NCBI GenBank assembly: GCA_016125185.1
Contig: WGMG01000002.1
Span: 1 to 64,000 of the forward strand
Origin: Armatimonadota bacterium
GTDB taxonomy: Bacteria; Armatimonadota; Fimbriimonadia; Fimbriimonadales; Fimbriimonadaceae
DNA length: 64,000 bases
Direction: 5' to 3'
Below the pieces are notes generated by a model. That model ran no database searches. It was given only the letters and a program-made list of their open reading frames with translations, and had not been told where the DNA came from. The position numbers were made by a program, and so were the translations under genes. This document shows positions 1-64,000 of the stretch, in pieces; the first letter of the stretch is position 1; the number at the start of each line of letters is the position of its first letter.

Positions 1-4
1 GGAA

Positions 5-80
5 TGGCAGGGGCAACAGGGCTCGAACCCGCGACCTACGGTTTTGGAGACCGTCGCTCTACCAACTGAGCTATACCCCT
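5..80 (-). tRNA. trpT: tRNA-Trp (anticodon CCA)
   Basis: Read on the minus strand, the sequence folds as a complete cloverleaf. The acceptor arm AGGGGTA pairs with TGCCCCT, the discriminator is G, and the 3' CCA is encoded at 7-5. The anticodon loop is CTCCAAA, with anticodon CCA opposite 47-45, so it reads UGG. The T loop TTCGAGC and D arm GCTC/GAGC are normal. A -10-like TAAAAT lies at 99-94, giving an expected start near 87. In many bacteria tRNA-Trp precedes secE-nusG, which would lie left of the window (inference). Confidence 0.96.
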
Positions 81-157
81 GCACGGAAGGGTGATTTTAC
101 CCCACATTGTCATTCCTGGGAATGGGTTCTTTTAACCAGGGATGATTGCGGGGGTGG

Positions 158-336
158 GACGGTGCTTCGCTTCGGCGGCGATAATCGCCGGGTCGCTTCC
201 ACCTTCGCCAAAGCTTCGACTTCGCTCCTCGGACGCTTTGCGGGTGCGGATCTATCCAGGGGTCTTCACTCCCTTCGGTCGTTGCGACCCCCTGGCTAAG
301 GTCTGCGACCTCTCCGAGGTCGTCGCGGCCAATGGG
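158..336. repeat. Dispersed intergenic multi-hairpin element, copy C1
   Basis: This fills most of the gap between the tRNA and the first gene. It holds three hairpins. The first is GGCGAT/ATCGCC near 175-189. The second is CCAGGGGTC/GACCCCCTGG at about 256-295. The third is CGACCTC-TCC-GAGGTCG at 306-322. A conserved linker CTAAGGTCTG joins the second and third. The same order recurs at 6141 and 23315, and partly at 34812, with different stem sequences. An open frame across it (142-348) has no coding character. Confidence 0.6.
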
Positions 337-478
337 TTGACTGAATAGGGCTCCATTGGTACGCGAACACTGAAAGGTTCATTATCCAGACCAGCTGTGT
401 TCTATCTAAGTTGTCTTTTGCAGTGGGTCGTCTAGCCTTTTGGGGTCACGGCGGCGTGGAAATGACGTCGTAAAGGAT

Positions 479-694
479 ATGACTGAAGCCGAATTGAGTG
501 CTTATATCGTGCAGTTGCGAAGCAAGCTCGACGACGGGAAATACACGGCCGAGGATGCGTATCGGTTTGTTTGGAACGAGGAGAATCCGCTTAGCTACGA
601 CCAGCGGGTGCATGTGCATCAGGCGCTAGAGCTTGGCGAGGAGGTTCCCGACGAGTTTAATTTGATCGTGCCTGAGCCGATTCGGGGCGAGTAG
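479..694 (+). CDS. Small hypothetical protein
   Basis: This is a 71-residue acidic protein beginning MTEAELSAYI and ending PEPIRGE. It has no signal peptide or membrane segment and looks soluble and mostly helical. I do not recognise the family. A TTG 39 bases upstream extends the frame, but the ATG at 479 gives a more protein-like N terminus. The gene stands alone between two structured intergenic elements. Codon use resembles neighbouring genes, which supports it being real. Confidence 0.55.
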   Translation: MTEAELSAYIVQLRSKLDDGKYTAEDAYRFVWNEENPLSYDQRVHVHQALELGEEVPDEFNLIVPEPIRGE

Positions 695-703
695 GGTTTT
701 TCG

Positions 704-759
704 GCTCCCCTCCGTCTTTCGCTTTTAGCGAAATCCACCTCCCCGCTGGGGCGGAGCGT
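704..759. repeat. Dispersed three-way-junction element, copy B1
   Basis: An outer stem CTCCG (710-714) pairs with CGGAG (752-756). It encloses hairpin 1, TTTCGCT-TTT-AGCGAAA (717-733), and hairpin 2, CCCC-GCT-GGGG (741-751). The linkers TC and TCCACCT are nearly identical to copy B2 at 15129-15205, whose hairpin 1 is wholly different in sequence and length. Confidence 0.65.
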
Positions 760-891
760 AGCTCGTGCCTACCGTTAGGAAGTTTGTGACTTTTTAACCT
801 CAGAACCTCTGCTTGGAATTTCAGAAATGCGCCGATGGCCTCGGTACTGAGGTAGCAATCCTATGAGCCGCCCACCCTTCAATCGCCTCAA

Positions 892-1152
892 TTAGGGTTG
901 TTTACCGTCTTCGATCCATTCGTTAAAAAGCTGGACGTTGGATGGTGGCCAGGGGCCGTCGGGGGGCATATTGCCTGAGCTGAGTTGCTGGTACACCATT
1001 TCGGCGTGGTTAGCCGACGACATATAGCTGTAGTTGTCTAAAAATACGCCCTGAGCCTTCATGCAGGAGATGTCCTGCGGTCGGAAAAGGGGCAAAATGT
1101 TCGTTTTGAAGGAAACCATGGTGAAGATGAATAAAACAAATATCATCTTCAC
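892..1152 (-). CDS. Small exported or membrane-anchored protein with a haemless cytochrome-like domain
   Basis: This is an 86-residue protein with a GTG start at 1152 (an in-frame ATG at 1146 is the alternative). Residues 1-20 are a hydrophobic leader. The rest carries FRPQDISCMKAQG, then MPPDGPWPP, then a final FNEWIEDG. From memory, that order (F-x2-D-x3-M, MPP, W-I-x-DG) resembles a short cytochrome-c-like or haem-binding-like module in proteins of unknown role, here without a CxxCH haem motif. It probably acts outside the cytoplasm. The function is unknown. Confidence 0.55.
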   Translation of the reverse strand: MKMIFVLFIFTMVSFKTNILPLFRPQDISCMKAQGVFLDNYSYMSSANHAEMVYQQLSSGNMPPDGPWPPSNVQLFNEWIEDGKQP

Positions 1153-1202
1153 CCGATAAAGTCAATGCGTCCTAGAGGGCACCGGGACCAGAATTAGTTT
1201 CC

Positions 1203-1343
1203 CTATGCGCGCTTTGGCTTTTGGGCGGCTTCGTTTAGGCTCTGGAAATACCTACAAATGGAGTCCATGAATCGGGAGACTAGTTTTCGGACTGTCCGTT
1301 CGGCCGACACCTCCCCACCGATTCGCCCTAGGGTCCGGCTCAT
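1203..1343 (-). CDS. Possible 46-residue basic protein
   Basis: A short frame starts at an ATG preceded by a very G-rich Shine-Dalgarno-like run (GGGGGGAG, opposite 1355-1348). The product begins MSRTLGRIGGEV and ends AAQKPKRA; it is basic and helical. It lies in the gap between the amylase stop and the small exported gene, on the same strand. No family is recognised. It could equally be chance; the ribosome site is the main support. Confidence 0.3.
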   Translation of the reverse strand: MSRTLGRIGGEVSAERTVRKLVSRFMDSICRYFQSLNEAAQKPKRA

Positions 1344-1410
1344 CGACTCCCCCCGGTGAGTAGCGTGGTTAGGTCCCCATGACAACGTTAACGTCCAATG
1401 ATCCAGAAGA

Positions 1411-4400
1411 CTAGAGCGCGCCAGGACCCGCGTAGGCCGTGTAGGACACATTCACGGTTCCGTTCAGCACGCCATCGTAGATCACGTTGAAGCTGGCCGA
1501 TGCTCCGGGAGCAAGTCCAGCGTTCTGGACCAGTGCATAGGGGCGCTTGCCGCCGAACAGGGTGTCGGCTCGCTTGTTGAGTACGGTCAGGAAGGTGTGC
1601 GGGCCGGGATTCATGGTGAGCCAGATCGGACCGTTGACAGTCGATGCACCGTTGTTCGTGATGGTCACGAGTTGAGAGTACTTGCGTCCACCCAGTGGCA
1701 CCAGCGGCCCCGCGCTCGGAGCCAACGTCCCGACGTAGGCCGCCCGCTTGGGCGTGTAGGTCAGGTATTTCGAGAGCGACAAGGCCGCGGTGCCCGGGTC
1801 GGTCACCACATTGGACTGCGTGGGCAGGAACTGGTTGGATATCCAACTGTTGGCGGCGGGGTAACCGCCGAAGGACGCACGAAGGGGATCGTAGGCGTTG
1901 AGAGTTGTGCCCGCTTCGCCGGTGGTGCCGAGATAAGCGAGAAAGCCCATCGATTGGTAACCCGAGGCTCCGTTTGGATAGAGGTTGCGGATCGGAATGG
2001 CGGCTTCGAGACCGAGCAGGGGTCCGGTTGGGGACTGGCGCGGCTGGACCGCGATGACAGAAGGGACGCCGGAAAGTCGGCTGAGTGAGTTGGTATTGAT
2101 CCACCATGCACCGGCTTCGGCCCCGGTCGTCGCCGGAATGACGGGCGAACCAGAATAGGTCGCCTCGGGGCTGGAACCAAGGCCGTGATTGCGGAAGCTG
2201 GCGACGGCATATTTGGCGCGGAAACCGGATGGCATCGTCAGATGGGTGTTGGACAGCAGGCGAGTGGCGGGACCGCTGTCATCGTTCACCTGCGAGAGGT
2301 CGGTGACACCGCCAGTGAGGCCAACTTCGGGGTCGATGAGGAGCGACATGCCGTTCGTCAGGTTCTCGGTGGGATCGGTTCGACCCGCGAGGCCGACATA
2401 CACGTAAAGGTCGTCGTTGGTGACGAAGAGCCCGTCGAGGCGGTTGGACTGGGAGCTTGGGGTTCGCTCCTGCCACCAATTGGCGTTGGCGCCGAACTCG
2501 GTGAGGTCCCCGTCGATGGTCCAGCCAGTGCCGAGGCCCTTTTGGAGGTTGAACCAGTAGTAGAAGTCGTTGAAGAGCTTGGGTGCGGTGCCGGTGTCGT
2601 TGAACACGCGGACGCGGATCATATGAAGGCCGTCGGTGAGGTAGGACAAATCGAGGCCGTCGAAATGGAAAGAGCCGGCGGCGGTCCGAGTCATGGCCAG
2701 CATGCCGTCCATCAGACCCTCGTCGGTATTTTTGAGTCCGGGATACCAGGGTCCAAGGTTGCCGCTATCGAGCTGGAGATAGGCGGAATCGCCGACGGTC
2801 GTAGTGGACGCAAGGATATTGATCTTGGAGCCGGTGATGGTGGCGGCGTTATAGGTTGTACCGTTGCCGCTGGCATAGGTTCCGACCGGGGATGTGACGG
2901 GTGAAAGCGGGTAATCCTGGCCAGTGGTGGCATCGGTCACCACAACGGGAGTGCTACTGACCGGCTTGGCAGTAACGGGAGCGTACAGGACGTACCCGGT
3001 CGCATTGTTGCTGTTGGTGGGCGTGGAGTTGGGAGGAACGGTGATGGTGACCGATTGATCGGTGGCGACGGTGACGTTCGGCTCCTGACCGGAGAGGTCT
3101 TCGAGGACGGTTCCGGGGGCGAATGCAGTGGCGACGGATTGGGTGAGCGAGGTCAGATCGCCGCGAATGTTGAGGCCGACGAGGAGAACCGACTGGCCGT
3201 TGACGTGGCGCTCGTAAATGTAGAGATTGTCGGACTGCCAGCGATTGTAGATGGTGCCGCGAGCGAAGCGGTACCGGGCGTCGGTCATACGAAGCGTCAG
3301 GTCATCGGCGTTGCCGAGCGAGTCGAAGCGGCCAGGGCGAGGGAACTGGCTGTAGTCGCCGGGTTGCTGGTTGTTGCCGTCATAGTAGACGATGGCGGAG
3401 CCCGGACGGGTCAGCAGGAAGGCGTGGGCAAGGTTGTTGGAGGTGGGCGGTCCGTTGTCGTGGCTTTGGACGAAGCCGACGCCAACGTGGGAATCGAGTC
3501 CACCTTCTTCGAAGCCAAGGCCGGTGGCGGAGTCGATGCCGAACATGTTGCCGAGCGAGCCGATGTTGCCGAAGCCGTTGGAGTTGAAGAGGTCGTTGAA
3601 CTTGAACGACATGGGAAAGTCGAGCAGGTCCATGCCAGTTTTGGCGAATTCGCGCAGTTCGTAATTGTCGCTGGAGAGGACCTCGCCGAAGACCATCGCA
3701 TTGGGCTTGAGGCTGTAGACGTAGGGGAGGATGTCGCCATTGTTGACATCATAGCCTGCGTGCTGGATGGTGTTCATGAAGAACGCGGGCGTGGTGTGCT
3801 TGGTGGCATCGATGCGGAGGCCGTCGAAACCGATGACGGCGACGAGGTACCAGCAGTAGCGGCGCAGGTATTCGCGAACGTCTTCGGGGGCGATGGTGCC
3901 ACCGGGATAGTACTGCGGCGTGAGCGGATGGCGCACGAACCACGGCTTGCCCCACATGTTGAAGCTGGCGAAGCTAGGGAGATTGAAGGCACCGGTTTGA
4001 GCTTGGTTGCCGTTCTCTTGGGCGATGTCGGCGAGGCCTACGAGGTCGCCGTTGAGGGTGGTGAAGGCGAAAGGTCCGGCGTTATTGAAATCGATTTCCT
4101 CGTTGGTCGGGTCGGCGGTGGAGTGGATATGGAAGTCCTCAGGGATCATTGCCGGGTACTTGTCGATAGCCCAACTGGCGCGGTTATCGGCGTGGTTGGT
4201 GACGAGGTCGCAATAGACTTCGAGGCCGAATCGTTTGGCTTCTTTGACGAGGTCGATGAGTTCTTCGGTCGTGCCGTAACGAGTGCGCACGGTGCCGGAA
4301 AGCAGTCGATCGCCGAGGTCGAAATGGTCGATCGGGTTGTAGCCGACGCTGAAAGTTCCGCCACCGCTTTTCGAAGGCGGAGGCAGGTAGATGGCGCCGT

Positions 4401-4917
4401 AGCCAGCCTGGACAACTTCGGGAAGCCGCTTCATCATGGTGACGTAGTCGGTAGCGAACCATTGGAGGATCGCGCCGCGACGGATGGCGGGGGTGTAACG
4501 CCAAGTGAAGCCGTAGTTTTGGCCGCCGAGGCTGTCGTAAAGATCGTCGGTGTTGTTTCCGCGAGCGCGAAGATAGAACTGGACGTTGGAGCCGGCCGGA
4601 TAGGGGCCGAGGAGGCCGTACCACTGGGTGTTATTGCCGACGTTATAGTCGAAATTGAATGGGACTTCTTTAACCGTGTTCCAGTTGTCGGTGGTGACAA
4701 AGGCGGAGACGGACTGGCCCGAGGCGATCGGATAGGTCTGCGTGGTGACGGTGAGGGTTTGTCCGGGCAGGACGTAGGCACCGCGCTTCGGCTCGGTATT
4801 GCCGGACACGTAGGTGCTGGTGTTGCCCAGCCAGGAAAGCTGGCCAAGACTGATGGCGCAGAGAGCGGTAAAGAAGGCTGTCGCCGCCGCTCGGAATCCG
4901 AAACGAACCTTATTCAT
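1411..4917 (-). CDS. Secreted GH13 alpha-amylase-family glycoside hydrolase
   Basis: This 1168-residue enzyme has a signal peptide (1-26, ending SLGQ). An N-terminal beta domain (about 27-145) is followed by a TIM barrel with all four GH13 signatures. These are DLVTNH (237-242), GLRIDATKH with nucleophile D370, FGEV with acid/base E412, and SHDNG with D487. It should cleave alpha-glucosidic bonds in starch-like glucans outside the cytoplasm; exact specificity cannot be read from sequence. After the barrel come a beta-sandwich and, from about residue 790, a domain resembling the neighbouring PEP-CTERM protein, then a final Ig-like region. It lies 58 bp behind that gene and is probably co-transcribed. 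No good ribosome site precedes the ATG. Confidence 0.93.
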   Translation of the reverse strand: MNKVRFGFRAAATAFFTALCAISLGQLSWLGNTSTYVSGNTEPKRGAYVLPGQTLTVTTQTYPIASGQSVSAFVTTDNWNTVKEVPFNFDYNVGNNTQWYGLLGPYPAGSNVQFYLRARGNNTDDLYDSLGGQNYGFTWRYTPAIRRGAILQWFATDYVTMMKRLPEVVQAGYGAIYLPPPSKSGGGTFSVGYNPIDHFDLGDRLLSGTVRTRYGTTEELIDLVKEAKRFGLEVYCDLVTNHADNRASWAIDKYPAMIPEDFHIHSTADPTNEEIDFNNAGPFAFTTLNGDLVGLADIAQENGNQAQTGAFNLPSFASFNMWGKPWFVRHPLTPQYYPGGTIAPEDVREYLRRYCWYLVAVIGFDGLRIDATKHTTPAFFMNTIQHAGYDVNNGDILPYVYSLKPNAMVFGEVLSSDNYELREFAKTGMDLLDFPMSFKFNDLFNSNGFGNIGSLGNMFGIDSATGLGFEEGGLDSHVGVGFVQSHDNGPPTSNNLAHAFLLTRPGSAIVYYDGNNQQPGDYSQFPRPGRFDSLGNADDLTLRMTDARYRFARGTIYNRWQSDNLYIYERHVNGQSVLLVGLNIRGDLTSLTQSVATAFAPGTVLEDLSGQEPNVTVATDQSVTITVPPNSTPTNSNNATGYVLYAPVTAKPVSSTPVVVTDATTGQDYPLSPVTSPVGTYASGNGTTYNAATITGSKINILASTTTVGDSAYLQLDSGNLGPWYPGLKNTDEGLMDGMLAMTRTAAGSFHFDGLDLSYLTDGLHMIRVRVFNDTGTAPKLFNDFYYWFNLQKGLGTGWTIDGDLTEFGANANWWQERTPSSQSNRLDGLFVTNDDLYVYVGLAGRTDPTENLTNGMSLLIDPEVGLTGGVTDLSQVNDDSGPATRLLSNTHLTMPSGFRAKYAVASFRNHGLGSSPEATYSGSPVIPATTGAEAGAWWINTNSLSRLSGVPSVIAVQPRQSPTGPLLGLEAAIPIRNLYPNGASGYQSMGFLAYLGTTGEAGTTLNAYDPLRASFGGYPAANSWISNQFLPTQSNVVTDPGTAALSLSKYLTYTPKRAAYVGTLAPSAGPLVPLGGRKYSQLVTITNNGASTVNGPIWLTMNPGPHTFLTVLNKRADTLFGGKRPYALVQNAGLAPGASASFNVIYDGVLNGTVNVSYTAYAGPGAL

Positions 4918-4938
4918 GATGAATGGATGGAGGTTTAG

Positions 4939-4967
4939 GACCCGGCCAGACGGTGGCTAGCCGGGTC
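4939..4967 (-). other. Intercistronic hairpin
   Basis: GACCCGGC (4939-4946) pairs with GCCGGGTC (4960-4967), between the PEP-CTERM stop and the amylase start. No U-run follows, so it is not a classic terminator. It may stabilise or process the shared mRNA. Confidence 0.45.
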
Positions 4968-4975
4968 GACAGGAC

Positions 4976-5890
4976 TTAGCTTCGCTTTCGTCGCGTGAAG
5001 AGACCGAGGAGGCCGAGACCCATGACGGCGATGGAGGTCGGCTCGGGAACCACAAAGTACTGGTTGCCCGCGTACTGGTTGAAGTTCACGTTGGTCGGGT
5101 TGCCAGGGTTGTCGGAGCCATTTGGCATACCGCCAAGCACTTGGTTCGAAACGAAGTCGTGCGAACTTCCGTTAATGAAGGCGCAGATTTTGACCCCTTG
5201 GCCCCAGGTCGGATTGCCGATGAGGGACAGCGGGACGGCGAATTCCATGCCGGTCGCCACGTCGCCAGGTGAGCCCGAAGCGGCACCGGTTCCGCTGCCG
5301 ACGCCAGCAACGTTTGAGTTGTTGACGGTGAAGCGGACGCCTTGATCGGTGCCGCCCGAGAGGGCGCCGTTGGAGCCGTAGGTGGTGGTTCCGAGGTAGC
5401 CACCTGCACCGGAGCCGCCGTCGAGGAGTTGGGCCCAGTTGCCGTAAAGATTGGTGCCGTCGCCCGAGATGCTGAACCAGTAGTCTGGAGCGAAGTCGCT
5501 ATCGAACGTGAGACCGGCCATGCGATTGAGGCCGTTGAAGTCGACATCTGGGTTGTCGCCGCGGAGTGCGTTTTGACCGTGGCCGGTTCCGTCGACGTCG
5601 ATGAAGACTTCGAGTTTGTTGAAATTCGACTCGAGATTTCCACCGAAGAACATGAAGAAATCGCTGGAGCCGAACTCACCGACTCCGTTATCCAGCTCGG
5701 AGCCGTTGGCCTGGCCAACCGTCCCCATATTGCTGTCGCCGAAGTTGGTGTTGATCGTTTGGACATTGCCGGGCTGACCTCCGGCGTACGTTGAATCCCG
5801 CAAACCATCGATGGTTACGGACACTTGGGCTTCTGCGCCCATCGGCAGGACAGCGATCAACGCCCCCACCAGAAGTGATTTTTTGACCAT
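4976..5890 (-). CDS. PEP-CTERM sorted exported protein
   Basis: This is a 304-residue protein with a signal peptide (1-21, ending AEA). Its C terminus is a textbook PEP-CTERM sorting tag: VPEPTS, a hydrophobic helix, then RRKR at the end. Such tags are cut by an exosortase and go with surface or extracellular polysaccharide. The central domain is rich in G, N and D and has the pattern of a ligand-binding beta-sandwich. Its second half (GMEFAVPLSLIG ... FVSNQVL) aligns by eye with the amylase C-terminal part (GLEAAIPIRNLY ... WISNQFL). The ATG has a clear AAGGG ribosome site. It precedes the amylase and may hold it at the cell surface or bind the same glycan (inference). Confidence 0.9.
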   Translation of the reverse strand: MVKKSLLVGALIAVLPMGAEAQVSVTIDGLRDSTYAGGQPGNVQTINTNFGDSNMGTVGQANGSELDNGVGEFGSSDFFMFFGGNLESNFNKLEVFIDVDGTGHGQNALRGDNPDVDFNGLNRMAGLTFDSDFAPDYWFSISGDGTNLYGNWAQLLDGGSGAGGYLGTTTYGSNGALSGGTDQGVRFTVNNSNVAGVGSGTGAASGSPGDVATGMEFAVPLSLIGNPTWGQGVKICAFINGSSHDFVSNQVLGGMPNGSDNPGNPTNVNFNQYAGNQYFVVPEPTSIAVMGLGLLGLFTRRKRS

Positions 5891-5981
5891 ATTTTCCCTT
5901 CGCGCAGGTTTTCTTCCGTCCTGGAAGCTCTCCGATCTACGCCTCGAAGATTGAGTGCGGTTCTCCGTACCCTGATGGAAA

Positions 5982-6036
5982 TGAGTCTCTCAAGCCGGAG
6001 ACTCAATCAAGAATAGCTTGTGAATACGTATTCTTG
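5982..6036 (-). promoter_or_regulatory. Inverted repeats upstream of the PEP-CTERM/amylase unit
   Basis: TGAGTCTC (5982-5989) pairs with GAGACTCA (5998-6005). Next to it CAAGAATA (6008-6015) is inverted as TATTCTTG (6029-6036), and the palindrome GAATACGTATTC (6022-6033) lies inside. Placed 90-150 bp before the PEP-CTERM start, these are candidate regulator sites. Confidence 0.4.
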
Positions 6037-6140
6037 ACTAATATCATACAACAAAAAGCCGTCATAAATGCGGTGAGGGATGTTAAAAGTTGGGACTTCT
6101 GGTAATTGTGCGGAGTCGGTTTTGGGGTTTTGGAATTTCG

Positions 6141-6250
6141 CGCGGCGCTAAGCGCCGGGTCGCTCACGCTCCTCGGAATTTTATGGATTCGGATCATTCC
6201 TGGGGTGCAAGCCCCCCAGGCTAAGCTCTGCGACCTCTCCGAGGTCGTTC
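6141..6250. repeat. Dispersed intergenic multi-hairpin element, copy C2
   Basis: Hairpins GGCGCT/AGCGCC (about 6144-6156), CCTGGGG/CCCCAGG (6199-6220) and CGACCTC-TCC-GAGGTCG (6231-6247) appear in order. The linker CTAAGCTCTG joins the last two, as in copies C1 and C3. It sits in the 769-base gap between the PEP-CTERM gene and the anti-sigma gene. The rest of that gap (6251-6478) shows no gene. Confidence 0.6.
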
Positions 6251-6478
6251 ACAAACTTTTGGCTATCGATTGGCACTGACCTACCGTTACGGAACTCTCC
6301 AGAGACCTCTGCTTCGCTTCGATACCATTACACCCGCCGAAGCCTTCTTGGCGAAGGTGGGTACAACCATCTGCGAGCCTTCCGGGATCGGACTCGGCGA
6401 ACGACTTTCGATTCGGCTCTGATGGGGCTTTAGGCAGCCCTGCGAGCCGAGTCTAGGCTGTTTGGCTGGGCTAAGAGT

Positions 6479-6497
6479 AAAAGGCCCCTTTGGGGCT
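6479..6497 (-). terminator. Possible terminator of the sigma/anti-sigma unit
   Basis: On the minus strand a GCCCC-AAA-GGGGC hairpin is followed by CTTTTAC, about 160 bases beyond the anti-sigma stop. The stem is short and the U-run weak. Confidence 0.35.
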
Positions 6498-6659
6498 TAA
6501 GCGAGGAAGGGCCTTCAAATCTGTTTGCCGATGGTTCGCTTACACATGGCAGAGCCAGAAGGGATTGCTTTAAGTTTTAAATCGTCTTTGCTCGATACTG
6601 AGTGACTGTTTCCAAGACTGAATTGAAAACTCAGCCTTGGATTTGGGGGCGCCAGAACT

Positions 6660-7388
6660 TTATTCCGGTCGGACGAGGTGGTTGTAGGCGAAGTCGCGAA
6701 GCTCGCTGTATTCCCGTTGGCCAACCAGTACGAGGGCGGCGTCTTTTACTCGCCATCCGACGGCTTTGGTATCGGGGTCGATTTGGCCGAAGAAGTACTG
6801 CGCGTTCCGATCCGGGTCCATGCCATCGAAGCTTGTGATCTGCGGCAGGACGATCAGCGAGAGTCTTCCCTGCACGTCGGCAAGGTCGATCCGACGGGCC
6901 GGCTGGCCGTCGATGACCACGTTCTGCTGGCCGATGATCCTGAACTGAGAAAGGTTGCGGTTGGCAACACCCAGAATCTTATCGAGCTCTTCGTTGCGGA
7001 CTTGGGTCTCAGGTGTGTTTCGATTTGAACTGGAGAGGATTCCTGCAAGCGAACTGCTATCGACCGATCCGGCCTGCGTGTGGCGAGCATATCCGCCGCC
7101 GATGAGGATGAACATGGCGACGCCAGTTACGAAGGCCCACGAGTACTTCGTGATGAAGTTCCCGGACTTTTTGACACGATCGATGGCATCCAGACGGCTT
7201 TTGCAGGATGCCCAAACATCGGCGCATTCGACATTTTCAGCGTTGCCGAGCAACGACTTGAGGTTTCGGATTGCGGCGATCTCGGCCTGGCTATCCTGGC
7301 ACTCAGCGAGTTCGGTCTCAAGCTTCTGACGCTCTTCGGCGCTTAGCTCTCCATCAACATAGGCATGCAACAAACGTGGTTCGATCAT
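6660..7388 (-). CDS. Anti-sigma factor, single-pass membrane protein
   Basis: This is a 242-residue protein. The N terminus (LLHAYVDGELSAEERQ) is the usual cytoplasmic anti-sigma opening, although no HxxxCxxC zinc motif is seen. One membrane helix lies near residues 84-102 (WAFVTGVAMFILIGGGY). The remainder would be extracytoplasmic and may sense envelope state. The ATG overlaps the sigma stop as ATGA, so the two are translationally coupled and made in proportion. It should hold the upstream ECF sigma factor inactive until a signal arrives. Confidence 0.85.
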   Translation of the reverse strand: MIEPRLLHAYVDGELSAEERQKLETELAECQDSQAEIAAIRNLKSLLGNAENVECADVWASCKSRLDAIDRVKKSGNFITKYSWAFVTGVAMFILIGGGYARHTQAGSVDSSSLAGILSSSNRNTPETQVRNEELDKILGVANRNLSQFRIIGQQNVVIDGQPARRIDLADVQGRLSLIVLPQITSFDGMDPDRNAQYFFGQIDPDTKAVGWRVKDAALVLVGQREYSELRDFAYNHLVRPE

Positions 7389-8023
7389 AGATCGTGTCCT
7401 TCCTTAATAAATCCCTCTTTGAGGGCATAGCTTTCCAGAGATCTTCGAAGCATCGCACGTCCTCGCGCAATGCGTGATCTTACCGTACCAATAGGCACTT
7501 CGGTTGCATCGGCAATCTCTTGATAGCTCATCTGTTCAACGTCACTTAAAATTACGGCGATTCGGAACTCGTCCGGCAGTTTCCTGAGGGCGCTTTCGAC
7601 TTCGGCTCCAACGAGGCCGTCGAACAGTTGGCGGTCGGGGATTTCCGACTCGATCGACATTGGTTCAACAACGTTGTCTTCTTCGAGCGACGAAAGCTGG
7701 GGGCCGCGCTGTCGCGACCGGTACTTATTGATGTACAGATTCGTGACGATGCGGAGGATCCATGCCTTAAAGTTCGATCCATCGAAGCGGTCGAACGCTT
7801 CATAGGCGCGAACGATCGCTTCCTGAGTGAGATCTTCGGCTTCTTCCTTGCTACGGGTGAGGCGCAGAGCGGTTCCAAAAACAGAACTAAACACCCGCTC
7901 AGCGTGGCGTTCGAACGAATCCCGTTTTGTATCTCGCTTACCGAATAACATCGGTCGGCTGAGTCTACCTACCGACTCGTTCTGGGGTGATTTTCCCAGG
8001 GTCACGCTTGCAACAAATGCCAT
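7385..8023 (-). CDS. ECF (RpoE-type) RNA polymerase sigma factor
   Basis: Region 2 is visible as LTRSKEEAEDLTQEAIVRAY ... FKAWILRIVTNLYINKYR. Region 4 is visible as LRKLPDEFRIAVIL ... MSYQEIADATEVPIGTVRSRI, a helix-turn-helix that reads the -35 box. I chose the ATG at 8023 (212 residues) because GAGAGAAG sits just before it. An ATG at 7951 gives a more compact protein without a ribosome site, and a longer frame to 8224 runs into a structured repeat. It overlaps the downstream anti-sigma gene by ATGA. It directs RNA polymerase to a stress regulon, probably including itself. Confidence 0.92.
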   Translation of the reverse strand: MAFVASVTLGKSPQNESVGRLSRPMLFGKRDTKRDSFERHAERVFSSVFGTALRLTRSKEEAEDLTQEAIVRAYEAFDRFDGSNFKAWILRIVTNLYINKYRSRQRGPQLSSLEEDNVVEPMSIESEIPDRQLFDGLVGAEVESALRKLPDEFRIAVILSDVEQMSYQEIADATEVPIGTVRSRIARGRAMLRRSLESYALKEGFIKEGHDL

Positions 8024-8150
8024 CGATCTTCTCTCGCATCCATTCACAACAAAAGAGGGTTTTGGAGAGTTCCGAGTGAGGGGAGAAATCGGTATTTTTG
8101 CGGTTAAACCGTGAAGAAGGGCCCGGGATTGGCTCGGTTCTAGTGAGGAA

Positions 8151-8265
8151 TTTCCCCTCCCGTCTCCCGACACAAGTCGAGAGACACCTATCCACGGTTG
8201 GAACTGCCTTTGTGGCAGTTCCACCTGCGGACCCTCCAGATTTCCCTTGGAGAATTTGGAGAGGG
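8151..8265. repeat. Dispersed hairpin element, copy A1
   Basis: CCCTCCC is followed by hairpin GTCTCCCGAC-ACAA-GTCGAGAGAC (8162-8185) with one mismatch. An extra hairpin GGAACTGCC/GGCAGTTCC (8200-8222) follows, and the element ends with a GGAGAGGG tail. Copies A2 (38405) and A3 (57061) share the flanks and the A-C/T-A-A loop, and the stem bases change in pairs. It occupies the gap between the M56 peptidase and the sigma gene. Confidence 0.6.
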
Positions 8266-8279
8266 TTGTTTTGGCGGGG

Positions 8280-10079
8280 CTATGAGCCGCCGTCTTTCTT
8301 CTTTTTCTGAGCGTCTTCTTCAGCCTTCTTTTTCAGTTCGAGCTGTTCGAGTTCGTCTTTTCGTTTCTTGAGTTCGAGTTTTTCGAGGTCAACCTTCTGC
8401 TTGGCGAGTTGGTCGGCGCGGAGCTTTTCTGCCTTCTTGAGGTCTTCTCCGCTCGCCTTCTTCTCCTTTAGGCGTTTGACCAGAGCCAATTCTTCTTGGC
8501 GGCGCTTCTCTTTGACGAGTTGGAGGTCGGTGACGCGAGTCTTCTTGACCTGGGCAAGTTCGGCATCTCGTTCTTGGTCGAACTTGGCGCGTTGGGCTTC
8601 GGTTTGGCTCGCCTTCTCTTTCCATTCCTTCAGCTCGATCACGCCCAGTTCCTTGTCGTGCTCTGCCTTTTCTTTGGCCACGCGATATTCGAGTTCGACC
8701 TTGGCTCGCTGGAGATTACTGAGAGCCTCTTGGTCCCTGGTGGCCGCCAATTGCTCTTCGATGAGCTTTCGCTGTTCCTTGGTCAGCTTGCCCTGTTCGG
8801 TCAGGCGATCGAGAATAGCGCGGACTCGGGCAAGAGTTTCGTTCGACGACCTTTGGAGCACCGCAGGCTCAAGATTGATCCGCGGCAGCTCGCCCGGCTG
8901 GCGTGAAGGAGTTAGGGTGAGATTCAGCTTTTGGGACTTTTCTTTTGGCTGGGTATTTCGACGTGGCGTGTAATGATCCAGCTCAAGGATCGCCCTTTTT
9001 TCCTGATTTCCCGAACCTAGCTGCACTTCCGCGATAGGCTTTTCGATAGGAACAGCCGTCTGCTTGTCAAGGGTAGTGGGAGCGATCGGAAGACTGGATT
9101 CCGTTTGAACCGGCGCAGGGCGCATGGAGGCGAGAGCGACGGTCACGGATGCGACGACGGCGAGAACGGCGATGCCTTCGAGGCCCGCCACGCCGCGCCG
9201 ACGATTGCTTGGGTCGACGATGGATTGAATTCGGCGTTCGATTTGGGTTTGCTTCATGATGGAGACTCCAACGAGGGACAGGGGCTGGCGCTGGGGGCCA
9301 ACCTCGGTGGCGAGGCGAAGAAGCTCGGAAGCGTAATCGGAGGGCTTCTTTCCAGATTTGACAACGTAGTCGTCGGCGGCGATTTCGGCCTCCGACCGAA
9401 GCGCTTTGGCGACCATCCAGACGAGAGGATTGAACCAATAGACAGCGGCCACCGCGAGGCTGAGGAGTTGAGTGAGGCTATCGAGCCGTCGGACGTGGGC
9501 GAGTTCGTGGAGGAGAACCGAGTCGGCGCGGTCGGGGGTCCAGCTTGACGCGTCTTGCGGGAAGAGGACGACCGGTCGGAACGTGCCCCATGTGAGGGCG
9601 GCAGGCGGCTTGCGGGTTAGGCTGACGCGCAACTGCCATTTTCGGCGGAGCTTTTGGTCGTCGAGGCCGAACGATTCCGGTTGGCAGAGGTTGCTGTTGC
9701 GCTTCATGCGGCGAACCTCAACGAGGGCAAGACCCGCTTTGGCGGCAATGAAGGCGATGCCCAGCACCCAGAGTCCAAGGGCGACCGGTGACCAATCGAA
9801 CGGCTGGGGCTGGGGCTTTGCGTCCTTGAGCAGTTCGGTAAGGACGGCGGGGTCAATATCGACGGTCGGTGCGGCGACCGGCTTGGTGGGGATGCGACCT
9901 GGAAGAACCAGAGTAAGGATCGGCATGGCCACAAGGGCGGCGAAGGCGGTCAGCCACACCAGATGGCGTAGGGCGGCCCGCCCCTTGATCGGGCGGGTGA
10001 TCGCCCAGGCCACGGCAAGGACGCCCGAGGACATGAGCGTCCAAGTGCCGAGAGCGGTGAGATAAGCGTTGGCGTTCAT
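8280..10079 (-). CDS. M56 (BlaR1/MecR1-like) membrane metallopeptidase with a long charged coiled coil
   Basis: This is a 599-residue protein. N-terminal membrane helices lie near 8-28, 38-60 and 97-120. The zinc site is HELAH (191-195) with the downstream acidic ligand in SEAEIAADDY (about 229-238). After another helix near 300-318 comes an unusually long K/E/R/Q-rich segment (about 400-599), predicted as coiled coil and ending in a polylysine stretch. In BlaR1/MecR1 systems this protease, once stimulated, leads to cleavage of the BlaI-type repressor. No penicillin-binding sensor domain is seen, so the signal is unknown. Its ATG overlaps the repressor stop (ATGA). Confidence 0.9.
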   Translation of the reverse strand: MNANAYLTALGTWTLMSSGVLAVAWAITRPIKGRAALRHLVWLTAFAALVAMPILTLVLPGRIPTKPVAAPTVDIDPAVLTELLKDAKPQPQPFDWSPVALGLWVLGIAFIAAKAGLALVEVRRMKRNSNLCQPESFGLDDQKLRRKWQLRVSLTRKPPAALTWGTFRPVVLFPQDASSWTPDRADSVLLHELAHVRRLDSLTQLLSLAVAAVYWFNPLVWMVAKALRSEAEIAADDYVVKSGKKPSDYASELLRLATEVGPQRQPLSLVGVSIMKQTQIERRIQSIVDPSNRRRGVAGLEGIAVLAVVASVTVALASMRPAPVQTESSLPIAPTTLDKQTAVPIEKPIAEVQLGSGNQEKRAILELDHYTPRRNTQPKEKSQKLNLTLTPSRQPGELPRINLEPAVLQRSSNETLARVRAILDRLTEQGKLTKEQRKLIEEQLAATRDQEALSNLQRAKVELEYRVAKEKAEHDKELGVIELKEWKEKASQTEAQRAKFDQERDAELAQVKKTRVTDLQLVKEKRRQEELALVKRLKEKKASGEDLKKAEKLRADQLAKQKVDLEKLELKKRKDELEQLELKKKAEEDAQKKKKDGGS

Positions 10080-10471
10080 TGTCCCTTCTGGCGGGCTTCG
10101 TCGATCATTTTGGCAAGGCGATCGAGCTGTTCTTGGGTGAGGCTCGACTCGTCGGGGTCCAAAAGAGCGGCAACGACCAGTTCAACGTTGTTCTCGAAGA
10201 AAGTTTTGACGACGTTGTCCATTGCGCTTTTGGCGACCTGGTCCTTGGGGACAATTGGCTCGTAGATGTACTTCGTGCCGTCCTTGTGGAAGCGCACCTG
10301 GCCCTTCTCTTCGAGGTTGGTCAGATGGGTACGAACCGCAGTGTAAGAGGGCGGATTCGTGATGGCGGCGTGGATGTCGGCGGCAGAGGCTTGGCCGAGC
10401 TCGTAAAGCGCGTCGAGGATTTGCTTTTCTCGGCGGCTGAGCCTTGGTTCATGCTTCTTCTTGGAAGACAT
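10076..10471 (-). CDS. BlaI/MecI-family transcriptional repressor
   Basis: This is a 131-residue winged-helix protein. LSRREKQILDALYELGQASAADIHAAI and SYTAVRTHLTNLEEKGQV form the DNA-binding part. The C-terminal helices (about 80-131) should dimerise and carry the protease-sensitive site. I start at the ATG at 10471 because a promoter at 10506-10478 would begin transcription almost exactly there; the in-frame ATG at 10501 lies inside that promoter. It is coupled to the M56 peptidase. The two palindromes beside the start suggest it represses its own unit. Confidence 0.93.
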   Translation of the reverse strand: MSSKKKHEPRLSRREKQILDALYELGQASAADIHAAITNPPSYTAVRTHLTNLEEKGQVRFHKDGTKYIYEPIVPKDQVAKSAMDNVVKTFFENNVELVVAALLDPDESSLTQEQLDRLAKMIDEARQKGQ

Positions 10472-10534
10472 GCCAGAATTCTGGCATTTGACGAATCGCA
10501 TGTCAATACTATATGCCAGATTTCTGGCATATAG
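10470..10534 (-). promoter_or_regulatory. Promoter with two BlaI-type operators
   Basis: ATGCCAGAATTCTGGCAT (10470-10487) is a perfect 18-bp palindrome. A 26-bp near-perfect palindrome with the same core spans 10509-10534, its centre 43 bp away, about four helical turns. Between them is TTGACA (10506-10501), a 17-bp spacer, and CAGAAT (10483-10478), which predicts a transcript starting at the ATG at 10471. One operator covers the -10 box and start site; the other abuts the -35 box. Confidence 0.85.
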
Positions 10535-10636
10535 TTCCTAAGAGGTTAGAAATTTGATGTTTTTGTTCTCGTGGGCAGCCTTCAGGTTCAACTGTGACTT
10601 CCGACACGCATTCTCCAGCGTTGCCGCTGCTACTTC

Positions 10637-10966
10637 CTATATATCGAACCGCTTTCCGGTTCGCTCTTCAACCAGTTCTGCCAAGCGTTTGATGTTGGGC
10701 CACCGATCATCCAAGTCGATATTGTCGTCCAAGTTGGGCATTTTGATCCGCCAGGTTGCTCCACCTCGGCACTCCGTACGCTTGAGAGATTGAACGTCTT
10801 TGAATTGGACACAGGTGATCTTGCGTCCGTCGTAAAACGTGAGTTGGTCCGCATCGGCTTCGATGCGTCGTTGAGAGTCAATGACTTTAAGACCGATATC
10901 GAAAAGGACGAAAATCGCGGTGGCCGACCAACATGCGGCCATCATTTTGTCGCCCACCATCCACAT
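10637..10966 (-). CDS. Small membrane-anchored protein of unknown function
   Basis: This is 109 residues from the ATG at 10966. A membrane helix covers about residues 9-27 (AACWSATAIFVLFDIGL). It is followed by a short soluble domain (RIEADADQLTFYDGRKITCVQFKDV ...) that alternates strand and polar residues like a small PH-type fold. The C-terminal helix ends TGKRFDI. The same frame stays open upstream through the end of pnkp, so the true start is uncertain and no ribosome site is obvious. It lies 97 bases after pnkp on the same strand, but no role in RNA repair is evident. Confidence 0.5.
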   Translation of the reverse strand: MWMVGDKMMAACWSATAIFVLFDIGLKVIDSQRRIEADADQLTFYDGRKITCVQFKDVQSLKRTECRGGATWRIKMPNLDDNIDLDDRWPNIKRLAELVEERTGKRFDI

Positions 10967-11063
10967 GCGGACAACGCGCGAATAGGTATCGCGAGAAGAT
11001 TCAACCGGCTTCGTCGGTAGAAGACATCCACTGATTAAGTAAGGATAGCGCAATTCAATCGAA

Positions 11064-13688
11064 CTACAGCCGAGGGTCGACGGGCTCGCTTTCGAGGGCA
11101 AGGACGCCGAACACGCATTCGTGCACGTTTCGCAACGGGCGTTTTTCGATGAATCGGCGCAGGCCTTCGGCACCCAGGGCGAACTCGCGGAGAGCAAGCG
11201 AGCGCTTGGCATTGATGCCGCGCTTACGCAGGCGAACGATGTTCTCCGGCTCGAGGTAGTCGGGTCCGTAGATGATGCGCAGATACTCGGGGCCGCGGAC
11301 CTTCAGCGCGGGTTGGACGAGGCCTTTCGGGCCACGAACGGTGAAGTCCATCGGCTTGACAACCATGCCTTCCCCACCCTTCGCCACCAGGTCCTCCCAC
11401 CAGGCGGTGGCCTCGGAACTGGAAAGCGGATCTTCGAGATGGACGACGCGGTACGGCGTCGCAAAAAGGATCGGCTCGTGGTCGCATGCGCGCCGGATCG
11501 TGTCCATGTGCCAGAGGTGATCGCGGTCGAAGTGCATTCCGCTCTCGGTGGCGAGGATGTGGAACGGCGCGAGGTGGTAATCCTCGATGGACTTCACGTC
11601 CCAGCAGTAGTTGCGGTATGCCTGGACGTACTTTTGGGCGTTGCCGAGCCGGGGTTCGAATCGAGCTTTGATGGCGTCGATGCCTTCGGCTTGAACCTGG
11701 CTGAGGAGGTTCATCGCCTGATTGAGGGCGGTTGTGGCTGAGTCACCGACCGGCGCGTACTGTTGGTCGATGAGGGCTTGGGCCTTGGCCGACCACGGCA
11801 TGAGTTCGCAGTCGAGAGCGATCCAGTCGGTCTTGAGTTCATCCCAAAGACCAGCCTTTCCGACGGCATCGGCGACGCGGCCGATGACGGTTTGCTCGGT
11901 CGAGAGGTCGTCGAAGAAGCGTCGTCCGGTTCGGGTGTAGATGATCCCCTGCTCATCGGCGACACCGAAGCGCTGGCGAGCTACCTCGTGGTCGCGGCAA
12001 ACGATGGCGACGGCGCGGCTACCCATGTGCTTCTCCTCGCAGATAACATGCTCGACGCCCTGGCTTTGGAAATATTGATACGCCTGCTCGGGCCGCTCCA
12101 GGTAGCCGTCGGCGGTGGAGGTCTCGACGGGCGACATGGTGGGCGGGAGGTAGATCAGCCACTTCGGGTTGGCGGCAAAGCGGCTCATGATCTCCAGCGC
12201 GGCGGTGGCGTTTTCTTCGCGAACGAGAATGGTTCCACGGTCGCGAGTAACGACGTGGCGACGACCCACGATCTCTTGGAGATCGAGAACGTCGTCGTAT
12301 TCATGCTGGGCGCTGAGGTTCGGCGCAGTCGCCGGGAACGGACGGGCTGCCTCGGCATAAGTGTGCTTGGCGTCCACGCTGACGAAGGTCTTTTCCGGCC
12401 ATTGGAGAGCGGTCAGCTTGCCACCGAAGACACAACCAGTGTCGATATCGATGGTTTCGTTGAGCCATTCGGCTTCGGGGACGGGCGTGTGGCCGAAGAC
12501 CACGGCGGTGCGGCCGCGATAATCGAGCGCCCATTGGTAGCGAACGGGCAGACCAAATTCGTCGATTTCGCCGGTCGTCTCGCCGTAGTGAGCGAACGAG
12601 CGGATGCGACCGTGGGCACGGCCAATCATCTCTTCTTTGACACCGGCGTGGGCGACTGCGAGGCGTCCGCCATCGAAGACCAGATGACCGGGGAGCGATT
12701 CGTAGAAGCGCCGCCACAGTTCAATGAACTCGGGCGACTCTTTCGAAAGCTGATCCCAGGTTTCCTGGAGGCCGTGCTTCATTTGGACGTCGCGGCCCTG
12801 GATCTTTTTGTAAAGCTTTTCGTCATGGTTGCCGGGCACCATGTATCCGCACCCTTGCTTGATCATGCTGAGCACGAGCTTGAGGACACCGACGGAGTTG
12901 GGGCCGCGGTCGGTGAGGTCGCCGACGAAGATCGCCTTTCGACCCTCGGGGTGGCTGGCTTCGTAGAAGATCGGCACGTCTTTGACGTCGGGATCGGGGC
13001 GGTCGTTGATCTTTTCGCGCTTGGTTCGGTCGCCGAGGACGACCTTGGCTTTGCGATCTTTTTCGACGATGTGATAGCCGAGGTTGGTCAAGAGTTCGAG
13101 CGTTTCATCGAAGCATCCGTGGACGTCGCCGATGATGTCGAACGGCCCGGTTTCGTCGCTTCGATCCGGCCACATTCGAACTCTATCAAAGCCTTCGAAG
13201 GCGTCTGTCTCGTTGGGATCGTTGAAGAAGTAGCAGTGGCGCAGACCTTCCTTGTGCATGCCTCGGATACCGCGCCGGAGGTCGCGAACGTGGTTGGCAA
13301 CGACGTGCCGCCCGAACTGACGTTCGGGGCGATTCTGGTTGCGGTTGAAGCTGACGTCGATGTCGTAGTTGAACACGATGCCGATGGTCTGCATGTAGTG
13401 CTGGTCGGCGAGTTGGATGAGCTTCTTTCGACTCTCCGGCTGGACGTTAGTAGCGTCAACGACCGTCAATCGACCGTTTTTGAGGCGGATATCGACGATG
13501 GTGTGCAGGAGACTGAAGGCGTCGGGCGTGGCGGCCTGATTGTTCTCGTCATCAGAGACAATACCGCGGCACTCGTCACTGGAGACGATCTCGGTTTTTG
13601 CGAAGAACTTCTTCGCAAACGTGGACTTTCCTGATCCACTGGCACCGATGAGCAGGACCAGACACTTTTCGGGCAGGCGGTACTTCAT
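11064..13688 (-). CDS. pnkp: Polynucleotide kinase-phosphatase-ligase (bacterial Pnkp)
   Basis: This 874-residue protein matches the roughly 870 residues of characterised bacterial Pnkp. Three modules are in order. The 5'-kinase has P-loop GASGSGKS (15-22). The metallophosphoesterase, a 2',3'-phosphatase, has GDVHG (187-191), GDLTDRG (256-262) and GNHDE (286-290). The adenylyltransferase or ligase has nucleotidyl lysine K553 in EEKHMGSR, GGEGMVVKP (771-779) and LKVRGPEYL (about 795-803). It heals and, with Hen1, seals broken RNA such as toxin-cut tRNA, in the cytoplasm. The ATG at 13688 overlaps the hen1 stop (ATGA), which fixes the start. Confidence 0.97.
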   Translation of the reverse strand: MKYRLPEKCLVLLIGASGSGKSTFAKKFFAKTEIVSSDECRGIVSDDENNQAATPDAFSLLHTIVDIRLKNGRLTVVDATNVQPESRKKLIQLADQHYMQTIGIVFNYDIDVSFNRNQNRPERQFGRHVVANHVRDLRRGIRGMHKEGLRHCYFFNDPNETDAFEGFDRVRMWPDRSDETGPFDIIGDVHGCFDETLELLTNLGYHIVEKDRKAKVVLGDRTKREKINDRPDPDVKDVPIFYEASHPEGRKAIFVGDLTDRGPNSVGVLKLVLSMIKQGCGYMVPGNHDEKLYKKIQGRDVQMKHGLQETWDQLSKESPEFIELWRRFYESLPGHLVFDGGRLAVAHAGVKEEMIGRAHGRIRSFAHYGETTGEIDEFGLPVRYQWALDYRGRTAVVFGHTPVPEAEWLNETIDIDTGCVFGGKLTALQWPEKTFVSVDAKHTYAEAARPFPATAPNLSAQHEYDDVLDLQEIVGRRHVVTRDRGTILVREENATAALEIMSRFAANPKWLIYLPPTMSPVETSTADGYLERPEQAYQYFQSQGVEHVICEEKHMGSRAVAIVCRDHEVARQRFGVADEQGIIYTRTGRRFFDDLSTEQTVIGRVADAVGKAGLWDELKTDWIALDCELMPWSAKAQALIDQQYAPVGDSATTALNQAMNLLSQVQAEGIDAIKARFEPRLGNAQKYVQAYRNYCWDVKSIEDYHLAPFHILATESGMHFDRDHLWHMDTIRRACDHEPILFATPYRVVHLEDPLSSSEATAWWEDLVAKGGEGMVVKPMDFTVRGPKGLVQPALKVRGPEYLRIIYGPDYLEPENIVRLRKRGINAKRSLALREFALGAEGLRRFIEKRPLRNVHECVFGVLALESEPVDPRL

Positions 13689-15031
13689 CGTGTGAAGACC
13701 CCCATGATGGACGGCGAGCCGTACTCGGAATGCGGCTCGCCAATGCCCTCGATGGCGACGCGGTAACCGAAGCGCTGGCAGATGGAATCGCACCAGGCTT
13801 GGAACTCGGCGCGGGTCCACTCGAAACGATGGTCGTTGTGGCGAAGCTGACCAGGTGCCATGGTCTCGAAGACGGCGTTGTACTCGATATTCGGGGTGGT
13901 GAGGACGACGTTGTGCGGCTTGGCGAACTCGAAAACGACCCGCTCGAAGGCGGCGAGGCGAGGTAGATCGAGATGCTCGATGACCTCGACGATGGCAGCG
14001 GCATCGAAGCCCGCGATGCGGGAGTCGCGATACATCAGCGAGCCGTGGACGAGTTCAAGGCGGTTGCGCAGGGCGTCTCCGGCGTCGCTGAGGTGGAGAC
14101 GACGGGCAGCGAATTCGAGGCTTCGGACGCAGACGTCCATGCCAAGAATCTTCTTGAACTGGCGCTGTTTGAGCAGAAGCTGGATGAGGCGACCTTCGCC
14201 ACAGCCGAGATCGACGACGCTCGTCGCACCGAGTTCGGCGAGTTTGGCGGTGACATGCTCCAACCGTTGGGTGTGGAGCGAAATCTTCTTTTCGATCTTC
14301 TCTTCCTGGTCCGTGCCGGGCACCTCGACCTCGTCGAGATCAGGCTCGAATTCGGCCAGACGCGCGATCGCCTCCTTGGTGAGGATGCGGTCGTAGCGGA
14401 GGAACTTTTGGATGATGGCGTCCTTCATCGGGTGGCTGGGGAGCCAGTCCTTGGCGCGGTTCGTCAGCTTGTCGATTTCGTTGCGGTCGACATAGTAGTG
14501 CTTGTCGTCGTCGATGACCGGAATGAGGATGTAGAGGTGGGTCAGGAAATCGCGGATGCGGGTCCTGATCGAGCCTTTGAGGTTGAAGTACTTCCCTCCT
14601 ACCGGCTGGAATTCGAGTTCGTAGCCGAGGGGTTCGAGGAGGGAGCGCACGAAGTCTCCACCGGACCGCATGCGGATAACGGGCAGTTCGAATTGAAGCG
14701 GAATGGCTTGATCGGCGACCTCTTGGCGCTCTTTACTTCGGCCACTCATCGCGGTGCTGAAGAAGGCGAGCATGGCCGAGCTGATGAACGACGAGGCGGC
14801 GTAGGGGCGGTCGTTAACGTATTGGTCGTAAGTCGATCCGCCGCGGACGAGGCCGACGGGATCGACGTCGAGAAGCAGGGCGGCTTCGGCTTTTTCGTCG
14901 TTGATCTCGGGAAACAGCACATAGCCCTTTCCGAACGGAAAGGTTTCTTCGTGGAGGCGCGTCGGGTTCTTGTGGAGCAAGTAGCCCAGGTCGGCCGTCG
15001 GTTGGTGCGTCGTGCTGATCTTGAGGATCAT
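13685..15031 (-). CDS. hen1: Hen1 3'-terminal RNA ribose 2'-O-methyltransferase
   Basis: This is a 448-residue protein. The N-terminal half (1-240) is the bacterial Hen1 domain that works with Pnkp ligase. The C-terminal half is a SAM methyltransferase with DLGCGEG (274-280) and the Hen1 metal site: E349, E352 and H353 in EVIEH, plus histidines at 398/401 (LRHNDH). It 2'-O-methylates the 3' end at the break before sealing, so the repaired RNA cannot be cut again at the same site. It is the first gene of the repair pair. TAATAC six bases before the ATG is a weak -10 candidate, and no ribosome site is seen. Confidence 0.96.
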   Translation of the reverse strand: MILKISTTHQPTADLGYLLHKNPTRLHEETFPFGKGYVLFPEINDEKAEAALLLDVDPVGLVRGGSTYDQYVNDRPYAASSFISSAMLAFFSTAMSGRSKERQEVADQAIPLQFELPVIRMRSGGDFVRSLLEPLGYELEFQPVGGKYFNLKGSIRTRIRDFLTHLYILIPVIDDDKHYYVDRNEIDKLTNRAKDWLPSHPMKDAIIQKFLRYDRILTKEAIARLAEFEPDLDEVEVPGTDQEEKIEKKISLHTQRLEHVTAKLAELGATSVVDLGCGEGRLIQLLLKQRQFKKILGMDVCVRSLEFAARRLHLSDAGDALRNRLELVHGSLMYRDSRIAGFDAAAIVEVIEHLDLPRLAAFERVVFEFAKPHNVVLTTPNIEYNAVFETMAPGQLRHNDHRFEWTRAEFQAWCDSICQRFGYRVAIEGIGEPHSEYGSPSIMGVFTR

Positions 15032-15123
15032 TTGGGAGTATTAGGGTACCTGGGGGGTTAGGGTTAGGCTTCAGGCTTGAGGGTTCAATTGGGAGTTAGC
15101 GGGCCATTACTTGGGAGTTTCTT

Positions 15124-15207
15124 CCCCCCTCCGTCGTCCCGACCATTCGTTTCGAATTTGCCATTTGGGAATGGTCGGGACGCCACCTCCCCTCCAGGGG
15201 CGGAGCG
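15124..15207. repeat. Dispersed three-way-junction element, copy B2
   Basis: The outer stem is CTCCG (15129-15133) with CGGAG (15201-15205). Hairpin 1 has 13-bp arms at 15136-15148 and 15169-15181. Hairpin 2 is CCCC-TCCA-GGGG (15189-15200). The linkers TC and GCCACCT match copy B1 at 710-756, but hairpin 1 shares no sequence with it. It lies between the vanW stop and the hen1 start. Confidence 0.65.
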
Positions 15208-15242
15208 TGGTTAATTCCCTGTTAGAGCATAAATTCCTAAAC

Positions 15243-15986
15243 CTAGTTCGAACGGGCTTTGATCTCGACTACCCGGTTCATCACAGGATAGGTGTCGTGG
15301 GAGACTTCTTCGCGGCGGTTGCCGGTGATGCGGAAGACTGAGACGTCCATTCCCTCTTTGCCCGAGTTTCGGATTCGTCGGCGGCCGGATTCGTCGCCGA
15401 ATTGGAATGTGCGGGGGAGTTGGAGGCCATTGACCACGGAGACGACTTCGGGGCGAGGGCCATCGCGGTGGGCACCGACGATGCGGATCGCCAGTCGGGT
15501 GCCGACGATTTCGCCTTCGATTCGAACCGGGAAGGGGTAGGGGTTTTTGAACCGGAGGTCGATGTTGGTAAACGCGACGGCGGCATCGCGGCCGGGCGGG
15601 ACGTAGGAGGGTTGGAACCGGTGTCGGTTGCGTTCTACGATCTGCATCCCTGAGAGCAGGGCGGCGTTGTAGAGCGTCGTGGACGTCTGGCAGACGCCGC
15701 CCCCCCAATCGTCGATGAGTTGTCCGTTGTAGCTAACGGGGGCTTTGCGGTAGCCCTGATCCCGCGAGAATGAGCCGACGCGCTGATTGAAGGAGAAGAC
15801 CTCCCCGGGCTTGACGGTTGCGCCGACAAGACGACCAAGAGCGAGGCGGGCGTTATGCCGTTGGCTACCGGATCGCTCGGCGAGCGAGGTCGAGTAGGCG
15901 CCAATGGTTTCCTCGGTCGGTACGGCCTTGAGGGCGATGGCGCCACCGGCAAGGGCAACGACCACACCGAGGATTGCCCGCTTCAC
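15243..15986 (-). CDS. VanW family protein
   Basis: This is a 247-residue protein with an N-terminal hydrophobic anchor or signal (4-22). The VanW core follows: NARLALGRLVGATVKPGEVFSFN, then DWGGGVCQTSTTLYNAALLSG (about 92-112), then HRFQPSYVPPGRDAAV. Single-domain VanW proteins occur in many phyla. They are linked to cell-wall or vancomycin-resistance clusters but have no proven activity. The ATG overlaps the alpha-2-macroglobulin stop (ATGA), making it the last gene of a coupled three-gene unit. The shared role is probably in the envelope (inference). Confidence 0.9.
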   Translation of the reverse strand: MKRAILGVVVALAGGAIALKAVPTEETIGAYSTSLAERSGSQRHNARLALGRLVGATVKPGEVFSFNQRVGSFSRDQGYRKAPVSYNGQLIDDWGGGVCQTSTTLYNAALLSGMQIVERNRHRFQPSYVPPGRDAAVAFTNIDLRFKNPYPFPVRIEGEIVGTRLAIRIVGAHRDGPRPEVVSVVNGLQLPRTFQFGDESGRRRIRNSGKEGMDVSVFRITGNRREEVSHDTYPVMNRVVEIKARSN

Positions 15987-18900
15987 TTCGTCACCTCGAT
16001 GAGTTGGTCGCCGGTTGAGGAGGACATCGACGGGTCGTACATGTTTTCGACCGTCGTCGGCAAGGCTCGGGTTGAGCCCGCCTGCTCGGCGCGGAGGGTG
16101 TAGGTGATCTTCTGCGTACCTTTATCGAGGTAGCGCGCGAAGTAGGCGAGGTGGTCATCGAGAACGACGGTGCGCGACCACCACCAGCCCCACTCTTCGC
16201 CGGCTCCTAGTTCTTCTCGCTCCTGGATACGGCAGGAGCTTGGGGTCGGTTCCTCGATCAGCACGTACTCGTACGGCTTATCGGCGGTGATCGTCAGTTC
16301 GACGCGCACGAGGTCGCCGGAATTGAACGACGTGATCGGGTCTTTGCTGGGCAGGAGCTTGAGCGTGCCGTTTTCGAGGGCGCGGGCCTCCAGCTTGTAG
16401 TATTTGCGCACGACCTTGAGACCCGGATCGGTCGATTCGGGCTGTAGATCTTTGGCGGCATCGAGGGTGCGAAGCTCGGCGGAGTAGTAGAGCGAGCCCG
16501 CTCCCTGTTTATCGATCTCCACCTTCACATCGCCGTTTCCAAGCTCGGATCGAGGGATGACGACGGTCCAAGTGGGGTCGCTAGGCACGGACGGATTGAG
16601 CGTCACGGTACGGATGGCTTTGCCATTGACGCGGACCGTGGCCGTCGTTTCGCCGCTCAGTTCCTTGGTTTGGGCGAGGTAGGCGGTGAGGCCGATCAGC
16701 GAGTAGGCGGTGTCGCGGGTGGACGACCACATGTCGCCGTTGCGCGTATCGCGCAGGTGGCGGACGATGCGGGGGATGATCGGATCGTTCGGACGAGCGT
16801 CGATGATGGCGACGAGCGCGAGCGCAGTCGGCTCCGATCCCCACGCGTCTTCTTCCGACGGCCAATAGGCGACATCGCGACCTTGGGCGACTTTCTCCAA
16901 CTGGTTGAGGCAGGCGTCGGCGCGAGCACTTTGCCCGGCGGTGCGGTAGGCCATCGCGGCATTGGCGAGGGTTGCTGGACTCAGCTTCGTGATGTCTTCG
17001 TTTCTCAGGGCCGCAACAGCGTCTGTGATTCCGTGCCGCATCAGCGCGTAGGCGAGATAGAAGTGGTCGCGGACTCGGTCTTTGTCGGTGTCCTCCTTCA
17101 GCCACTTCAGCGCCCAATCGTAAGTTGGCTCTAGGTTGACGCTCGACACATCCTGCCCGGCACGCTTGGCGCGGTCGAGGCCATCGAGAACGAGGGCAGT
17201 CATGAACGGGTCGGAGTCGTCGTACTCCCACCAGCCAAAGCCGCCGTCAGAGTGGCGCATATTGTTGAGTCGAGCCAGCGAGTCTCGCACGATCTTGGGC
17301 AGGTCGTCGAGGTTGCTGGGCCGCGGAAGGCCGAGGTCGCGCACGGTTTTGTCGACGAGGACACTGGGCATGAAGCGGCTCATGGTTTGCTCGACGCACC
17401 CGTAGGGGAACCCGATCAGGTTGTCGAGGGACTGAACGAGGTCGCCCGCGAGCGTGGGGTTGAGGGAAATCTTCAGCGACCCGTACTTGGGATCGACGGT
17501 CGGCTTCATCGTGAGATCGAAACTGCCGGGGCCCTCGCCGGATTTGGCGGCGACCATCTTTCGACCATGCGGTTCGATGGGGAACGATTGGCGAACGCCG
17601 TCGTTGGGTCCACCATCGACCCACGCCTTGGCGGTGACGGCCGCTTCGCCGGGGCCAGCGGCGGCAATCTCGCATTCGATGGTTTGCGGGCGCCCGTTGG
17701 AAACGTGAACCTTTTTCGTGCCGCCATCGGTCAACGTGACGCCGGTGGCGCTGAGTTCGACATTGACGTCTTGGTCCTGGCCGGTATCGTTGGTGACGAT
17801 TGCGGTCATCCGCTGGCGGTCGCCATCGACCAGGTACTGCGGAAGTTCCAGGCGAACCATCAAGTCCTTTCGAGCGCGGAACTTTTCGGTGTTCATCCCG
17901 ACCTCGGTGGCGTCGGTAACGCCGACGGCGGTGACTCGCCATTCGGTCAGATTATCGGGCAGGACGACGGGCACGGTGACTTTGCCTTCGGGGCCGGTCC
18001 AGATAGACGGGTTCCACTGGGCGGTGTCGCGGAAGGTTTTGCGGAGTGGCACATTCGAGCTTCCCTTGTCGCCGCCATCGAGATAGATTTCGGGGAAGGA
18101 GAAGCTGGTCTGCACCTGGTTCGACCGGCTCGGATAGAAATCCGCCTTGAGATTGGTGGTGTCCTGGGCAATGTCATAGATGCCTTCGTCAACGACGCCC
18201 ACGGACACTTCGGCCGGGGCCGGCTTGCCATCGGAGTTGAGGGTTTGGACGGTGACGTTGGCGGTATCCCCGGGTTTGTACACCTGTTTGTCGCTCGTGA
18301 TCTGAATCTTGAGATCGCGGTCTTCGCGGTCAACTTTCAGCATCTTGGAGGCTTCGAAGTAGTCCTGGTCACGGATGTACGCGCCGGTGACATAGACGTT
18401 GGGCGCGTAGTCCTTGACGACCGGGAATTCGACCATGGTCGAAGGAGACGTGAGGGGAACGATGCGCTGAGAAAGGATGCCTGCGCCCTCGATGCAGACG
18501 AGGGCGGTTCCGCCCGCTTTGCTGGTTTCGATGAGGGCTCGGACGGTGTCGCCGGACTTGTAGGCTCGCTTGTCGAGCGTGATGCGAAGGCCCGCGTCGG
18601 ACTCATTGTAATCGCTGGCGTTGCCGGTGACGTACGCCGAGGCGTCGGCTACGATCTTGTTTCCCCGATCATCGATGGATGTGCCCTGGAACGATAGGGA
18701 TTCGCCTTTGGTGGCGGTTACGAGCAGATGGGCGGTGCCGTCAGCCCCAGTCGTGACCTGGCGCTTTTCGCGAGGGACGAAGACATAGGCGTTCTCGGTC
18801 CAGGCTTCGCGTCCGATTTCGATGGTGACCGTTCGGTTGGGTGCGGGCTTGTCGTGCTTGATGGCGTCGGTGGTTTGGACCAAGACATCGACCTGCTCGC

Positions 18901-20629
18901 CAGGCGCGACGATCGGGTTTTGCACGTCGAGCTCGAGGTTGTGGTCGCCACGGACGACGCTGACCTGGCCACTGCCGTCGAAGTACTTGGCGTCATCTTC
19001 GCTGACGGACGCGTCGATGCTGTAGGTGTAGTCGTTGGTGAGGACGACGGGATCGTCCTCGGCTCGCGTCGGGAATTGAATCTTCGCACGTCCGCTGGCG
19101 TCGGTGACGGCTTCGACTTCCTGCGAGTACTCACCTGCACCGCTGTTGTAGTTGTATTGCTCGCCGTCCTCGTCCTCGTATCGCCAGGCGGGGGATCGAT
19201 AGATACGCGCCTTGACCTTGGCCCCCACGACGGGCCCGCCGAAGTAGTACTTGCAGTCGACAGTAGCCGAAGCCTGTTCGCCCATCGTGTAGAAATCCTT
19301 GTCGGATTTGACCTCGATGGAGAATTCGGGTTTACGGTAGGCGACGACGTTGGCGTACATCGAACTCGACTTTTTGCCAAATGCGGAAACCTCGATGGTG
19401 TAGCCGCCTGGCTTACCTTCTTTGCTCGTCGAGAACGAGCCGTGGAAGGTTCCGTGCGAGGAGATATCGAGGGTCTGTTTGGAAATCTGGGCTCCGTCGG
19501 GGTCGGTGACGACGACTTGAGCCTTGCCCACCCCGGGCAGGTCGTAGCCAGTCTTGGTCGCGCGACGGACGATGCCTTTGAACTGGACTTCGTCGCCCGG
19601 ACGGTAGGCGGGCCGATCGCAATAGCCAGAGATTCGGATCGGGCTGTCGTTGTTGCGACCATCCCAGAAGCCGACTACGGCGATCGAATCGCCCTTGCGG
19701 CCGATAACGAGGGCGTCGCCCTGCGTGTGGACGGGAAGGTTGACGTTGGCGAGCCCGTCCTTGTCGGTCTTGCCAATTGAGTCGAGCTGCCCTTTGTCGT
19801 TCGAGAGGACTTCGACATCGGTGGCTGGTTGGCCGGATTCCAAATTGGCAGCAAAGCAGAGCATCTTGCCTTGGTACGACTTGGTGACGAGGGCGATGTA
19901 GGTGATGTTGAGGAAGGTGACGGCCTTCATTCCGCCCGCGCGGCAGATGACGAAGTACAGTCCGGCGCGCTGTTTGCCCAGCTTGACGCGCTGTGTGAAC
20001 GAGCCTTCGGCGTCGGGGCTCTCGATCTTCTGCTTGACGGATTTGATGTGTTCAGATGCGTCGGTCAGCTTTTTGATGTCGGCTTCGCGGTTGCTGGAGA
20101 GGGGTGAAAGGACGTTGCGCAGGCTTCCCTTCTTGGCGATCTCGTCGAGCTTGATGCCGTAGATGTCGATTTGGATGCTGTCGGGAGAGGGGACGAAGCC
20201 GTTGATCTCGAACTTTGGTTCCTCATCGGGGGTGCAGACGCGCTGGCTGTTGTAGAGGTTGAGGCGCGGATTCTCTGGCTTGGCGATGATGTTGGAAACG
20301 GTCGTCTTCCCTTCTTCGATGGTGACGATGCGCTTTTCGAAATTGTGGACGTTGGCGTAACCCTCCAGATAGTACGATCCGGCGGCGACGTTGGAGAGGG
20401 TGAAATTGCCTTTGTCGTCGGTTTCGACGCCGCGAGTGCGGATGACTTCGTCGTCATCGACACTGGCCACGGGGACGAGGTCGATCACCATGTTCGGCAA
20501 CGGCTTTCCGTTCTCCTTCATGGTCACGTTTCCCGAGACCTTTCCGACCGGAACCTCTTGGGTGACGCCGTAGGTGAGCATCAGCCCACAGAAAAAGACA
20601 CCAACAACTAGACCGAGAATTCGTTTCAT
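15983..20629 (-). CDS. Bacterial alpha-2-macroglobulin with intact thioester
   Basis: This is a 1548-residue exported protein. A signal sequence (1-24) is followed by a carboxypeptidase-regulatory-like beta domain (about 28-115) and a series of MG-type beta domains. The thioester motif YGCVEQT carries C1078 and Q1081. A helical TED domain and a C-terminal receptor-like domain complete the layout. Bacterial A2Ms are thought to trap attacking proteases through the reactive thioester in the periplasm. Common operon partners such as PbpC are absent here. It is flanked, with ATGA overlaps on both sides, by a polytopic membrane protein upstream and VanW downstream. Confidence 0.95.
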   Translation of the reverse strand: MKRILGLVVGVFFCGLMLTYGVTQEVPVGKVSGNVTMKENGKPLPNMVIDLVPVASVDDDEVIRTRGVETDDKGNFTLSNVAAGSYYLEGYANVHNFEKRIVTIEEGKTTVSNIIAKPENPRLNLYNSQRVCTPDEEPKFEINGFVPSPDSIQIDIYGIKLDEIAKKGSLRNVLSPLSSNREADIKKLTDASEHIKSVKQKIESPDAEGSFTQRVKLGKQRAGLYFVICRAGGMKAVTFLNITYIALVTKSYQGKMLCFAANLESGQPATDVEVLSNDKGQLDSIGKTDKDGLANVNLPVHTQGDALVIGRKGDSIAVVGFWDGRNNDSPIRISGYCDRPAYRPGDEVQFKGIVRRATKTGYDLPGVGKAQVVVTDPDGAQISKQTLDISSHGTFHGSFSTSKEGKPGGYTIEVSAFGKKSSSMYANVVAYRKPEFSIEVKSDKDFYTMGEQASATVDCKYYFGGPVVGAKVKARIYRSPAWRYEDEDGEQYNYNSGAGEYSQEVEAVTDASGRAKIQFPTRAEDDPVVLTNDYTYSIDASVSEDDAKYFDGSGQVSVVRGDHNLELDVQNPIVAPGEQVDVLVQTTDAIKHDKPAPNRTVTIEIGREAWTENAYVFVPREKRQVTTGADGTAHLLVTATKGESLSFQGTSIDDRGNKIVADASAYVTGNASDYNESDAGLRITLDKRAYKSGDTVRALIETSKAGGTALVCIEGAGILSQRIVPLTSPSTMVEFPVVKDYAPNVYVTGAYIRDQDYFEASKMLKVDREDRDLKIQITSDKQVYKPGDTANVTVQTLNSDGKPAPAEVSVGVVDEGIYDIAQDTTNLKADFYPSRSNQVQTSFSFPEIYLDGGDKGSSNVPLRKTFRDTAQWNPSIWTGPEGKVTVPVVLPDNLTEWRVTAVGVTDATEVGMNTEKFRARKDLMVRLELPQYLVDGDRQRMTAIVTNDTGQDQDVNVELSATGVTLTDGGTKKVHVSNGRPQTIECEIAAAGPGEAAVTAKAWVDGGPNDGVRQSFPIEPHGRKMVAAKSGEGPGSFDLTMKPTVDPKYGSLKISLNPTLAGDLVQSLDNLIGFPYGCVEQTMSRFMPSVLVDKTVRDLGLPRPSNLDDLPKIVRDSLARLNNMRHSDGGFGWWEYDDSDPFMTALVLDGLDRAKRAGQDVSSVNLEPTYDWALKWLKEDTDKDRVRDHFYLAYALMRHGITDAVAALRNEDITKLSPATLANAAMAYRTAGQSARADACLNQLEKVAQGRDVAYWPSEEDAWGSEPTALALVAIIDARPNDPIIPRIVRHLRDTRNGDMWSSTRDTAYSLIGLTAYLAQTKELSGETTATVRVNGKAIRTVTLNPSVPSDPTWTVVIPRSELGNGDVKVEIDKQGAGSLYYSAELRTLDAAKDLQPESTDPGLKVVRKYYKLEARALENGTLKLLPSKDPITSFNSGDLVRVELTITADKPYEYVLIEEPTPSSCRIQEREELGAGEEWGWWWSRTVVLDDHLAYFARYLDKGTQKITYTLRAEQAGSTRALPTTVENMYDPSMSSSTGDQLIEVTK

Positions 20630-21957
20630 TTAGCTTCCTCTGCTTTGGGGGCTTTGGACAAGAGGGCGAGGATCAGGGCGGCGACGACGGCGGCGGATCC
20701 AGCGTAGAGGAAGAACTTCACTTTTTCGTCACGGGTGAGATCGCCCCAATCTTGGAACCAATCTAGGCAGACGGTGGTGGTAGCAGCGAGGCCCGGAGCC
20801 ACCGCGAGGGGCACGAGATTCTTTTCCTTTCGTAGGGCTTGGCAAAGACCAGAGAGGCCGATGCCACCGACGAAACCAATCGAACCTTTTTCGCCGAGCA
20901 TGACGGCGATGAAGGCCGGAGTGGCGATGATGAGAAGGGCCCAGAGGAAGCCGCGAAGGCCGCTCTTGAGGGGCTTTGAGTCGGTCCAATCCTGCGGAAG
21001 AAGCGGGACGATCGAACCGAGAAGAACGCCGAGGAGAGCGTAGTGCTGACCGATATCGAGGGAGCGGGAGATATCGGAGTCGACCTCTTTTAGGAAGCGA
21101 TAGAAGACGATGCCAACCAGTGGTCCAACGGCCAAGAGTCCAGTGCGGTTGCCGGAGGCGGCGAGGATCGCGACCATTGCGCCGAGCGAGAGGGCCATGC
21201 CGGTGGCTTTGGCCATGCCGAAGGTAACGGTGGCAACGCTGATGGTGATGATGCCAGCGAGGGCGAGGCGGGTGGGATCGCTTTCCTCGTCGGGCACAAC
21301 GAAGTGGATGACGAGGGCAGAAATGGAGGCGATGAGGACGGCGATGGCAAGTTTGGGTTCATCGAGCGACCGAGTGCCAAGGTACGCACCGATGGCGATG
21401 ACGGTCGCGGTGAGGAACGGCTTGATGGCATTAGCTTTGTTCAGCAGGACCGAGCCGAGGATCGCGCCGACAAGGGCGGCGAGTCCAAGGATGGTTCCGA
21501 GAAGGGCGGCGGCGGGCTCGGGCGAATGGATCGCGCCGAGGAAGTCGGCGGCGACGCCGGTTGCCAACACAATCGACGCGAGGTAGCCACCCGGCTGTCC
21601 CATGGCGAGGGAGGCAAGAGCCGCGCCGACGAGCAGTGCAGTCTGCACCGAGGGAATCTGGGAGGCGTCGAGCAGGTGGGCGGCGGCAGCGGCAGATACG
21701 CCGAAACCGAGGGGGGCGAGCTTTCCACCGGTAGCGGAACCAGCGACTACGGCGATGGCCCCGACGACGAGACCGACATAAAGGCCGGTTCGGGAGTCAT
21801 CGGGGCCGTATTTGGCGACGACTCCGGCGGCGAACCCTAACGCGAGGATGAGGCCGACCACGCGGCCCCAGTCAAGACGAGAAAACTCCTTGCCGTCAGC
21901 GACGAATTTGGCAAGGACCGACAACCCTACAGCGACGATCAGAAGCACAATGGCCAT
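20626..21957 (-). CDS. Polytopic membrane protein of unknown function
   Basis: This is a 443-residue protein made almost wholly of hydrophobic helices, roughly 12-14, rich in G, A, V and L. Polar connectors appear at about 20-32 (ADGKEFSRLDWGR) and in the last third (DWFQDWGDLTRDEKVKF). It ends in a short lysine-rich tail (SKAPKAEEAK). No transporter signature is recognised. It is the first gene of the coupled A2M-VanW unit, so it may be a membrane partner of the macroglobulin. There is no convincing ribosome site or promoter at the ATG. Confidence 0.75.
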   Translation of the reverse strand: MAIVLLIVAVGLSVLAKFVADGKEFSRLDWGRVVGLILALGFAAGVVAKYGPDDSRTGLYVGLVVGAIAVVAGSATGGKLAPLGFGVSAAAAAHLLDASQIPSVQTALLVGAALASLAMGQPGGYLASIVLATGVAADFLGAIHSPEPAAALLGTILGLAALVGAILGSVLLNKANAIKPFLTATVIAIGAYLGTRSLDEPKLAIAVLIASISALVIHFVVPDEESDPTRLALAGIITISVATVTFGMAKATGMALSLGAMVAILAASGNRTGLLAVGPLVGIVFYRFLKEVDSDISRSLDIGQHYALLGVLLGSIVPLLPQDWTDSKPLKSGLRGFLWALLIIATPAFIAVMLGEKGSIGFVGGIGLSGLCQALRKEKNLVPLAVAPGLAATTTVCLDWFQDWGDLTRDEKVKFFLYAGSAAVVAALILALLSKAPKAEEAK

Positions 21958-22293
21958 TTGGACACACTTACAGATCCAGTCCCCAATGGCGTGCGTTCCG
22001 TTATCTTAACGAAGGTCCGTCTTCCCAACTATTTCGGTCGGGGACAGGATTTCAATTCGTAAGACGAACGAGCCTTCGTCATCGGTTTGGAAATCTTTAA
22101 CCCCAGTGAACAATCGCATGATACGACGGATTTTTGAATTCAATGCGAGAATATTGGGCTAGAGCTTCGCGGTCGTGAAATCTTTGATGTTGAGGGCAGT
22201 TATGGCTGTGTTGGTTGCATCGTATCGGGCCTTGCCCCGGCCGATTGGATGGAAATCGCCGTGACCACATCTATGTTCGGAAATGCGAAATAA

Positions 22294-22342
22294 GGATATA
22301 TAAGTATTGACTTATATAAGTCCTCGTTTGTATCATGATGAC
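22294..22342 (+). promoter_or_regulatory. Promoter and ArsR-type operator of the AHSA1/arsR pair
   Basis: TATATAAGT (22297-22305) is inverted as ACTTATATA (22310-22318), and GACTTATATAAGTC (22309-22322) is itself a palindrome. The -35 box TTGACT (22307-22312) lies inside it. After an 18-bp spacer comes -10 TATCAT (22331-22336), six bases before the ATG. This suggests a leaderless, autoregulated transcript. The rest of the 385-base gap (21958-22293) shows no gene. Confidence 0.75.
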
Positions 22343-22975
22343 ATGCAGATCGACATCACGCAGTTTCTCGGCGACGCCACGCGGCGCATCACCTCGCAGA
22401 CCTATGAGGGTCAGGACGTTCGGGTTCTGACGATCGAACGGGTGTATCCGACATCGCGGGACGACCTTTGGGATGCGCTCACCAACCCTGCGCGGATTCC
22501 GAATTGGTTCCTGCCGATTTCTGGCAATCTTGAGTTGGGTGGGCGGTACCAGTTCGAGGGCAATGCAGGTGGCGAAATCCTTGAATGCGATCCGGTGAAC
22601 CGCTTCCGAGTTACGTGGGAGTTTGGCGGCCAGGTCAGTTGGGTGGTGATCACGTTGGCCACTGTGGACGACGAGACTAAACTAACATTGGAACATTCGG
22701 CGTGCGTGCCTGACGAGATGTGGAAGGAGTACGGTCCGGGAGCGGTCGGCATTGGCTGGGAATTCGGTTTGTATGGCCTAGCGAAGCACTTGATGACGGG
22801 TGGTATGGTGGCGGGCGCCGACGGCATGGCTTGGATGATGTCGGACGAGGGCAAGAGCTACACCCGGCAGACCAGCCAGTACTGGGCGGACGCCTCGATT
22901 GCCTTTGGGACGCCTCCCGACGAGGCGAATGCGGCGGCGGAGCGGACGACGAAGGCTTATACCGGCGAGGCATGA
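22343..22975 (+). CDS. SRPBCC/AHSA1-family protein
   Basis: This 210-residue protein starts at the ATG at 22343, placed seven bases after a -10 box. The AHSA1-like fold is visible: LTIERVYPTSRDDLWDALTN, PNWFLPISGNLELGGRYQFE, GGEILECDPVNRFRVTWEF, and LTLEHSACV. These START-like proteins bind hydrophobic ligands and are very often paired with an ArsR regulator, with unknown substrates. Here it precedes its regulator, with a four-base overlap. The extra C-terminal part (150-210) is longer than in many family members. Confidence 0.88.
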   Translation: MQIDITQFLGDATRRITSQTYEGQDVRVLTIERVYPTSRDDLWDALTNPARIPNWFLPISGNLELGGRYQFEGNAGGEILECDPVNRFRVTWEFGGQVSWVVITLATVDDETKLTLEHSACVPDEMWKEYGPGAVGIGWEFGLYGLAKHLMTGGMVAGADGMAWMMSDEGKSYTRQTSQYWADASIAFGTPPDEANAAAERTTKAYTGEA

Positions 22976-23295
22976 ATGCCTTCGATGTGCTCGGCGACCC
23001 GGTTCGCCGTCGCATTTTGGAATTGCTGACCGGGGGCGAACTGGCTTCTGGCTCCATTGTCGAGGTGATTCAGGAGGAATTTGGGATCACTCAGGCAGCA
23101 GTCTCGCAACACCTTCGGGTGTTGCGGGATTCTGGGTTTGCGTCGGTGCGCCCGGACGGGGCAAAACGGCTGTATTGCATCGAGACGGAGCCTTTGAAGC
23201 AGGTTGACGAGTGGTTGGGTCGGTTTCGCGGATTTTGGGTGGCGCGTTTGGATGCGTTGGGTGAGGAGATTGCTCGGGGGAAGAAGGGCGGTTAG
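22972..23295 (+). CDS. ArsR-family winged-helix regulator
   Basis: This is a 107-residue protein. DPVRRRILELLTGGELASGSIVEVIQ and ITQAAVSQHLRVLRDSGFASVRPDGAKRLYCI form the winged helix. No metal-binding Cys pair is present, as expected for the subgroup paired with AHSA1 proteins. The ATG lies in the ATGA overlap with the preceding gene. It probably binds the palindromes over the shared promoter at 22294-22324. Confidence 0.9.
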   Translation: MNAFDVLGDPVRRRILELLTGGELASGSIVEVIQEEFGITQAAVSQHLRVLRDSGFASVRPDGAKRLYCIETEPLKQVDEWLGRFRGFWVARLDALGEEIARGKKGG

Positions 23296-23314
23296 GGGGG
23301 CGTTCGTACTAGCG

Positions 23315-23507
23315 GGGTCGTCCCGATGCTCGGGACTCCTTGGACTTTTCTCTAGTTCAACTTTCCCGGGGTCTTCGGCCCCGAGCTAAGCTCTGTGACC
23401 ACTTCGTGGTCGGTCACGCGATAGGGTCCCAAAGGCTAGGATTTTCGGGGCCAACAGAGATTTGGCTTTCTGTGAGCGAGACGCTCACAACTCCCAGGTG
23501 TTCGACC
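23315..23507. repeat. Dispersed intergenic multi-hairpin element, copy C3
   Basis: The hairpins run GTCCCGA-TGC-TCGGGAC, then CGGGGTCTTCGGCCCCG, then linker AGCTAAGCTCTGT, then GACCAC-TTC-GTGGTC, and finally TGTGAGCG-AGA-CGCTCACA (about 23471-23489). The last part, about 70 bases, recurs at 32461-32532. It fills most of the 379-base gap between the arsR stop and mqnE. Confidence 0.6.
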
Positions 23508-23614
23508 TCCATTGACCGCTTCGTCACTATGCTCGGGGGACTTCGCGACGCCTGCCCTCCAGTCTTAAGGCTTCTTCACCTCAATACTGGTGCTTTATCC
23601 CCTCCATCCCTGCA

Positions 23615-23646
23615 CCCTTCCTCCCGGAGTGAGGAAGGGACTTTTT
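23615..23646 (+). terminator. Rho-independent terminator after arsR
   Basis: CCCTTCCTC (23615-23623) pairs with GAGGAAGGG (23631-23639) and is followed by ACTTTTT. It reads correctly for the plus-strand AHSA1/arsR transcript and faces the end of mqnE. Confidence 0.7.
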
Positions 23647-23674
23647 CTGCCTTGACAACCTCCGCGTGGGGCGA

Positions 23675-24829
23675 CTAGCCAGCGGCGACGGGGATTCCGG
23701 CAAGGGGCTTTTTGGCGACAAAATCGCGCTTGATTTCGTTATAAAGCGAGTCGCGCTCGATCGGGATTCGGTCGACTTCTTCGATGAGGCGCACCATGTT
23801 TTGGCGCGTCAGAACCTGCTTCTTGTTGCCGAACTCGCCGTCTTTGTAGGTGATCTCGTACTCGTGGACGAAGCCGTCGGTGTCGTCGGCACCGTACCAC
23901 AGCGCCATCTGGGTGACGGGCGCGGTGTTCATGATCCAAAAGCTCTTGATGTGCTCAAAATTGTCGAGCATAAGCCGGGTAACAGCGATGCCGCGAAGAT
24001 CGGTTTCGGCGGTCGGCTTGGCGATGTGCTCGAGTTCGGTCTTCTCTGGGTGGAAGCTGAGCGGGGTCATCGTGAGGAAGTGACCGGTTTCGTCTTGCAG
24101 TTCGCGGAGTTGGATGAGGTGGTTGACGCGCTCCTCAAGGGTTTCGATGTGACCGTACAGCATGGTTGCGTACTGCTTGAGGCCGAGCTTGGCAGCGGCG
24201 CGGGCGACCTCCTTCCACTCGTCGCCGTCGATCTTACGGCCGAAAAGCTCTTGGTGGACACGGTCGGAGAGAATTTCGATGCCGCCTCCGGGGAGCGAGT
24301 CGAGTCCGGCTTCCATGAGATCGGCGAGGGCTCGCTCGACGCTGACTTTGCCTTGACGGGCGATCTCGGTGATCTCGACGGCGGTGAAGGCTTTGACGTG
24401 AACGCCGGGCAGGATTTCCTTACACGCGGCGACGAGGTCCATATAGTACTGATACGGCAGGCGCGGATTGATGCCGCCAACGATGTGGATCTCGGTTAGG
24501 TCGGCGTCGCGGTGCCACTGGAGGCGTTCTTTGACCTCGGGTATGGACATTTCGTAGGCGGCGGGGCCGCCCTTCTTGGCATAGAACGAGCAGAACTTGC
24601 AGAACTTGTTGCAGATGTTGGTGTAGTTGATGTGCTGGTTGGCGACGAAGTAGGTGTTGGCCCCGTGGCGTCGCTCGCGGATGATGTTGGCCATGTAGCC
24701 GACCGCGCTCAGGTTCTTGGTCTTATAGAGACGCATTCCGTCTTCGAAGCTCAGTCGGGTGCCGTTATCGACCTTTCGGTAGATGTCGATCAGCTCTTCT
24801 CCAACGATTCGTTCTGGTGCGATGCTCAC
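23675..24829 (-). CDS. mqnE: Aminodeoxyfutalosine synthase (radical SAM)
   Basis: This is a 384-residue protein. The radical-SAM cluster is CNKFCKFC (C73, C77, C80). VGGINPRLPYQYYMDL and VHVKAFTAVEI are typical of MqnE and separate it from MqnC. It joins 3-[(1-carboxyvinyl)oxy]benzoate to SAM to make aminodeoxyfutalosine in the futalosine route to menaquinone, so the organism probably respires with menaquinone. The GTG start at 24829 has a good AAGGA ribosome site and TAGAAT upstream. No other mqn gene is near. Confidence 0.92.
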   Translation of the reverse strand: MSIAPERIVGEELIDIYRKVDNGTRLSFEDGMRLYKTKNLSAVGYMANIIRERRHGANTYFVANQHINYTNICNKFCKFCSFYAKKGGPAAYEMSIPEVKERLQWHRDADLTEIHIVGGINPRLPYQYYMDLVAACKEILPGVHVKAFTAVEITEIARQGKVSVERALADLMEAGLDSLPGGGIEILSDRVHQELFGRKIDGDEWKEVARAAAKLGLKQYATMLYGHIETLEERVNHLIQLRELQDETGHFLTMTPLSFHPEKTELEHIAKPTAETDLRGIAVTRLMLDNFEHIKSFWIMNTAPVTQMALWYGADDTDGFVHEYEITYKDGEFGNKKQVLTRQNMVRLIEEVDRIPIERDSLYNEIKRDFVAKKPLAGIPVAAG

Positions 24830-24979
24830 AATTCGTTCCTTCGTTTATTCTACCGCCGAAGTTTCAGAGTTTCTTGAAAATATTGTTCGCTTCGTTAGGG
24901 CTCGCGCTTCGCGCTGAGCGTGGGCAAGGGCGGGAGAAAGAATGCTATAGGCCGACAGCTCAAGGCAGAAGGCTGAAAG

Positions 24980-25771
24980 CTAGTACAACCAACGCTTGCA
25001 GATGTCGTGGGAGAAGGCGATAACGGCGAGGTTGTGTGTGAGGTCGCCAGCCATGTAGCCGATCTGGGTTTGGTTGGCGAGTTTGTCGTGCTTATGCCAA
25101 AAGTCTCGGATCGCGATGTCCTCGGCATCCATTAGCTGGCGAATGTACTCGCGGGCGTCGCTTCGGCCGAATTCCATCAGGAGCCACTCGACGGCGGTAG
25201 CATGGTCGAACATTGGAGCTTCGCCATCGAAGACCGCGCGACGGAGTTGGTTGGGCGAGGCCAGCAGTTCGAGGTACGGCAGGAGGTCGTTGCGGAACGA
25301 CGTGGTGATCTCAGCGAGGGCGTCTTCGGTCGCGACATTCCAGATGTCGTGGGTCGGCGGATTCTGGACCAAGCCGATGTTGCCAGACACGAGCGATACG
25401 GGCGGGCGTCCGGCGGTTGGCCAATAGCGCTCACGGATCGGTCTCAGTCCTTCATGGCATACGTGGATGTTCATCGAAATGGGCAGGTATGCCCCACGCA
25501 CCGAATTGGGTCCGAGGCGGACCAGCACTTCTTCGATGACGGCACCTGTGCGGCGCTCGATGAGGGGGAGACCGCCGTTGCGGAACAGGCGAAAATCGAA
25601 TCGCTGGAGATATCCGGCGAGGAAGTGGACGGCTCCATGGAACGTAGATTGGACTTCAAGCGAGCCAGGCTCGCCAAGATCGCGCACGAAAGCGGGCACA
25701 TCGACAGGCGTATGCCAGACTTCATCCCACTCTCGATGGGTTTTGAATCGTCGCTGCACTACGCCAAACAT
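24980..25771 (-). CDS. Hypothetical protein, possibly DUF4304-like
   Basis: This 263-residue soluble protein starts at an ATG with AGGAG eight bases upstream. The middle section (RTGAVIEEVLVRLGPNSVRGAYLPISMNIHV, about 74-105) resembles the core of DUF4304 proteins, but the match is from memory. Acidic and aromatic residues are frequent near the C terminus (AIRDFWHKHDKLAN). It lies 11 bases after the cyclase gene, so it may be a target or effector of that signalling enzyme. The function is unknown. Confidence 0.65.
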   Translation of the reverse strand: MFGVVQRRFKTHREWDEVWHTPVDVPAFVRDLGEPGSLEVQSTFHGAVHFLAGYLQRFDFRLFRNGGLPLIERRTGAVIEEVLVRLGPNSVRGAYLPISMNIHVCHEGLRPIRERYWPTAGRPPVSLVSGNIGLVQNPPTHDIWNVATEDALAEITTSFRNDLLPYLELLASPNQLRRAVFDGEAPMFDHATAVEWLLMEFGRSDAREYIRQLMDAEDIAIRDFWHKHDKLANQTQIGYMAGDLTHNLAVIAFSHDICKRWLY

Positions 25772-25782
25772 GGTAGGGACTC

Positions 25783-27045
25783 CTAGCTGCCTTGGGCGGC
25801 GGCTTCGGGCATTTTGAAGTGATCGAGACTCTTCTTTCGACGCCAGATCGTGGCCCATGTGTCGTGGACGCACACTCGATCGGCCCCGATGGAGGAGGCC
25901 CCGCCGGTAATCGCCCCACTGGCGGCGTCGCTGACGGCCACGCCGCCGACCGGACATTCCTTCTGCAGGTGGGCGGCAATGTCGATAACCGAAGCGAAGT
26001 TGATCGACGTCATGTTGCCCGCCTCGGGAGCCACCACTTGACCGGAGTGGATGCCCGCCCGCAACTGGAGCGGTTGGTCGAGCTTGTTGCGGAAAGCGTT
26101 GAACTCCACAAGGCCGGTCTGAATCTGTCGCGCCGCATTGAAGGCATTCTGAGGGTGTTCGAATGCAACGGTTATGCCATCACCCGCGGTGGAGTGGATT
26201 TTCCCAAAGTGCTTTTCGGCGATGCGCTCGACAAAGTTATGGTACTCGGTGAAGGTGAACTCGACGGCAAGAGGATCGGCATCCAGCTTCATCCTCGTCG
26301 AACCCACGACGTCGAGGCTGAGGAAGGTCGCAGCTTGTTGGCCCTCGCGAAGCTGTTCTTGGAGGTCAACCAACTGTTTGAGCAGGGTTTGGCGTGCCTT
26401 GTTGCGGTTGCGGGTGGCGTCACCCTTTTTGGTTGACGAGAAGATACTGTGCACCAAGGCACCCGCCAGAGCCCCACCGAGAGTCGTTAGGAAAATGACA
26501 GGGGGCGGGAACCAGATCTTGGGGATCATCATCACCATGGCGAACAGACTGCTGAGCAGGTAGGCCATGCCGCCGAAGATTCCACCGGTGATGGCTGCCG
26601 ACCGGCCACTCTTTGCCGTCGCGGCGATGTAGGTAGCGGCAAGCCCGACCAAGCATGCGATCGTTTGAAAAACGCTGTAGTTCGACCGAAGGTAAATCGA
26701 CGTCAGGCCATCGAGCTTGAATCCTCCAGTTAAACAGAGGGCAAAGAAGGTGCCGAGGATGCTGGAACTGACGTAGCGCCGCATGTCGCTATCAAGCGAG
26801 AAGAACTGGGTGCGAACGCGATCGAAGAAGTTTTTGCCGGACCGGCTGATCTGATCCTGCTCGAGGAAGCGGATGTATTCCTCAGAGACGCCGGTGGCTT
26901 CGGAAATGGCGAAGTATTCGTCGGTTTCGAGGGCTTCACCTTTTACTTCGCGTAAACGGTCGGCAAGCTGCAAGGCTTGCAGGACCATGGGATCACGCAT
27001 CATCTCGCGAGCATCAGCCCGTTCTAGCGAACGCGATTCTCCCAT
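25783..27045 (-). CDS. Membrane-bound class III adenylate/guanylate cyclase
   Basis: This is a 420-residue protein. Residues 1-90 are cytoplasmic and include a helix-rich segment (AISEATGVSEEYIRFLEQ). Four membrane helices lie near 93-115, 125-143, 150-174 and 178-203. The catalytic domain follows: FLSLDVVGSTRMK with metal ligand D245, HSTAGDGITVAF with D289, and LRAGIHSGQV. It should make cAMP or cGMP; substrate choice cannot be judged safely. TACAAT sits six bases before the ATG with no ribosome site, which suggests a leaderless mRNA. Confidence 0.87.
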   Translation of the reverse strand: MGESRSLERADAREMMRDPMVLQALQLADRLREVKGEALETDEYFAISEATGVSEEYIRFLEQDQISRSGKNFFDRVRTQFFSLDSDMRRYVSSSILGTFFALCLTGGFKLDGLTSIYLRSNYSVFQTIACLVGLAATYIAATAKSGRSAAITGGIFGGMAYLLSSLFAMVMMIPKIWFPPPVIFLTTLGGALAGALVHSIFSSTKKGDATRNRNKARQTLLKQLVDLQEQLREGQQAATFLSLDVVGSTRMKLDADPLAVEFTFTEYHNFVERIAEKHFGKIHSTAGDGITVAFEHPQNAFNAARQIQTGLVEFNAFRNKLDQPLQLRAGIHSGQVVAPEAGNMTSINFASVIDIAAHLQKECPVGGVAVSDAASGAITGGASSIGADRVCVHDTWATIWRRKKSLDHFKMPEAAAQGS

Positions 27046-27051
27046 GTTAGA

Positions 27052-27057
27052 ATTGTA
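27052..27057 (-). promoter_or_regulatory. -10 box of the cyclase unit
   Basis: TACAAT (five of six consensus bases) on the minus strand ends six bases before the ATG at 27045. No clear -35 box is visible. Confidence 0.55.
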
Positions 27058-27099
27058 CTCCCGGTAACCCCTCGTGCTGGCGGCGCGTCATGGTTTCGC

Positions 27100-27138
27100 A
27101 AAAAAATACGGAATCGTATCCCTGATACGATTCCGTAT
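27100..27138 (-). terminator. Strong rho-independent terminator after the lipoprotein unit
   Basis: A perfect 15-bp stem (27106-27120 with 27124-27138) with a three-base loop is followed, on the minus strand, by seven T. It ends the mutS2-cdd-lipoprotein run just before the cyclase promoter. Confidence 0.92.
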
Positions 27139-27161
27139 GTTGCTTTGGACTTAATGTGAAG

Positions 27162-28070
27162 CTACGGGACGCTACAACCTTCCGGCAACGTGTTCACGTC
27201 GATCGGATTGTTGAAGTCGTCAACATCACCCAGCGGAGCGACGATAACCGGCTTCTGCAGGTAGTAATCGGTGTTCGCGTAGGACGACGACGAAAGGAGC
27301 GGGAGGCACGGTCGGTTGATGCCCGACTCTCGCCACTGCATACCCGTCTGATCGAAGGCCACAGCAATCGGAATATCGTTCGAATTTCGATTGCTGAGAT
27401 AGTTCGGGATCGTCGTCTGGATCGGAAGGGTCGAATCGAATCGGAAAATTCGATAGTAGCCATCCGGCAGCGTGTCGTTCACGATCTGGAATCGAGCGAC
27501 GGTATTCGGCATGGCGGCGCGGAAGGAGCCGTCGTAGGACGTGGTAGCCGGGCCAAGATAGTTGCCGTTCACGTCGTAGAAGTACAGCGTGACGCCCTGG
27601 ATCGGGAGGTGAGTCACTCGATCGAGAAGCGAGCCGATGATGCGGATCTGTCGGGGTCGAACGGCGTATGACGTGGAGATGTCGGTGCCGTTGTAGCGAG
27701 CGGTGATGACTTGAGACGTGTCCGTCTGTCGGCTGGATGCGACAAAGACTCCGGTGTTCTGAGAAACCGTTCCAAAGGTCTTGGTCGTGTCGGTGCTTCG
27801 CCAGAAGTCGGGGGTGACGACCTTTCGAGCGCCGGAGGCCGTGATGCCCACGAGTTCAAACTGAACCTGCTCGCCGGTTCGGATGTTCATCGGATCGCCG
27901 TAGATTGGCAAACCAAGATTCGGGAAGTACCCGTCCGAGTAGATCATTTCGATATGAGGCGTACCCACGATCGGGTCTGTCGCCCCTCCGGTAACCGCCG
28001 TTCCATTACCTGCGCAACCGGTCAAGTAGAGTCCAAACGCAAGCGCACCAAGCATCCGCAATTGCTTCAT
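27162..28070 (-). CDS. Lipoprotein with Ig-like and carboxypeptidase-regulatory-like domains
   Basis: This is a 302-residue protein with lipobox LTGC (lipidated Cys19). The first half (EQVQFELVGITASGARKVVTPDFWRS) is Ig-like. The second (IIGSLLDRVTHLPIQGVTLYFYDVNGNYLG ... DGSFRAAM) is a beta-sandwich of the carboxypeptidase-regulatory type. It shares its layout with the next lipoprotein upstream (28126-28887), so the two look paralogous. CATAAT eight bases before the ATG may be its own promoter. The surface role is unknown. Confidence 0.75.
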   Translation of the reverse strand: MKQLRMLGALAFGLYLTGCAGNGTAVTGGATDPIVGTPHIEMIYSDGYFPNLGLPIYGDPMNIRTGEQVQFELVGITASGARKVVTPDFWRSTDTTKTFGTVSQNTGVFVASSRQTDTSQVITARYNGTDISTSYAVRPRQIRIIGSLLDRVTHLPIQGVTLYFYDVNGNYLGPATTSYDGSFRAAMPNTVARFQIVNDTLPDGYYRIFRFDSTLPIQTTIPNYLSNRNSNDIPIAVAFDQTGMQWRESGINRPCLPLLSSSSYANTDYYLQKPVIVAPLGDVDDFNNPIDVNTLPEGCSVP

Positions 28071-28125
28071 CGCGCCTTATTATGCCAAGAAAAAGCCGGT
28101 TTGTGTACTAGGAATTGCGACTTTT

Positions 28126-28887
28126 TTAGCTACAGCCGTCCGGTGGAGGAGGTGGCGAGGTGTCGAAAGTCGAATAAAAGACTACATCCGTCGACATAGA
28201 AGTCGTTTGACCGAGGGTGAATGTCGGCAGAGGAGCGAAACATCCGTTCACGGTGGTGGCATAGTCTTTTCCGGCAAAGGAGAACTGGCGAACGTAGTAA
28301 TCGCTCGGGAAAGCTGTGGTGAAGGCGACCGCAGTTGTCGGCACGCTCATGCGAATGGTGCCGTCCGCGCCGACCAAACCGGTCGCGACGACGGTGCCCG
28401 ACGAATTGAGGGCTTGAATCTGAACGTTGGGGGTCGGGTTGCCGTTGGTGAGGCGTCCGTGGCCGACCATGATGGCCTCGGGGGCGACAACGCGCACCGA
28501 CGAGGTGTAGTTAATGGATTCGAAGGTGGCCTTCGCCGTCCCAAAGAAGCCGGTCGGAGTCGAGTTGGCGGAGAAGAGACCGTCGCTGGCGAGGGTACCG
28601 CCAGGGGTGCCGGTTAGAGTCCATGCGCCAGACGGCAGGACAATCCTTGGCTGACCAATTGTTCCTTCGTCGATTCCGGTCAATCGGAATCGAACCTGTT
28701 CGTTGACAAAGATGTTGCTGGGGTCGACCACTGTCGAGGTGCCCTCGACGATCGCTTCCAAGCGGATGCTGGTGATAGGTCCGACATAACCGGTCGTACC
28801 GCCTCCTCCGCCGCCACCGCCGCAAGCGCTGAGCACGATGATGAGGAGGGCGAACAAGACGCCGGCGACAACTCTGTGGTTCTTCAT
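28126..28887 (-). CDS. Lipoprotein, paralogue of the neighbouring one
   Basis: This is a 253-residue protein with signal MKNHRVVAGVLFALLIIVLSAC, lipidated Cys22, then a run of eight glycines. An Ig-like part (NEQVRFRLTGIDEGTIGQPRIVLPSGAW) is followed by a regulatory-like part (GRLTNGNPTPNVQIQALNSSGTVVATGLVGADGTIRM). The C terminus is proline-rich and ends DGCS. The ATG at 28887 overlaps the cdd stop (ATGA), which decides the start over an in-frame ATG at 28923. Confidence 0.75.
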   Translation of the reverse strand: MKNHRVVAGVLFALLIIVLSACGGGGGGGGTTGYVGPITSIRLEAIVEGTSTVVDPSNIFVNEQVRFRLTGIDEGTIGQPRIVLPSGAWTLTGTPGGTLASDGLFSANSTPTGFFGTAKATFESINYTSSVRVVAPEAIMVGHGRLTNGNPTPNVQIQALNSSGTVVATGLVGADGTIRMSVPTTAVAFTTAFPSDYYVRQFSFAGKDYATTVNGCFAPLPTFTLGQTTSMSTDVVFYSTFDTSPPPPPDGCS

Positions 28888-29309
28888 AGATTCGCTTTTT
28901 TTGAGACGAGATCGCTTCGCCAAAGGTAGGGTGCGAGCTCGTGCAAAGACCTGGTTAAGAATCCGCCTTTAGATGGTACGACAATTTGGCAGGATTTTGG
29001 ATTAGGAGCGAATTCATTTATGGCCTGAAGGCATATTCCGCATGGGTAGCCCTCGTCTTTGGTCACGACTGCGATGGCAACAATTTCGGTGTCGCCGCCC
29101 ATGACCATCGCGCCAATGGCGGTTCGCTCGGCGCACATGGTGTCGCCATAAGAAGCGTTTTCGATGTTTGCCCCAACATAAGTTTTGCCCGAAGCGGCGA
29201 GGATGGCAGCACCGACCTTGTAGCCTGAGTAGGGGGCGTAGGCCTGGCTTTGGGCCTCGCGGGCCAGTTCAAGAAGATTGGTCGCGGCTTCGTTACTTAA
29301 AGTTGACAA
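28884..29309 (-). CDS. cdd: Cytidine deaminase
   Basis: This protein has both zinc motifs of the family. CAERTAIGAM carries Cys and catalytic Glu, and PCGICLQ carries two Cys. YAPYSGYKVGAAI and GANIENASYGDTMCAE are also typical. It deaminates cytidine and deoxycytidine to the uridine forms in pyrimidine salvage. I prefer the TTG at 29309 (141 residues) because GGGAG lies six bases before it; an ATG at 29339 is possible but lacks a ribosome site. Either start overlaps the 3' end of mutS2. Confidence 0.92.
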   Translation of the reverse strand: MSTLSNEAATNLLELAREAQSQAYAPYSGYKVGAAILAASGKTYVGANIENASYGDTMCAERTAIGAMVMGGDTEIVAIAVVTKDEGYPCGICLQAINEFAPNPKSCQIVVPSKGGFLTRSLHELAPYLWRSDLVSKKANL

Positions 29310-31632
29310 TGGTGACTCCCTGGCCGCCTTCGGTGGCATCGCCGTCGCGGTATGACTTTACGTCTTTGTGCTTGCGCAAGTAGTCCTGCGTGATCTGACG
29401 CAGGATACCTTCGCCTTTGCCGTGGACCACACGGACGAACGGCACGTTGCCGAGGATGGCGTCATCGATAAATTGCTCCAGCTCTTGAAGCGCGTCTTCG
29501 GCGCGTTTGTTTCGCAGAGTGATTTCAGTCCTGGCGTTGAGGGTTTTGGCGAGGTTGACTCGCTGGCGTCCGGCGGTCGGCGGCTTGTTGCCGAGGTTCG
29601 TCGGCAGGAGCTTTCGGACGTCGATCTTCATCTTCATCACGCCGAGTTGGACCATCACTTCCTTGCCGGTGGCGTCTTCGAGCAGGGTTCCGTTTTGTTG
29701 CATGCCAAGGACCTGCACAATGTCGCCTTTGCGGAGAACATGCTTCTGGGGAGCTTCTTGGGCCTTTTCCTGGTTCCGGAATTGGCTGGAAACACCACGA
29801 CCGAGTTCATCGAGGGCCCGCAGGTCCTGGCGGGCCTTTTGGATAGTGTCCGTCTTGACGCCCTGCTTCTTGAGGTTCTCGATGATGTCTTCGCTTTGAA
29901 TACGAATCTCGCGGAGGGTGCTTTCTATGGCGTCGTGGGCCCGCTCATTGGCACGCTTGCGGACGTCCTCGGCTTCTCTGAGCTTGCGTTCGGCTTTGGC
30001 TTCGAGCTCGCGGAGTTCGGCGATACGTCGGTCAGCTTCACTTTGGGCGACCCGCGCCTGCTTTTGGGCGTTTTCGAGGTTTTGGAGCATCTCGGCGACG
30101 TCCTTGTGCTGTTCGCTGAGACAGGCGTCGGCGCGGACAACGACGCGTTTGTCGATGCCGTACCGTTCGGCGATCTTGAGAGCCTGGCTGGCACCAGCGG
30201 CACCGAGAATGAGGCGGTAGGTCGGCTTCAGCGATTTGGAATCGAACTCCATTGAGGCATTACGAAAGCCTTCGGCGGAGAAAGCGAAGGCTTTGAGCTC
30301 ACCATAGTGGGTGCTGGCGAGGACGGCCGCGCCGCCTTCGTGGAATTCGAGGAGGAAAGCCTGGGCGAGGGCCGCGCCTTCGGCGGGGTCGGTACCAGCA
30401 CCGACTTCGTCGAGCAAGACCAGTGCGCCGGGCTGGAGGTTATTGAGAGCGGAGGCGATGTTTTTGAGGTGGGCGCTGAAGGTGGACAGCGACTGTTCGA
30501 GACTTTGTTCGTCGCCGATATCGGCCCATAGCTGGGTGAACGCGCCGAAGCGGCAGTGGTAGGCGGGCGGGAGCATGCCGCACTGGAGCATGGCCACGAA
30601 GAGGCCGATGGTCTTGATGGCGACGGTTTTGCCGCCGGTGTTGGGACCCGTGATGACGACCGATGAGCCCGCGGCAACTTCCAAATCGAGCGGAACTGCC
30701 GTTTCTCGGTCAAGGAGTGGGTGGCGGCCGCCTTTGATTTCGATGAAGGCGCCTTTGGCACGAATTGGCACGCCAGCACGCATCTCGGCCCCAAGTCGAG
30801 CCTTGCCGAAGATGAGATCGAGGTGTCCCAGTTGGGTTACCGACGAGACGATTTCGTCGGCGATTCGTCCGACTTTCGAACTTAAAACCTTAAGAATTCG
30901 CTTCTCTTCCTCGGCTTCTTGAGCTTCTACCTGCCGGGCGGCGTTAGCGGCATTCAGGACATCTTCGGGTTCCAGAAAAACGGTCGAGCCGGTGGCGCTG
31001 GTGTCGTGGACGATGCCCTTGATTTTGCCCTTGTGGTCGGCTTTGAGGGGAATGACGTAGCGACCATCACGAATGGTGTAGATGGGGTCGCTGAGGTAGT
31101 CACGAAAGCGACCGGTCGTGTACGCCTGGATGCGCTCGACGATGCGGGCTTGGGCGGCGCGCTTTTTGACACGAAGGTCGGCGAGTGTGGGGGACGCTTC
31201 GTCGCGCACGGTTCCGTCGCCGTCGAGGCTGTAAAGCAGTTCACCTTCGAGTTTGACATCGGGCCAGAGTCCAGTGGCGAAAGTCGTCAGGTGAGCGGTT
31301 TCGGTGGCGTCGAGGTAGCTCTTGAACGCGTTGGTGGCGGAGAGGGCGACGCCGATTCGGTGGAGGTGGTCGCCGGGAATGAGACCGCCTTTGGCAGCGA
31401 GCTTGGCCGAGTTTCGGACGTCGTAGACGCCGGCGAGGGAAGGGGGCGGCGAGGTGCCGAGGAGGTCAAAGGCCTCAAGCGTTTGGTCGAGGAGCCCCCA
31501 AACGGATTCCTCGTCGAATTCGGGCAGGATCGACTCGGCGGCGGTTCGGCCCATCTCGGTTTGGCAGCACGCGACCAAACGATCTCGGATCGTTTGGAAT
31601 TCCAGTATTCGGAGCGCGCGTACCTCTCGCAT
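29293..31632 (-). CDS. mutS2: MutS2 / RqcU-type ATPase with Smr domain
   Basis: This is a 779-residue protein. The MutS-like core and clamp run from 1 to 320. Walker A is GPNTGGKT (329-336) and Walker B is LVLLDEVGAGTDP (about 405-417). A long coiled coil covers about 520-620, followed by a KOW-like segment (LRKGDIVQVLGMQQNG) and a C-terminal Smr domain with HGKGEG. MutS2 acts in recombination control and, in Bacillus, in splitting collided ribosomes. The usual LDLRG motif opening the Smr domain is altered to ITLRNKRAEDAL. AGTAGGAA precedes the ATG, and TATCAT (31654-31649) is a plausible -10 box. Confidence 0.95.
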   Translation of the reverse strand: MREVRALRILEFQTIRDRLVACCQTEMGRTAAESILPEFDEESVWGLLDQTLEAFDLLGTSPPPSLAGVYDVRNSAKLAAKGGLIPGDHLHRIGVALSATNAFKSYLDATETAHLTTFATGLWPDVKLEGELLYSLDGDGTVRDEASPTLADLRVKKRAAQARIVERIQAYTTGRFRDYLSDPIYTIRDGRYVIPLKADHKGKIKGIVHDTSATGSTVFLEPEDVLNAANAARQVEAQEAEEEKRILKVLSSKVGRIADEIVSSVTQLGHLDLIFGKARLGAEMRAGVPIRAKGAFIEIKGGRHPLLDRETAVPLDLEVAAGSSVVITGPNTGGKTVAIKTIGLFVAMLQCGMLPPAYHCRFGAFTQLWADIGDEQSLEQSLSTFSAHLKNIASALNNLQPGALVLLDEVGAGTDPAEGAALAQAFLLEFHEGGAAVLASTHYGELKAFAFSAEGFRNASMEFDSKSLKPTYRLILGAAGASQALKIAERYGIDKRVVVRADACLSEQHKDVAEMLQNLENAQKQARVAQSEADRRIAELRELEAKAERKLREAEDVRKRANERAHDAIESTLREIRIQSEDIIENLKKQGVKTDTIQKARQDLRALDELGRGVSSQFRNQEKAQEAPQKHVLRKGDIVQVLGMQQNGTLLEDATGKEVMVQLGVMKMKIDVRKLLPTNLGNKPPTAGRQRVNLAKTLNARTEITLRNKRAEDALQELEQFIDDAILGNVPFVRVVHGKGEGILRQITQDYLRKHKDVKSYRDGDATEGGQGVTIVNFK

Positions 31633-31647
31633 TTCCTACTCGTTAAG

Positions 31648-31654
31648 TATGATA
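31648..31654. promoter_or_regulatory. Symmetric -10 element between divergent genes
   Basis: TATGATA reads as TATGAT (31648-31653) on the plus strand, seven bases before the ATG at 31661. On the minus strand it reads as TATCAT (31654-31649), 16 bases before the mutS2 ATG. One element could serve both directions. Confidence 0.5.
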
Positions 31655-31660
31655 GAGATT

Positions 31661-32317
31661 ATGATTTCCGTTGCCGCTGCCCTCGTGCTTTCGAACCTGC
31701 GCGTGCCTGCCGACACCGTCTCTTTGACGGCAGATCAGGACGTCTGGGTCTATGCTCACTCGTCGGATGCGGCGGGCGAGCCTTACTTAATGGCGTGGGG
31801 TGTCGGCGGGAAAGCGATTGCGGATAACCCCGACGACGCGGAAAGTTGCAGCTACAGCTATCTCCGGTTCAGCTTGGACCAGATTCCGGCCGGAAAAAAG
31901 CTTGTGGGCGCAACCATGATATTGAAGCCGATGGGAAGCCCGGAAATCAATCCTGCGGCGAAAGATTGGCCCCTTGAGGTTCGACCTTTGAAGGGGACGT
32001 TTACGGAGCGTGAATGGTCTTATGACGTGGCTTCGACCGTGGTGCCGATGCCGGAAATATTCGGAACGGGCATCATTGGGGCGGTTTCAGGTTCGGCCGA
32101 TGCGAAGGATTTAGAGATTCGGGTCGATTTGATGGGCAAGACGTCGAAGTTCGGCGACGCTTTTGCGGCGGCGGCAAAGGATAAGAAGCCGATGTACTTT
32201 GCTTTGACGAGCAAATATGATCCTTCGAACCAAGGGCGTTCGGGAGTTTATCGGCTGTATTCGAGAGACAACAAGGACGAGAGCGTGCGTCCGAAGTTAG
32301 TTTTGACTTTCGAATAA
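31661..32317 (+). CDS. Exported DNRLRE/CBM96-like beta-sandwich protein
   Basis: This is 218 residues from the ATG at 31661, with a short signal peptide (MISVAAALVLSNLRVPA). The body has the DNRLRE-like pattern: TVSLTADQDVWVYA, then YSYLRFSLDQIPAGKKLVGATMILKP, then WPLEVRPLKGTFTEREWSYD, and a final RPKLVLTFE. Such folds act as stalks or carbohydrate-binding modules on surface proteins; here it stands alone. An ATG at 31649 adds four residues but lies within the -10 element. Its start is only 28 bases from that of divergent mutS2. Confidence 0.75.
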   Translation: MISVAAALVLSNLRVPADTVSLTADQDVWVYAHSSDAAGEPYLMAWGVGGKAIADNPDDAESCSYSYLRFSLDQIPAGKKLVGATMILKPMGSPEINPAAKDWPLEVRPLKGTFTEREWSYDVASTVVPMPEIFGTGIIGAVSGSADAKDLEIRVDLMGKTSKFGDAFAAAAKDKKPMYFALTSKYDPSNQGRSGVYRLYSRDNKDESVRPKLVLTFE

Positions 32318-32329
32318 GTCGTTTGGGGC

Positions 32330-32533
32330 CCCTCTGCCTTTTCAGTTCTTCCTTTTCGATGGAGTTCTAGCCATCCACCCCGCCGCTTCGCGTCACCCCT
32401 CCCATCTTTGGAGGGGAAATGTGCTGAACACCTCGCTTTCCTGACGTCCGAAATCGTGCGGCCCAATGGACCTTTTGGGGCAAGAATTGGCTGTGCGGGC
32501 GAGACGCTCATAGCTCCCAGTCGTCCCACCTCC
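32330..32533. repeat. Dispersed intergenic element, copy D
   Basis: It contains a CCCCTCC...GGAGGGG hairpin (about 32396-32415). About 70 bases at 32461-32532 (GGCCCAATGGACCTTTTGGGG ... GGCGAGACGCTCATAGCTCCCAG) match the end of copy C3 at 23426-23510. It occupies most of the 394-base gap between the DNRLRE gene and the ankyrin gene. Confidence 0.55.
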
Positions 32534-32711
32534 TCAAACAACTCTTTACGATCACTCATTTGGTGCGCGAGTTTTGTCGCTTAAAGTCTGTTAGCTAGAA
32601 CCAAAGGCGCGCATACTGCTTAGCGAGTAACCTGTCGAGTCGAAGTACCATGCTTAGAAATGGCAACTTGTTGGAGCGGTTTGCTTTGGCCAGACGGACG
32701 GCGAAACTCTC

Positions 32712-33158
32712 GTGGACCTTTGGGAGATGGGTAAAAGATTCACTTGGCTCGGTCTGATTTTGCTAGCATTCTATTCTGCGGTTTCCTGTCGGCCTTCGTG
32801 CAGTACCGTCTACCAATGCGCAGTCACAGGTAGCTATGGAGGGCTGGCTGCCATGGTGAAAAACAAAGTCGATGCCAACGTGTCCGATCGCGCGCTCAAT
32901 ACCCCCTTGCATTACGCGGCGACAAATGGATCGACAAGTTGTATCCAGCTATTACTGGACCGGGGCGCTCAGATCAATGCAAAAAACGTCGATGGCTTCA
33001 CGCCATTAATCGAAGCAGCTTCGTTCGGAAACGACGACGCCGTAAAACTTCTGCTGAAAGCTGGCGCTGATACCAAGGCCGTCACTAATGGCGGCTTCAC
33101 CGCGAAGCAGGTCGCCGTTGCATGTGGTCATGAATCTACGGCTAAGCTGTTGCCTTGA
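32712..33158 (+). CDS. Ankyrin-repeat lipoprotein
   Basis: This is up to 148 residues, with GTG 32712 or ATG 32727 as start (GGGAG precedes the latter too closely to decide). The signal sequence ends in a lipobox-like SAVSC. Three ankyrin repeats follow: NTPLHYAATNGSTSCIQLLLDRGAQ, GFTPLIEAASFGNDDAVKLLLKAGAD and GFTAKQVAVACGHESTAKLL. Ankyrin repeats bind protein partners, and lipidation would place it in the envelope. It ends 20 bases from the convergent GNAT gene. Confidence 0.82.
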   Translation: MDLWEMGKRFTWLGLILLAFYSAVSCRPSCSTVYQCAVTGSYGGLAAMVKNKVDANVSDRALNTPLHYAATNGSTSCIQLLLDRGAQINAKNVDGFTPLIEAASFGNDDAVKLLLKAGADTKAVTNGGFTAKQVAVACGHESTAKLLP

Positions 33159-33178
33159 TCGTTAGGCTCCGTAGAACT

Positions 33179-33688
33179 TTATGTTAGCCAGCGGACCATG
33201 TGTTCGAAATCGGTATACGTGTCGCCGACCTTCATCGCGCGCTTTTCGTGACCCCAGGTTTCGAACCCCGCCGAATGGTAGAGATGCACGGCCGACGTTT
33301 GGCAAGTTGAAACGGACAAGGAAATCCGTTCTAGGCCCTCAATGGCCCGAGCCCGCTGGATCAGTTCGTCCACTAGTTGGCGTCCGATTCCCTTTCCACG
33401 GACTTTGTCGGTAACATACATAGCCACCAAGTAACCATCGTGCCGAAATTTCGGCCCTTGCGGGCGGCTAAGTGCGACGGTACCGACGAATTCTCCGTCG
33501 AGCCAAGCTCCCAAAGTGAAGCCTTCGCTAGGCTCCTTGGTGAACATGGCACCTATCTCCTCGATGGATCTCTTCGAAAAAGACTCAACGTCGGAGGCAA
33601 ATGCCAGCGGCTGAGTCTCCAAAGCCTCCAACCGGAGTCGTTGGTAATCTTCAGCATCATCGGCGGTTACCAATCGGATTTCGAGCAT
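33179..33688 (-). CDS. GNAT-family N-acetyltransferase
   Basis: This is a 169-residue protein from the ATG at 33688. The GNAT core is visible as GYLVAMYVTDKVRGKGIGRQLVDELIQRA with the acetyl-CoA loop VRGKGIGRQL, and LYHSAGFETWG near the end. It transfers an acetyl group from acetyl-CoA to an unknown amine. TATGAT lies exactly six bases before the ATG. GGTGAG is directly adjacent to the start and too close for a normal ribosome site, so the mRNA is probably leaderless. Confidence 0.9.
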   Translation of the reverse strand: MLEIRLVTADDAEDYQRLRLEALETQPLAFASDVESFSKRSIEEIGAMFTKEPSEGFTLGAWLDGEFVGTVALSRPQGPKFRHDGYLVAMYVTDKVRGKGIGRQLVDELIQRARAIEGLERISLSVSTCQTSAVHLYHSAGFETWGHEKRAMKVGDTYTDFEHMVRWLT

Positions 33689-33694
33689 CTCACC

Positions 33695-33700
33695 ATCATA
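33695..33700 (-). promoter_or_regulatory. -10 box of the GNAT gene
   Basis: TATGAT (five of six consensus bases) is six bases upstream of the start codon. Confidence 0.5.
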
Positions 33701-33751
33701 TCTTCTTAACGGTTTCTTTACAGTTGGATCACACAATCGCTTACGAAAGTC

Positions 33752-34771
33752 ATGATTGGCCTATTCGCGATTCTTCCTACGCTCGTTGCCCCTATTCAAG
33801 ATGATCCCGTCGAATACTCTTTTGCTTTTTTTGGATGCAATCGGGTTGACAAGGATGCTTGGCACAAGAAGAAGAACCCCAGTTCGGCCAATTTGCCTCA
33901 GCTACAACAGAGCTTTCAGGACATCGCGAATATCAAACCAATGCCCAAGCTGCTGTTTATGACCGGCGATTTGGTGCTGGGCTACAAGGACGACCAGGGC
34001 GAGGAGACGCGCGGCCAGCTGGACGCCTGGATTTCGGAGTATCGGAAGTCACCGCTGAATGGGAAGGTCGAGATGTTTCCGCTACCGGGCAACCACGAGA
34101 TGCTTCGCAAAACAAAGGACGGAAAGGTCTCGAGCCCTTACACGACGGAGATGTGGAACAGTTGGCTGAAGGCCAACAACCTACCGCCAACTACGCCGAA
34201 TGGACCGATGGCCGGCGGCGAAGACAAGCTTGCCGACGATCAGTCGCGGCTGAACTATTCGTTCGACAAGGGGAACCTTCACTTTGTGTGTCTGAACACG
34301 GACACACACACCGAAGATGGCCGCATTGCGGCGGTGCCGTCCAAGTGGCTGAAGAACGACCTGGACTTGGCGACGAAGCACGATAAGACGATCTTCATTC
34401 TCGGGCATCGTAACCTGGTTGATGGCGTGACATCGAAAGGCGACTCCCCGATTGAGAAGGATTCGGGCAGTGAGATGATCGCGGAGATCCAGACGAACCC
34501 GAATGTGATTGGGTACCTATGCGCTCACGTTCACGCCTGGGATGTGACGAAAGTGGGAGGGACACGACCGTGGCAGATCATCGCCGGGAACGGCGGGAGT
34601 CCATTGGAGGACGACTGGAAGCCTGCGGAGAAGACGTTTGGGTTTGCGGTGATCGAAATTCACCACAGCGGGACGATTACGCTGGTTCCGTACTTCCGTC
34701 CGGCGACTGACGAGAATGTCGAGGCGGCGAAACCTCAGACGCCGATTATATTGGGGAAAGTGGTTTCATAG
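33752..34771 (+). CDS. Exported calcineurin-like metallophosphoesterase
   Basis: This is a 339-residue protein with a short hydrophobic leader (1-14). Motifs in order are FFGCNRVD (a variant first motif with N in place of the usual D-x-H), FMTGDLVLG, PLPGNHEM, ILGHRN and CAHVHAW. It belongs to the metallophosphoesterase superfamily and is probably a secreted phosphatase or phosphodiesterase with unknown substrate. The altered first motif may change metal use. Its start is 63 bases from the divergent GNAT gene. Confidence 0.85.
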   Translation: MIGLFAILPTLVAPIQDDPVEYSFAFFGCNRVDKDAWHKKKNPSSANLPQLQQSFQDIANIKPMPKLLFMTGDLVLGYKDDQGEETRGQLDAWISEYRKSPLNGKVEMFPLPGNHEMLRKTKDGKVSSPYTTEMWNSWLKANNLPPTTPNGPMAGGEDKLADDQSRLNYSFDKGNLHFVCLNTDTHTEDGRIAAVPSKWLKNDLDLATKHDKTIFILGHRNLVDGVTSKGDSPIEKDSGSEMIAEIQTNPNVIGYLCAHVHAWDVTKVGGTRPWQIIAGNGGSPLEDDWKPAEKTFGFAVIEIHHSGTITLVPYFRPATDENVEAAKPQTPIILGKVVS

Positions 34772-34811
34772 GATTACGAAACCTGACCTGATCGAGGTTT
34801 TGTAGTCTCGT

Positions 34812-34945
34812 GGCCGCCATAATGGCGGGGTCGCTTCCGCCTTCGCTGAGGCTATGGCGGACGAGGCGCTCCTTGGACTTTTGCTTACTCTTTCTTTCCA
34901 CCCAGCCCTTCTGGCTGGGCTAAATTATTACGGGCTTACAGCCCT
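34812..34945. repeat. Dispersed intergenic multi-hairpin element, copy C4
   Basis: CCGCCAT/ATGGCGG (about 34813-34827) is followed by GGGTCGCTTCCGCCTTCGC, almost identical to copy C1 (190-208). Then come CCCAGCC-CTTCT-GGCTGGG (34902-34920) and the linker CTAAA. Further on, GTGTGAGCGAGACG (35032-35045) echoes C3 and D. This covers the 301-base gap before the P-type ATPase stop; no gene is seen. Confidence 0.55.
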
Positions 34946-35072
34946 ATGCTGGTGGGTTATCTGACGTGCATAACGGGCACTGATTCTGTTAGCGGATCAG
35001 GCTTTAATAGACGTCCTTTGGCTAAGAGCTTGTGTGAGCGAGACGTGCGTGGAGTCTTCTATTTTTGCTAGC

Positions 35073-36974
35073 TTAGGCGGCTCTCATTTTTGGGCCGCTA
35101 AGGAGGCGGAGGCCGTTGAGGATGACGACAAGGGTTGAGCCTTCGTGGCCGACGACGGCGACGGGGAGAGGAAGGATGCCGATGAGCGAGGTGAGAGTCA
35201 GGGTGGCGATGACGACCCCGCCGATGAACAGATTCGCTTTGATGATGCCGTTGGTGCGCTTCCCAAGGGCGATGACCTCGGGCACGGATTCCAGGCGATC
35301 TTTCATGAGCACGATATCGGCGGCGTTGAGGGCGATGTCGCTTCCGAGTCCGCCCATGGCGACACCCACGTAGGCTTTGGTGAGGGCGGGGGCATCGTTG
35401 ATTCCGTCACCGACCATCATCACCTTTTCTTCGGCGGCGATCTCTTCGATAGCCGTCACTTTATCGCCCGGCATTAGCTCGGCACGATAGTTCGGGAGGC
35501 CAAGCTCACCCGCGACGCGGGAGGCGGTTCGCTCATTGTCGCCGGTTAGCATCGTGAGATTTTTCAGGCCCATTTTGTTGAGGAGAGCGAGAACAAACTT
35601 GGCGGTTTCGCGCGGGGAGTCCTCGAAACCGAGGGCGGCGAGCTTGCCATCGACCGCAATGACGGCGACGGTCCAGCCGTTGCTCTGGATGATCTCGACG
35701 TGGCGGCGGAACTCGCCGGGCATCACGCTCACGAACATCTTGGGTTGGCCGATTTCGATTCGCTTACCGCTGACCACGGCGCGGATACCCAGACCGGGAA
35801 CGGTTTCAACCTGCTCAGCTACCAGGGTTTGAACATGGTTGCGGTCGGCAGATTCGCGTAGGGCGTGGGCGACGGGGTGCTCGCTTTGCGATTCGGCAGC
35901 GGCGGCCAGCGCGAGAATCCGCTTGGATTCATCGGACATTTCGCCCTTGCCGCTCCAGCAGACATCGGCTTCTTGACACTGGGTGGACGGGTCCTCGTCG
36001 CACAGGCAGATTTCGACGAGTTGAGGCTTACCGCTAGTTAGCGTGCCGGTCTTGTCGAACGTGATGGCGGTCACTTGTCCGGCCTTCTCGATGAACTCTC
36101 CCCCACGAACGAGGATGCCGTTTCGGGCGGCCCAACCCATCGCACTAAGGGCGGCGGCGGGTACGGAGATGACGAGGGCGCATGGACTAAGGGCGACCAG
36201 AAGAGTTAACGAGGAGTAGACCGCGTCGCGAGGATGGACGTGGAAGGCGAGCTTGACGAGGAACATCACAATGCTCGCGGAGAGGACGAACCACGTGTAG
36301 CGCTCGCCAAACCAGCGGCTGGCGCGCTCACCGCTTCCCTGGTTCTCCTGGGCTTGGGTGACGAGGTCCACGACCTTTTGTAAGGTCGAGTCGGCCACGG
36401 TGGAAGTGGCCCGGAACGAGAGTCCGAATTCGAGGTTGCGGGCACCAGCAAGGATGGTGGAGCCGGGCTCGACCGAGATCGGGTGAGATTCGCCGGTGAG
36501 GGCGCTGTTATCTACGGCTCCTGCACCGGCAACAACGATACCATCGACTGGTGCGGTGATGAAGCCGGGCAACAAGACCGTGTCATCCAGTTGGATTTCT
36601 TCGACGGCGACTTCGATTTCTTTGCCGTCACGAACGACGGTCGCGCGCGAGGGGCGCAGTCGAATGAGGGCGTCGATGGCATTGCGGGTTCGGGCCATCG
36701 TGAGGTCTTCCAGCGCCTTGGACAGCGAGAAGAGGAAGAGCAGGACGGCGGCCTCGGTTGGTCTTCCGAGGAGGATCGAACCGACGGCAGCGACGAGCAT
36801 GAGGGTTTCGACATCGAGGCGCCGTTCGCGGAGGGTTTCCCACGCGGCGGGAATTGCGTCGATCGCGCCGAGGACAATGGCGATGTAGGCAAAGATGGGG
36901 AGTCCCGAGACGATATTCGCTACGAGGAATACGCCGGCGAGACCAGCCAAAATCATCTGTCGAGAGAAGAGCAT
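35073..36974 (-). CDS. P1B-type heavy-metal ATPase (Zn/Cd/Pb exporter-like)
   Basis: This is a 633-residue protein. TGES (160-163), SPC in a membrane helix (263-265), phosphorylation site DKTGT (307-311), MLTGDN and GDGINDAP are present. SPC plus the final HEGSTLVVILNGLRLL point to the ZntA/CadA group that exports Zn, Cd or Pb. No N-terminal heavy-metal-associated domain is present. Instead a Cys-rich insert (C323, C325, C333, C339) follows the phosphorylation site. AGGA seven bases before the ATG is the ribosome site. It starts 28 bases after the aminotransferase stop. Confidence 0.93.
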   Translation of the reverse strand: MLFSRQMILAGLAGVFLVANIVSGLPIFAYIAIVLGAIDAIPAAWETLRERRLDVETLMLVAAVGSILLGRPTEAAVLLFLFSLSKALEDLTMARTRNAIDALIRLRPSRATVVRDGKEIEVAVEEIQLDDTVLLPGFITAPVDGIVVAGAGAVDNSALTGESHPISVEPGSTILAGARNLEFGLSFRATSTVADSTLQKVVDLVTQAQENQGSGERASRWFGERYTWFVLSASIVMFLVKLAFHVHPRDAVYSSLTLLVALSPCALVISVPAAALSAMGWAARNGILVRGGEFIEKAGQVTAITFDKTGTLTSGKPQLVEICLCDEDPSTQCQEADVCWSGKGEMSDESKRILALAAAAESQSEHPVAHALRESADRNHVQTLVAEQVETVPGLGIRAVVSGKRIEIGQPKMFVSVMPGEFRRHVEIIQSNGWTVAVIAVDGKLAALGFEDSPRETAKFVLALLNKMGLKNLTMLTGDNERTASRVAGELGLPNYRAELMPGDKVTAIEEIAAEEKVMMVGDGINDAPALTKAYVGVAMGGLGSDIALNAADIVLMKDRLESVPEVIALGKRTNGIIKANLFIGGVVIATLTLTSLIGILPLPVAVVGHEGSTLVVILNGLRLLSGPKMRAA

Positions 36975-37002
36975 GCTTTGTCCTATCGCGTCGGAATCGG
37001 CT

Positions 37003-38328
37003 TCACCGTACCTTGTCCAGCGCCTGTGCGAGCAAGCTCAAGAATCGATCGACCTCATTTTCTACGACACTAAGGTTGGGTCGAGTTCGAATACTTCGAT
37101 TTCCTGCCCCCAATAGGAGCAAACCGAACTCGTCGCGGGCGGTTTTGATGAGCTTGGCCTTGCGTTCGGCGGTATCGAGCGAGAAGCCTTGGTAGAGCCC
37201 CATGCCACGGACGTTCCAGGCGAAGTCGAACTGAGCGATGACCTCTTTGAGGCCGTGGTTGAGGCGGTCGCCGAGGACGGCGGCTCGGTCGATGAGACCT
37301 TCTTGCTTGACAATTTCGACCTCGCGACAGACCCGGACCATGTCGGCGAGGGTCCCGCCCCAGGTGGAGTCGAGCACGCCAATGTCGTCGAGCGGTTCCC
37401 GCATGTAGACGAGGCCGTTGCCCCACTTCTTGCCGCTGGCGACGGCCATCGGAGGATACGGCAGGTTGAAATGGTCGATCGCCCACATCTTGCCGGTCGC
37501 GCCGAGGCCGGTCTGCACTTCATCGAAGCCGAGGTAGACGCCGTACTCCTCGGTCAGGCGAGAGAGGCCCCGGAAGAATTCGGGAAGGGCGACGCGGTTT
37601 CCGCCCGCGCCCTGAATCGGTTCGACGATGATGCCGACGATGTCGTCGGCCATGTGCTGGAGGACGGCTTCGACCTGCTCCAGACTTCGCTTCACGCTTT
37701 CTAGGTTCTCTTCGTGGGGGCGATCCGAGTTGTATTGAGGGAACGAGAGCTTCATGTTGCCGCCGGAAGCGAGGCCGACAAAGTCCTTGGTGGCGACGGG
37801 ATCCATCGTCTGGGTGACGCCGAGGGCGAAGACGGTGCGGCCGTGGAAGGCGCGGTCGAAGTAGAGGAATCTTCGGCTGCCAGGCATTCGTCCAGCGCGG
37901 AGGCACTTCTGGTTGTACTTGGCGACCAGGTACTTCATCATATTTTCGACCGCCTCGGCACCGGAGTTGACGACGTAGACCTCCAGCGAGTCATTCTGCA
38001 TGACCTCGGGGGCGTTTTCATACACCAGTCGGTAGTAATCGAGGCACTCTTGGGTGAGGAAGTCGGGGTTGGCGACCTTGTTGTTCGCGGCGCGAGACAA
38101 CCGCTTGAGATATTCGGGCTCGTATAGGCCAGGGTGGTTGTGGCCAAGGAGTTTTGAGCCGTAGAAGCCCGCCCAGTCGAAGAGTTTTTGACCGTCAACG
38201 GTGACGAGCGTCATGCCTTGGCATCGCTCGAGATCGAGGACAAAGGGGTGCGGCTCGGCGATGACGTATTTGCCGAGTTCGGCCAGCATCGAGGCGGATT
38301 TTGGGCCGGGAAAAACGTGGGTGGGCAC
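37003..38328 (-). CDS. Class III PLP aminotransferase, L-lysine 6-aminotransferase-like
   Basis: This is 441 residues from the GTG at 38328. The opening PFVLDLERCQGMTLVTVDGQKLFDWAGFYGSKLLGHNHP resembles lysine 6-aminotransferase. Other family marks are VVNSGAEAVENMMKYL, FHGRT, FDEVQTG (PLP aspartate) and ASGKKWG (Schiff-base lysine). It would move an omega-amino group from lysine, or a similar diamine, to 2-oxoglutarate. I chose the GTG because TAGAAT lies five bases upstream. A longer frame to 38409 runs into a repeat. Confidence 0.85.
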   Translation of the reverse strand: MPTHVFPGPKSASMLAELGKYVIAEPHPFVLDLERCQGMTLVTVDGQKLFDWAGFYGSKLLGHNHPGLYEPEYLKRLSRAANNKVANPDFLTQECLDYYRLVYENAPEVMQNDSLEVYVVNSGAEAVENMMKYLVAKYNQKCLRAGRMPGSRRFLYFDRAFHGRTVFALGVTQTMDPVATKDFVGLASGGNMKLSFPQYNSDRPHEENLESVKRSLEQVEAVLQHMADDIVGIIVEPIQGAGGNRVALPEFFRGLSRLTEEYGVYLGFDEVQTGLGATGKMWAIDHFNLPYPPMAVASGKKWGNGLVYMREPLDDIGVLDSTWGGTLADMVRVCREVEIVKQEGLIDRAAVLGDRLNHGLKEVIAQFDFAWNVRGMGLYQGFSLDTAERKAKLIKTARDEFGLLLLGAGNRSIRTRPNLSVVENEVDRFLSLLAQALDKVR

Positions 38329-38333
38329 ACAAG

Positions 38334-38339
38334 ATTCTA
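38334..38339 (-). promoter_or_regulatory. -10 box of the aminotransferase gene
   Basis: TAGAAT on the minus strand ends five bases before the GTG at 38328. Confidence 0.45.
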
Positions 38340-38404
38340 CCTTTTTGGCGAGGGCTCGCTTGGTTTGTAAAACAGGTTCGCCCAACTTTCTGGTTGGACT
38401 GGTC

Positions 38405-38474
38405 CTCACCCGTCTCCTGACATAAGTCAGGTGGAACCCTCTTCCATTTTCGCTTCGCGAGAAATAGGAGAGGG
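38405..38474. repeat. Dispersed hairpin element, copy A2
   Basis: CCTGAC-ATAA-GTCAGG (38416-38431) is flanked by CCCGTCT and GGTGGAACCCTCTTCC. A second stem follows, closing on GGAGAGGG (38467-38474). It is related to A1 and A3, and lies between the OsmC stop and the aminotransferase start. Confidence 0.6.
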
Positions 38475-38505
38475 ATTCTTGGGGGCGCCCATTCGCCCCT
38501 GGGCT

Positions 38506-38934
38506 CTACCCTTCGATTTCCCATTCCGAGCTGACTTTGGGGGCGGCGCGGAGGGTAGTGATGACGGTGCAATACTTTTCGTCGCTGAGTTCGACGGCGC
38601 GCGCGACGGCGGCAGGGTCGATGTTCTCACCTTTGACGATGTGGCGCAAGGTGATCGAGAGGAACGGGCGGGGGTAGACCCCTTTCGGGCCTCTTTCACC
38701 ATCGACCTCCACGCGGTAGGAAGTGACTTTTTGGCGCTTCTTATGGAGGATCGAGATGACGTCCATCGCGGAACAGCCGGCGATAGCGCTGAGCAGGGTT
38801 TCGACCGGAGTCGGGCCGGTGAGATTGCCACCGTCCTCCTCCCAAGCGTCCATCAGGAGCTTGCGACCGCTGGGGGGAACGGCTTCGAACGCCATTCCTC
38901 CCTTCCAGTCGACGGTCGTCAGGTAGTCGCCCAT
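38506..38934 (-). CDS. OsmC/Ohr-family protein
   Basis: This is a 142-residue protein. The two redox cysteines are C54 in AIAGCSAMDV and C122 in DEKYCTVITTL, in the usual OsmC arrangement. GPTPVETLLSA is typical. Family members reduce organic hydroperoxides. This one is of the YhfA-like small type, where substrate and reductant are less certain. Its ATG overlaps the oxidoreductase stop by one base (TGATG), so the two are coupled. Confidence 0.9.
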   Translation of the reverse strand: MGDYLTTVDWKGGMAFEAVPPSGRKLLMDAWEEDGGNLTGPTPVETLLSAIAGCSAMDVISILHKKRQKVTSYRVEVDGERGPKGVYPRPFLSITLRHIVKGENIDPAAVARAVELSDEKYCTVITTLRAAPKVSSEWEIEG

Positions 38935-40058
38935 CAGCCCATCAGGTCGCGCTCTTCGAGGAATTCGGTGTCACCGATGAGTGTGGGACGATCCGGCTGG
39001 GTTCGCGGATTGATGAACTGGCTTTCGTCAGACGACTCGATGGCGGAGAGCATGACGTCCAGCACGTGGAACGCCAACGCGCCGCTGGCCCGGTGTGGTC
39101 GATCTTCGGAAATAGCATGAGCGATGTCGAGGATTCCGAGGCCTCGCGAGTTCATCTTGAACGGCTGATCGGAAATGTAAATTTCCTCATCGCCATTGCC
39201 ACGGCGGATCGTGATCTTCGAAGAAGGCTCGTTCCAGCCGTTGAAGGAGTTGGGGTCGGGGACGATCATCGTGCCCTCCGATCCGTACACCACGATGTTA
39301 GGCTGGCCCGGGAAGCTGTGGGTGTCGAACGACGTCGTGAGCTGGCCGACGACACCGCTAGCGAATTGCATGGCAGCAACGAAGGTGGTCGGGGTTTCGA
39401 CCTTGATGACCTCGCCTTTGTGGGGCTCGGAGGTGATGGTTCGCTCGGGGAAGGTCGTGCGAGTGACCGAGGCCAGTCGGGAGATCGCGCCGAACAGGTT
39501 GACGAACGCGGTCAGGTAGTACGGTCCCATATCGAGCATGGGGCCAGCGCCGGGCTTGTAGAAAAATTCGGGGTTCGGATGCCAGGATTCGACGCCGCGC
39601 GAGGTCATGAATCCATGGACGGCGACGGGAACGCCGATCGCACCGTCGTCGATGAGCTTGCGGACGCGCTGGTGACCGGCACCAAGGAAGGTGTCCGGGG
39701 CGCATCCGACGCGAAGACCCTTTTGGCCGGCAACGGCGAGCATCTGCTCGCAGACATCGCGGTGAATGGCTAAAGGCTTTTCGTTGTAGACGTGCTTGCC
39801 TGCAGAAAGGGCGGCGAGGGCGACTTCGCCGTGAGCCTTGGGAATCGTGATGTTCAGGACGAGGTCGATGTCGGATGCACCAAGCAGAGCATCGACGGAA
39901 CGAGCTTCGATGTCGTACTTCTCGGCCTGCGTCTGAGCGCGAGGTTCGTCGAGGTCGGAGATTGCCACCAAGTCGATAGACGGAAACTTGCTCAGGTTTT
40001 CGCAGTAGATTGCGCTGATATTTCCGGCACCCACAATGCCGACACGGAGGGGACTCAT
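38934..40058 (-). CDS. Gfo/Idh/MocA-family oxidoreductase
   Basis: This is a 374-residue protein. The Rossmann start RVGIVGAGNISAIY binds NAD(P). ISDLDEPRA follows, then HVYNEKPLAI, the EKP motif with catalytic lysine, and a C-terminal alpha/beta domain. Family members oxidise or reduce sugars, inositols or similar polyols; the substrate is not readable here. It begins 20 bases after the DUF1800 stop and is coupled to the OsmC gene. Confidence 0.92.
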   Translation of the reverse strand: MSPLRVGIVGAGNISAIYCENLSKFPSIDLVAISDLDEPRAQTQAEKYDIEARSVDALLGASDIDLVLNITIPKAHGEVALAALSAGKHVYNEKPLAIHRDVCEQMLAVAGQKGLRVGCAPDTFLGAGHQRVRKLIDDGAIGVPVAVHGFMTSRGVESWHPNPEFFYKPGAGPMLDMGPYYLTAFVNLFGAISRLASVTRTTFPERTITSEPHKGEVIKVETPTTFVAAMQFASGVVGQLTTSFDTHSFPGQPNIVVYGSEGTMIVPDPNSFNGWNEPSSKITIRRGNGDEEIYISDQPFKMNSRGLGILDIAHAISEDRPHRASGALAFHVLDVMLSAIESSDESQFINPRTQPDRPTLIGDTEFLEERDLMG

Positions 40059-40077
40059 TAGGACGGTAGTTTACTGC

Positions 40078-41544
40078 CTAGCAGATGTGCATATCCGGGC
40101 AGGCACTCAACATTTTTAGGCAGTAATACAAGATTCCCGACCAGTTGTTGGCGTTCTCGTAAACCTTTGCGCCGTGTTTTTGGAAGACGCCCAGCAATTG
40201 GGCATCCGCAGCGGGCGAGAGATGGAGGTCGAACATCTGCTTGAATCGGTTGGCGGCGTCTTCGGGGGTTGCGGGGTTGGCGGCAGCCATCATCGCCTGG
40301 GTTGTGTTGGAGGCGATGTAGGGTCCTTTTTTGTCCCAAATCATCATGCCGTTATAGGACATGCGGGCGGTCATGGTGGCCGAGTTGATCCAGTCTTTGC
40401 CCCACTTCCAGCCGCTGACGTCGTCGGGGTAGCAGATGTCGAGTCCAGCACGGGCCATGAAGTAGGTCATGGTCACGGCTTGGTCGATGAGCATTCGAGG
40501 AATCGGCGTGGTGGGGTTGGAATCCTTCGGGCGCATTTTCATCAGTTCGTCGCCGAGATGCATTTGGCGAACGGAACCGATGATGTAATCAGCCGGACTC
40601 TTGTAGCCTTTGAGGTAGCACTTATCGCCGTAAAACTCGGGCGAGTGGGCGATGGCGTACATGACCTGCTTGATGCTGCCCTTCGACTTGGTGAACGTCG
40701 AAGCCAGACGATTGACGACTGCGTCTTCTGGGTCCTCGTAAGCGAAGAACTCCCACAGCTTTTTGCAGATAAATTTGGCGGTGGCGGGGTGATTGGCGAG
40801 AAGGTCGAGGACTTCGTAGCCATCGAAATCTTTTGTTTTGCCGAGGATGGTCTTCTCGTCGTTGTCGCGCATGGCAGGCATGTAGCAGTAGGCGGACGCC
40901 GGTCGTTTGTCGCGGTAGATGGCCATCAGGCGCTCCGTGTTGGTCTTGCCGCTTTCCCAATAAGTGTCGATCATGCCCCAGCCGGTGAGGGCACGCGAAA
41001 TCTCCTTTACGTCGGTCTCGGTGTAGTTGCCGATTCCCATCGTGAAGAGTTCCATGACCTCGCGGGCGAAGTTCTCGTTGGGGTGGCCGCGGAGCGTGCG
41101 CTCGGTATCGAGGTAGCGCATCATCGCGGGGAGGGTCGCAATGTTCTTGAGTAAGTCGCCAAAACTGCCGTTCGCGCCGTTGCGGAGCACCTGGACATAG
41201 TCCAGCATCATCATGCCGTTTTCGACTTTCTTTTCGCTGACGGCAAAGTGCGAGTGCCAGAAGAGGGCGAGCTTTTCCTGCAGGGGTCGGTTGGTCGCGG
41301 CCATGGCCAGGACCCACCAAAGGCGGAAGCGGTAGGTTCCAGGCTCGGCATCCTTGTCATCCAGGTTCCAGGCGAACTCATAGGGATGAATGGGATAGTT
41401 GTAGGGGATCGTGTCGTACTCGACGAGCTTTTTGATCGTCGCATCGACGCCGACTTGGGTCCCCTCGTCAATCTCCTGAAGTGTCCCGCCGAAGGAAAAG
41501 CGGCGGTACAGATGGGCAACTTTATCCCGAACTGTCAGTGCCAT
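40078..41544 (-). CDS. DUF1800 domain protein
   Basis: This 488-residue protein has the DUF1800 pattern. VRDKVAHLYRRFSFGGT comes near the N terminus, then EKLALFWHSHFAVS, LRGHPNENFAREVMELFTMGIGNYTETDVKEISRALTGWG and PATAKFICKKLWEFFAY. DUF1800 genes usually pair with DUF1501, which is absent here. There is no signal peptide. I chose the ATG at 41544 because the upstream ATG at 41559 overlaps a perfect TATAAT. The function is unknown. Confidence 0.85.
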   Translation of the reverse strand: MALTVRDKVAHLYRRFSFGGTLQEIDEGTQVGVDATIKKLVEYDTIPYNYPIHPYEFAWNLDDKDAEPGTYRFRLWWVLAMAATNRPLQEKLALFWHSHFAVSEKKVENGMMMLDYVQVLRNGANGSFGDLLKNIATLPAMMRYLDTERTLRGHPNENFAREVMELFTMGIGNYTETDVKEISRALTGWGMIDTYWESGKTNTERLMAIYRDKRPASAYCYMPAMRDNDEKTILGKTKDFDGYEVLDLLANHPATAKFICKKLWEFFAYEDPEDAVVNRLASTFTKSKGSIKQVMYAIAHSPEFYGDKCYLKGYKSPADYIIGSVRQMHLGDELMKMRPKDSNPTTPIPRMLIDQAVTMTYFMARAGLDICYPDDVSGWKWGKDWINSATMTARMSYNGMMIWDKKGPYIASNTTQAMMAAANPATPEDAANRFKQMFDLHLSPAADAQLLGVFQKHGAKVYENANNWSGILYYCLKMLSACPDMHIC

Positions 41545-41557
41545 GGCCTTATCTGGC

Positions 41558-41563
41558 ATTATA
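41558..41563 (-). promoter_or_regulatory. -10 box of the DUF1800 unit
   Basis: A perfect TATAAT sits 13 bases before the ATG at 41544. It rules out the overlapping ATG at 41559 as a start in this transcript. Confidence 0.55.
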
Positions 41564-41579
41564 ACTCGGAAAAAAGTAC

Positions 41580-42686
41580 TTACTTAATGGTCCTAACGAA
41601 AAGGGCGCCATCGATGATGTACGCCACTGCGTTTTGGTCCCGGCTCATCCATGTGCGCGAGGCGTGGACGGCGAGAAGCGTCGCTGGCGAATTCTTTTCC
41701 GTGCCGCGCTTGATCCACACGCTGCTGTCCTGAGCGTCGGATTGTTCGTACTGGAGGACGATGGATTTGGTCCTCGGGGTGAGCACTGGCCGGTTGCGCG
41801 GCTTGGACTCGAAAGGGCCTCGGAAACGCACGGGGCGGAGTGAGGCATTCGAGGGCATGAGCTCGAAAACTGGCGAATTGGTCTCGGGCATGGGCACCGC
41901 CCGACGGAACTCGATAGAGAGCTTGAGCGCGGTCGAATCGGCAGCGACGGCGGTAAGGGCCTCGCCTTGCACGGCTCTAACGGTGATCTCCTTCGCTTGC
42001 TGACCACTTGAGTCTTGTACCGCCTGACCTGTCTTGGCGACCAGGTACTGAGTTTTGCCCGAAAATTGGGCATTGGAGTAGATCGCGGTGCCGTCGATGG
42101 ACCAGGTGGGGCCAGTCAAGCCCTCTTGCTCGGCGCGGTCGAGGTCCGCCGATTTAAGCAGATCGCCGCCGGGCGTGATAACCAAATGGCGGGTTTCCTT
42201 GCCGAGGCGCATGGTGATGATGGCGTGCTTGAGCAGGGGCGAGGCGTCGACATCGATAGCGGGAAGTTGCTTAGCATCGTAAGTCTCGTCGAGAATCCGC
42301 TTGGCGCTTTGGAGATTGGCGTCGACGACAAACATTTGGATTTGGATCGACTTGTCTTTGCTTTCGGCGTTTGGGTTGTCGGGGCTGGGGCCGTGGACGA
42401 CCACGACGGCGGCATCGGAGCCCGACAGCCACGTGATTCGGTAGGTCTGCCCTTGGGTGAGCTTGAGTAGGCTCTTGCCTTCGTACTTATCCAGCATGAA
42501 AGCACCGAGGCTCTGGCCGTCTTCATCTTTTCGGGTGTAGATGAGCGAATGGCCGTTCGGGTTCCAGTCGGCGTCCTGGACATGGACGTCCACGGGTACC
42601 GCGTCGCCGAGGGTGACCGGGTCATTTTGACTGAAAGCGGCGGCGCTGAAAGCGGCCAAAACTACGAGAGCAATCGTCTTCTTCAT
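41580..42686 (-). CDS. Exported protein, possible beta-propeller
   Basis: This is a 368-residue protein with signal peptide (1-19, AAAFS-QN) and a good AAGGA ribosome site. VHVQDADWNPNGHSLIYTRKDEDG and GPTWSIDGTAIYSNAQF look like blades of a TolB/PD40-type propeller. VWIKRGTEKNSPATLLAVHASRTWMSRDQNAVAYII at the end fits a last blade. It could bind protein or polysaccharide in the periplasm. No catalytic motif is seen. Confidence 0.65.
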   Translation of the reverse strand: MKKTIALVVLAAFSAAAFSQNDPVTLGDAVPVDVHVQDADWNPNGHSLIYTRKDEDGQSLGAFMLDKYEGKSLLKLTQGQTYRITWLSGSDAAVVVVHGPSPDNPNAESKDKSIQIQMFVVDANLQSAKRILDETYDAKQLPAIDVDASPLLKHAIITMRLGKETRHLVITPGGDLLKSADLDRAEQEGLTGPTWSIDGTAIYSNAQFSGKTQYLVAKTGQAVQDSSGQQAKEITVRAVQGEALTAVAADSTALKLSIEFRRAVPMPETNSPVFELMPSNASLRPVRFRGPFESKPRNRPVLTPRTKSIVLQYEQSDAQDSSVWIKRGTEKNSPATLLAVHASRTWMSRDQNAVAYIIDGALFVRTIK

Positions 42687-42736
42687 CGTCCTTCCCTTCC
42701 CTACTTTACTGCGAGTCGGGGACGAATCGGTTCCTT

Positions 42737-43246
42737 TTAGCGGTCGGTGCGGTACTTCTCGATGAGCTCGCGAGCGAGTTCTGGACCGTGCCAGCCGGTG
42801 ATATCGACGGCCTTGTCTTCGAGGGACTTATACACTTCGAAGAAGTGACTGATTTCGGCCAGGGTGTGCGGGTTGAGGTCGTCGATGTGCTTTCGATCGC
42901 GGTAGCGCGGGTCTTTGTTGGCGACGCAAAGGATCTTTTCGTCCGGTCCTTTTTCGTCGCGCATGGCGAGGACGCCGATGGCGTGGGCTTCGACGAGACA
43001 GCCGGGGACGGTGGGATGGCTGATCATGACGAGGACGTCGATGGGGTCGCCGTCGAGATAGTGGGTTTGAGGAATGTAGCCGTAGTCGAATGGATAGAAC
43101 AGCGGCGAATAGAGCACGCGGTCAAGCTTGATGATGCCGGTCTCTTGGTCGACCTCGTATTTGTTGGTACTACCCCGGGGGATTTCGATAATGGTGTTGA
43201 AAACGTTGGGGGCTTCGTCGCCAATCTTGGCGAGGTGAATAGACAT
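42737..43246 (-). CDS. ppa: Inorganic pyrophosphatase, family I
   Basis: This is a 169-residue protein. YPFDYGYIPQT and the family signature DGDPIDVLV with its metal-binding aspartates are intact, as are the KDPRYRD and DLNPHTLAEISHFFEVYKSLE segments. It hydrolyses pyrophosphate to phosphate, driving biosynthesis. GTAACG precedes the ATG and CACAAT lies eight bases upstream. It follows an exported-protein gene by only six bases. Confidence 0.96.
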   Translation of the reverse strand: MSIHLAKIGDEAPNVFNTIIEIPRGSTNKYEVDQETGIIKLDRVLYSPLFYPFDYGYIPQTHYLDGDPIDVLVMISHPTVPGCLVEAHAIGVLAMRDEKGPDEKILCVANKDPRYRDRKHIDDLNPHTLAEISHFFEVYKSLEDKAVDITGWHGPELARELIEKYRTDR

Positions 43247-43252
43247 CGTTAC

Positions 43253-43951
43253 CTATTGTGGCTCTTCTGACCAGGAGAAGGCACTGCCCTCGGCGACCAC
43301 CCGCCAGCCGTGGCGGTTTCTAGCGAGCACGGCCCACTCTTGCAAAGAGGCAACACCCACGAACGAGTACTTGACAAACGCGTAGTCATGATCCGCCGTG
43401 AAGATTGGCGATTCGAAGGTGTAAAGGTCGGCTGGAATTATCCAACTCGTCGGGCCGATGGTATTTCGGTTCTTGCCAAAGACAAACGATGGGGGTAATT
43501 TGAGCGTCTTGATGGGACGGACGGGCGTGTGGGAATCCATGGTGTTGCGGGGAAGCTGCCGTTGCACTCGCTTCAACTCATCAAGATTTCGCTCGTCGTA
43601 ATCAAGATCCCTGTGTAACATGACACGATCTTCCGCCGAGAGCCTGGGGTCGCTCACGAGGGCCCGGAACGACGGTAAAGAGTGTTCGAGGTCCGATACA
43701 GCCTTCTCCAGATTTTGCCGAAAAGTACCTTTCGACTTGCTCCACTCGTCGAAAACGCCCACCTCGCGGTCGAAAGGGTTGAACTTTTCGTGCGGATGAA
43801 TGCGGTCGATAATACTCGAAGGTTGTGGACTCAGAATGGCTTCCAGAATCAATTCCTCGTCCGGCCGCCGTGGGCGAAACGCCTCGAACGTTTCCTCTGC
43901 CACCACGCAGGCAATGCAGATCGTGGCAATGATGATCACCCACTTCCACAT
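43253..43951 (-). CDS. Membrane-anchored or exported protein of unknown function
   Basis: This is a 232-residue protein. The N-terminal hydrophobic segment (MWKWVIIIATICIACVVA) is an anchor or signal. A helical, charged middle (about 65-125) leads to a C-terminal beta part with SPIFTADHDYAFVKYSFVG and LARNRHGWRVVAEG. That last section resembles the end of the next gene to the right (44073-44789). A perfect TATAAT ends exactly six bases before the ATG, and there is no ribosome site. The function is unknown. Confidence 0.7.
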   Translation of the reverse strand: MWKWVIIIATICIACVVAEETFEAFRPRRPDEELILEAILSPQPSSIIDRIHPHEKFNPFDREVGVFDEWSKSKGTFRQNLEKAVSDLEHSLPSFRALVSDPRLSAEDRVMLHRDLDYDERNLDELKRVQRQLPRNTMDSHTPVRPIKTLKLPPSFVFGKNRNTIGPTSWIIPADLYTFESPIFTADHDYAFVKYSFVGVASLQEWAVLARNRHGWRVVAEGSAFSWSEEPQ

Positions 43952-43957
43952 AGCTTC

Positions 43958-43963
43958 ATTATA
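43958..43963 (-). promoter_or_regulatory. -10 box placed for a leaderless mRNA
   Basis: A perfect TATAAT on the minus strand is separated from the ATG at 43951 by GAAGCT. Confidence 0.65.
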
Positions 43964-44072
43964 AAACTACATGTGGAGGCGCCATTGTCGACGGCATTTG
44001 TATCCACCAGAGAGATGCTGGCGGTTGGCATTGCCCTACTCTCAGCGCGGACCTGTACTTATTCGGCAGACC

Positions 44073-44789
44073 TTAGACAAAGAAGATCTCACCGACATGG
44101 ACGACTTTCCAACCGGAGTCCTTTTTCTCCAGATAAAAGTGAAGCACCGCCGAGTGAATGGACCATGGCACCCATTCCATCACCAAGATCGCGAACTTGC
44201 CGTTCGGTGAAAAGAGCGGCGGATCAAGCTTCCCATAGACTCGTAGCTTTCCCTTTTTCCCCGCCGCATTTGCAATCGAAGTCTCTCCAGCAAACCAGAT
44301 GCCGGAACTCTGCAAGCTCTTCACTTTCTCAAGCGGTTGGAGAACAATCCTTGGATCGAGAGTCAAGTCCTTCAAATTGGGAATGGAAGGTGAAGCCATG
44401 TTAGGCCCCTCCTTATATTCTTTTTGAATCCGGTTAAGGGCCGCGATCTGAGCGTCTAATTTCTGCTTCTCGTCGGGGGGAATATTTTTGGCTTGTGACG
44501 GAGGCAGCTTCGTCTGTTCCAGCGCATTCGCAAGAAACTTATCGAAGGACTCATAGGACTGATCCGATCCGAATGACCGGTAATTGCCAACCCACTCTGA
44601 GTCGAGGAGGACAAAATCGCCTTTTTCCCATTCCCCCCAATCTTTGCGGACAAAGAACTCGTTCATCGACGCATTCACAATTTGCCCGACATCGCTCTTC
44701 CCGAGCGGGATCGCCTTTGGATGCTCGACTGGCGCGGGCGCGCTGCAAGCGCAACTCAGCATGATGGCGACAATGCCCACCGTCTTCAC
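44073..44789 (-). CDS. Lipoprotein of unknown function
   Basis: This is a 238-residue protein with a GTG start. Its lipobox is LSCAC in MKTVGIVAIMLSCAC. The middle is helical and Lys/Gln-rich (DEKQKLDAQIAALNRIQKEYKEG). The C terminus (DPPLFSPNGKFAILVMEWVP ... YLEKKDSGWKVVHVGE) matches the pattern of the neighbouring exported protein, so the two may share a domain. GAGAAT sits six bases before the GTG. Confidence 0.7.
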   Translation of the reverse strand: MKTVGIVAIMLSCACSAPAPVEHPKAIPLGKSDVGQIVNASMNEFFVRKDWGEWEKGDFVLLDSEWVGNYRSFGSDQSYESFDKFLANALEQTKLPPSQAKNIPPDEKQKLDAQIAALNRIQKEYKEGPNMASPSIPNLKDLTLDPRIVLQPLEKVKSLQSSGIWFAGETSIANAAGKKGKLRVYGKLDPPLFSPNGKFAILVMEWVPWSIHSAVLHFYLEKKDSGWKVVHVGEIFFV

Positions 44790-44795
44790 AACTCT

Positions 44796-44801
44796 ATTCT
44801 C
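44796..44801 (-). promoter_or_regulatory. -10 box of the lipoprotein gene
   Basis: GAGAAT (four of six consensus bases) is six bases before the GTG at 44789. Confidence 0.4.
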
Positions 44802-45064
44802 ACACGGATGAGTGTGAAATGGACCGTGATTCGTGCCGTTAACTCAGTTACCAGAATCGGCGAAGAAGGCTTGAACACTCCCAACGAGGCTGATGCTGCC
44901 TTTACTGGAATTGGGGTTATGATATTGATATGGTTGGCGCGTATGGATTTCGGCGGTGGCGATCGGGTTCCTCGTAGTAGGTCTGCCTTGGTTCAACGAC
45001 TCGCTTACTCATCATCTTGGGCAGAAGCTCATAAGTGGTTGCGGATAGGCGGTAAAACCAGGTC

Positions 45065-45916
45065 GTGGACGACAATGAGTTGCCCCTGTCGGAAGATGAT
45101 TCCCAGCCATCGCTCTTCGAATCGGATGGGCCTTCATTCGACGCCAAGGAAGGGTTGCGACATACGCAGGAGTTGGCCAACTTGCTCAGTGCGCAAAAGC
45201 GCGGGGACCTGGATTGGCACGACCGATTGGACGCCGAATTTCTGGTCAGTACGTTCGACCACAACGCACGACAACCTTATTTTGTTGGCCCGGATGGCAT
45301 ACGATACTTCGGCTTTCGCCTGCCGCAAGCTGGCGTGATTGCGGTCACCCAGCCGAACGATAATCTTGACCACATGATCGAGTGGGGTGCGGGAGCGGCC
45401 ATTTTGGATGCCGCTGGGAACGCCATTTACGTTTATAGCCCAGGTGATATTGTTTCCTTTCGCCTCTATGGCAAGACGCGAGTACGATGGAAGGGCGGAT
45501 GGGGTGAGGAACCAAATGGAGAGGCTTACCGCGCCGGTGGGATTATTCATTCCGGGCCACCGAACGAGGACATGTTTCCACCTCTGGCGGCTCGGTGCGT
45601 CGATTTCCATTTTGGTCGTTGGGCGGGAAAAAAGGAGGCTTTACATGGCAGTGAATTTGGTGTCTCCGTTTGTCGGCTGGCTTCAGCTACAAAACCCGAA
45701 GAACCCAGCGAATTGACCTTCAATGTCTTTTCGGAGGACCTAGAGAGGTTGTGGAAGCACGGAACTGCCAATTTTTCGGGTTATCTTTGCTATTGCCTTC
45801 CCTACCATATTGGACTGCGGGTCATCTTGTCGAGCCAAACGGCTTTCGGTCGCTTCCACTTCACATCCGTCCGCGAGATGTACGAAAAAGCTGGGCTCAA
45901 GCCAATTTCTTTGTAG
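45065..45916 (+). CDS. Hypothetical cytoplasmic protein
   Basis: This is a 283-residue protein from a GTG start; an in-frame stop at 45053 bars extension. TAAAAC lies six bases before the GTG. The N terminus is acidic (MDDNELPLSEDDSQPSLFESD). Aromatic and glycine-rich segments follow (YFVGPDGIRYFGFRLPQAG, RVRWKGGWGEEPNGEAY). No family is recognised and no signal peptide is seen. It ends 54 bases before the second BlaI gene on the same strand, but that gene has its own promoter. Confidence 0.65.
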   Translation: MDDNELPLSEDDSQPSLFESDGPSFDAKEGLRHTQELANLLSAQKRGDLDWHDRLDAEFLVSTFDHNARQPYFVGPDGIRYFGFRLPQAGVIAVTQPNDNLDHMIEWGAGAAILDAAGNAIYVYSPGDIVSFRLYGKTRVRWKGGWGEEPNGEAYRAGGIIHSGPPNEDMFPPLAARCVDFHFGRWAGKKEALHGSEFGVSVCRLASATKPEEPSELTFNVFSEDLERLWKHGTANFSGYLCYCLPYHIGLRVILSSQTAFGRFHFTSVREMYEKAGLKPISL

Positions 45917-45931
45917 AATTTCACACAATCG

Positions 45932-45968
45932 ACTACATGTGTAGTAGAATAGCTACGACAGGTGTAGT
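45932..45968 (+). promoter_or_regulatory. Operators and promoter of the second BlaI unit
   Basis: ACTACATGTGTAGT (45932-45945) is a palindrome. ACGACAGGTGTAGT (45955-45968) is a second copy with one mismatch, centred 23 bp away. TAGAAT (45945-45950) between them is a likely -10 box. The sites fit the BlaI style (TACA/TGTA core) and differ wholly from those of the first BlaI unit. Confidence 0.75.
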
Positions 45969-45970
45969 CG

Positions 45971-46369
45971 ATGAGACAAAATAGACCCGAATTGACCGGT
46001 GCACAATACGACATCGTTCGGATCGCTTGGGAATCTGAGCGTCCGATTTCGGTAACAGAACTCTGGCAGGAGCTTGGTAAGAACCGCGACGTCGCTAGAA
46101 CGACCGTGTTGACGTGGGTCCAACGCCTGGAAAAAAGGGGCTGGCTACGGCGTGTGGAAACTCTCGATGGTCTCGCGTATTCCGCCGCCGCCGCCCCAGA
46201 AGATGGTGCCGTCTCGGCCGCAGAGCGAGTGATGAACACGCTTTTCAATGGGTCTGCCTCGGGCCTCATGATGGCTTTAGCTGGTCGAGGGCACGTCGAC
46301 GCCGAAGAGATCGCCCGCCTGCGCCAGCTATTGGCCGACTTGGAGGAGAAGAATGAATCTCAGCCTTAG
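45971..46369 (+). CDS. BlaI/MecI-family transcriptional repressor
   Basis: This is a 132-residue protein. LTGAQYDIVRIAWESERPISVTELWQELG and VARTTVLTWVQRLEKRGWLRR form the winged helix, followed by a C-terminal dimer region ending EEKNESQP. It is only distantly similar to the BlaI at 10076. The stop lies 17 bases inside the next gene, an M56 peptidase, so the two form a sensor-repressor pair. It probably represses its own promoter. Confidence 0.92.
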   Translation: MRQNRPELTGAQYDIVRIAWESERPISVTELWQELGKNRDVARTTVLTWVQRLEKRGWLRRVETLDGLAYSAAAAPEDGAVSAAERVMNTLFNGSASGLMMALAGRGHVDAEEIARLRQLLADLEEKNESQP

Positions 46370-47885
46370 CAACACGAGCTTTTGGCTCTCGCTGGCGATG
46401 TGGGCTTTCTTCGTCATTTCGATGGGCTGGATCGCCGCGCGTTTCGTGCTTCGTCGGCCACGGCATCGGACGGTCCTTCTCCTCTCGGTCTTTGCTTGTT
46501 CGCTTTTGCCGTTTTTTGCGCATTTGCTTCCTGCTGCCAAGCCGATCGGTTTCACGTTCCACCAAACTCCGTACTCGACGACCTACATCCAGACTCCCGT
46601 TCAGATTGCGGTTACGCCAAGCGGGCAGTCGATTGCCACTCAGCACGTCGCGGCGACGATTGAGACTCGGAGCATGGATTGGGAACAGATTTTCGTGGTC
46701 GTTTGGCTAGCCGGAGCCGGAATTGGCCTGCTTTTGCTGGTACGGGCCATCATTGCCATGAACCGACTTGCTCGTTTGGGCGAAGTGGATTCGCCGGTCG
46801 TGGCGGGGTTTCCGGTCGCGCGGATGGTGTTGCCTACGGCTTGGCCGTGCGACCTAACTCCAGAGGAAGTCGAGGCTGCGTTGGCCCATGAGCGAGCCCA
46901 TATTCGCGGTCTGCACGTGGCCGGTCGGGTCGCGGTCGAATGCTTCCGGTGCTTCTTTTGGTGGATTCCGGCCGTTCACCTGGCCAGTCGATTTTATGAG
47001 TTCGGGTTGGAGGAAATCGCCGATGCCGAAGCCTTGCGGACCGTCGAACCTCGATCCCTCGGAAACGCGCTCGTGAAAATCGCGAGCTTCGCCCATCGTC
47101 CCGGCCTGGGGGCCGGGGCTACGTCCAATGGCCGCCACCTGGAAGAGCGGCTGAAGAAGATTATGGAACGCAAACCAGTGGGCCGCTGGCCCTTCGCAAC
47201 ACTCGTCGTTGTCGGTTCGGTTTTGGCGGGCATCGCCGCCACTCCTCGATTTGCTAGCGCTCCCTCTTTCGAAAGTGGCGAGGCTACCTTCGGATTGGGA
47301 AGCGGCGCGCAGTGGACCTATGAACTTGAGCACGAAAAGCCGGACCTGAAGACGCATCCGGCCCGTCAGGTACCGGAGCGATACACGCTTTCGGTCAATA
47401 AGATCATCGACGAGAAGGACATGAAGGTGTTTGAGCTGATTTCGAAATATGAATCCGGCGCGGCGTACTCGTATCGGGGCCTCTCGAAGCGCGGGCTTTA
47501 TGGTCTCCCCATTACCTCGCTCGGTGGTCCAGGCTACACGCTCTCTGATGCCGAACCCGTTCTTCTTAATTCGGCCAAGAAGGGCTCGACGTGGACCTGG
47601 TTTGAGCCGTTTCGGGGCCAGGTGATGATGGATGCGAATGGTCAGGCACCGGACACCTCGAAGTACGACAACGATTGCCTGAGTCGAGTTGAGTCGATCG
47701 AGAACGTTACCGTCAAGGCAGGAACATTCCGATGCTATCGAGTCGGAACTTCGAGGACTTCGCAGGCGGTTGGCCGAGTGACTTCAACGGCTTGGATTTC
47801 GCCGGAAGTCGGGGTTGTGAAGCTTCAGACGAATTCCGAGTATCCAGCGACTTGGGAATTGCAGTCGTACATTTCTGGTAAGTAA
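46353..47885 (+). CDS. M56 membrane metallopeptidase with a C-terminal DUF3108-like domain
   Basis: This is a 510-residue protein with a strong GGAGGAG ribosome site. Membrane helices lie near 9-30, 39-60 and 112-135. The zinc site is HERAH (179-183) with the acidic ligand in GLEEIADAEAL (218-228). A fourth helix lies near 275-292. The rest (about 310-510) is a beta-rich domain (GAQWTYELEHEKPD ... VTVKAGTFRCYRVGTSR ... WISPEVGVVKLQ), like DUF3108 or lipocalin-type proteins. It should be outside the membrane and may be the sensor that makes the protease act on BlaI (inference). Confidence 0.9.
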   Translation: MNLSLSNTSFWLSLAMWAFFVISMGWIAARFVLRRPRHRTVLLLSVFACSLLPFFAHLLPAAKPIGFTFHQTPYSTTYIQTPVQIAVTPSGQSIATQHVAATIETRSMDWEQIFVVVWLAGAGIGLLLLVRAIIAMNRLARLGEVDSPVVAGFPVARMVLPTAWPCDLTPEEVEAALAHERAHIRGLHVAGRVAVECFRCFFWWIPAVHLASRFYEFGLEEIADAEALRTVEPRSLGNALVKIASFAHRPGLGAGATSNGRHLEERLKKIMERKPVGRWPFATLVVVGSVLAGIAATPRFASAPSFESGEATFGLGSGAQWTYELEHEKPDLKTHPARQVPERYTLSVNKIIDEKDMKVFELISKYESGAAYSYRGLSKRGLYGLPITSLGGPGYTLSDAEPVLLNSAKKGSTWTWFEPFRGQVMMDANGQAPDTSKYDNDCLSRVESIENVTVKAGTFRCYRVGTSRTSQAVGRVTSTAWISPEVGVVKLQTNSEYPATWELQSYISGK

Positions 47886-47904
47886 GCGGAATAGCTGTAG
47901 ACGT

Positions 47905-47939
47905 GTGACATTTGGCGTCGCGCCAAATGTCACGTTTTT
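47905..47939 (+). terminator. Strong rho-independent terminator
   Basis: GTGACATTTGGCG (47905-47917) pairs perfectly with CGCCAAATGTCAC (47921-47933), and GTTTTT follows. It ends the BlaI/M56 transcript. Confidence 0.93.
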
Positions 47940-47974
47940 GTAACGCTCATGTCTTTGGGTTGTCACGCTTGACC

Positions 47975-49048
47975 ATGAAACTGATGGTCATGAAAGCACG
48001 AAACGCTCAAACTCTTGTCAAAGTTCTCTCTCTCGGCGCAGCCACAGCAGTCGTACTTACCGGATGCGGTGGATCCGGTGCGGCCGGTGGCTCGAACTTC
48101 GCTACCTCGTTTGCGACCAGCTATTCCATGACCGCGATCGATGCGCCAGCCGATGGCAGCGGACTACAACTGCGGCTTGTGAGTCGAAACGGAAAGATGG
48201 GCGGATTTTATATGCTCACCGGCGGGAATAAGGCCTGCTTTGCCGTTGTGAACGGTGTTGCGGTGCGCCAAACTCCGACAGATAAGTACTGCAATCCACT
48301 CGCCATCAGCAACGATGGAACGATTGATGGCTACGTCACGAGCTCAAGCAACTTATCGATCCCTTTTACGACCCACGGCGGGAGTTTTCAAGAAATCGCG
48401 CTTCCGACGGGTGAGGACGAAGGAGAGGTAGAATGTCGCGATTCGGCGGGCAACGCTTACGTGAACTGTTGGGATTCGTCTTACAAGCTGACGGCCTACC
48501 GGTACGACGGCACAACTATGACGCCGATTACGGTGCCCGGGATGGACGAAACCTGGGTCCTTGCGGTCGCCCCGGGCGGTATGGCCCTGGTGATGGGTCG
48601 AACCGGAGGAACCAAGACTTACGCTTGGCTTATGTCGAACGCGACGGCGGGAACGCCCCTCGATTGGTCGCCTACGTTCGGTTCAGTCAGCTCCGTTAAC
48701 GACGACCAGACGATTGTTGGCTCGAAGCAGGTCGGGGCGTCGACTCTTGCCTACTATGCCGTCGACGGCCAAGAATATACGGTATCGCCCTTCTCCGGCT
48801 CGACTTATTACGCTGTGCTTGCAAGCGTCAGCAAGGGCAACCTCGCCGTTGGTCAAGATGACCATGGTCAAGCGACGGCAGTAGCTTGGTCCAAGAATGA
48901 CGGAGCCATCGATCTCTCGACCCGCATTCAGTCGGTCGCGGGACAATCCTTCAGCTTTGCTTTTGGTGTGAGCGACAGTGGTGTGATCGTTGGTCAAGGG
49001 GTCGATGCGAGCGGTGGCTGCGGGATGGTTTTGACGCCTTCACACTAA
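47975..49048 (+). CDS. Lipoprotein, HAF-repeat-like beta-propeller
   Basis: This is 357 residues from the ATG at 47975 (47990 is also possible). The lipobox is VVLTGC. Repeats of the form PLAISNDGTIDGYVTSSS, SSVNDDQTIVGSKQ and GVSDSGVIVGQGVDASG resemble HAF-type repeats, each about 45-60 residues, and suggest a propeller on the cell surface. Cysteines are scattered through it. The last two codons interlock with the convergent regulator gene (stops share CTAA). The role is unknown. Confidence 0.72.
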   Translation: MKLMVMKARNAQTLVKVLSLGAATAVVLTGCGGSGAAGGSNFATSFATSYSMTAIDAPADGSGLQLRLVSRNGKMGGFYMLTGGNKACFAVVNGVAVRQTPTDKYCNPLAISNDGTIDGYVTSSSNLSIPFTTHGGSFQEIALPTGEDEGEVECRDSAGNAYVNCWDSSYKLTAYRYDGTTMTPITVPGMDETWVLAVAPGGMALVMGRTGGTKTYAWLMSNATAGTPLDWSPTFGSVSSVNDDQTIVGSKQVGASTLAYYAVDGQEYTVSPFSGSTYYAVLASVSKGNLAVGQDDHGQATAVAWSKNDGAIDLSTRIQSVAGQSFSFAFGVSDSGVIVGQGVDASGGCGMVLTPSH

Positions 49049-51906
49049 TCTCTGACCAAGTCGTCTATCTCGGCATCCGTCGGCGCGACCTCGCAAGGGG
49101 TTGCGCCGATGGTGTTTTGGCAGTCATCGAAATATTTCATTTCGGGGGCGAACAGCTTGAGGCTGTGCTCCTCAAAGTATTTTGCCGCGATGCCCAGAAG
49201 TCTTTTTGCCTCGTCGGTTTGACCTTCCTTCGACCGAATCTCGGCAAGGACGGCCAGGGCCATCACCTTGACGCGTCGCCAACAGGCGAAGATGTCGGGC
49301 CCGATCTCGTTGAAGAACGACTTGGCTTCTTCGATTCGGTCTTGGCCGAGCAAGGCGCGAACCAACGCGAGGCGAATCTCGACCTCGTGCATCGGATTTT
49401 TGGCGAGACTGAAGACGTTTTTGCCGAGGAGGGCGGTTCGCTCGGCGGCCTGCCAGCCCCCCTGGGCGAGTTGGATGAGGGCAGCAGTGCGGTAGTAGAT
49501 CACCCAATAGTGCGAGTCGTCGAGTTCGCTGAGCAGGGCGGGGAGTTCTGTCAACCACTGTTCGACCTTGGCACGGTTACCCTGGATATAGTCGTATCCG
49601 AGGAGATAGGTTCCGGCGAGACATTGAAGCGCGAGGTGACCGCACGTTTGAGAGCGCTCGTAACCGATGCGGAGGTCGGAGGCGGCCTTCTCCCATTCGC
49701 CACGGTAGACCAGGACCATGCCCCGGGAGACGTGGATGCTGGGAGCATATTCGGGAGCGACTCGGTTGGCGAGTTCCAACAACTCTTTGTAGCGAGGCTC
49801 GACTTGGTCCCAAGGCAACGCGTAGCGGGTGGCCTCGAAGCTACAAGTAGCCGCGTAGCAGGCCTCGGGTTGGGCGTCGGCCTGCTCGAAGAGGGCGTGA
49901 GCTTGGAGAGCAATCTCGGCGCATTCGGCGTACTTGCCTTCGGCAGCTTCGCACCACGATCTGCAGAGAGCGACTTGGCCCTTTTGGAATGCAGTGGCGT
50001 TGGGCAAGGATTCCAGTTGACGGCCAATTTGGACGAGTTCGCGGCGGCGTCCGGCGGCCAGTTCGGGGTCCCAAATTCTTTCGAAAATGGCGTGGGCGCT
50101 CTCGTGATCCATCTCGATGCCGAGCGAGAGGGCGGCGCGGAAGTTGGTGGCCTCTCGACGGTAAACGATGGCGTCAGAAGCGGGTGGAAGTTGCCAACCC
50201 AGCGTGAGGGTTGCGGCGACCTCGCGCATGGTTCGGATGAACTGATGTTGGGCGGTGGCGAGCCTTTCGGAGCCGACTTCCTTGGCGACAAAGTGCTGGA
50301 TGGGCTGGAGGAGCCGAAAGCGGAGGGGGCTGCCTTCGTCATCGAGCCAGATCATGGACGAATCGAGCAGTCGTTCGAGGATATCGTCGACTTGACTACC
50401 GATCAGGGATTTGGCGATCGCGCGGGTGACGCCCTCGGGGAAGACGGAGATGGCGAGCAGGGCCTCCTGCTCATCGAGTTCGAGGGAGTTCCAGGAGACT
50501 TTGACGACTTCGTCGAAATTCTTGTGGCGGTCGGCAAGGTCCGCCAGGTTGGCGCGAAGGGCGGCTCCGGACTCGCGGATATCCTGAATCAACTCTTCGG
50601 GGTCCAGCATGCGCAGACGGGCAGCGGCAAGGCGGAGGGTCAGCGGGATTCCGCCGCAGAGATTGACGATTTCGTCGTAATCTTGGCGGTCGCGGTCAGA
50701 CGATTTCCAATTCGACACGAGGCTTTGGAGCATGGGAATCGCCTCCTGGCTGAGATCGAGTGGGCCAAGACCGACAACTCGCTCGCCTGCGATCTTCATC
50801 GGACTACGGGAGGTCACGAGGAGTTTGAGCGAGGGATTTTCGGAGAGGATTCGATTCGCAAATTCTCCCGCGCCGTTGAGGTGTTCGAGGTTATCGAAAA
50901 CCATGACGCAGGATCGACTTTCGAAGATGCGGTGGAGCGCGTCGTAGGCGTCAATGACTTCATGGCCATGGACCAGACGAGAGAGAAGGTACTGTTCGGG
51001 TCGCTCGTCGCTTGGGCATTCGACGAAAGAGACATAGCCAAGATCACCTTCCAGCTTGGCGGCAACCTCGATGGCGAGGCGGGTCTTGCCGATGCCGCCA
51101 GGGCCGACGATGGAGATCAGTCTCGATTCCTCGTCGGACGTCAAGAGGTTAAGGACATCGTCGAGTTCCTGACCGCGACCGTAAAAGCGGTCGATCGGGT
51201 GAGGCGGCTCAGGCAGGGCCACGTGGCCGGGAGTCGGCGCAACGGTAATCTCGATTTCTTCGAAATTGGCTTCCCTATGCTCGCGCTTGAATCGGCGGAA
51301 TTCGATGAGAGCCTCGGAGACGCTTCCCATTTCGGCGTGGGCCTTCATCGCGAGCTTGACCACCTCTTCGTTTTCTTTGGATAGGCGCATGGCGGCTTGA
51401 CTGATTTCGAGGGCCCTTTCGGGATGCTTTTCCGAGAGCAGTTTGCTGGCCCATTGGATGGCGGCGTTGACCCGGCATTGATCGGCCTCGCGGCGCTTCG
51501 GCGTGACCCAGGCGTCGTCCCAACCGGCGAGGAATGATTCGGACAGAAGCTCAATCAGCTCGTCGGGGGAGATTCGGTCGGGATGGGAGAGGCGTTCGAG
51601 GTCGTTGTAGACCAACTCTTTGTTGATGATGACCTCGTCGGTCGACGCCTGGATAAGATCGCCAGCATCGCCAATACCTCGACGGAGGCGGCTGAGTTCC
51701 TGGCGAAGTCGGAGGCGGGTGGAGTCAATGAAGTCTTCCGGCCAAAGGAGGTCGGCTAGGTCCTCGCGGCGCAATCGGCCCGAGCGCGAGAAGGAGAGAA
51801 GGACGAGGATCTTCGCGGCGCGGCGCGTCTCGAAATCTGTGTAGGAGCCTTTTTCGGAGTGCAAACCAACGGGGCCGAAGAGCGACAATCGCCAAGACTT
51901 GCTCAT
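49045..51906 (-). CDS. Large SARP/BTAD-type regulator with NB-ARC (STAND) ATPase and TPR-like C terminus
   Basis: This is 953 residues from the ATG at 51906. The N terminus (SLFGPVGLH ... RRAAKILVLLSFS ... LRREDLADLLWPE ... LRLRQELSRLRRGI) is an OmpR-like DNA-binding domain. A BTAD-like helical domain follows (about 105-220). The NB-ARC ATPase has Walker A VGPGGIGKT (267-275), Walker B MVFDNLEHL and GGIPLTLRLAAARL. TPR-like helical repeats run from about 570 to the end. Such proteins sense a ligand or partner and then activate target promoters. Coupled to a globin gene by ATGA, it might respond to oxygen or nitric oxide (inference). Confidence 0.9.
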   Translation of the reverse strand: MSKSWRLSLFGPVGLHSEKGSYTDFETRRAAKILVLLSFSRSGRLRREDLADLLWPEDFIDSTRLRLRQELSRLRRGIGDAGDLIQASTDEVIINKELVYNDLERLSHPDRISPDELIELLSESFLAGWDDAWVTPKRREADQCRVNAAIQWASKLLSEKHPERALEISQAAMRLSKENEEVVKLAMKAHAEMGSVSEALIEFRRFKREHREANFEEIEITVAPTPGHVALPEPPHPIDRFYGRGQELDDVLNLLTSDEESRLISIVGPGGIGKTRLAIEVAAKLEGDLGYVSFVECPSDERPEQYLLSRLVHGHEVIDAYDALHRIFESRSCVMVFDNLEHLNGAGEFANRILSENPSLKLLVTSRSPMKIAGERVVGLGPLDLSQEAIPMLQSLVSNWKSSDRDRQDYDEIVNLCGGIPLTLRLAAARLRMLDPEELIQDIRESGAALRANLADLADRHKNFDEVVKVSWNSLELDEQEALLAISVFPEGVTRAIAKSLIGSQVDDILERLLDSSMIWLDDEGSPLRFRLLQPIQHFVAKEVGSERLATAQHQFIRTMREVAATLTLGWQLPPASDAIVYRREATNFRAALSLGIEMDHESAHAIFERIWDPELAAGRRRELVQIGRQLESLPNATAFQKGQVALCRSWCEAAEGKYAECAEIALQAHALFEQADAQPEACYAATCSFEATRYALPWDQVEPRYKELLELANRVAPEYAPSIHVSRGMVLVYRGEWEKAASDLRIGYERSQTCGHLALQCLAGTYLLGYDYIQGNRAKVEQWLTELPALLSELDDSHYWVIYYRTAALIQLAQGGWQAAERTALLGKNVFSLAKNPMHEVEIRLALVRALLGQDRIEEAKSFFNEIGPDIFACWRRVKVMALAVLAEIRSKEGQTDEAKRLLGIAAKYFEEHSLKLFAPEMKYFDDCQNTIGATPCEVAPTDAEIDDLVRD

Positions 51907-52334
51907 GACTTTTCGGCCGCTCCTTTCATCATAGTTTCGACTACGAATAGCATCAGTCGCGACCAAAGTTCGACGAGTTGGTCAGCCTCAGGGCCTGGCG
52001 TCAGTTCATCGGCGATGAGATTGGGAATCTTCTTCGCGACCCAGTCATAAAGCTCGTTGGTGGCACCGTAGTGAACGTGCTGTTTGCCAAGGCTCATTAG
52101 CACCGGCTCGGCCATGTCGGGTCGATGGAGCACGTCGAGTAAGGCGGCGAATGTTTCGACCAGTTTGTCCTGCTGGGACTGGATGTCTGGTTTGAATTGA
52201 ACGCGAACCTCGGGGTGTTCTGCAAAGAAGTGATTGTAGAAAGTACCCGCGAGTTCATCGGTTACCGGAATCAGAACGAGAAAGGAATCTCGAAGCCGGG
52301 CGATTTCTTCATTCGTAAATGGAGAAGCGGACAT
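51903..52334 (-). CDS. Globin, flavohaemoglobin-type haem domain alone
   Basis: This is a 143-residue protein. FYNHFFAEHPEVRVQF and SLGKQHVHYGATNELYDWV fit the globin fold, with H86 the likely proximal haem ligand. No reductase domain follows, so it is a single-domain globin that could bind oxygen or nitric oxide. It starts 58 bases after the aldehyde dehydrogenase stop, with GGTACC-type repeats in the gap. Its stop overlaps the regulator start (ATGA). Confidence 0.9.
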   Translation of the reverse strand: MSASPFTNEEIARLRDSFLVLIPVTDELAGTFYNHFFAEHPEVRVQFKPDIQSQQDKLVETFAALLDVLHRPDMAEPVLMSLGKQHVHYGATNELYDWVAKKIPNLIADELTPGPEADQLVELWSRLMLFVVETMMKGAAEKS

Positions 52335-52354
52335 GGTTCGAACTTACCGAGCAT

Positions 52355-52388
52355 AGTACCACGTAGGGTACCAATTTGTGGGTACCCC
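52355..52388. promoter_or_regulatory. Triple GGTAC-type repeat before the globin gene
   Basis: AGTACC (52355), GGTACC (52367) and GGTACC (52381) are spaced 12 and 14 bases apart. Each GGTACC is also a palindrome. SARP regulators bind direct repeats near promoters, so this may be an autoregulatory site. Confidence 0.4.
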
Positions 52389-52392
52389 GAAT

Positions 52393-53784
52393 CTACTTCA
52401 GATAGTCGGGCGCGTTCTGATAGCTGATCGGGCGAAGCCAGCGGAGGATTGCGTGGTTGCCGACACTAGTAAACCGCACATCACTTGTGGCGGGATAAGG
52501 GCCACCGTGCTGCATACCTTCACACACTTCGACACCGGTTGGGAAACCGTTGAAGACGATTCGACCAACTTTGGATTCGATAGCCGGGGCGAGGACCTTC
52601 ACGAGCGCTTCGTCCCCCGGGCCGTGCAATATAGTTCCTGTTAGTTGTCCATGCAACTGAGGGAAAAGAGTTAGAAGTTCGTCAAAGCTTTCGGCGGTGA
52701 CGAGCAAACAGAACGGACCGAAGACCTCTTCCTGCAGTTTGGGATTGGCAATAAAATCCTTGAAACTGACGCGGGCGAGACCAGCTTGTCCAGGTTCGCC
52801 AGGTTCCAATTGAGCGTCGACGCCGGGCTGTTCGTTCATGATGGCGGCATTGGCGCAGTAGGCGGCACCAATTGCATCGGTGAGCATCGGACCAGCGATG
52901 GACTGCATCATGCGTGTGGTGACTTCACCGCAGAAGGCTTCCCATTCGTCACCGGCGATGCCAAACACTACGCCAGGATTCGTGCAGAATTGGCCCACTC
53001 CGAGCAGGACGGACTGGGCGTAGCCACTTCCCCACTGCTGGGCTTTTTCCGTTAGCGCACCAGGGAGGGCGAAGACCGGATTGATGCTTCCCATTTCGGC
53101 GAAGACAGGAATCGGGTTGGGGCGGGCGGCGGCGAGGTCCATCAGGTGACGACCAACTCGCTGGGAACCAGTGAATCCCACACCTTTAATATTTGGATCC
53201 TGCACGAGGGCTTCACCCACGGCAGCATCACCGGCTTCGAGCTGGAACGTTCCGACCGGCAAACCGGCTTCCTTCACAGCCTCCGAAATGATGTCGCCGA
53301 CGAGTTGGGACAGCTTGGGGTGAGCGGGATGGGCTTTGGCGACGACCGGGCAACCAGCGGCGAGGGCCGAGGCGGTGTCACCACCCGGCACCGAAAACGC
53401 AAGCGGAAAGTTGGACGCTCCGAAGATGGCGACGGGACCAACCGGGATCATGAAGCGCTCTAGTTTCGGCCGGGGAAGGGGCTGACGATCCGGCAGGGCC
53501 TCTACTGTTCGCTTATCCGTCCAGGCACCCGCGCGGACATCTTTGGCAAACATGCGCAATTGGCCAGTGGTTCGACCGAGTTCGCCAGTTAATCTGGCAG
53601 TGGGCAAATGCGATTCCTCGACCGCAAGCGGAACGATCTCCGATTCCTTTGCCGCCAGTTTGTCTGCGATCGTCTCAAGGAGCGAGGCGATAGTTTCCGG
53701 ACTTGCTTGTCGCAAGATCGGCGCAGCTTCGGCCGCTCGGCGGCAGGCGAGTTGGACGGCTTGTTCGGATGGAAAATCAGGCAT
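52393..53784 (-). CDS. Alpha-ketoglutaric semialdehyde dehydrogenase
   Basis: This 463-residue aldehyde dehydrogenase belongs to the 2,5-dioxopentanoate type. PVGPVAIFGASNFPLAFSVPGGDTASALAAGCPVVAKAHPAHP is characteristic. Catalytic residues are C267 in GVGQFCTNPG and E230 in FAEMGSINP. It oxidises 2-oxoglutarate semialdehyde to 2-oxoglutarate, the last step of hydroxyproline breakdown. It overlaps the oxidase gene by eight bases. Confidence 0.93.
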   Translation of the reverse strand: MPDFPSEQAVQLACRRAAEAAPILRQASPETIASLLETIADKLAAKESEIVPLAVEESHLPTARLTGELGRTTGQLRMFAKDVRAGAWTDKRTVEALPDRQPLPRPKLERFMIPVGPVAIFGASNFPLAFSVPGGDTASALAAGCPVVAKAHPAHPKLSQLVGDIISEAVKEAGLPVGTFQLEAGDAAVGEALVQDPNIKGVGFTGSQRVGRHLMDLAAARPNPIPVFAEMGSINPVFALPGALTEKAQQWGSGYAQSVLLGVGQFCTNPGVVFGIAGDEWEAFCGEVTTRMMQSIAGPMLTDAIGAAYCANAAIMNEQPGVDAQLEPGEPGQAGLARVSFKDFIANPKLQEEVFGPFCLLVTAESFDELLTLFPQLHGQLTGTILHGPGDEALVKVLAPAIESKVGRIVFNGFPTGVEVCEGMQHGGPYPATSDVRFTSVGNHAILRWLRPISYQNAPDYLK

Positions 53785-55042
53785 ATCGGTTTGGGTTGAG
53801 TTGATCGATCGGTAGAGATAGAGCCTCGTTGCCTAAAATCTCGGCTACCAGCATACCGGTAACCGGACCGAGACTGAGACCCATCATCGAATGTCCGGTG
53901 GCAACGATAACATTGGGGTGACGAGCGATGCGGCCCACGTAGGGTAGGCCGTCGGGAGAACATGGTCGGAAACCGAACCAAACGGGCTGGTTTTCGAAAT
54001 CGGCAGGTTTGAACTTCGGGAAGTATTGAGGGATCGAGTCGATGATGCCCTGCACGCGGTTGCGATTAATTTCGTTGGAGGGTTCGCCGAGTTCCATCGT
54101 GCCGCCGAATCGGACACCGTTCTGCATCGGCGTGACCGCTACACGCGCTTCGATGAGGAGGCTGCAGAGCCGCGGGGTTTCGACCGGGTTTGCAAGGGTC
54201 ATCGAGTAGCCCTTGCCCGCCATCATCGGAAGCTTAAGTCCGAGTTTCTGGGCGAGATCTTTTGAGAAGACTCCTCCCGCGATGACGACTTGATCGGCAG
54301 CAAGGGTCTTGCCTGACTTGGTCTTGACCTCGGTTTTGTCGGCCTTCGGTTCGATGGCGGTTACGGCTTCGTTGAAGAGGAACGTCGCTCCGCTTTCCTT
54401 TAGCTTGGTGCGAAGAGCGGCAAGCAAGTTCTGGGGCGTGAGGTGGCAGTCATCCTCGCAGAGAACTCCGCCGATCACATCCATCGTGACATCGGGATCG
54501 AGCTTTTTGAGGCCATCGAGATCGTGGATGCTGGCGCCAACGCCGATCTGCTGGGCACGCTCGGCGAGGTGGGCCTCAGCGTCGAGGGTTTCTTGCTTTC
54601 GGCAGAGCATCAGCAGCCCGCGTTTGACCAGCTGGTAGCCGATGCCGAGGTCTTCGGCGATGCTTTCGTACAGTTTTCGGCTGGTGAGGTTGAGGTCGCG
54701 GAGGATGGTTTCGCTGTCGGCTACATGCTTGGCATTGGCATGGCGCATGAAGGAGATGGACCAAGCGACCTGCTCGGCGGATGGCGGGATTCGGAAGGCG
54801 AACGGCGACTTGGGATTGAGCATCATTCGCAGGCCCATGCCGACCATTCCGGGCGCGGCAAGGGGGACGAAATGGCTCGGGACGACCATGCCCGCGTTGC
54901 CGGTCGAACAGCTATCGGCACCCTCAGGGTTTTGGTCCACGACGGTGACCTTGAATCCTTTTTCGGCGGCGTAGTAGGCGGAGCTGAGTCCGATGATGCC
55001 AGCGCCGATCACTACGACATCTCGACTCAAACGATTCCCCAT
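53777..55042 (-). CDS. D-hydroxyproline dehydrogenase/oxidase (DadA-like FAD enzyme)
   Basis: This is a 421-residue protein. The FAD-binding VVVIGAGIIGLSSAYYAAEKGF is at the N terminus, and GFRPCSPDGLPYVGR and ATGHSMMGLSLGPVTGMLVAE near the end are typical of DadA-like amino acid dehydrogenases. Placed between 4-hydroxyproline epimerase and the deaminase and dehydrogenase genes, it should oxidise cis-4-hydroxy-D-proline to 1-pyrroline-4-hydroxy-2-carboxylate. The start overlaps the epimerase gene by 16 bases. Confidence 0.9.
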   Translation of the reverse strand: MGNRLSRDVVVIGAGIIGLSSAYYAAEKGFKVTVVDQNPEGADSCSTGNAGMVVPSHFVPLAAPGMVGMGLRMMLNPKSPFAFRIPPSAEQVAWSISFMRHANAKHVADSETILRDLNLTSRKLYESIAEDLGIGYQLVKRGLLMLCRKQETLDAEAHLAERAQQIGVGASIHDLDGLKKLDPDVTMDVIGGVLCEDDCHLTPQNLLAALRTKLKESGATFLFNEAVTAIEPKADKTEVKTKSGKTLAADQVVIAGGVFSKDLAQKLGLKLPMMAGKGYSMTLANPVETPRLCSLLIEARVAVTPMQNGVRFGGTMELGEPSNEINRNRVQGIIDSIPQYFPKFKPADFENQPVWFGFRPCSPDGLPYVGRIARHPNVIVATGHSMMGLSLGPVTGMLVAEILGNEALSLPIDQLNPNRYA

Positions 55043-55965
55043 CGGAACGGATCGTTTTCGTCGAGAATCAGCGTCGATTTGGCGGTGATGTGGGCGCGGC
55101 CGGAAATGTGCGGAATGACAGTTTCGCCGTCAATATCGACGTAGCCCGTGAAGGTTGATCCAGTGATGCTTTCCTGAATCCATCGCTTTCCGGGCGATAG
55201 TTTGCCTCGGGCGACAAGGGACGCCATCTTGGCGCAGGTGCCGGTGCCACATGGCGAACGGTCGTAGGCCATGCCGGGACACAGCACAAAGTTCTTGCTA
55301 TTGGCTCCTTCGACCAAGGCAAGGCCGAAGACTTCGATGTGGTCGATGAGGTCACCGCCTCTACCGGTGATTCCAGCGGCCTCCAGCGACTCGCGAACTT
55401 CGGTTGTGAAATCCATCAATTTCGTTCGGTTTTCGAACAGAATTTCGGGAATGAATGCGTTGCGCTGAATCAGGAAGAACCAGTTACCACCCCACACGAT
55501 GTCGCCGGTGATCGTTCCGTAGTTTGGAGTCTCGACGGTCGCCCCAAGCTGATGAACGAAGGCAGGAACGTTCGTTACCCAAACATTCCCGTCATCATCG
55601 AGCTTTACTTCGACGACGCCAACCGGCGTCTCAATTTTGTGGGTACCGGACTGAATTCGCCCCAGATGTCTGAGAGTTTCGACGACGCCAATGGTGCCAT
55701 GACCACACATGCCCAACGTATCGACGTTGTTGAAGAAGATGACTCCGGTGCAGCAGGACGGATCGCTCGGCGGGACAAGCAGAGCGCCCACCACGACATC
55801 GGAACCGCGCGGCTCAAGGATGACGGCCGTGCGTAGGTGAGTTTGGTTCTTACGAAGGTCGTCTCGCTTTTCGGCGCATGTGGCGCCCTGGGGAATATCC
55901 CAGCCCCCGACGACAACCCGTGTCGGTTCTCCCCCGGTGTGAGAATCGATGACTTCGATCTGCAT
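55027..55965 (-). CDS. 4-hydroxyproline 2-epimerase (proline racemase family)
   Basis: This is a 312-residue protein. Both catalytic cysteines are present: C87 in GMCGHGTIG and C239 in DRSPCGTGTC. Two cysteines mean a racemase or epimerase, whereas the family's dehydratases have Thr at the second site. It inverts trans-4-hydroxy-L-proline to the cis-D form, the first step of the pathway encoded here. The deaminase gene ends three bases upstream, so the genes are co-transcribed. Confidence 0.95.
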   Translation of the reverse strand: MQIEVIDSHTGGEPTRVVVGGWDIPQGATCAEKRDDLRKNQTHLRTAVILEPRGSDVVVGALLVPPSDPSCCTGVIFFNNVDTLGMCGHGTIGVVETLRHLGRIQSGTHKIETPVGVVEVKLDDDGNVWVTNVPAFVHQLGATVETPNYGTITGDIVWGGNWFFLIQRNAFIPEILFENRTKLMDFTTEVRESLEAAGITGRGGDLIDHIEVFGLALVEGANSKNFVLCPGMAYDRSPCGTGTCAKMASLVARGKLSPGKRWIQESITGSTFTGYVDIDGETVIPHISGRAHITAKSTLILDENDPFRWGIV

Positions 55966-55968
55966 GAC

Positions 55969-56874
55969 CTACACCTTGGGTCGCTTCGCCAAACCTTCCT
56001 GAATGACCGCTTCGACCCTTTGCCGCTCGGATCCCGTTAGCGGGAGGCGCGGCAAGCGCACCCATTCGGGACAATACCCGGTTGCTTGCGTCGCAAGTTT
56101 GATGTTTTGTACAAATTTCAGACCAACATCGAGGTGCAGAAGCGGCGTGTACCAGCGGTAAAGCTCGCGAGCTTCGTCCCACTGCCCGGCCATCGCCAAA
56201 TCCCATAGCTTTTGGTTTTCGTATGGGAACGCCAAACCGATTCCGGCTACCCAGCCTTTCGCGCCAAGGAAGGCGCATTCGAGAGCGAGATCATCGACAC
56301 CAGCGAAAATGGTTAGCCGGTCGCCGAGGTGGTTGATGAGGTCGGTAACGCGACGGACGTCGCCTGCGGATTCCTTGATGGCGATGAAGTTTTCGCTCTC
56401 ATTGCAAAGCATTTCGAGCATGGGCGGCGTCAGATCGACGTGGTAGGAAAGCGGGTTATTGTAGATGAGGATGGGCAGGTCGGTGCTTTGGGCGACGGTT
56501 CGGTAGTGGGCTAGAGCCTCGTCGTGGTCGGCCTTATAAACCATGGCCGGCATCAGCATGATGCCATCGATACCCAGCCCGGCGCACTTTTCCGTGTAGG
56601 CGACGGCTTGGGCAGTGGAGCATTCGGCGACGCCGCTGAGAACCTGCACACGGCCATTGGCGATGCGCTTGGTGGCCTTCAGAATTTCAAACTTCTCCTC
56701 CCAAGTGAGGGCGAGGTTTTCGCCAAGGGAGCCCATCATGACCAGGCCGGTCACGCCCGAGTCGATCAATGCTTCAAGGTGCTTTTCAAGGGCAACATAA
56801 TCGATCGAAAGGTCCTTGTGAAACGGTGTTGTGACCGCAGGAAAAACGCCAGACCAAGCCGGGAATTTGGACAT
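55969..56874 (-). CDS. DapA-family 1-pyrroline-4-hydroxy-2-carboxylate deaminase
   Basis: This is a 301-residue TIM-barrel protein. The Schiff-base lysine is K167 in FIAIKESAGD, and Y138 in LIYNNPLSY is the partner tyrosine. DapA-family enzymes in hydroxyproline clusters deaminate 1-pyrroline-4-hydroxy-2-carboxylate to 2-oxoglutarate semialdehyde, which the dehydrogenase three genes on then oxidises. It is the first gene of the operon. No ribosome site is seen before the ATG. The rest of the upstream gap holds repeat A3 and the gltB promoter. Confidence 0.9.
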   Translation of the reverse strand: MSKFPAWSGVFPAVTTPFHKDLSIDYVALEKHLEALIDSGVTGLVMMGSLGENLALTWEEKFEILKATKRIANGRVQVLSGVAECSTAQAVAYTEKCAGLGIDGIMLMPAMVYKADHDEALAHYRTVAQSTDLPILIYNNPLSYHVDLTPPMLEMLCNESENFIAIKESAGDVRRVTDLINHLGDRLTIFAGVDDLALECAFLGAKGWVAGIGLAFPYENQKLWDLAMAGQWDEARELYRWYTPLLHLDVGLKFVQNIKLATQATGYCPEWVRLPRLPLTGSERQRVEAVIQEGLAKRPKV

Positions 56875-57060
56875 CGTTTAAGTTTGAACGATTTTTGGTT
56901 TTCGTGTCTAGGGATGTGATGGAAACGTATTGCTAGGTTTTTTTGCTGGGGGCCTATTTGTGTTTGGGGTGCCAGATCGTTGCCAGGGATTTGAGCCGCC
57001 ATCCTTGAACCTCGTCGGCTAATTCTGGTGAGGCAATGACACATTCTCTTTAAGTGGAGT

Positions 57061-57131
57061 TTCCCCTCCCGCCTCCTGACACAAGTCAGGAGGCACCCTC
57101 TCCAAATTTCCGTTAGATAATTTGGAGAGGG
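57061..57131. repeat. Dispersed hairpin element, copy A3
   Basis: This is the cleanest copy. CCTCCTGAC-ACAA-GTCAGGAGG (57072-57093) is followed by a second hairpin, CCCTCTCCAAATT paired with AATTTGGAGAGGG (57096-57131). It lies between the hydroxyproline operon and the gltB promoter. Confidence 0.65.
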
Positions 57132-57147
57132 AATTGGGACCTAAGTT

Positions 57148-57210
57148 TTGCAATTTCGGCAAAAAACCACTATAATGGGAATCCGGTTTGCATAGTCGCC
57201 GCCGGATTCC
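57148..57210 (+). promoter_or_regulatory. gltB promoter and leader hairpin
   Basis: TTGCAA (57148-57153), a 17-bp spacer and a perfect TATAAT (57171-57176) form a strong promoter. Just downstream GGAATCCGG (57178-57186) pairs with CCGGATTCC (57202-57210) at the very 5' end of the transcript, about 33 bases before the ATG. Confidence 0.8.
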
Positions 57211-57242
57211 GCAATGTTGTCGGAGTCTCATGATGGCGAACT

Positions 57243-60200
57243 ATGTATCAGGTTGAACGAAACGGACGACTTATCTACGAAGCCGACGCCTGCGGCATCG
57301 GATTCCTGGCTTCCCGAAAAGGGGTTGCTCAGCGCGAGCTTGTCGAGCAAGCTTTGTCCCTTACCAAACACTTCGACCATCGTGGTGCGCCTGGCCATGG
57401 CGCGGGTCTCCAACTCGATATTCCGTGGGCGCTCCTGGTTGATCGGTTTCCGAACCATAGCAAGCTGATCGTTCAGCACGATGTGGCGCTAGGCATGTTC
57501 TTCCTTCCGTTTGAGCCGCGGCTTCGCCAGAAATGCATTGAGGAAGTCGAGCGAATCGCCGCGCTCGCGGGCGCGACCTGTCTGGATTGGGCCGATGTTC
57601 CGGTCGATCCGTCGGCCTTGCCCGAGAATTCCAGCGCTCGACGCACGCTTCCGAAGGTTCGACAGGCGATATTTAAGCGGCCCGATCACATGAGCGAAGA
57701 GGGCTGGTTTGCGTGCCGCTACCTGCTGCGAATCGCCATCGAGGACAAGATGTACCAGTTGGCGGGCGACGAGTTTGCGGTCGTCTCGCTTTCGAACCGA
57801 ACGGTCGTTTACAAGGGCCTTTCCGAGCTTTCGAAGATCGGCGACCTTTACCCCGATTTGATGAGCCGCGACTTTCAGTCTCGGTTCGTGCTGTTCCACA
57901 GCCGCTACTGCACCAACACCACGACCGCGTGGCGGCGCGCCCAGCCATTTTGGGGCATCGCTCATAACGGCGAGGTTTCGACGATCAGCGGCAACGTTTC
58001 GTGGATGCAAGCAATCGGGCGAGACCTGATCCGCAACCTCACCGAGCGGTTCCCACAACTGACCAAGCTATCGAAGCAGGTCGATTCGATCATTTGTCCG
58101 GGCGGTAGCGATACGGCCAACCTGGACGACATGACGATTGCGTTGATCGCCGGTGGCATGAGCTTTCCACAAGCGCTTTTGGCGTTGTTGCCTAGCGCTG
58201 AGTCGGCTCTGTCGGAAGACGATCCGCTTCGCGATTTCTTTGCCGCTTCGCGAATCTACCTTGGCGCGTGCGACGGACCGGCGGCGATCGTCGGATGCGA
58301 TGGTGACGTCGCTTGCGCGCACCTCGACCGCAACGGCCTCCGACCGCTTTGGTCGCTGACCACCAAGGAGTATGTCTTGGCGGTATCGGAGCTAACGGGC
58401 ACCATCGACCTCGGCGAAATTGAGGACCAGCGGGTGCTCGGCCCAGGCGAGACGATGTTGATCGACCTTCGCAACGGGCGCATGGCGTTCGAGCATGAGG
58501 TCAAGCAGATGGTCAGCCGCGAGCCGTATCCGATGCCGTTCGCGCGAATCGAGCGAGCCAAGCCGTCCGGCGAGAAGCTGGAGTACGTGGTCGAGAACCT
58601 GACGCAGGTGCAGAAGTCATTTGGCATGGGCAAGGAGGATGTCGAAGTGCTCCTCGGCCCGATGGGTGAGACGGGCTATCCGCCGGTCGGCGCGATGGGT
58701 AACGACACCTCTCCGGCAGCGATGCTCGACGTGCTACCGCGCCGCATCGAGGACCACTTCAAGCTTCGATTTGCCCAGGAGACCAGTCCGCCCATCGACC
58801 CCGTTCGCGATGCCTGGGTGTTCGACGAAAGCGCAACTTTTGGCGACCGAAGCGGCCTTTGGGTGAACGCCAGCGGCCCGTTGTTCGAGTTCTCGCATCG
58901 GGTGCTTGGCCTGGCCGACATTAACTGGCTCCAGCATCGCACCGGGGTGCGCACGGTTTCCCTTTTGGTGCCTTCGGATTCAGACCTCGACGAAGCGATT
59001 CAGGCGAAAGTCGATGAGATCGTGGCGTTGCCGGCGGCTTCGGGCGTCATCATTCTTTCGGACCGGACGCCTACGGCTGAGCAAATCGCTTTGCCAAGCC
59101 TGCGCGTGTTGTCCCGGCTGCACAATACGCTGGTCGAGACGAACCAACGACACCGATTCGGCCTGGTGGCCGAGGTCGGCATTTGGGATGTGCACCACTG
59201 TGCTCTGCACCTGACGCTCGGCGCGGACGCGGTGTGCCCCTGGCTTGGCATTGCGTCGGTCGGCAAGGACTGCGAGGCTAACCTTCTGAAGGCGCTTCGG
59301 GCCGGTGTGGTCGAGGCGATGTCGATGATGGGTGTGACGCCGTCGTCGGCCTACTGCGGCGCGAAACTGGTCGAGGCAGTCGGCTTGGACTTCGAATTTC
59401 TCGGACAAGAATTTGTCGGAGTGCCAGGGCACGTTTCCGGCATCGGTAGCGGGATTCTGAACGGTGAGTGGAAGCAGTTCCACGCGGCAGCGTTTGCGGA
59501 CGAGGAGCCGCTGGTGGACGCAGGCGAGTTTCGACATACGCGGGACGGACGACCGCACTTCAACAACGCGCAGATCGTGCGATCGCTTCAGTCGGCTAGC
59601 GGCTACACGCGAAAGATTCACGAACATAAGCCGGGCACGAAGGAGGCTTATGAGTCGTACGCCAAGCTGGTTGCCGAGCGGCGGCCGATCACGCTTTTGG
59701 ACGTGCTTCAGATCAAGAAGGGCGACGCGGTGCCGATCGACGAGGTCGACAGCGTCGAATCGATTTTGTGGCGGTTCATGGCTCCCGGCATGAGCGAAGG
59801 CGCACTGAGCGAGCCGGCTCACCGAGCCATCGCGCGGGCGTTTAATATTCTGCGTCGGTACTGCCTGATCAATGGCAAGCCCGGGCGCGGGATCGGGCCT
59901 ATCGCGAACTCTGGCGAGGGCGGCTTCGACAAGGGCCGAATGCTGAAGTCGGATGGCAACCGAAGCGTGCAGTACGCAGGTGGACGCTTTACGATCACGC
60001 CTTGGACGGCCTCGACGGCGGACGAAGCGGAAGTGAAGTTTGCCCAAGGCGCGAAGCCGGGCAAAGGCGGACAGCTTCCGGGAAAAAAGGTTTCACCGAT
60101 GGTCGCGGTTCGACGCGGTTGCGAGCCGGGCTTTGAGCTCGTCAGTCCGCCGATCAACCATAACCTGTACAGCATCGAAGACGTGAAGCTTCAGCTTGAG

Positions 60201-61712
60201 GCGTGGCGACACCTGAATCCGCGCGTGAACTGCGCGCTGAAGTACGTGGCGACGACGGGCGTGGAGATGGTCGCGGTAGGCGGCGTGAACGCCGGGGCGA
60301 ACCGAATCCACATTAGCGATGGATGCGGCGGCACGGGCGCGGCGAAGCGGGTGGACCAAAAGCACTCTGGCTTGCCGGTGGTTTCCGTCCTGCCGACGGT
60401 GCAGGACATGCTGGTGGAAGAGGGCATTCGGCACCTAGTCGAAGTGAGCGTGGACGGCGGAATTCAGAGCGGCGAACAGGCCCTGAAATTCTTCCTGCTT
60501 GGCGCGGATAAGGTCGGATTTGGAACCAGTCTGCTGATCGCTATCGGGTGTTCGATGCTTCGAAAATGTAACCTGAGCGGCCCCGATCCGAACGATCCGA
60601 CGGGCAAGCGACGGCTGGGATGCACGCCGGGCGTGGCGACCCAGGATCCCGAATTCATCGCGCGATTTACGGGCAAGGCGATCCACGTTGCGCGGTTCCT
60701 GCGGTTCATCGCCGAAGAGGTTCGCGAGCGAATGGCAGAGGCGGGTATTCGACGCTTGGACGACGTGATCGGACAGCGAAACCTGCTGGAGGTCAAGCCG
60801 AACCTGGAGGGCAAGGCGGCGATGATGGACTTTTCTTACCTCGTGAACGCGCCGGGCGAGCGATGCCGCATCCGCGACTACGAGCTTCAGACGCGAATGA
60901 ACATGCCGACCATCGACCAACAGGAGATTCAGGGCGCGAAGTACGTTTGCAACGGAAAGTCGCTCGAACTCGAGCGGTCGCTGACGAACGCCAACCGATG
61001 CGTCGGTGTGGCGGCGGCGGGCGTGCTGGCGCGGAAACAGGGCGACGCCGGGTTGGCGGATGCGAAGCTGACTTTCTTGAACCGCGGCAGCGCGGGCCAC
61101 TTCTACGGAGCCTATGCGGTCAATGGGTTGGAGTTCCACATGCGCGGAACCATTGCCGACTCGGGCTTCACCGCCGCTTACGGCGGCTTGGTGGCGATTT
61201 CACCGCCCCATGAGCGGACGTTCTTGGCGCTGGTCGGAAACTGCTTCGGTTACGGAGCGCGGGGCGGAAAGGCGTTCATCGCGGGTAAAGCGGGCAATCG
61301 CTTTGGCATCTGCATGCGAAAGAACCACGAGGGCGGCGGTCCGCTGTTGGTCGTAGAAGGGGTCGGCGCGAACGCATTCCAATACATGACGGGCGGCGTC
61401 GGCGTGATCCTCGGTCCGTTTGGTCCGAACCTTGGTTCGGGCATGAGCGGAGGAAAGATTTTCGTCCTCGATCCTACGCTTTCGAATGTGAATTCGAAGT
61501 ACGCGCAGGCGTCGGCTTTGACGCCGGACGATGAGATCGAGTTGAAGGCGATTCTGGAAGAGCACGTGCTTCACACGGAAAGCAATCTCGGCAAATTCCT
61601 GCTGTGCCAGTTCGATGCAACGCGGTTTAGCGTGATTCGCACGAAGCTGAAGCCGGATTGGTTGCCGGAGTGGGATGAGGAATTGGCAAAGCAGAACCAC
61701 GAAGTAGGCTAA
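57243..61712 (+). CDS. gltB: Glutamate synthase large subunit
   Basis: This 1489-residue protein has the class II glutaminase nucleophile at C17 (ACGIGF) after a 16-residue propeptide. A linker domain, the FMN-binding synthase barrel (about 870-1190) and the C-terminal beta-helix (GXGXXGG-type repeats, about 1260-1480) follow. It makes two glutamates from glutamine and 2-oxoglutarate. The 3Fe-4S loop has C1103, C1109 and C1127; the last gap is about 13 residues longer than the usual KCHLNTCPVG arrangement. No gltD lies beside it, so the small subunit is elsewhere or ferredoxin is the donor. Confidence 0.95.
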   Translation: MYQVERNGRLIYEADACGIGFLASRKGVAQRELVEQALSLTKHFDHRGAPGHGAGLQLDIPWALLVDRFPNHSKLIVQHDVALGMFFLPFEPRLRQKCIEEVERIAALAGATCLDWADVPVDPSALPENSSARRTLPKVRQAIFKRPDHMSEEGWFACRYLLRIAIEDKMYQLAGDEFAVVSLSNRTVVYKGLSELSKIGDLYPDLMSRDFQSRFVLFHSRYCTNTTTAWRRAQPFWGIAHNGEVSTISGNVSWMQAIGRDLIRNLTERFPQLTKLSKQVDSIICPGGSDTANLDDMTIALIAGGMSFPQALLALLPSAESALSEDDPLRDFFAASRIYLGACDGPAAIVGCDGDVACAHLDRNGLRPLWSLTTKEYVLAVSELTGTIDLGEIEDQRVLGPGETMLIDLRNGRMAFEHEVKQMVSREPYPMPFARIERAKPSGEKLEYVVENLTQVQKSFGMGKEDVEVLLGPMGETGYPPVGAMGNDTSPAAMLDVLPRRIEDHFKLRFAQETSPPIDPVRDAWVFDESATFGDRSGLWVNASGPLFEFSHRVLGLADINWLQHRTGVRTVSLLVPSDSDLDEAIQAKVDEIVALPAASGVIILSDRTPTAEQIALPSLRVLSRLHNTLVETNQRHRFGLVAEVGIWDVHHCALHLTLGADAVCPWLGIASVGKDCEANLLKALRAGVVEAMSMMGVTPSSAYCGAKLVEAVGLDFEFLGQEFVGVPGHVSGIGSGILNGEWKQFHAAAFADEEPLVDAGEFRHTRDGRPHFNNAQIVRSLQSASGYTRKIHEHKPGTKEAYESYAKLVAERRPITLLDVLQIKKGDAVPIDEVDSVESILWRFMAPGMSEGALSEPAHRAIARAFNILRRYCLINGKPGRGIGPIANSGEGGFDKGRMLKSDGNRSVQYAGGRFTITPWTASTADEAEVKFAQGAKPGKGGQLPGKKVSPMVAVRRGCEPGFELVSPPINHNLYSIEDVKLQLEAWRHLNPRVNCALKYVATTGVEMVAVGGVNAGANRIHISDGCGGTGAAKRVDQKHSGLPVVSVLPTVQDMLVEEGIRHLVEVSVDGGIQSGEQALKFFLLGADKVGFGTSLLIAIGCSMLRKCNLSGPDPNDPTGKRRLGCTPGVATQDPEFIARFTGKAIHVARFLRFIAEEVRERMAEAGIRRLDDVIGQRNLLEVKPNLEGKAAMMDFSYLVNAPGERCRIRDYELQTRMNMPTIDQQEIQGAKYVCNGKSLELERSLTNANRCVGVAAAGVLARKQGDAGLADAKLTFLNRGSAGHFYGAYAVNGLEFHMRGTIADSGFTAAYGGLVAISPPHERTFLALVGNCFGYGARGGKAFIAGKAGNRFGICMRKNHEGGGPLLVVEGVGANAFQYMTGGVGVILGPFGPNLGSGMSGGKIFVLDPTLSNVNSKYAQASALTPDDEIELKAILEEHVLHTESNLGKFLLCQFDATRFSVIRTKLKPDWLPEWDEELAKQNHEVG

Positions 61713-61824
61713 CTCAAGACTGGCCTACTGCCTTACGCCGTTCACGAATCGAAGCGTGGAATGCGAAACCGGTAGGAGGCTACTTACCAGACGCCAAACT
61801 GGGTAAGGAGCAGATTTGGCACTC

Positions 61825-61866
61825 AGATCAGATTAGTTGCTTTAAGCAACTAATCTGATCTATCAT
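61825..61866 (+). promoter_or_regulatory. 37-bp palindrome and promoter of the MarR-GNAT unit
   Basis: A perfect palindrome with 18-bp arms (61825-61842 and 61844-61861) around a single T has the core TTGCTTTAAGCAA. TATCAT (61861-61866) is the likely -10 box, with TTGCTT (61837-61842) 18 bases before it. The site is well placed for autoregulation by the MarR domain. It could also act as the end hairpin of the gltB mRNA, but no U-run follows. Confidence 0.8.
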
Positions 61867-61877
61867 ATCTTCAAAAT

Positions 61878-62765
61878 ATGTCGAAGACTAAACTTTCTAG
61901 TCAAGTGGCAGCGATTCGCGAGTTCAATCGCTTCTACACGGCTAAACTGGGGCTGCTTCGCAAGCACCACCTCGACAGTGAATTCTCGCTCACGGAGGCA
62001 AGAGTGCTGTTCGAAATTGGTTTGACGCCGGAGACCACGGCACGGAGCCTTGCGGAGCGTTTCGATCTCGATCCTGGCTACTTGAGCCGTGTCATTGCCA
62101 CTCACACAAAGCGCAGCCTCGTTATTGCAACGCAGTCCGAGATAGATGGACGCGAAAAGCATCTTTCACTCACAGAAGCAGGCTTGGAAGCGGTTAAGGC
62201 AATTGATCAAAAATCAGCCAAGGAAGTCGAAATGATATTGTCGTCAGTGAGCCCCAGCGACCGAAAGAAACTGACGGATGCGGTTTCAACCATTCAGTCA
62301 ATTCTTAGTAAGGACACATTGGAAATCACAAAGCTCACCAACATTGATCCCGACGCCGTCGCTATTATTCACGAATACTACGATGCCGTGGATGTCATCG
62401 TCCGAGATCCGGACGAGAAGCTGACGCAGATCGTCGAGGATACGAAGTCGGGGTTCTGGGTTGCGTCGCTCGGCGGTGCGCTGGTTGGGTGCGTGATCCT
62501 GCGCCCGTTGCCTTCCGTGCCAAACGCCAGCGAATGCAAGCGCCTGTATGTTCGCCCTGAGGGGCGAGGCAAGCGTATTGCCGACCGTTTGCTGACCGAG
62601 ATGGAGGACTTCGCGAAGGAGGTTGGGTACGAGTGGGTGTACCTCGATACCCACGACGGATTGCAGGCGGCGATCAATCTGTATCGAAAGCGAGGGTACG
62701 AGCCGTGCGAACGGTACAACGACAATCCGCAAGCCACCGTCTTCCTGCGCAAGCGCCTCGATTAG
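61878..62765 (+). CDS. MarR regulator fused to a GNAT acetyltransferase
   Basis: This is a 295-residue protein. Residues 1-145 are a MarR winged helix (FSLTEARVLFEIG, TARSLAERFDLDPGYLSRVIATHTKRSLV). Residues 150-295 are a GNAT domain (ECKRLYVRPEGRGKRIADRLL with the acetyl-CoA loop, AINLYRKRGYEPCERY). Such fusions are widespread and may couple DNA binding to an acetylated small molecule. It starts 12 bases after the -10 box and the palindrome. The XRE-cupin gene follows by 18 bases and is probably in the same unit. Confidence 0.93.
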   Translation: MSKTKLSSQVAAIREFNRFYTAKLGLLRKHHLDSEFSLTEARVLFEIGLTPETTARSLAERFDLDPGYLSRVIATHTKRSLVIATQSEIDGREKHLSLTEAGLEAVKAIDQKSAKEVEMILSSVSPSDRKKLTDAVSTIQSILSKDTLEITKLTNIDPDAVAIIHEYYDAVDVIVRDPDEKLTQIVEDTKSGFWVASLGGALVGCVILRPLPSVPNASECKRLYVRPEGRGKRIADRLLTEMEDFAKEVGYEWVYLDTHDGLQAAINLYRKRGYEPCERYNDNPQATVFLRKRLD

Positions 62766-62783
62766 GGCATAATTGGGCCACGC

Positions 62784-63458
62784 ATGAAGGAGCGCGACCC
62801 CAAAGCCGAAAAACAGGCCAAGCGCCTCCTCAAGAAAGTCGATGCGGCCACGTTTGGACAGCGCCTCAAACGTCTGCGAATTCGCCAAGGTCTCTCTGTA
62901 CGGGCGCTGGCCGAGATGGCCAACCTCAACAAGAACTCGATTGTGCGGATAGAGGCCGGGCACTTGGGCTATCCCAGCACGATCATCAAAGTCTGCGAAG
63001 CGCTCGGAATCCACCTTGATCGTCTTTGTCGCGGTGATGAAGGCACCGATACGTCCTCGGCGGTTCATCGCCACGAACAAGATCGTTGGTTCGACCTTCA
63101 GGGTCTAGTCGAGGGACCAATCGGCGATGCCGAAACCCCACTGTCCCAAGCCGAGCGACGACAATATGCCGAGCAAGGCATTGAAACCCAAATGGTTCTG
63201 TTTCAAAGCCGTCCGAGCGGTGGCAAGTTGTGGCCAGGACTTATCGAACTCTACGGACCAAGCCGATCTCGAGCACACCCAGGCGAGGAGTTTGTGTATG
63301 TCCTCTCTGGCTCGCTTACCATCATAATCGGGAACGAGAAATTCGATTTAGCTGCGGGCGAGTCAATCGGATTTTGGCCATCGGAGCCCCACAGCTATGC
63401 CCCTGCGAAAGATTCGGAGCTTCCGACACGTATTCTCTGCATCCGCATCGACCCCTAG
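62784..63458 (+). CDS. XRE-family regulator with C-terminal cupin
   Basis: This is a 224-residue protein. Residues 23-80 are the helix-turn-helix (FGQRLKRLRIRQGLSVRALAEMANLNKNSIVRIEAG). Residues about 130-224 are a cupin (AHPGEEFVYVLSGSLTIIIGNEKFDLAAGESIGFWPSEPHSYAP), likely binding a small ligand or metal through its histidines. HTH-cupin regulators often control polyamine or amino acid metabolism; no target is evident here. It is the second gene of the MarR-GNAT unit. Confidence 0.92.
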   Translation: MKERDPKAEKQAKRLLKKVDAATFGQRLKRLRIRQGLSVRALAEMANLNKNSIVRIEAGHLGYPSTIIKVCEALGIHLDRLCRGDEGTDTSSAVHRHEQDRWFDLQGLVEGPIGDAETPLSQAERRQYAEQGIETQMVLFQSRPSGGKLWPGLIELYGPSRSRAHPGEEFVYVLSGSLTIIIGNEKFDLAAGESIGFWPSEPHSYAPAKDSELPTRILCIRIDP

Positions 63459-63480
63459 AGAGATTTTGGAACAAAGTGAA

Positions 63481-63496
63481 AGTACAATACTGTACT
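63481..63496 (+). promoter_or_regulatory. Palindrome and -10 box before the YwqK-like gene
   Basis: AGTACA-ATAC-TGTACT is an inverted repeat that contains TACAAT (63483-63488), a -10-like hexamer. The ATG follows at 63513 without a clear ribosome site. Confidence 0.5.
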
Positions 63497-63512
63497 AATC
63501 TTTGAGTTCAAA

Positions 63513-64000
63513 ATGATTCACTATTTAGCCGTCGTCTGCTTGCATCTCCAAACTTCGCCTTTCCCGCCTGTCGATCCAAAGGAACTCAAGGCCGCTTTGG
63601 CTAAGGGGTGGAAGCTAAAGGAGTCCACCGATGACGATAGCGGGGTATTCCGTCGCTTTTTCGTCGCCACCAAGGATGGTCAAGAACAGATCCAGGGGGT
63701 CTATCATAGCTGGTTTAAGTCGGGAAAGCCCCGAACCATCGCGTTTTATCGAGACGGCGCACGGCAAGGCAAGGGAACGTGGTGGCACGAGACGGGCAAG
63801 AAGTGGCGCGAAGGAACCTACAAAGACGACAAATTCGACGGGATATGGACCACCTGGGATGACGAAGGGCGGAAGATTCAGACGTCGGGGTATAGGGACG
63901 ACATGCCCGACGGTCCTTCGCAGTTTTGGTCGAGCGATGGCAAAGTCACGGCCGCCGGCACTTACAAGATGGGTGTGCCCGAAGGAAATTGGACCATCTC
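63513..64000 (+). CDS. MORN/YwqK-like repeat protein, cut by the window edge
   Basis: The frame is open from the ATG at 63513 to the window end (at least 162 residues). A short signal sequence (MIHYLAVVCLHLQTSPFP) is followed by repeats such as FKSGKPRTIAFYRDGARQG, WHETGKKWREGTYKDDKFDG and WDDEGRKIQTSGYRDDMPDG. These are MORN-type beta-hairpin repeats found in YwqK-like proteins. The role is unknown. Confidence 0.8.
   Translation, partial: MIHYLAVVCLHLQTSPFPPVDPKELKAALAKGWKLKESTDDDSGVFRRFFVATKDGQEQIQGVYHSWFKSGKPRTIAFYRDGARQGKGTWWHETGKKWREGTYKDDKFDGIWTTWDDEGRKIQTSGYRDDMPDGPSQFWSSDGKVTAAGTYKMGVPEGNWTI

Follow-up and report, generated by a model that had tools for sequence, protein, structure and literature searches.

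The window analysed here, a stretch of 64,000 nucleotides from an Armatimonadota bacterium of the family Fimbriimonadaceae (contig WGMG01000002.1), carries on its minus strand a compact operon of four genes. These encode a DHDPS-family protein (55969-56874; Pfam DHDPS 1e-56), a 4-hydroxyproline epimerase (55027-55965; Pfam Pro_racemase 2e-98), a DAO-family FAD oxidoreductase (53777-55042; Pfam DAO 6e-71) and an aldehyde dehydrogenase (52393-53784; Pfam Aldedh 3e-39). We propose that the first, third and fourth of these act as 1-pyrroline-4-hydroxy-2-carboxylate deaminase, cis-4-hydroxy-D-proline oxidase/dehydrogenase and 2-oxoglutarate semialdehyde dehydrogenase, respectively. A preliminary description of the sequence had named the same epimerase, oxidase, deaminase and semialdehyde dehydrogenase genes, and all of them lie at the positions and on the strand given there, each supported by Pfam and NCBIfam models. 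At the level of protein families, all four enzymes of a 4-hydroxyproline catabolic cluster are thus present together. The best NCBIfam model for the epimerase is 4-hydroxyproline epimerase, at 384 bits and under the 450-bit equivalog cut-off of that model, so we infer its substrate; the sequence contains both proline-racemase-type cysteine motifs (MCGHGTIG and SPCGTGTCA). The cluster is of the ordinary kind, with the same four enzymes in one operon as in other 4-hydroxyproline catabolic clusters.

A gap of 58 bp (52335-52392, minus strand), in which a scan for terminator-like or sigma70-like sequence gave zero matches, separates the aldehyde dehydrogenase gene from that of a single-domain globin of 143 residues (51903-52334, minus strand). 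The globin was recognized by Pfam (Globin, 3.8e-5; 24.6 bits against a cut-off of 22), by alignment and by its structure model (pLDDT 93), which matched 3s1i at TM-scores of 0.79/0.85. Its nearest solved relatives are Hell's Gate globin I (HGbI) and the globin domain of HGbRL. By alignment, it has Tyr at B10, Phe at CD1, Gln near E7 and His at F8 (H86), and thus combines the 3/3 fold with the B10, CD1 and F8 residues of single-domain (F/M-type) globins. Its 143 residues contain no reductase domain, and the SARP is the only gene common to the loci described below, so that neither the reductase domain of a flavohaemoglobin-type NO dioxygenase nor a linked cognate reductase gene is seen. The window genome contains only this one globin gene of the single-domain kind.

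The stop codon of the globin gene and the start codon of the following gene overlap as ATGA. This second gene (49045-51906, minus strand) encodes an AfsR-type large SARP of 953 residues, as judged from Pfam, a profile search and a structure model. BTAD, NB-ARC and AAA_16 domains score above their Pfam cut-offs, and a profile search of the PDB returned AfsR first (8k60/8jke, 1.4e-55), aligned over positions 5-581, which span the SARP and NTPase parts. The model (pLDDT 84) shows a winged helix, a BTAD domain, a STAND NTPase and a long TPR array, and STAND folds were among its fold matches, including 8bob from the maltose system. The regulator therefore has the complete architecture of an AfsR-type large SARP, i.e., winged helix and BTAD, NOD/STAND NTPase and TPR. 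Both genes and their coupling on one strand had been correctly noted in the preliminary description.

A third gene, absent from that description, converges on the 3' end of the SARP gene with a 4-nt overlap. It encodes a lipoprotein with the lipobox LTGC (47990-49048, plus strand; the reading frame opens with TTG at 47912, and ATG at 47990 is the likely start), for which a family search gave no match. A BlaR1-type M56 peptidase gene (46353-47885) lies just upstream. Between the two, a terminator-like hairpin (47903-47935, plus strand) probably ends the peptidase gene.

The globin-SARP pair is conserved

To place the pair in context, we surveyed 85 genomes of Fimbriimonadaceae by profile searches and found 19 globins of the single-domain type. 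A SARP adjoins 14 of these, compared with an expectation of ~0.046, i.e., an about 300-fold excess; this expectation takes into account 0-9 SARP-type regulators per globin-bearing genome and, as the loci are related to each other, is not a strict probability. In two genomes (G009 and G015), the neighbour of the globin is the sole BTAD regulator detected. The preliminary description had called the coupling of a globin to a STAND regulator unusual and had suggested a survey of such neighbours, with lack of conservation as an argument against it; the survey shows a pair that is real, unusual and conserved across the family. The remaining five family globins have no SARP neighbour, and almost none of the examined Chloroflexota globins has one, so that globins of this type also function without a SARP beside them.

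The arrangement of the two genes varies. The globin precedes the SARP in the window, L018 and L021, the SARP precedes the globin with a 4-nt overlap in L026, L028 and L029, and the genes converge in L022-L025, L027 and L083-L085. In all pairs, globin and SARP are encoded by separate open reading frames. At one locus (L023:7549-13565, G014), a second, divergent SARP stands head-to-head with the partner SARP, and at another (L027:2785-5349, G025) stop codons split the partner SARP into pieces of 519 and 332 residues, apparently by decay or by an assembly error.

The pair also occurs outside the family, in the Armatimonadota families f10 (L078) and f11 (L079, L080), and outside the phylum in two Chloroflexota genomes (L284, L285). 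The latter, which had been selected for holding SARPs, provide the only true pairs among 47 globin loci examined outside the phylum, mostly from Chloroflexota. At a further Chloroflexota locus (L274), a weakly SARP-scoring neighbour proved to be merely a TPR protein and was rejected; the same locus contains tandem single-domain globins, the second with an N-terminal extension (130-1570). A scan of named genomes with the globin found zero relatives. With the SARP alignment, the scan yielded 80 SARP-like loci, two of which, both from Fimbriimonadaceae, had a globin in the flanks (up to 4 kb). Searches of the literature on Armatimonadetes SARPs, and on globins coupled to a SARP, BTAD or STAND protein, gave unrelated papers or no papers at all.

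When all genes from 19 pair loci were compared with each other, only the globin and the SARP proved common throughout. Hydroxyproline enzymes were found at none of the other pair loci in flanks of up to about 8 kb each way. The conserved unit is thus the globin-SARP pair and not the hydroxyproline operon, which lies outside of it.

SARP phylogeny, a truncated haemoglobin and haem-less globins

In a careful tree that also included sister and background SARPs from this family, ten globin-partner SARPs form one clade (support 99/98) together with a SARP from G007. A tree of 57 rows recovered the same clade plus an eleventh globin partner, that of L027. No member of the clade is without a haemoglobin-fold neighbour: G007 has no single-domain globin, and its clade SARP is preceded by a truncated haemoglobin fused to ankyrin repeats (L087:5720-6667; PF01152, 9e-23). 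Truncated haemoglobins are not general partners of SARPs, as only this one of 30 family loci examined has the two side by side. Many other PF01152 loci of the family likewise have the truncated haemoglobin within a long open frame. Outside the main clade fall the partner SARPs of L026/L028 and L078-L080 and, by taxonomy, those of the Chloroflexota pairs, which suggests that the pair arose several times. Globin distances showed no significant correlation with SARP distances inside the main clade (Mantel r 0.23, p 0.14).

In two lineages, the SARP-paired globin has lost both the proximal His and the B10 Tyr, and with them the hallmarks of the single-domain type. In G056 and G057 (L084:7850-8302 and L085:7401-7862), F8 is Phe, the CD region is deleted and the B10 Tyr is gone; in G063 (L083:8029-8568), F8 is Glu and B10 is Leu, all as read from alignments of divergent sequences. 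Both lineages keep a convergent SARP and a repeat upstream of the globin. Judging from these aligned residues, the haem-loss pairs argue against the globin being merely an oxygen or NO enzyme. A haem-less globin domain is known from the stressosome protein RsbR (PMC6614362, PMC4476040).

Tandem repeats at the pair loci resemble SARP operators

SARP promoters contain repeats 11 or 22 bp apart, the 3' repeat lying 8 bp from the -10 element (PMC10936776), and SARP operators consist of two or three heptamers separated by 4-nt spacers (PMC5930380). At the pair loci, we found a repeat of the form TTGTMAC-N4-TTGTMAC, mostly near genes of secreted proteins or lipoproteins, and GTKACAA heptamers at a period of 11 or 22 bp upstream of several partner globins. 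The pattern GTKACAMNNNNGTKACAA occurs 34 times in the 85 genomes, compared with 8 occurrences of the reversed pattern, and nine of its sites, in seven genomes, are at the pair. The pair loci, 284 kb in all, contain 17 repeat sites (reversed pattern, 0); the count is two in 216 kb around other SARPs, one of these SARPs being a sister of the clade, and zero in 392 kb around other globins. All three genomic sites of G069 lie within 6 kb of the pair, and two of the four sites of G032 are at its pair. At L025 in G069 (2002-7195), the pair is accompanied by three putative operators and by genes for two secreted, HAF-repeat-like proteins of ~512 residues that are homologous to each other; HAF repeats were matched by two partner-locus proteins, one below the cut-off. 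In G010 (L018), which holds the nearest relative of the window pair, there are zero sites in the 17 kb examined.

When sites are read toward the secreted genes, with the last TTGTMAC repeat as reference, a -10-like (TATAAT-like) hexamer with at least four of six matches lies at 9 nt in 11 of 25 sites, versus 0-2 of 25 at other offsets. Moreover, signal-peptide-like starts, assigned by a crude rule, are present in 11 of 18 genes in site orientation versus 61 of 231 background ORFs. By their sequence, the repeats at the pair loci are putative SARP operators with SARP promoter geometry, which the partner SARP may bind. Genomes that lack a single-domain globin have similar sites too, so that the motif is probably common to related SARPs and the partner SARP is a candidate binder.

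Repeats also precede the globin gene at L022, L023, L024, L027, L083 and L084/L085. Their orientation is opposite to that of the sites in front of secreted genes, and the -10 hexamer is missing; as a guess, they could serve negative feedback.

In the window, a candidate SARP-type operator (TGTCACGTTTTTGTAACG...TGTCACG; 47928-47967, plus strand) lies before the lipoprotein gene. It consists of TGTCACG-N4-TGTAACG, with a period of 11 nt, and a third TGTCACG 22 nt further on, a pattern with 0.09 matches expected in the window. The first repeat is contained in the right arm of the hairpin described above, and the hexamer GAAACT (47977-47982, plus strand) lies 9 nt after the third repeat as a weak -10-like element, agreeing with TATAAT in 3 of 6 positions. 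The window genome (G000, 4.52 Mb) has four tandem sites, one of them beside the SARP. The other operator-like sites (C6:553340, L321; C6:1180903, L324; C11:78774, L327) each adjoin a gene of a secreted protein or lipoprotein. At L327, the same operator stands before a second gene with a similar lipoprotein N-terminus, and the site also precedes a class III-type alcohol dehydrogenase gene (formaldehyde/GSNO-type) by 29 bp.

The promoter of the window globin has no TTGTMAC tandem site. GGTAC repeats in the 58-bp gap are spaced by 12 to 14 nt and do not fit SARP geometry. We also considered and rejected a SARP-like repeat there, as its TGGTAC copies are 12 and not 11 nt apart and a period-11 pattern finds none; other matches of the repeat scan upstream of the globin were weak only.

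A proposed globin-SARP module and its alternatives

We lean towards the view that the pair is a two-protein module, in which the globin would be the trans-acting sensor partner of a STAND/SARP activator of secreted proteins. In AfsR, the NOD and TPR parts keep the protein inactive until ATP releases it, and its 2024 structure paper calls it elusive whether an inducer binds the sensor domain (PMC10936776). In the proposed module, the globin would bind a diatomic gas or report the haem redox state, and by touching the TPR/NTPase part of the SARP would shift it from an inhibited to an active state or back. Once active, the SARP would bind TTGTMAC tandem repeats at a period of 11 or 22 bp and bring RNA polymerase to promoters of secreted proteins and lipoproteins; sites before the globin may provide feedback. 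We propose the convergent lipoprotein gene as the local, direct target in the window. The module builds on the observed conservation of the pair, its rearrangements, the haemoglobin swap, the loss of haem, the repeat and promoter geometry and the concentration of repeats at pair loci; from these we infer globin-SARP contact, a ligand, operator binding and the direction of control, be it activation or inhibition. A wider generalization is offered tentatively: haemoglobins of two structural classes, even haem-less ones, might be dedicated trans-acting inputs of AfsR-type STAND activators that govern surface and secreted proteins in Armatimonadota, with an independent origin in Chloroflexota.

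Alternatively, the SARP could sense something else and regulate the globin as its target, the globin being an oxygen- or NO-handling effector, e.g. an NO dioxygenase. The repeats before the globin gene at the loci listed above would fit this idea, most pairs keep the haem-pocket residues of single-domain and flavohaemoglobin-type globins, and a convergent layout works without co-translation. However, the haem-less globins, found in two lineages, could neither act as NO dioxygenases nor carry oxygen and yet remain paired, the sites before globins lack the promoter arrangement of those before secreted genes, the tight overlaps of 4 nt, seen whichever gene comes first, suggest that the two proteins are made together, and at one locus a truncated haemoglobin takes the place of the globin. 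We therefore regard it as unlikely, although it keeps appreciable weight. Rather improbable, though it concerns the operator only and is compatible with the other readings, is that another SARP or a PhoB-like regulator binds the repeats, whose closeness to the pair would reflect no more than shared secreted targets. The TTGTMAC repeats resemble pho boxes, sites exist in genomes without a single-domain globin, and two background SARPs also adjoin one; against this, each genome has few such sites, and they cluster at the pair (3/3 in G069, 2/4 in G032, 1/4 in G000).

Passive linkage, with the two genes neighbours by inheritance and chance and no functional tie, gains something from the fact that much of the family data belongs to one SARP clade and the loci are thus not independent. 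It appears very improbable nonetheless, as the gene order changed repeatedly with the pair unbroken, SARPs from outside the clade also adjoin globins, and adjacency far exceeds expectation. We consider it just as remote, or slightly more so, that the pair is a functional part of the hydroxyproline operon, linking the oxygen demand of the oxidase to expression, as the preliminary description had suggested. The shared strand, the short gap and the absence of a terminator-like match within it speak for such a link; the other pair loci, however, lack hydroxyproline genes in the stretches examined, and the comparison of their neighbourhoods led us to discard it. Moreover, it is the lipoprotein gene, and not the hydroxyproline genes, that has the putative operator, and candidate targets are mostly genes of secreted proteins or lipoproteins rather than hydroxyproline enzymes. 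Of the earlier proposal that the pair signals oxygen or NO, a role in haem-ligand signalling thus stands as the best reading, and the tie to the oxidase falls away.

Comparison with known systems

The conserved globin neighbour is a candidate input for one branch of AfsR-type SARPs, with a possible gas or redox signal. If true, the pair would be a split globin-coupled sensor, in which the truncated-haemoglobin swap and the haem-loss cases would separate ligand sensing from partner binding. The repeats furthermore provide a predicted operator and regulon for Armatimonadota SARPs, for which our literature searches found no predecessor.

AfsR of Streptomyces has the same SARP domain, NOD and TPR, and the expected operator geometry of 11- or 22-bp repeats near the -10 element (PMC10936776). 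Unlike AfsR, the window SARP is encoded together with a globin, its putative motif is TTGTMAC and its putative targets are secreted proteins and lipoproteins. As in globin-coupled sensors such as HemAT and the globin-coupled cyclases and kinases, a haem globin is proposed to drive a signalling output. In contrast to these, which combine globin and output in one polypeptide, every pair consists of two separate proteins, and the globin is of the single-domain/flavohaemoglobin type and not of the S type. HGbRL from Methylacidiphilum, in which a globin of the same subgroup is fused to a Roadblock/LC7 domain, is a putative sensor of a regulatory domain (PMC4476040); it differs from the pair in being a fusion and in having an output domain that is no transcription factor. 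The RsbR globin domain sets a precedent for a haem-less sensor globin that keeps its role toward a signalling partner (PMC6614362, PMC4476040), although it is fused to STAS and acts within the stressosome. Finally, the window regulator shares the STAND class with MalT and further activators whose protein partners act in trans, and its fold match 8bob represents negative regulation in the maltose system. Unlike MalT, the proposed partner here is a globin, and the DNA-binding domain is that of a SARP and not LuxR-type.
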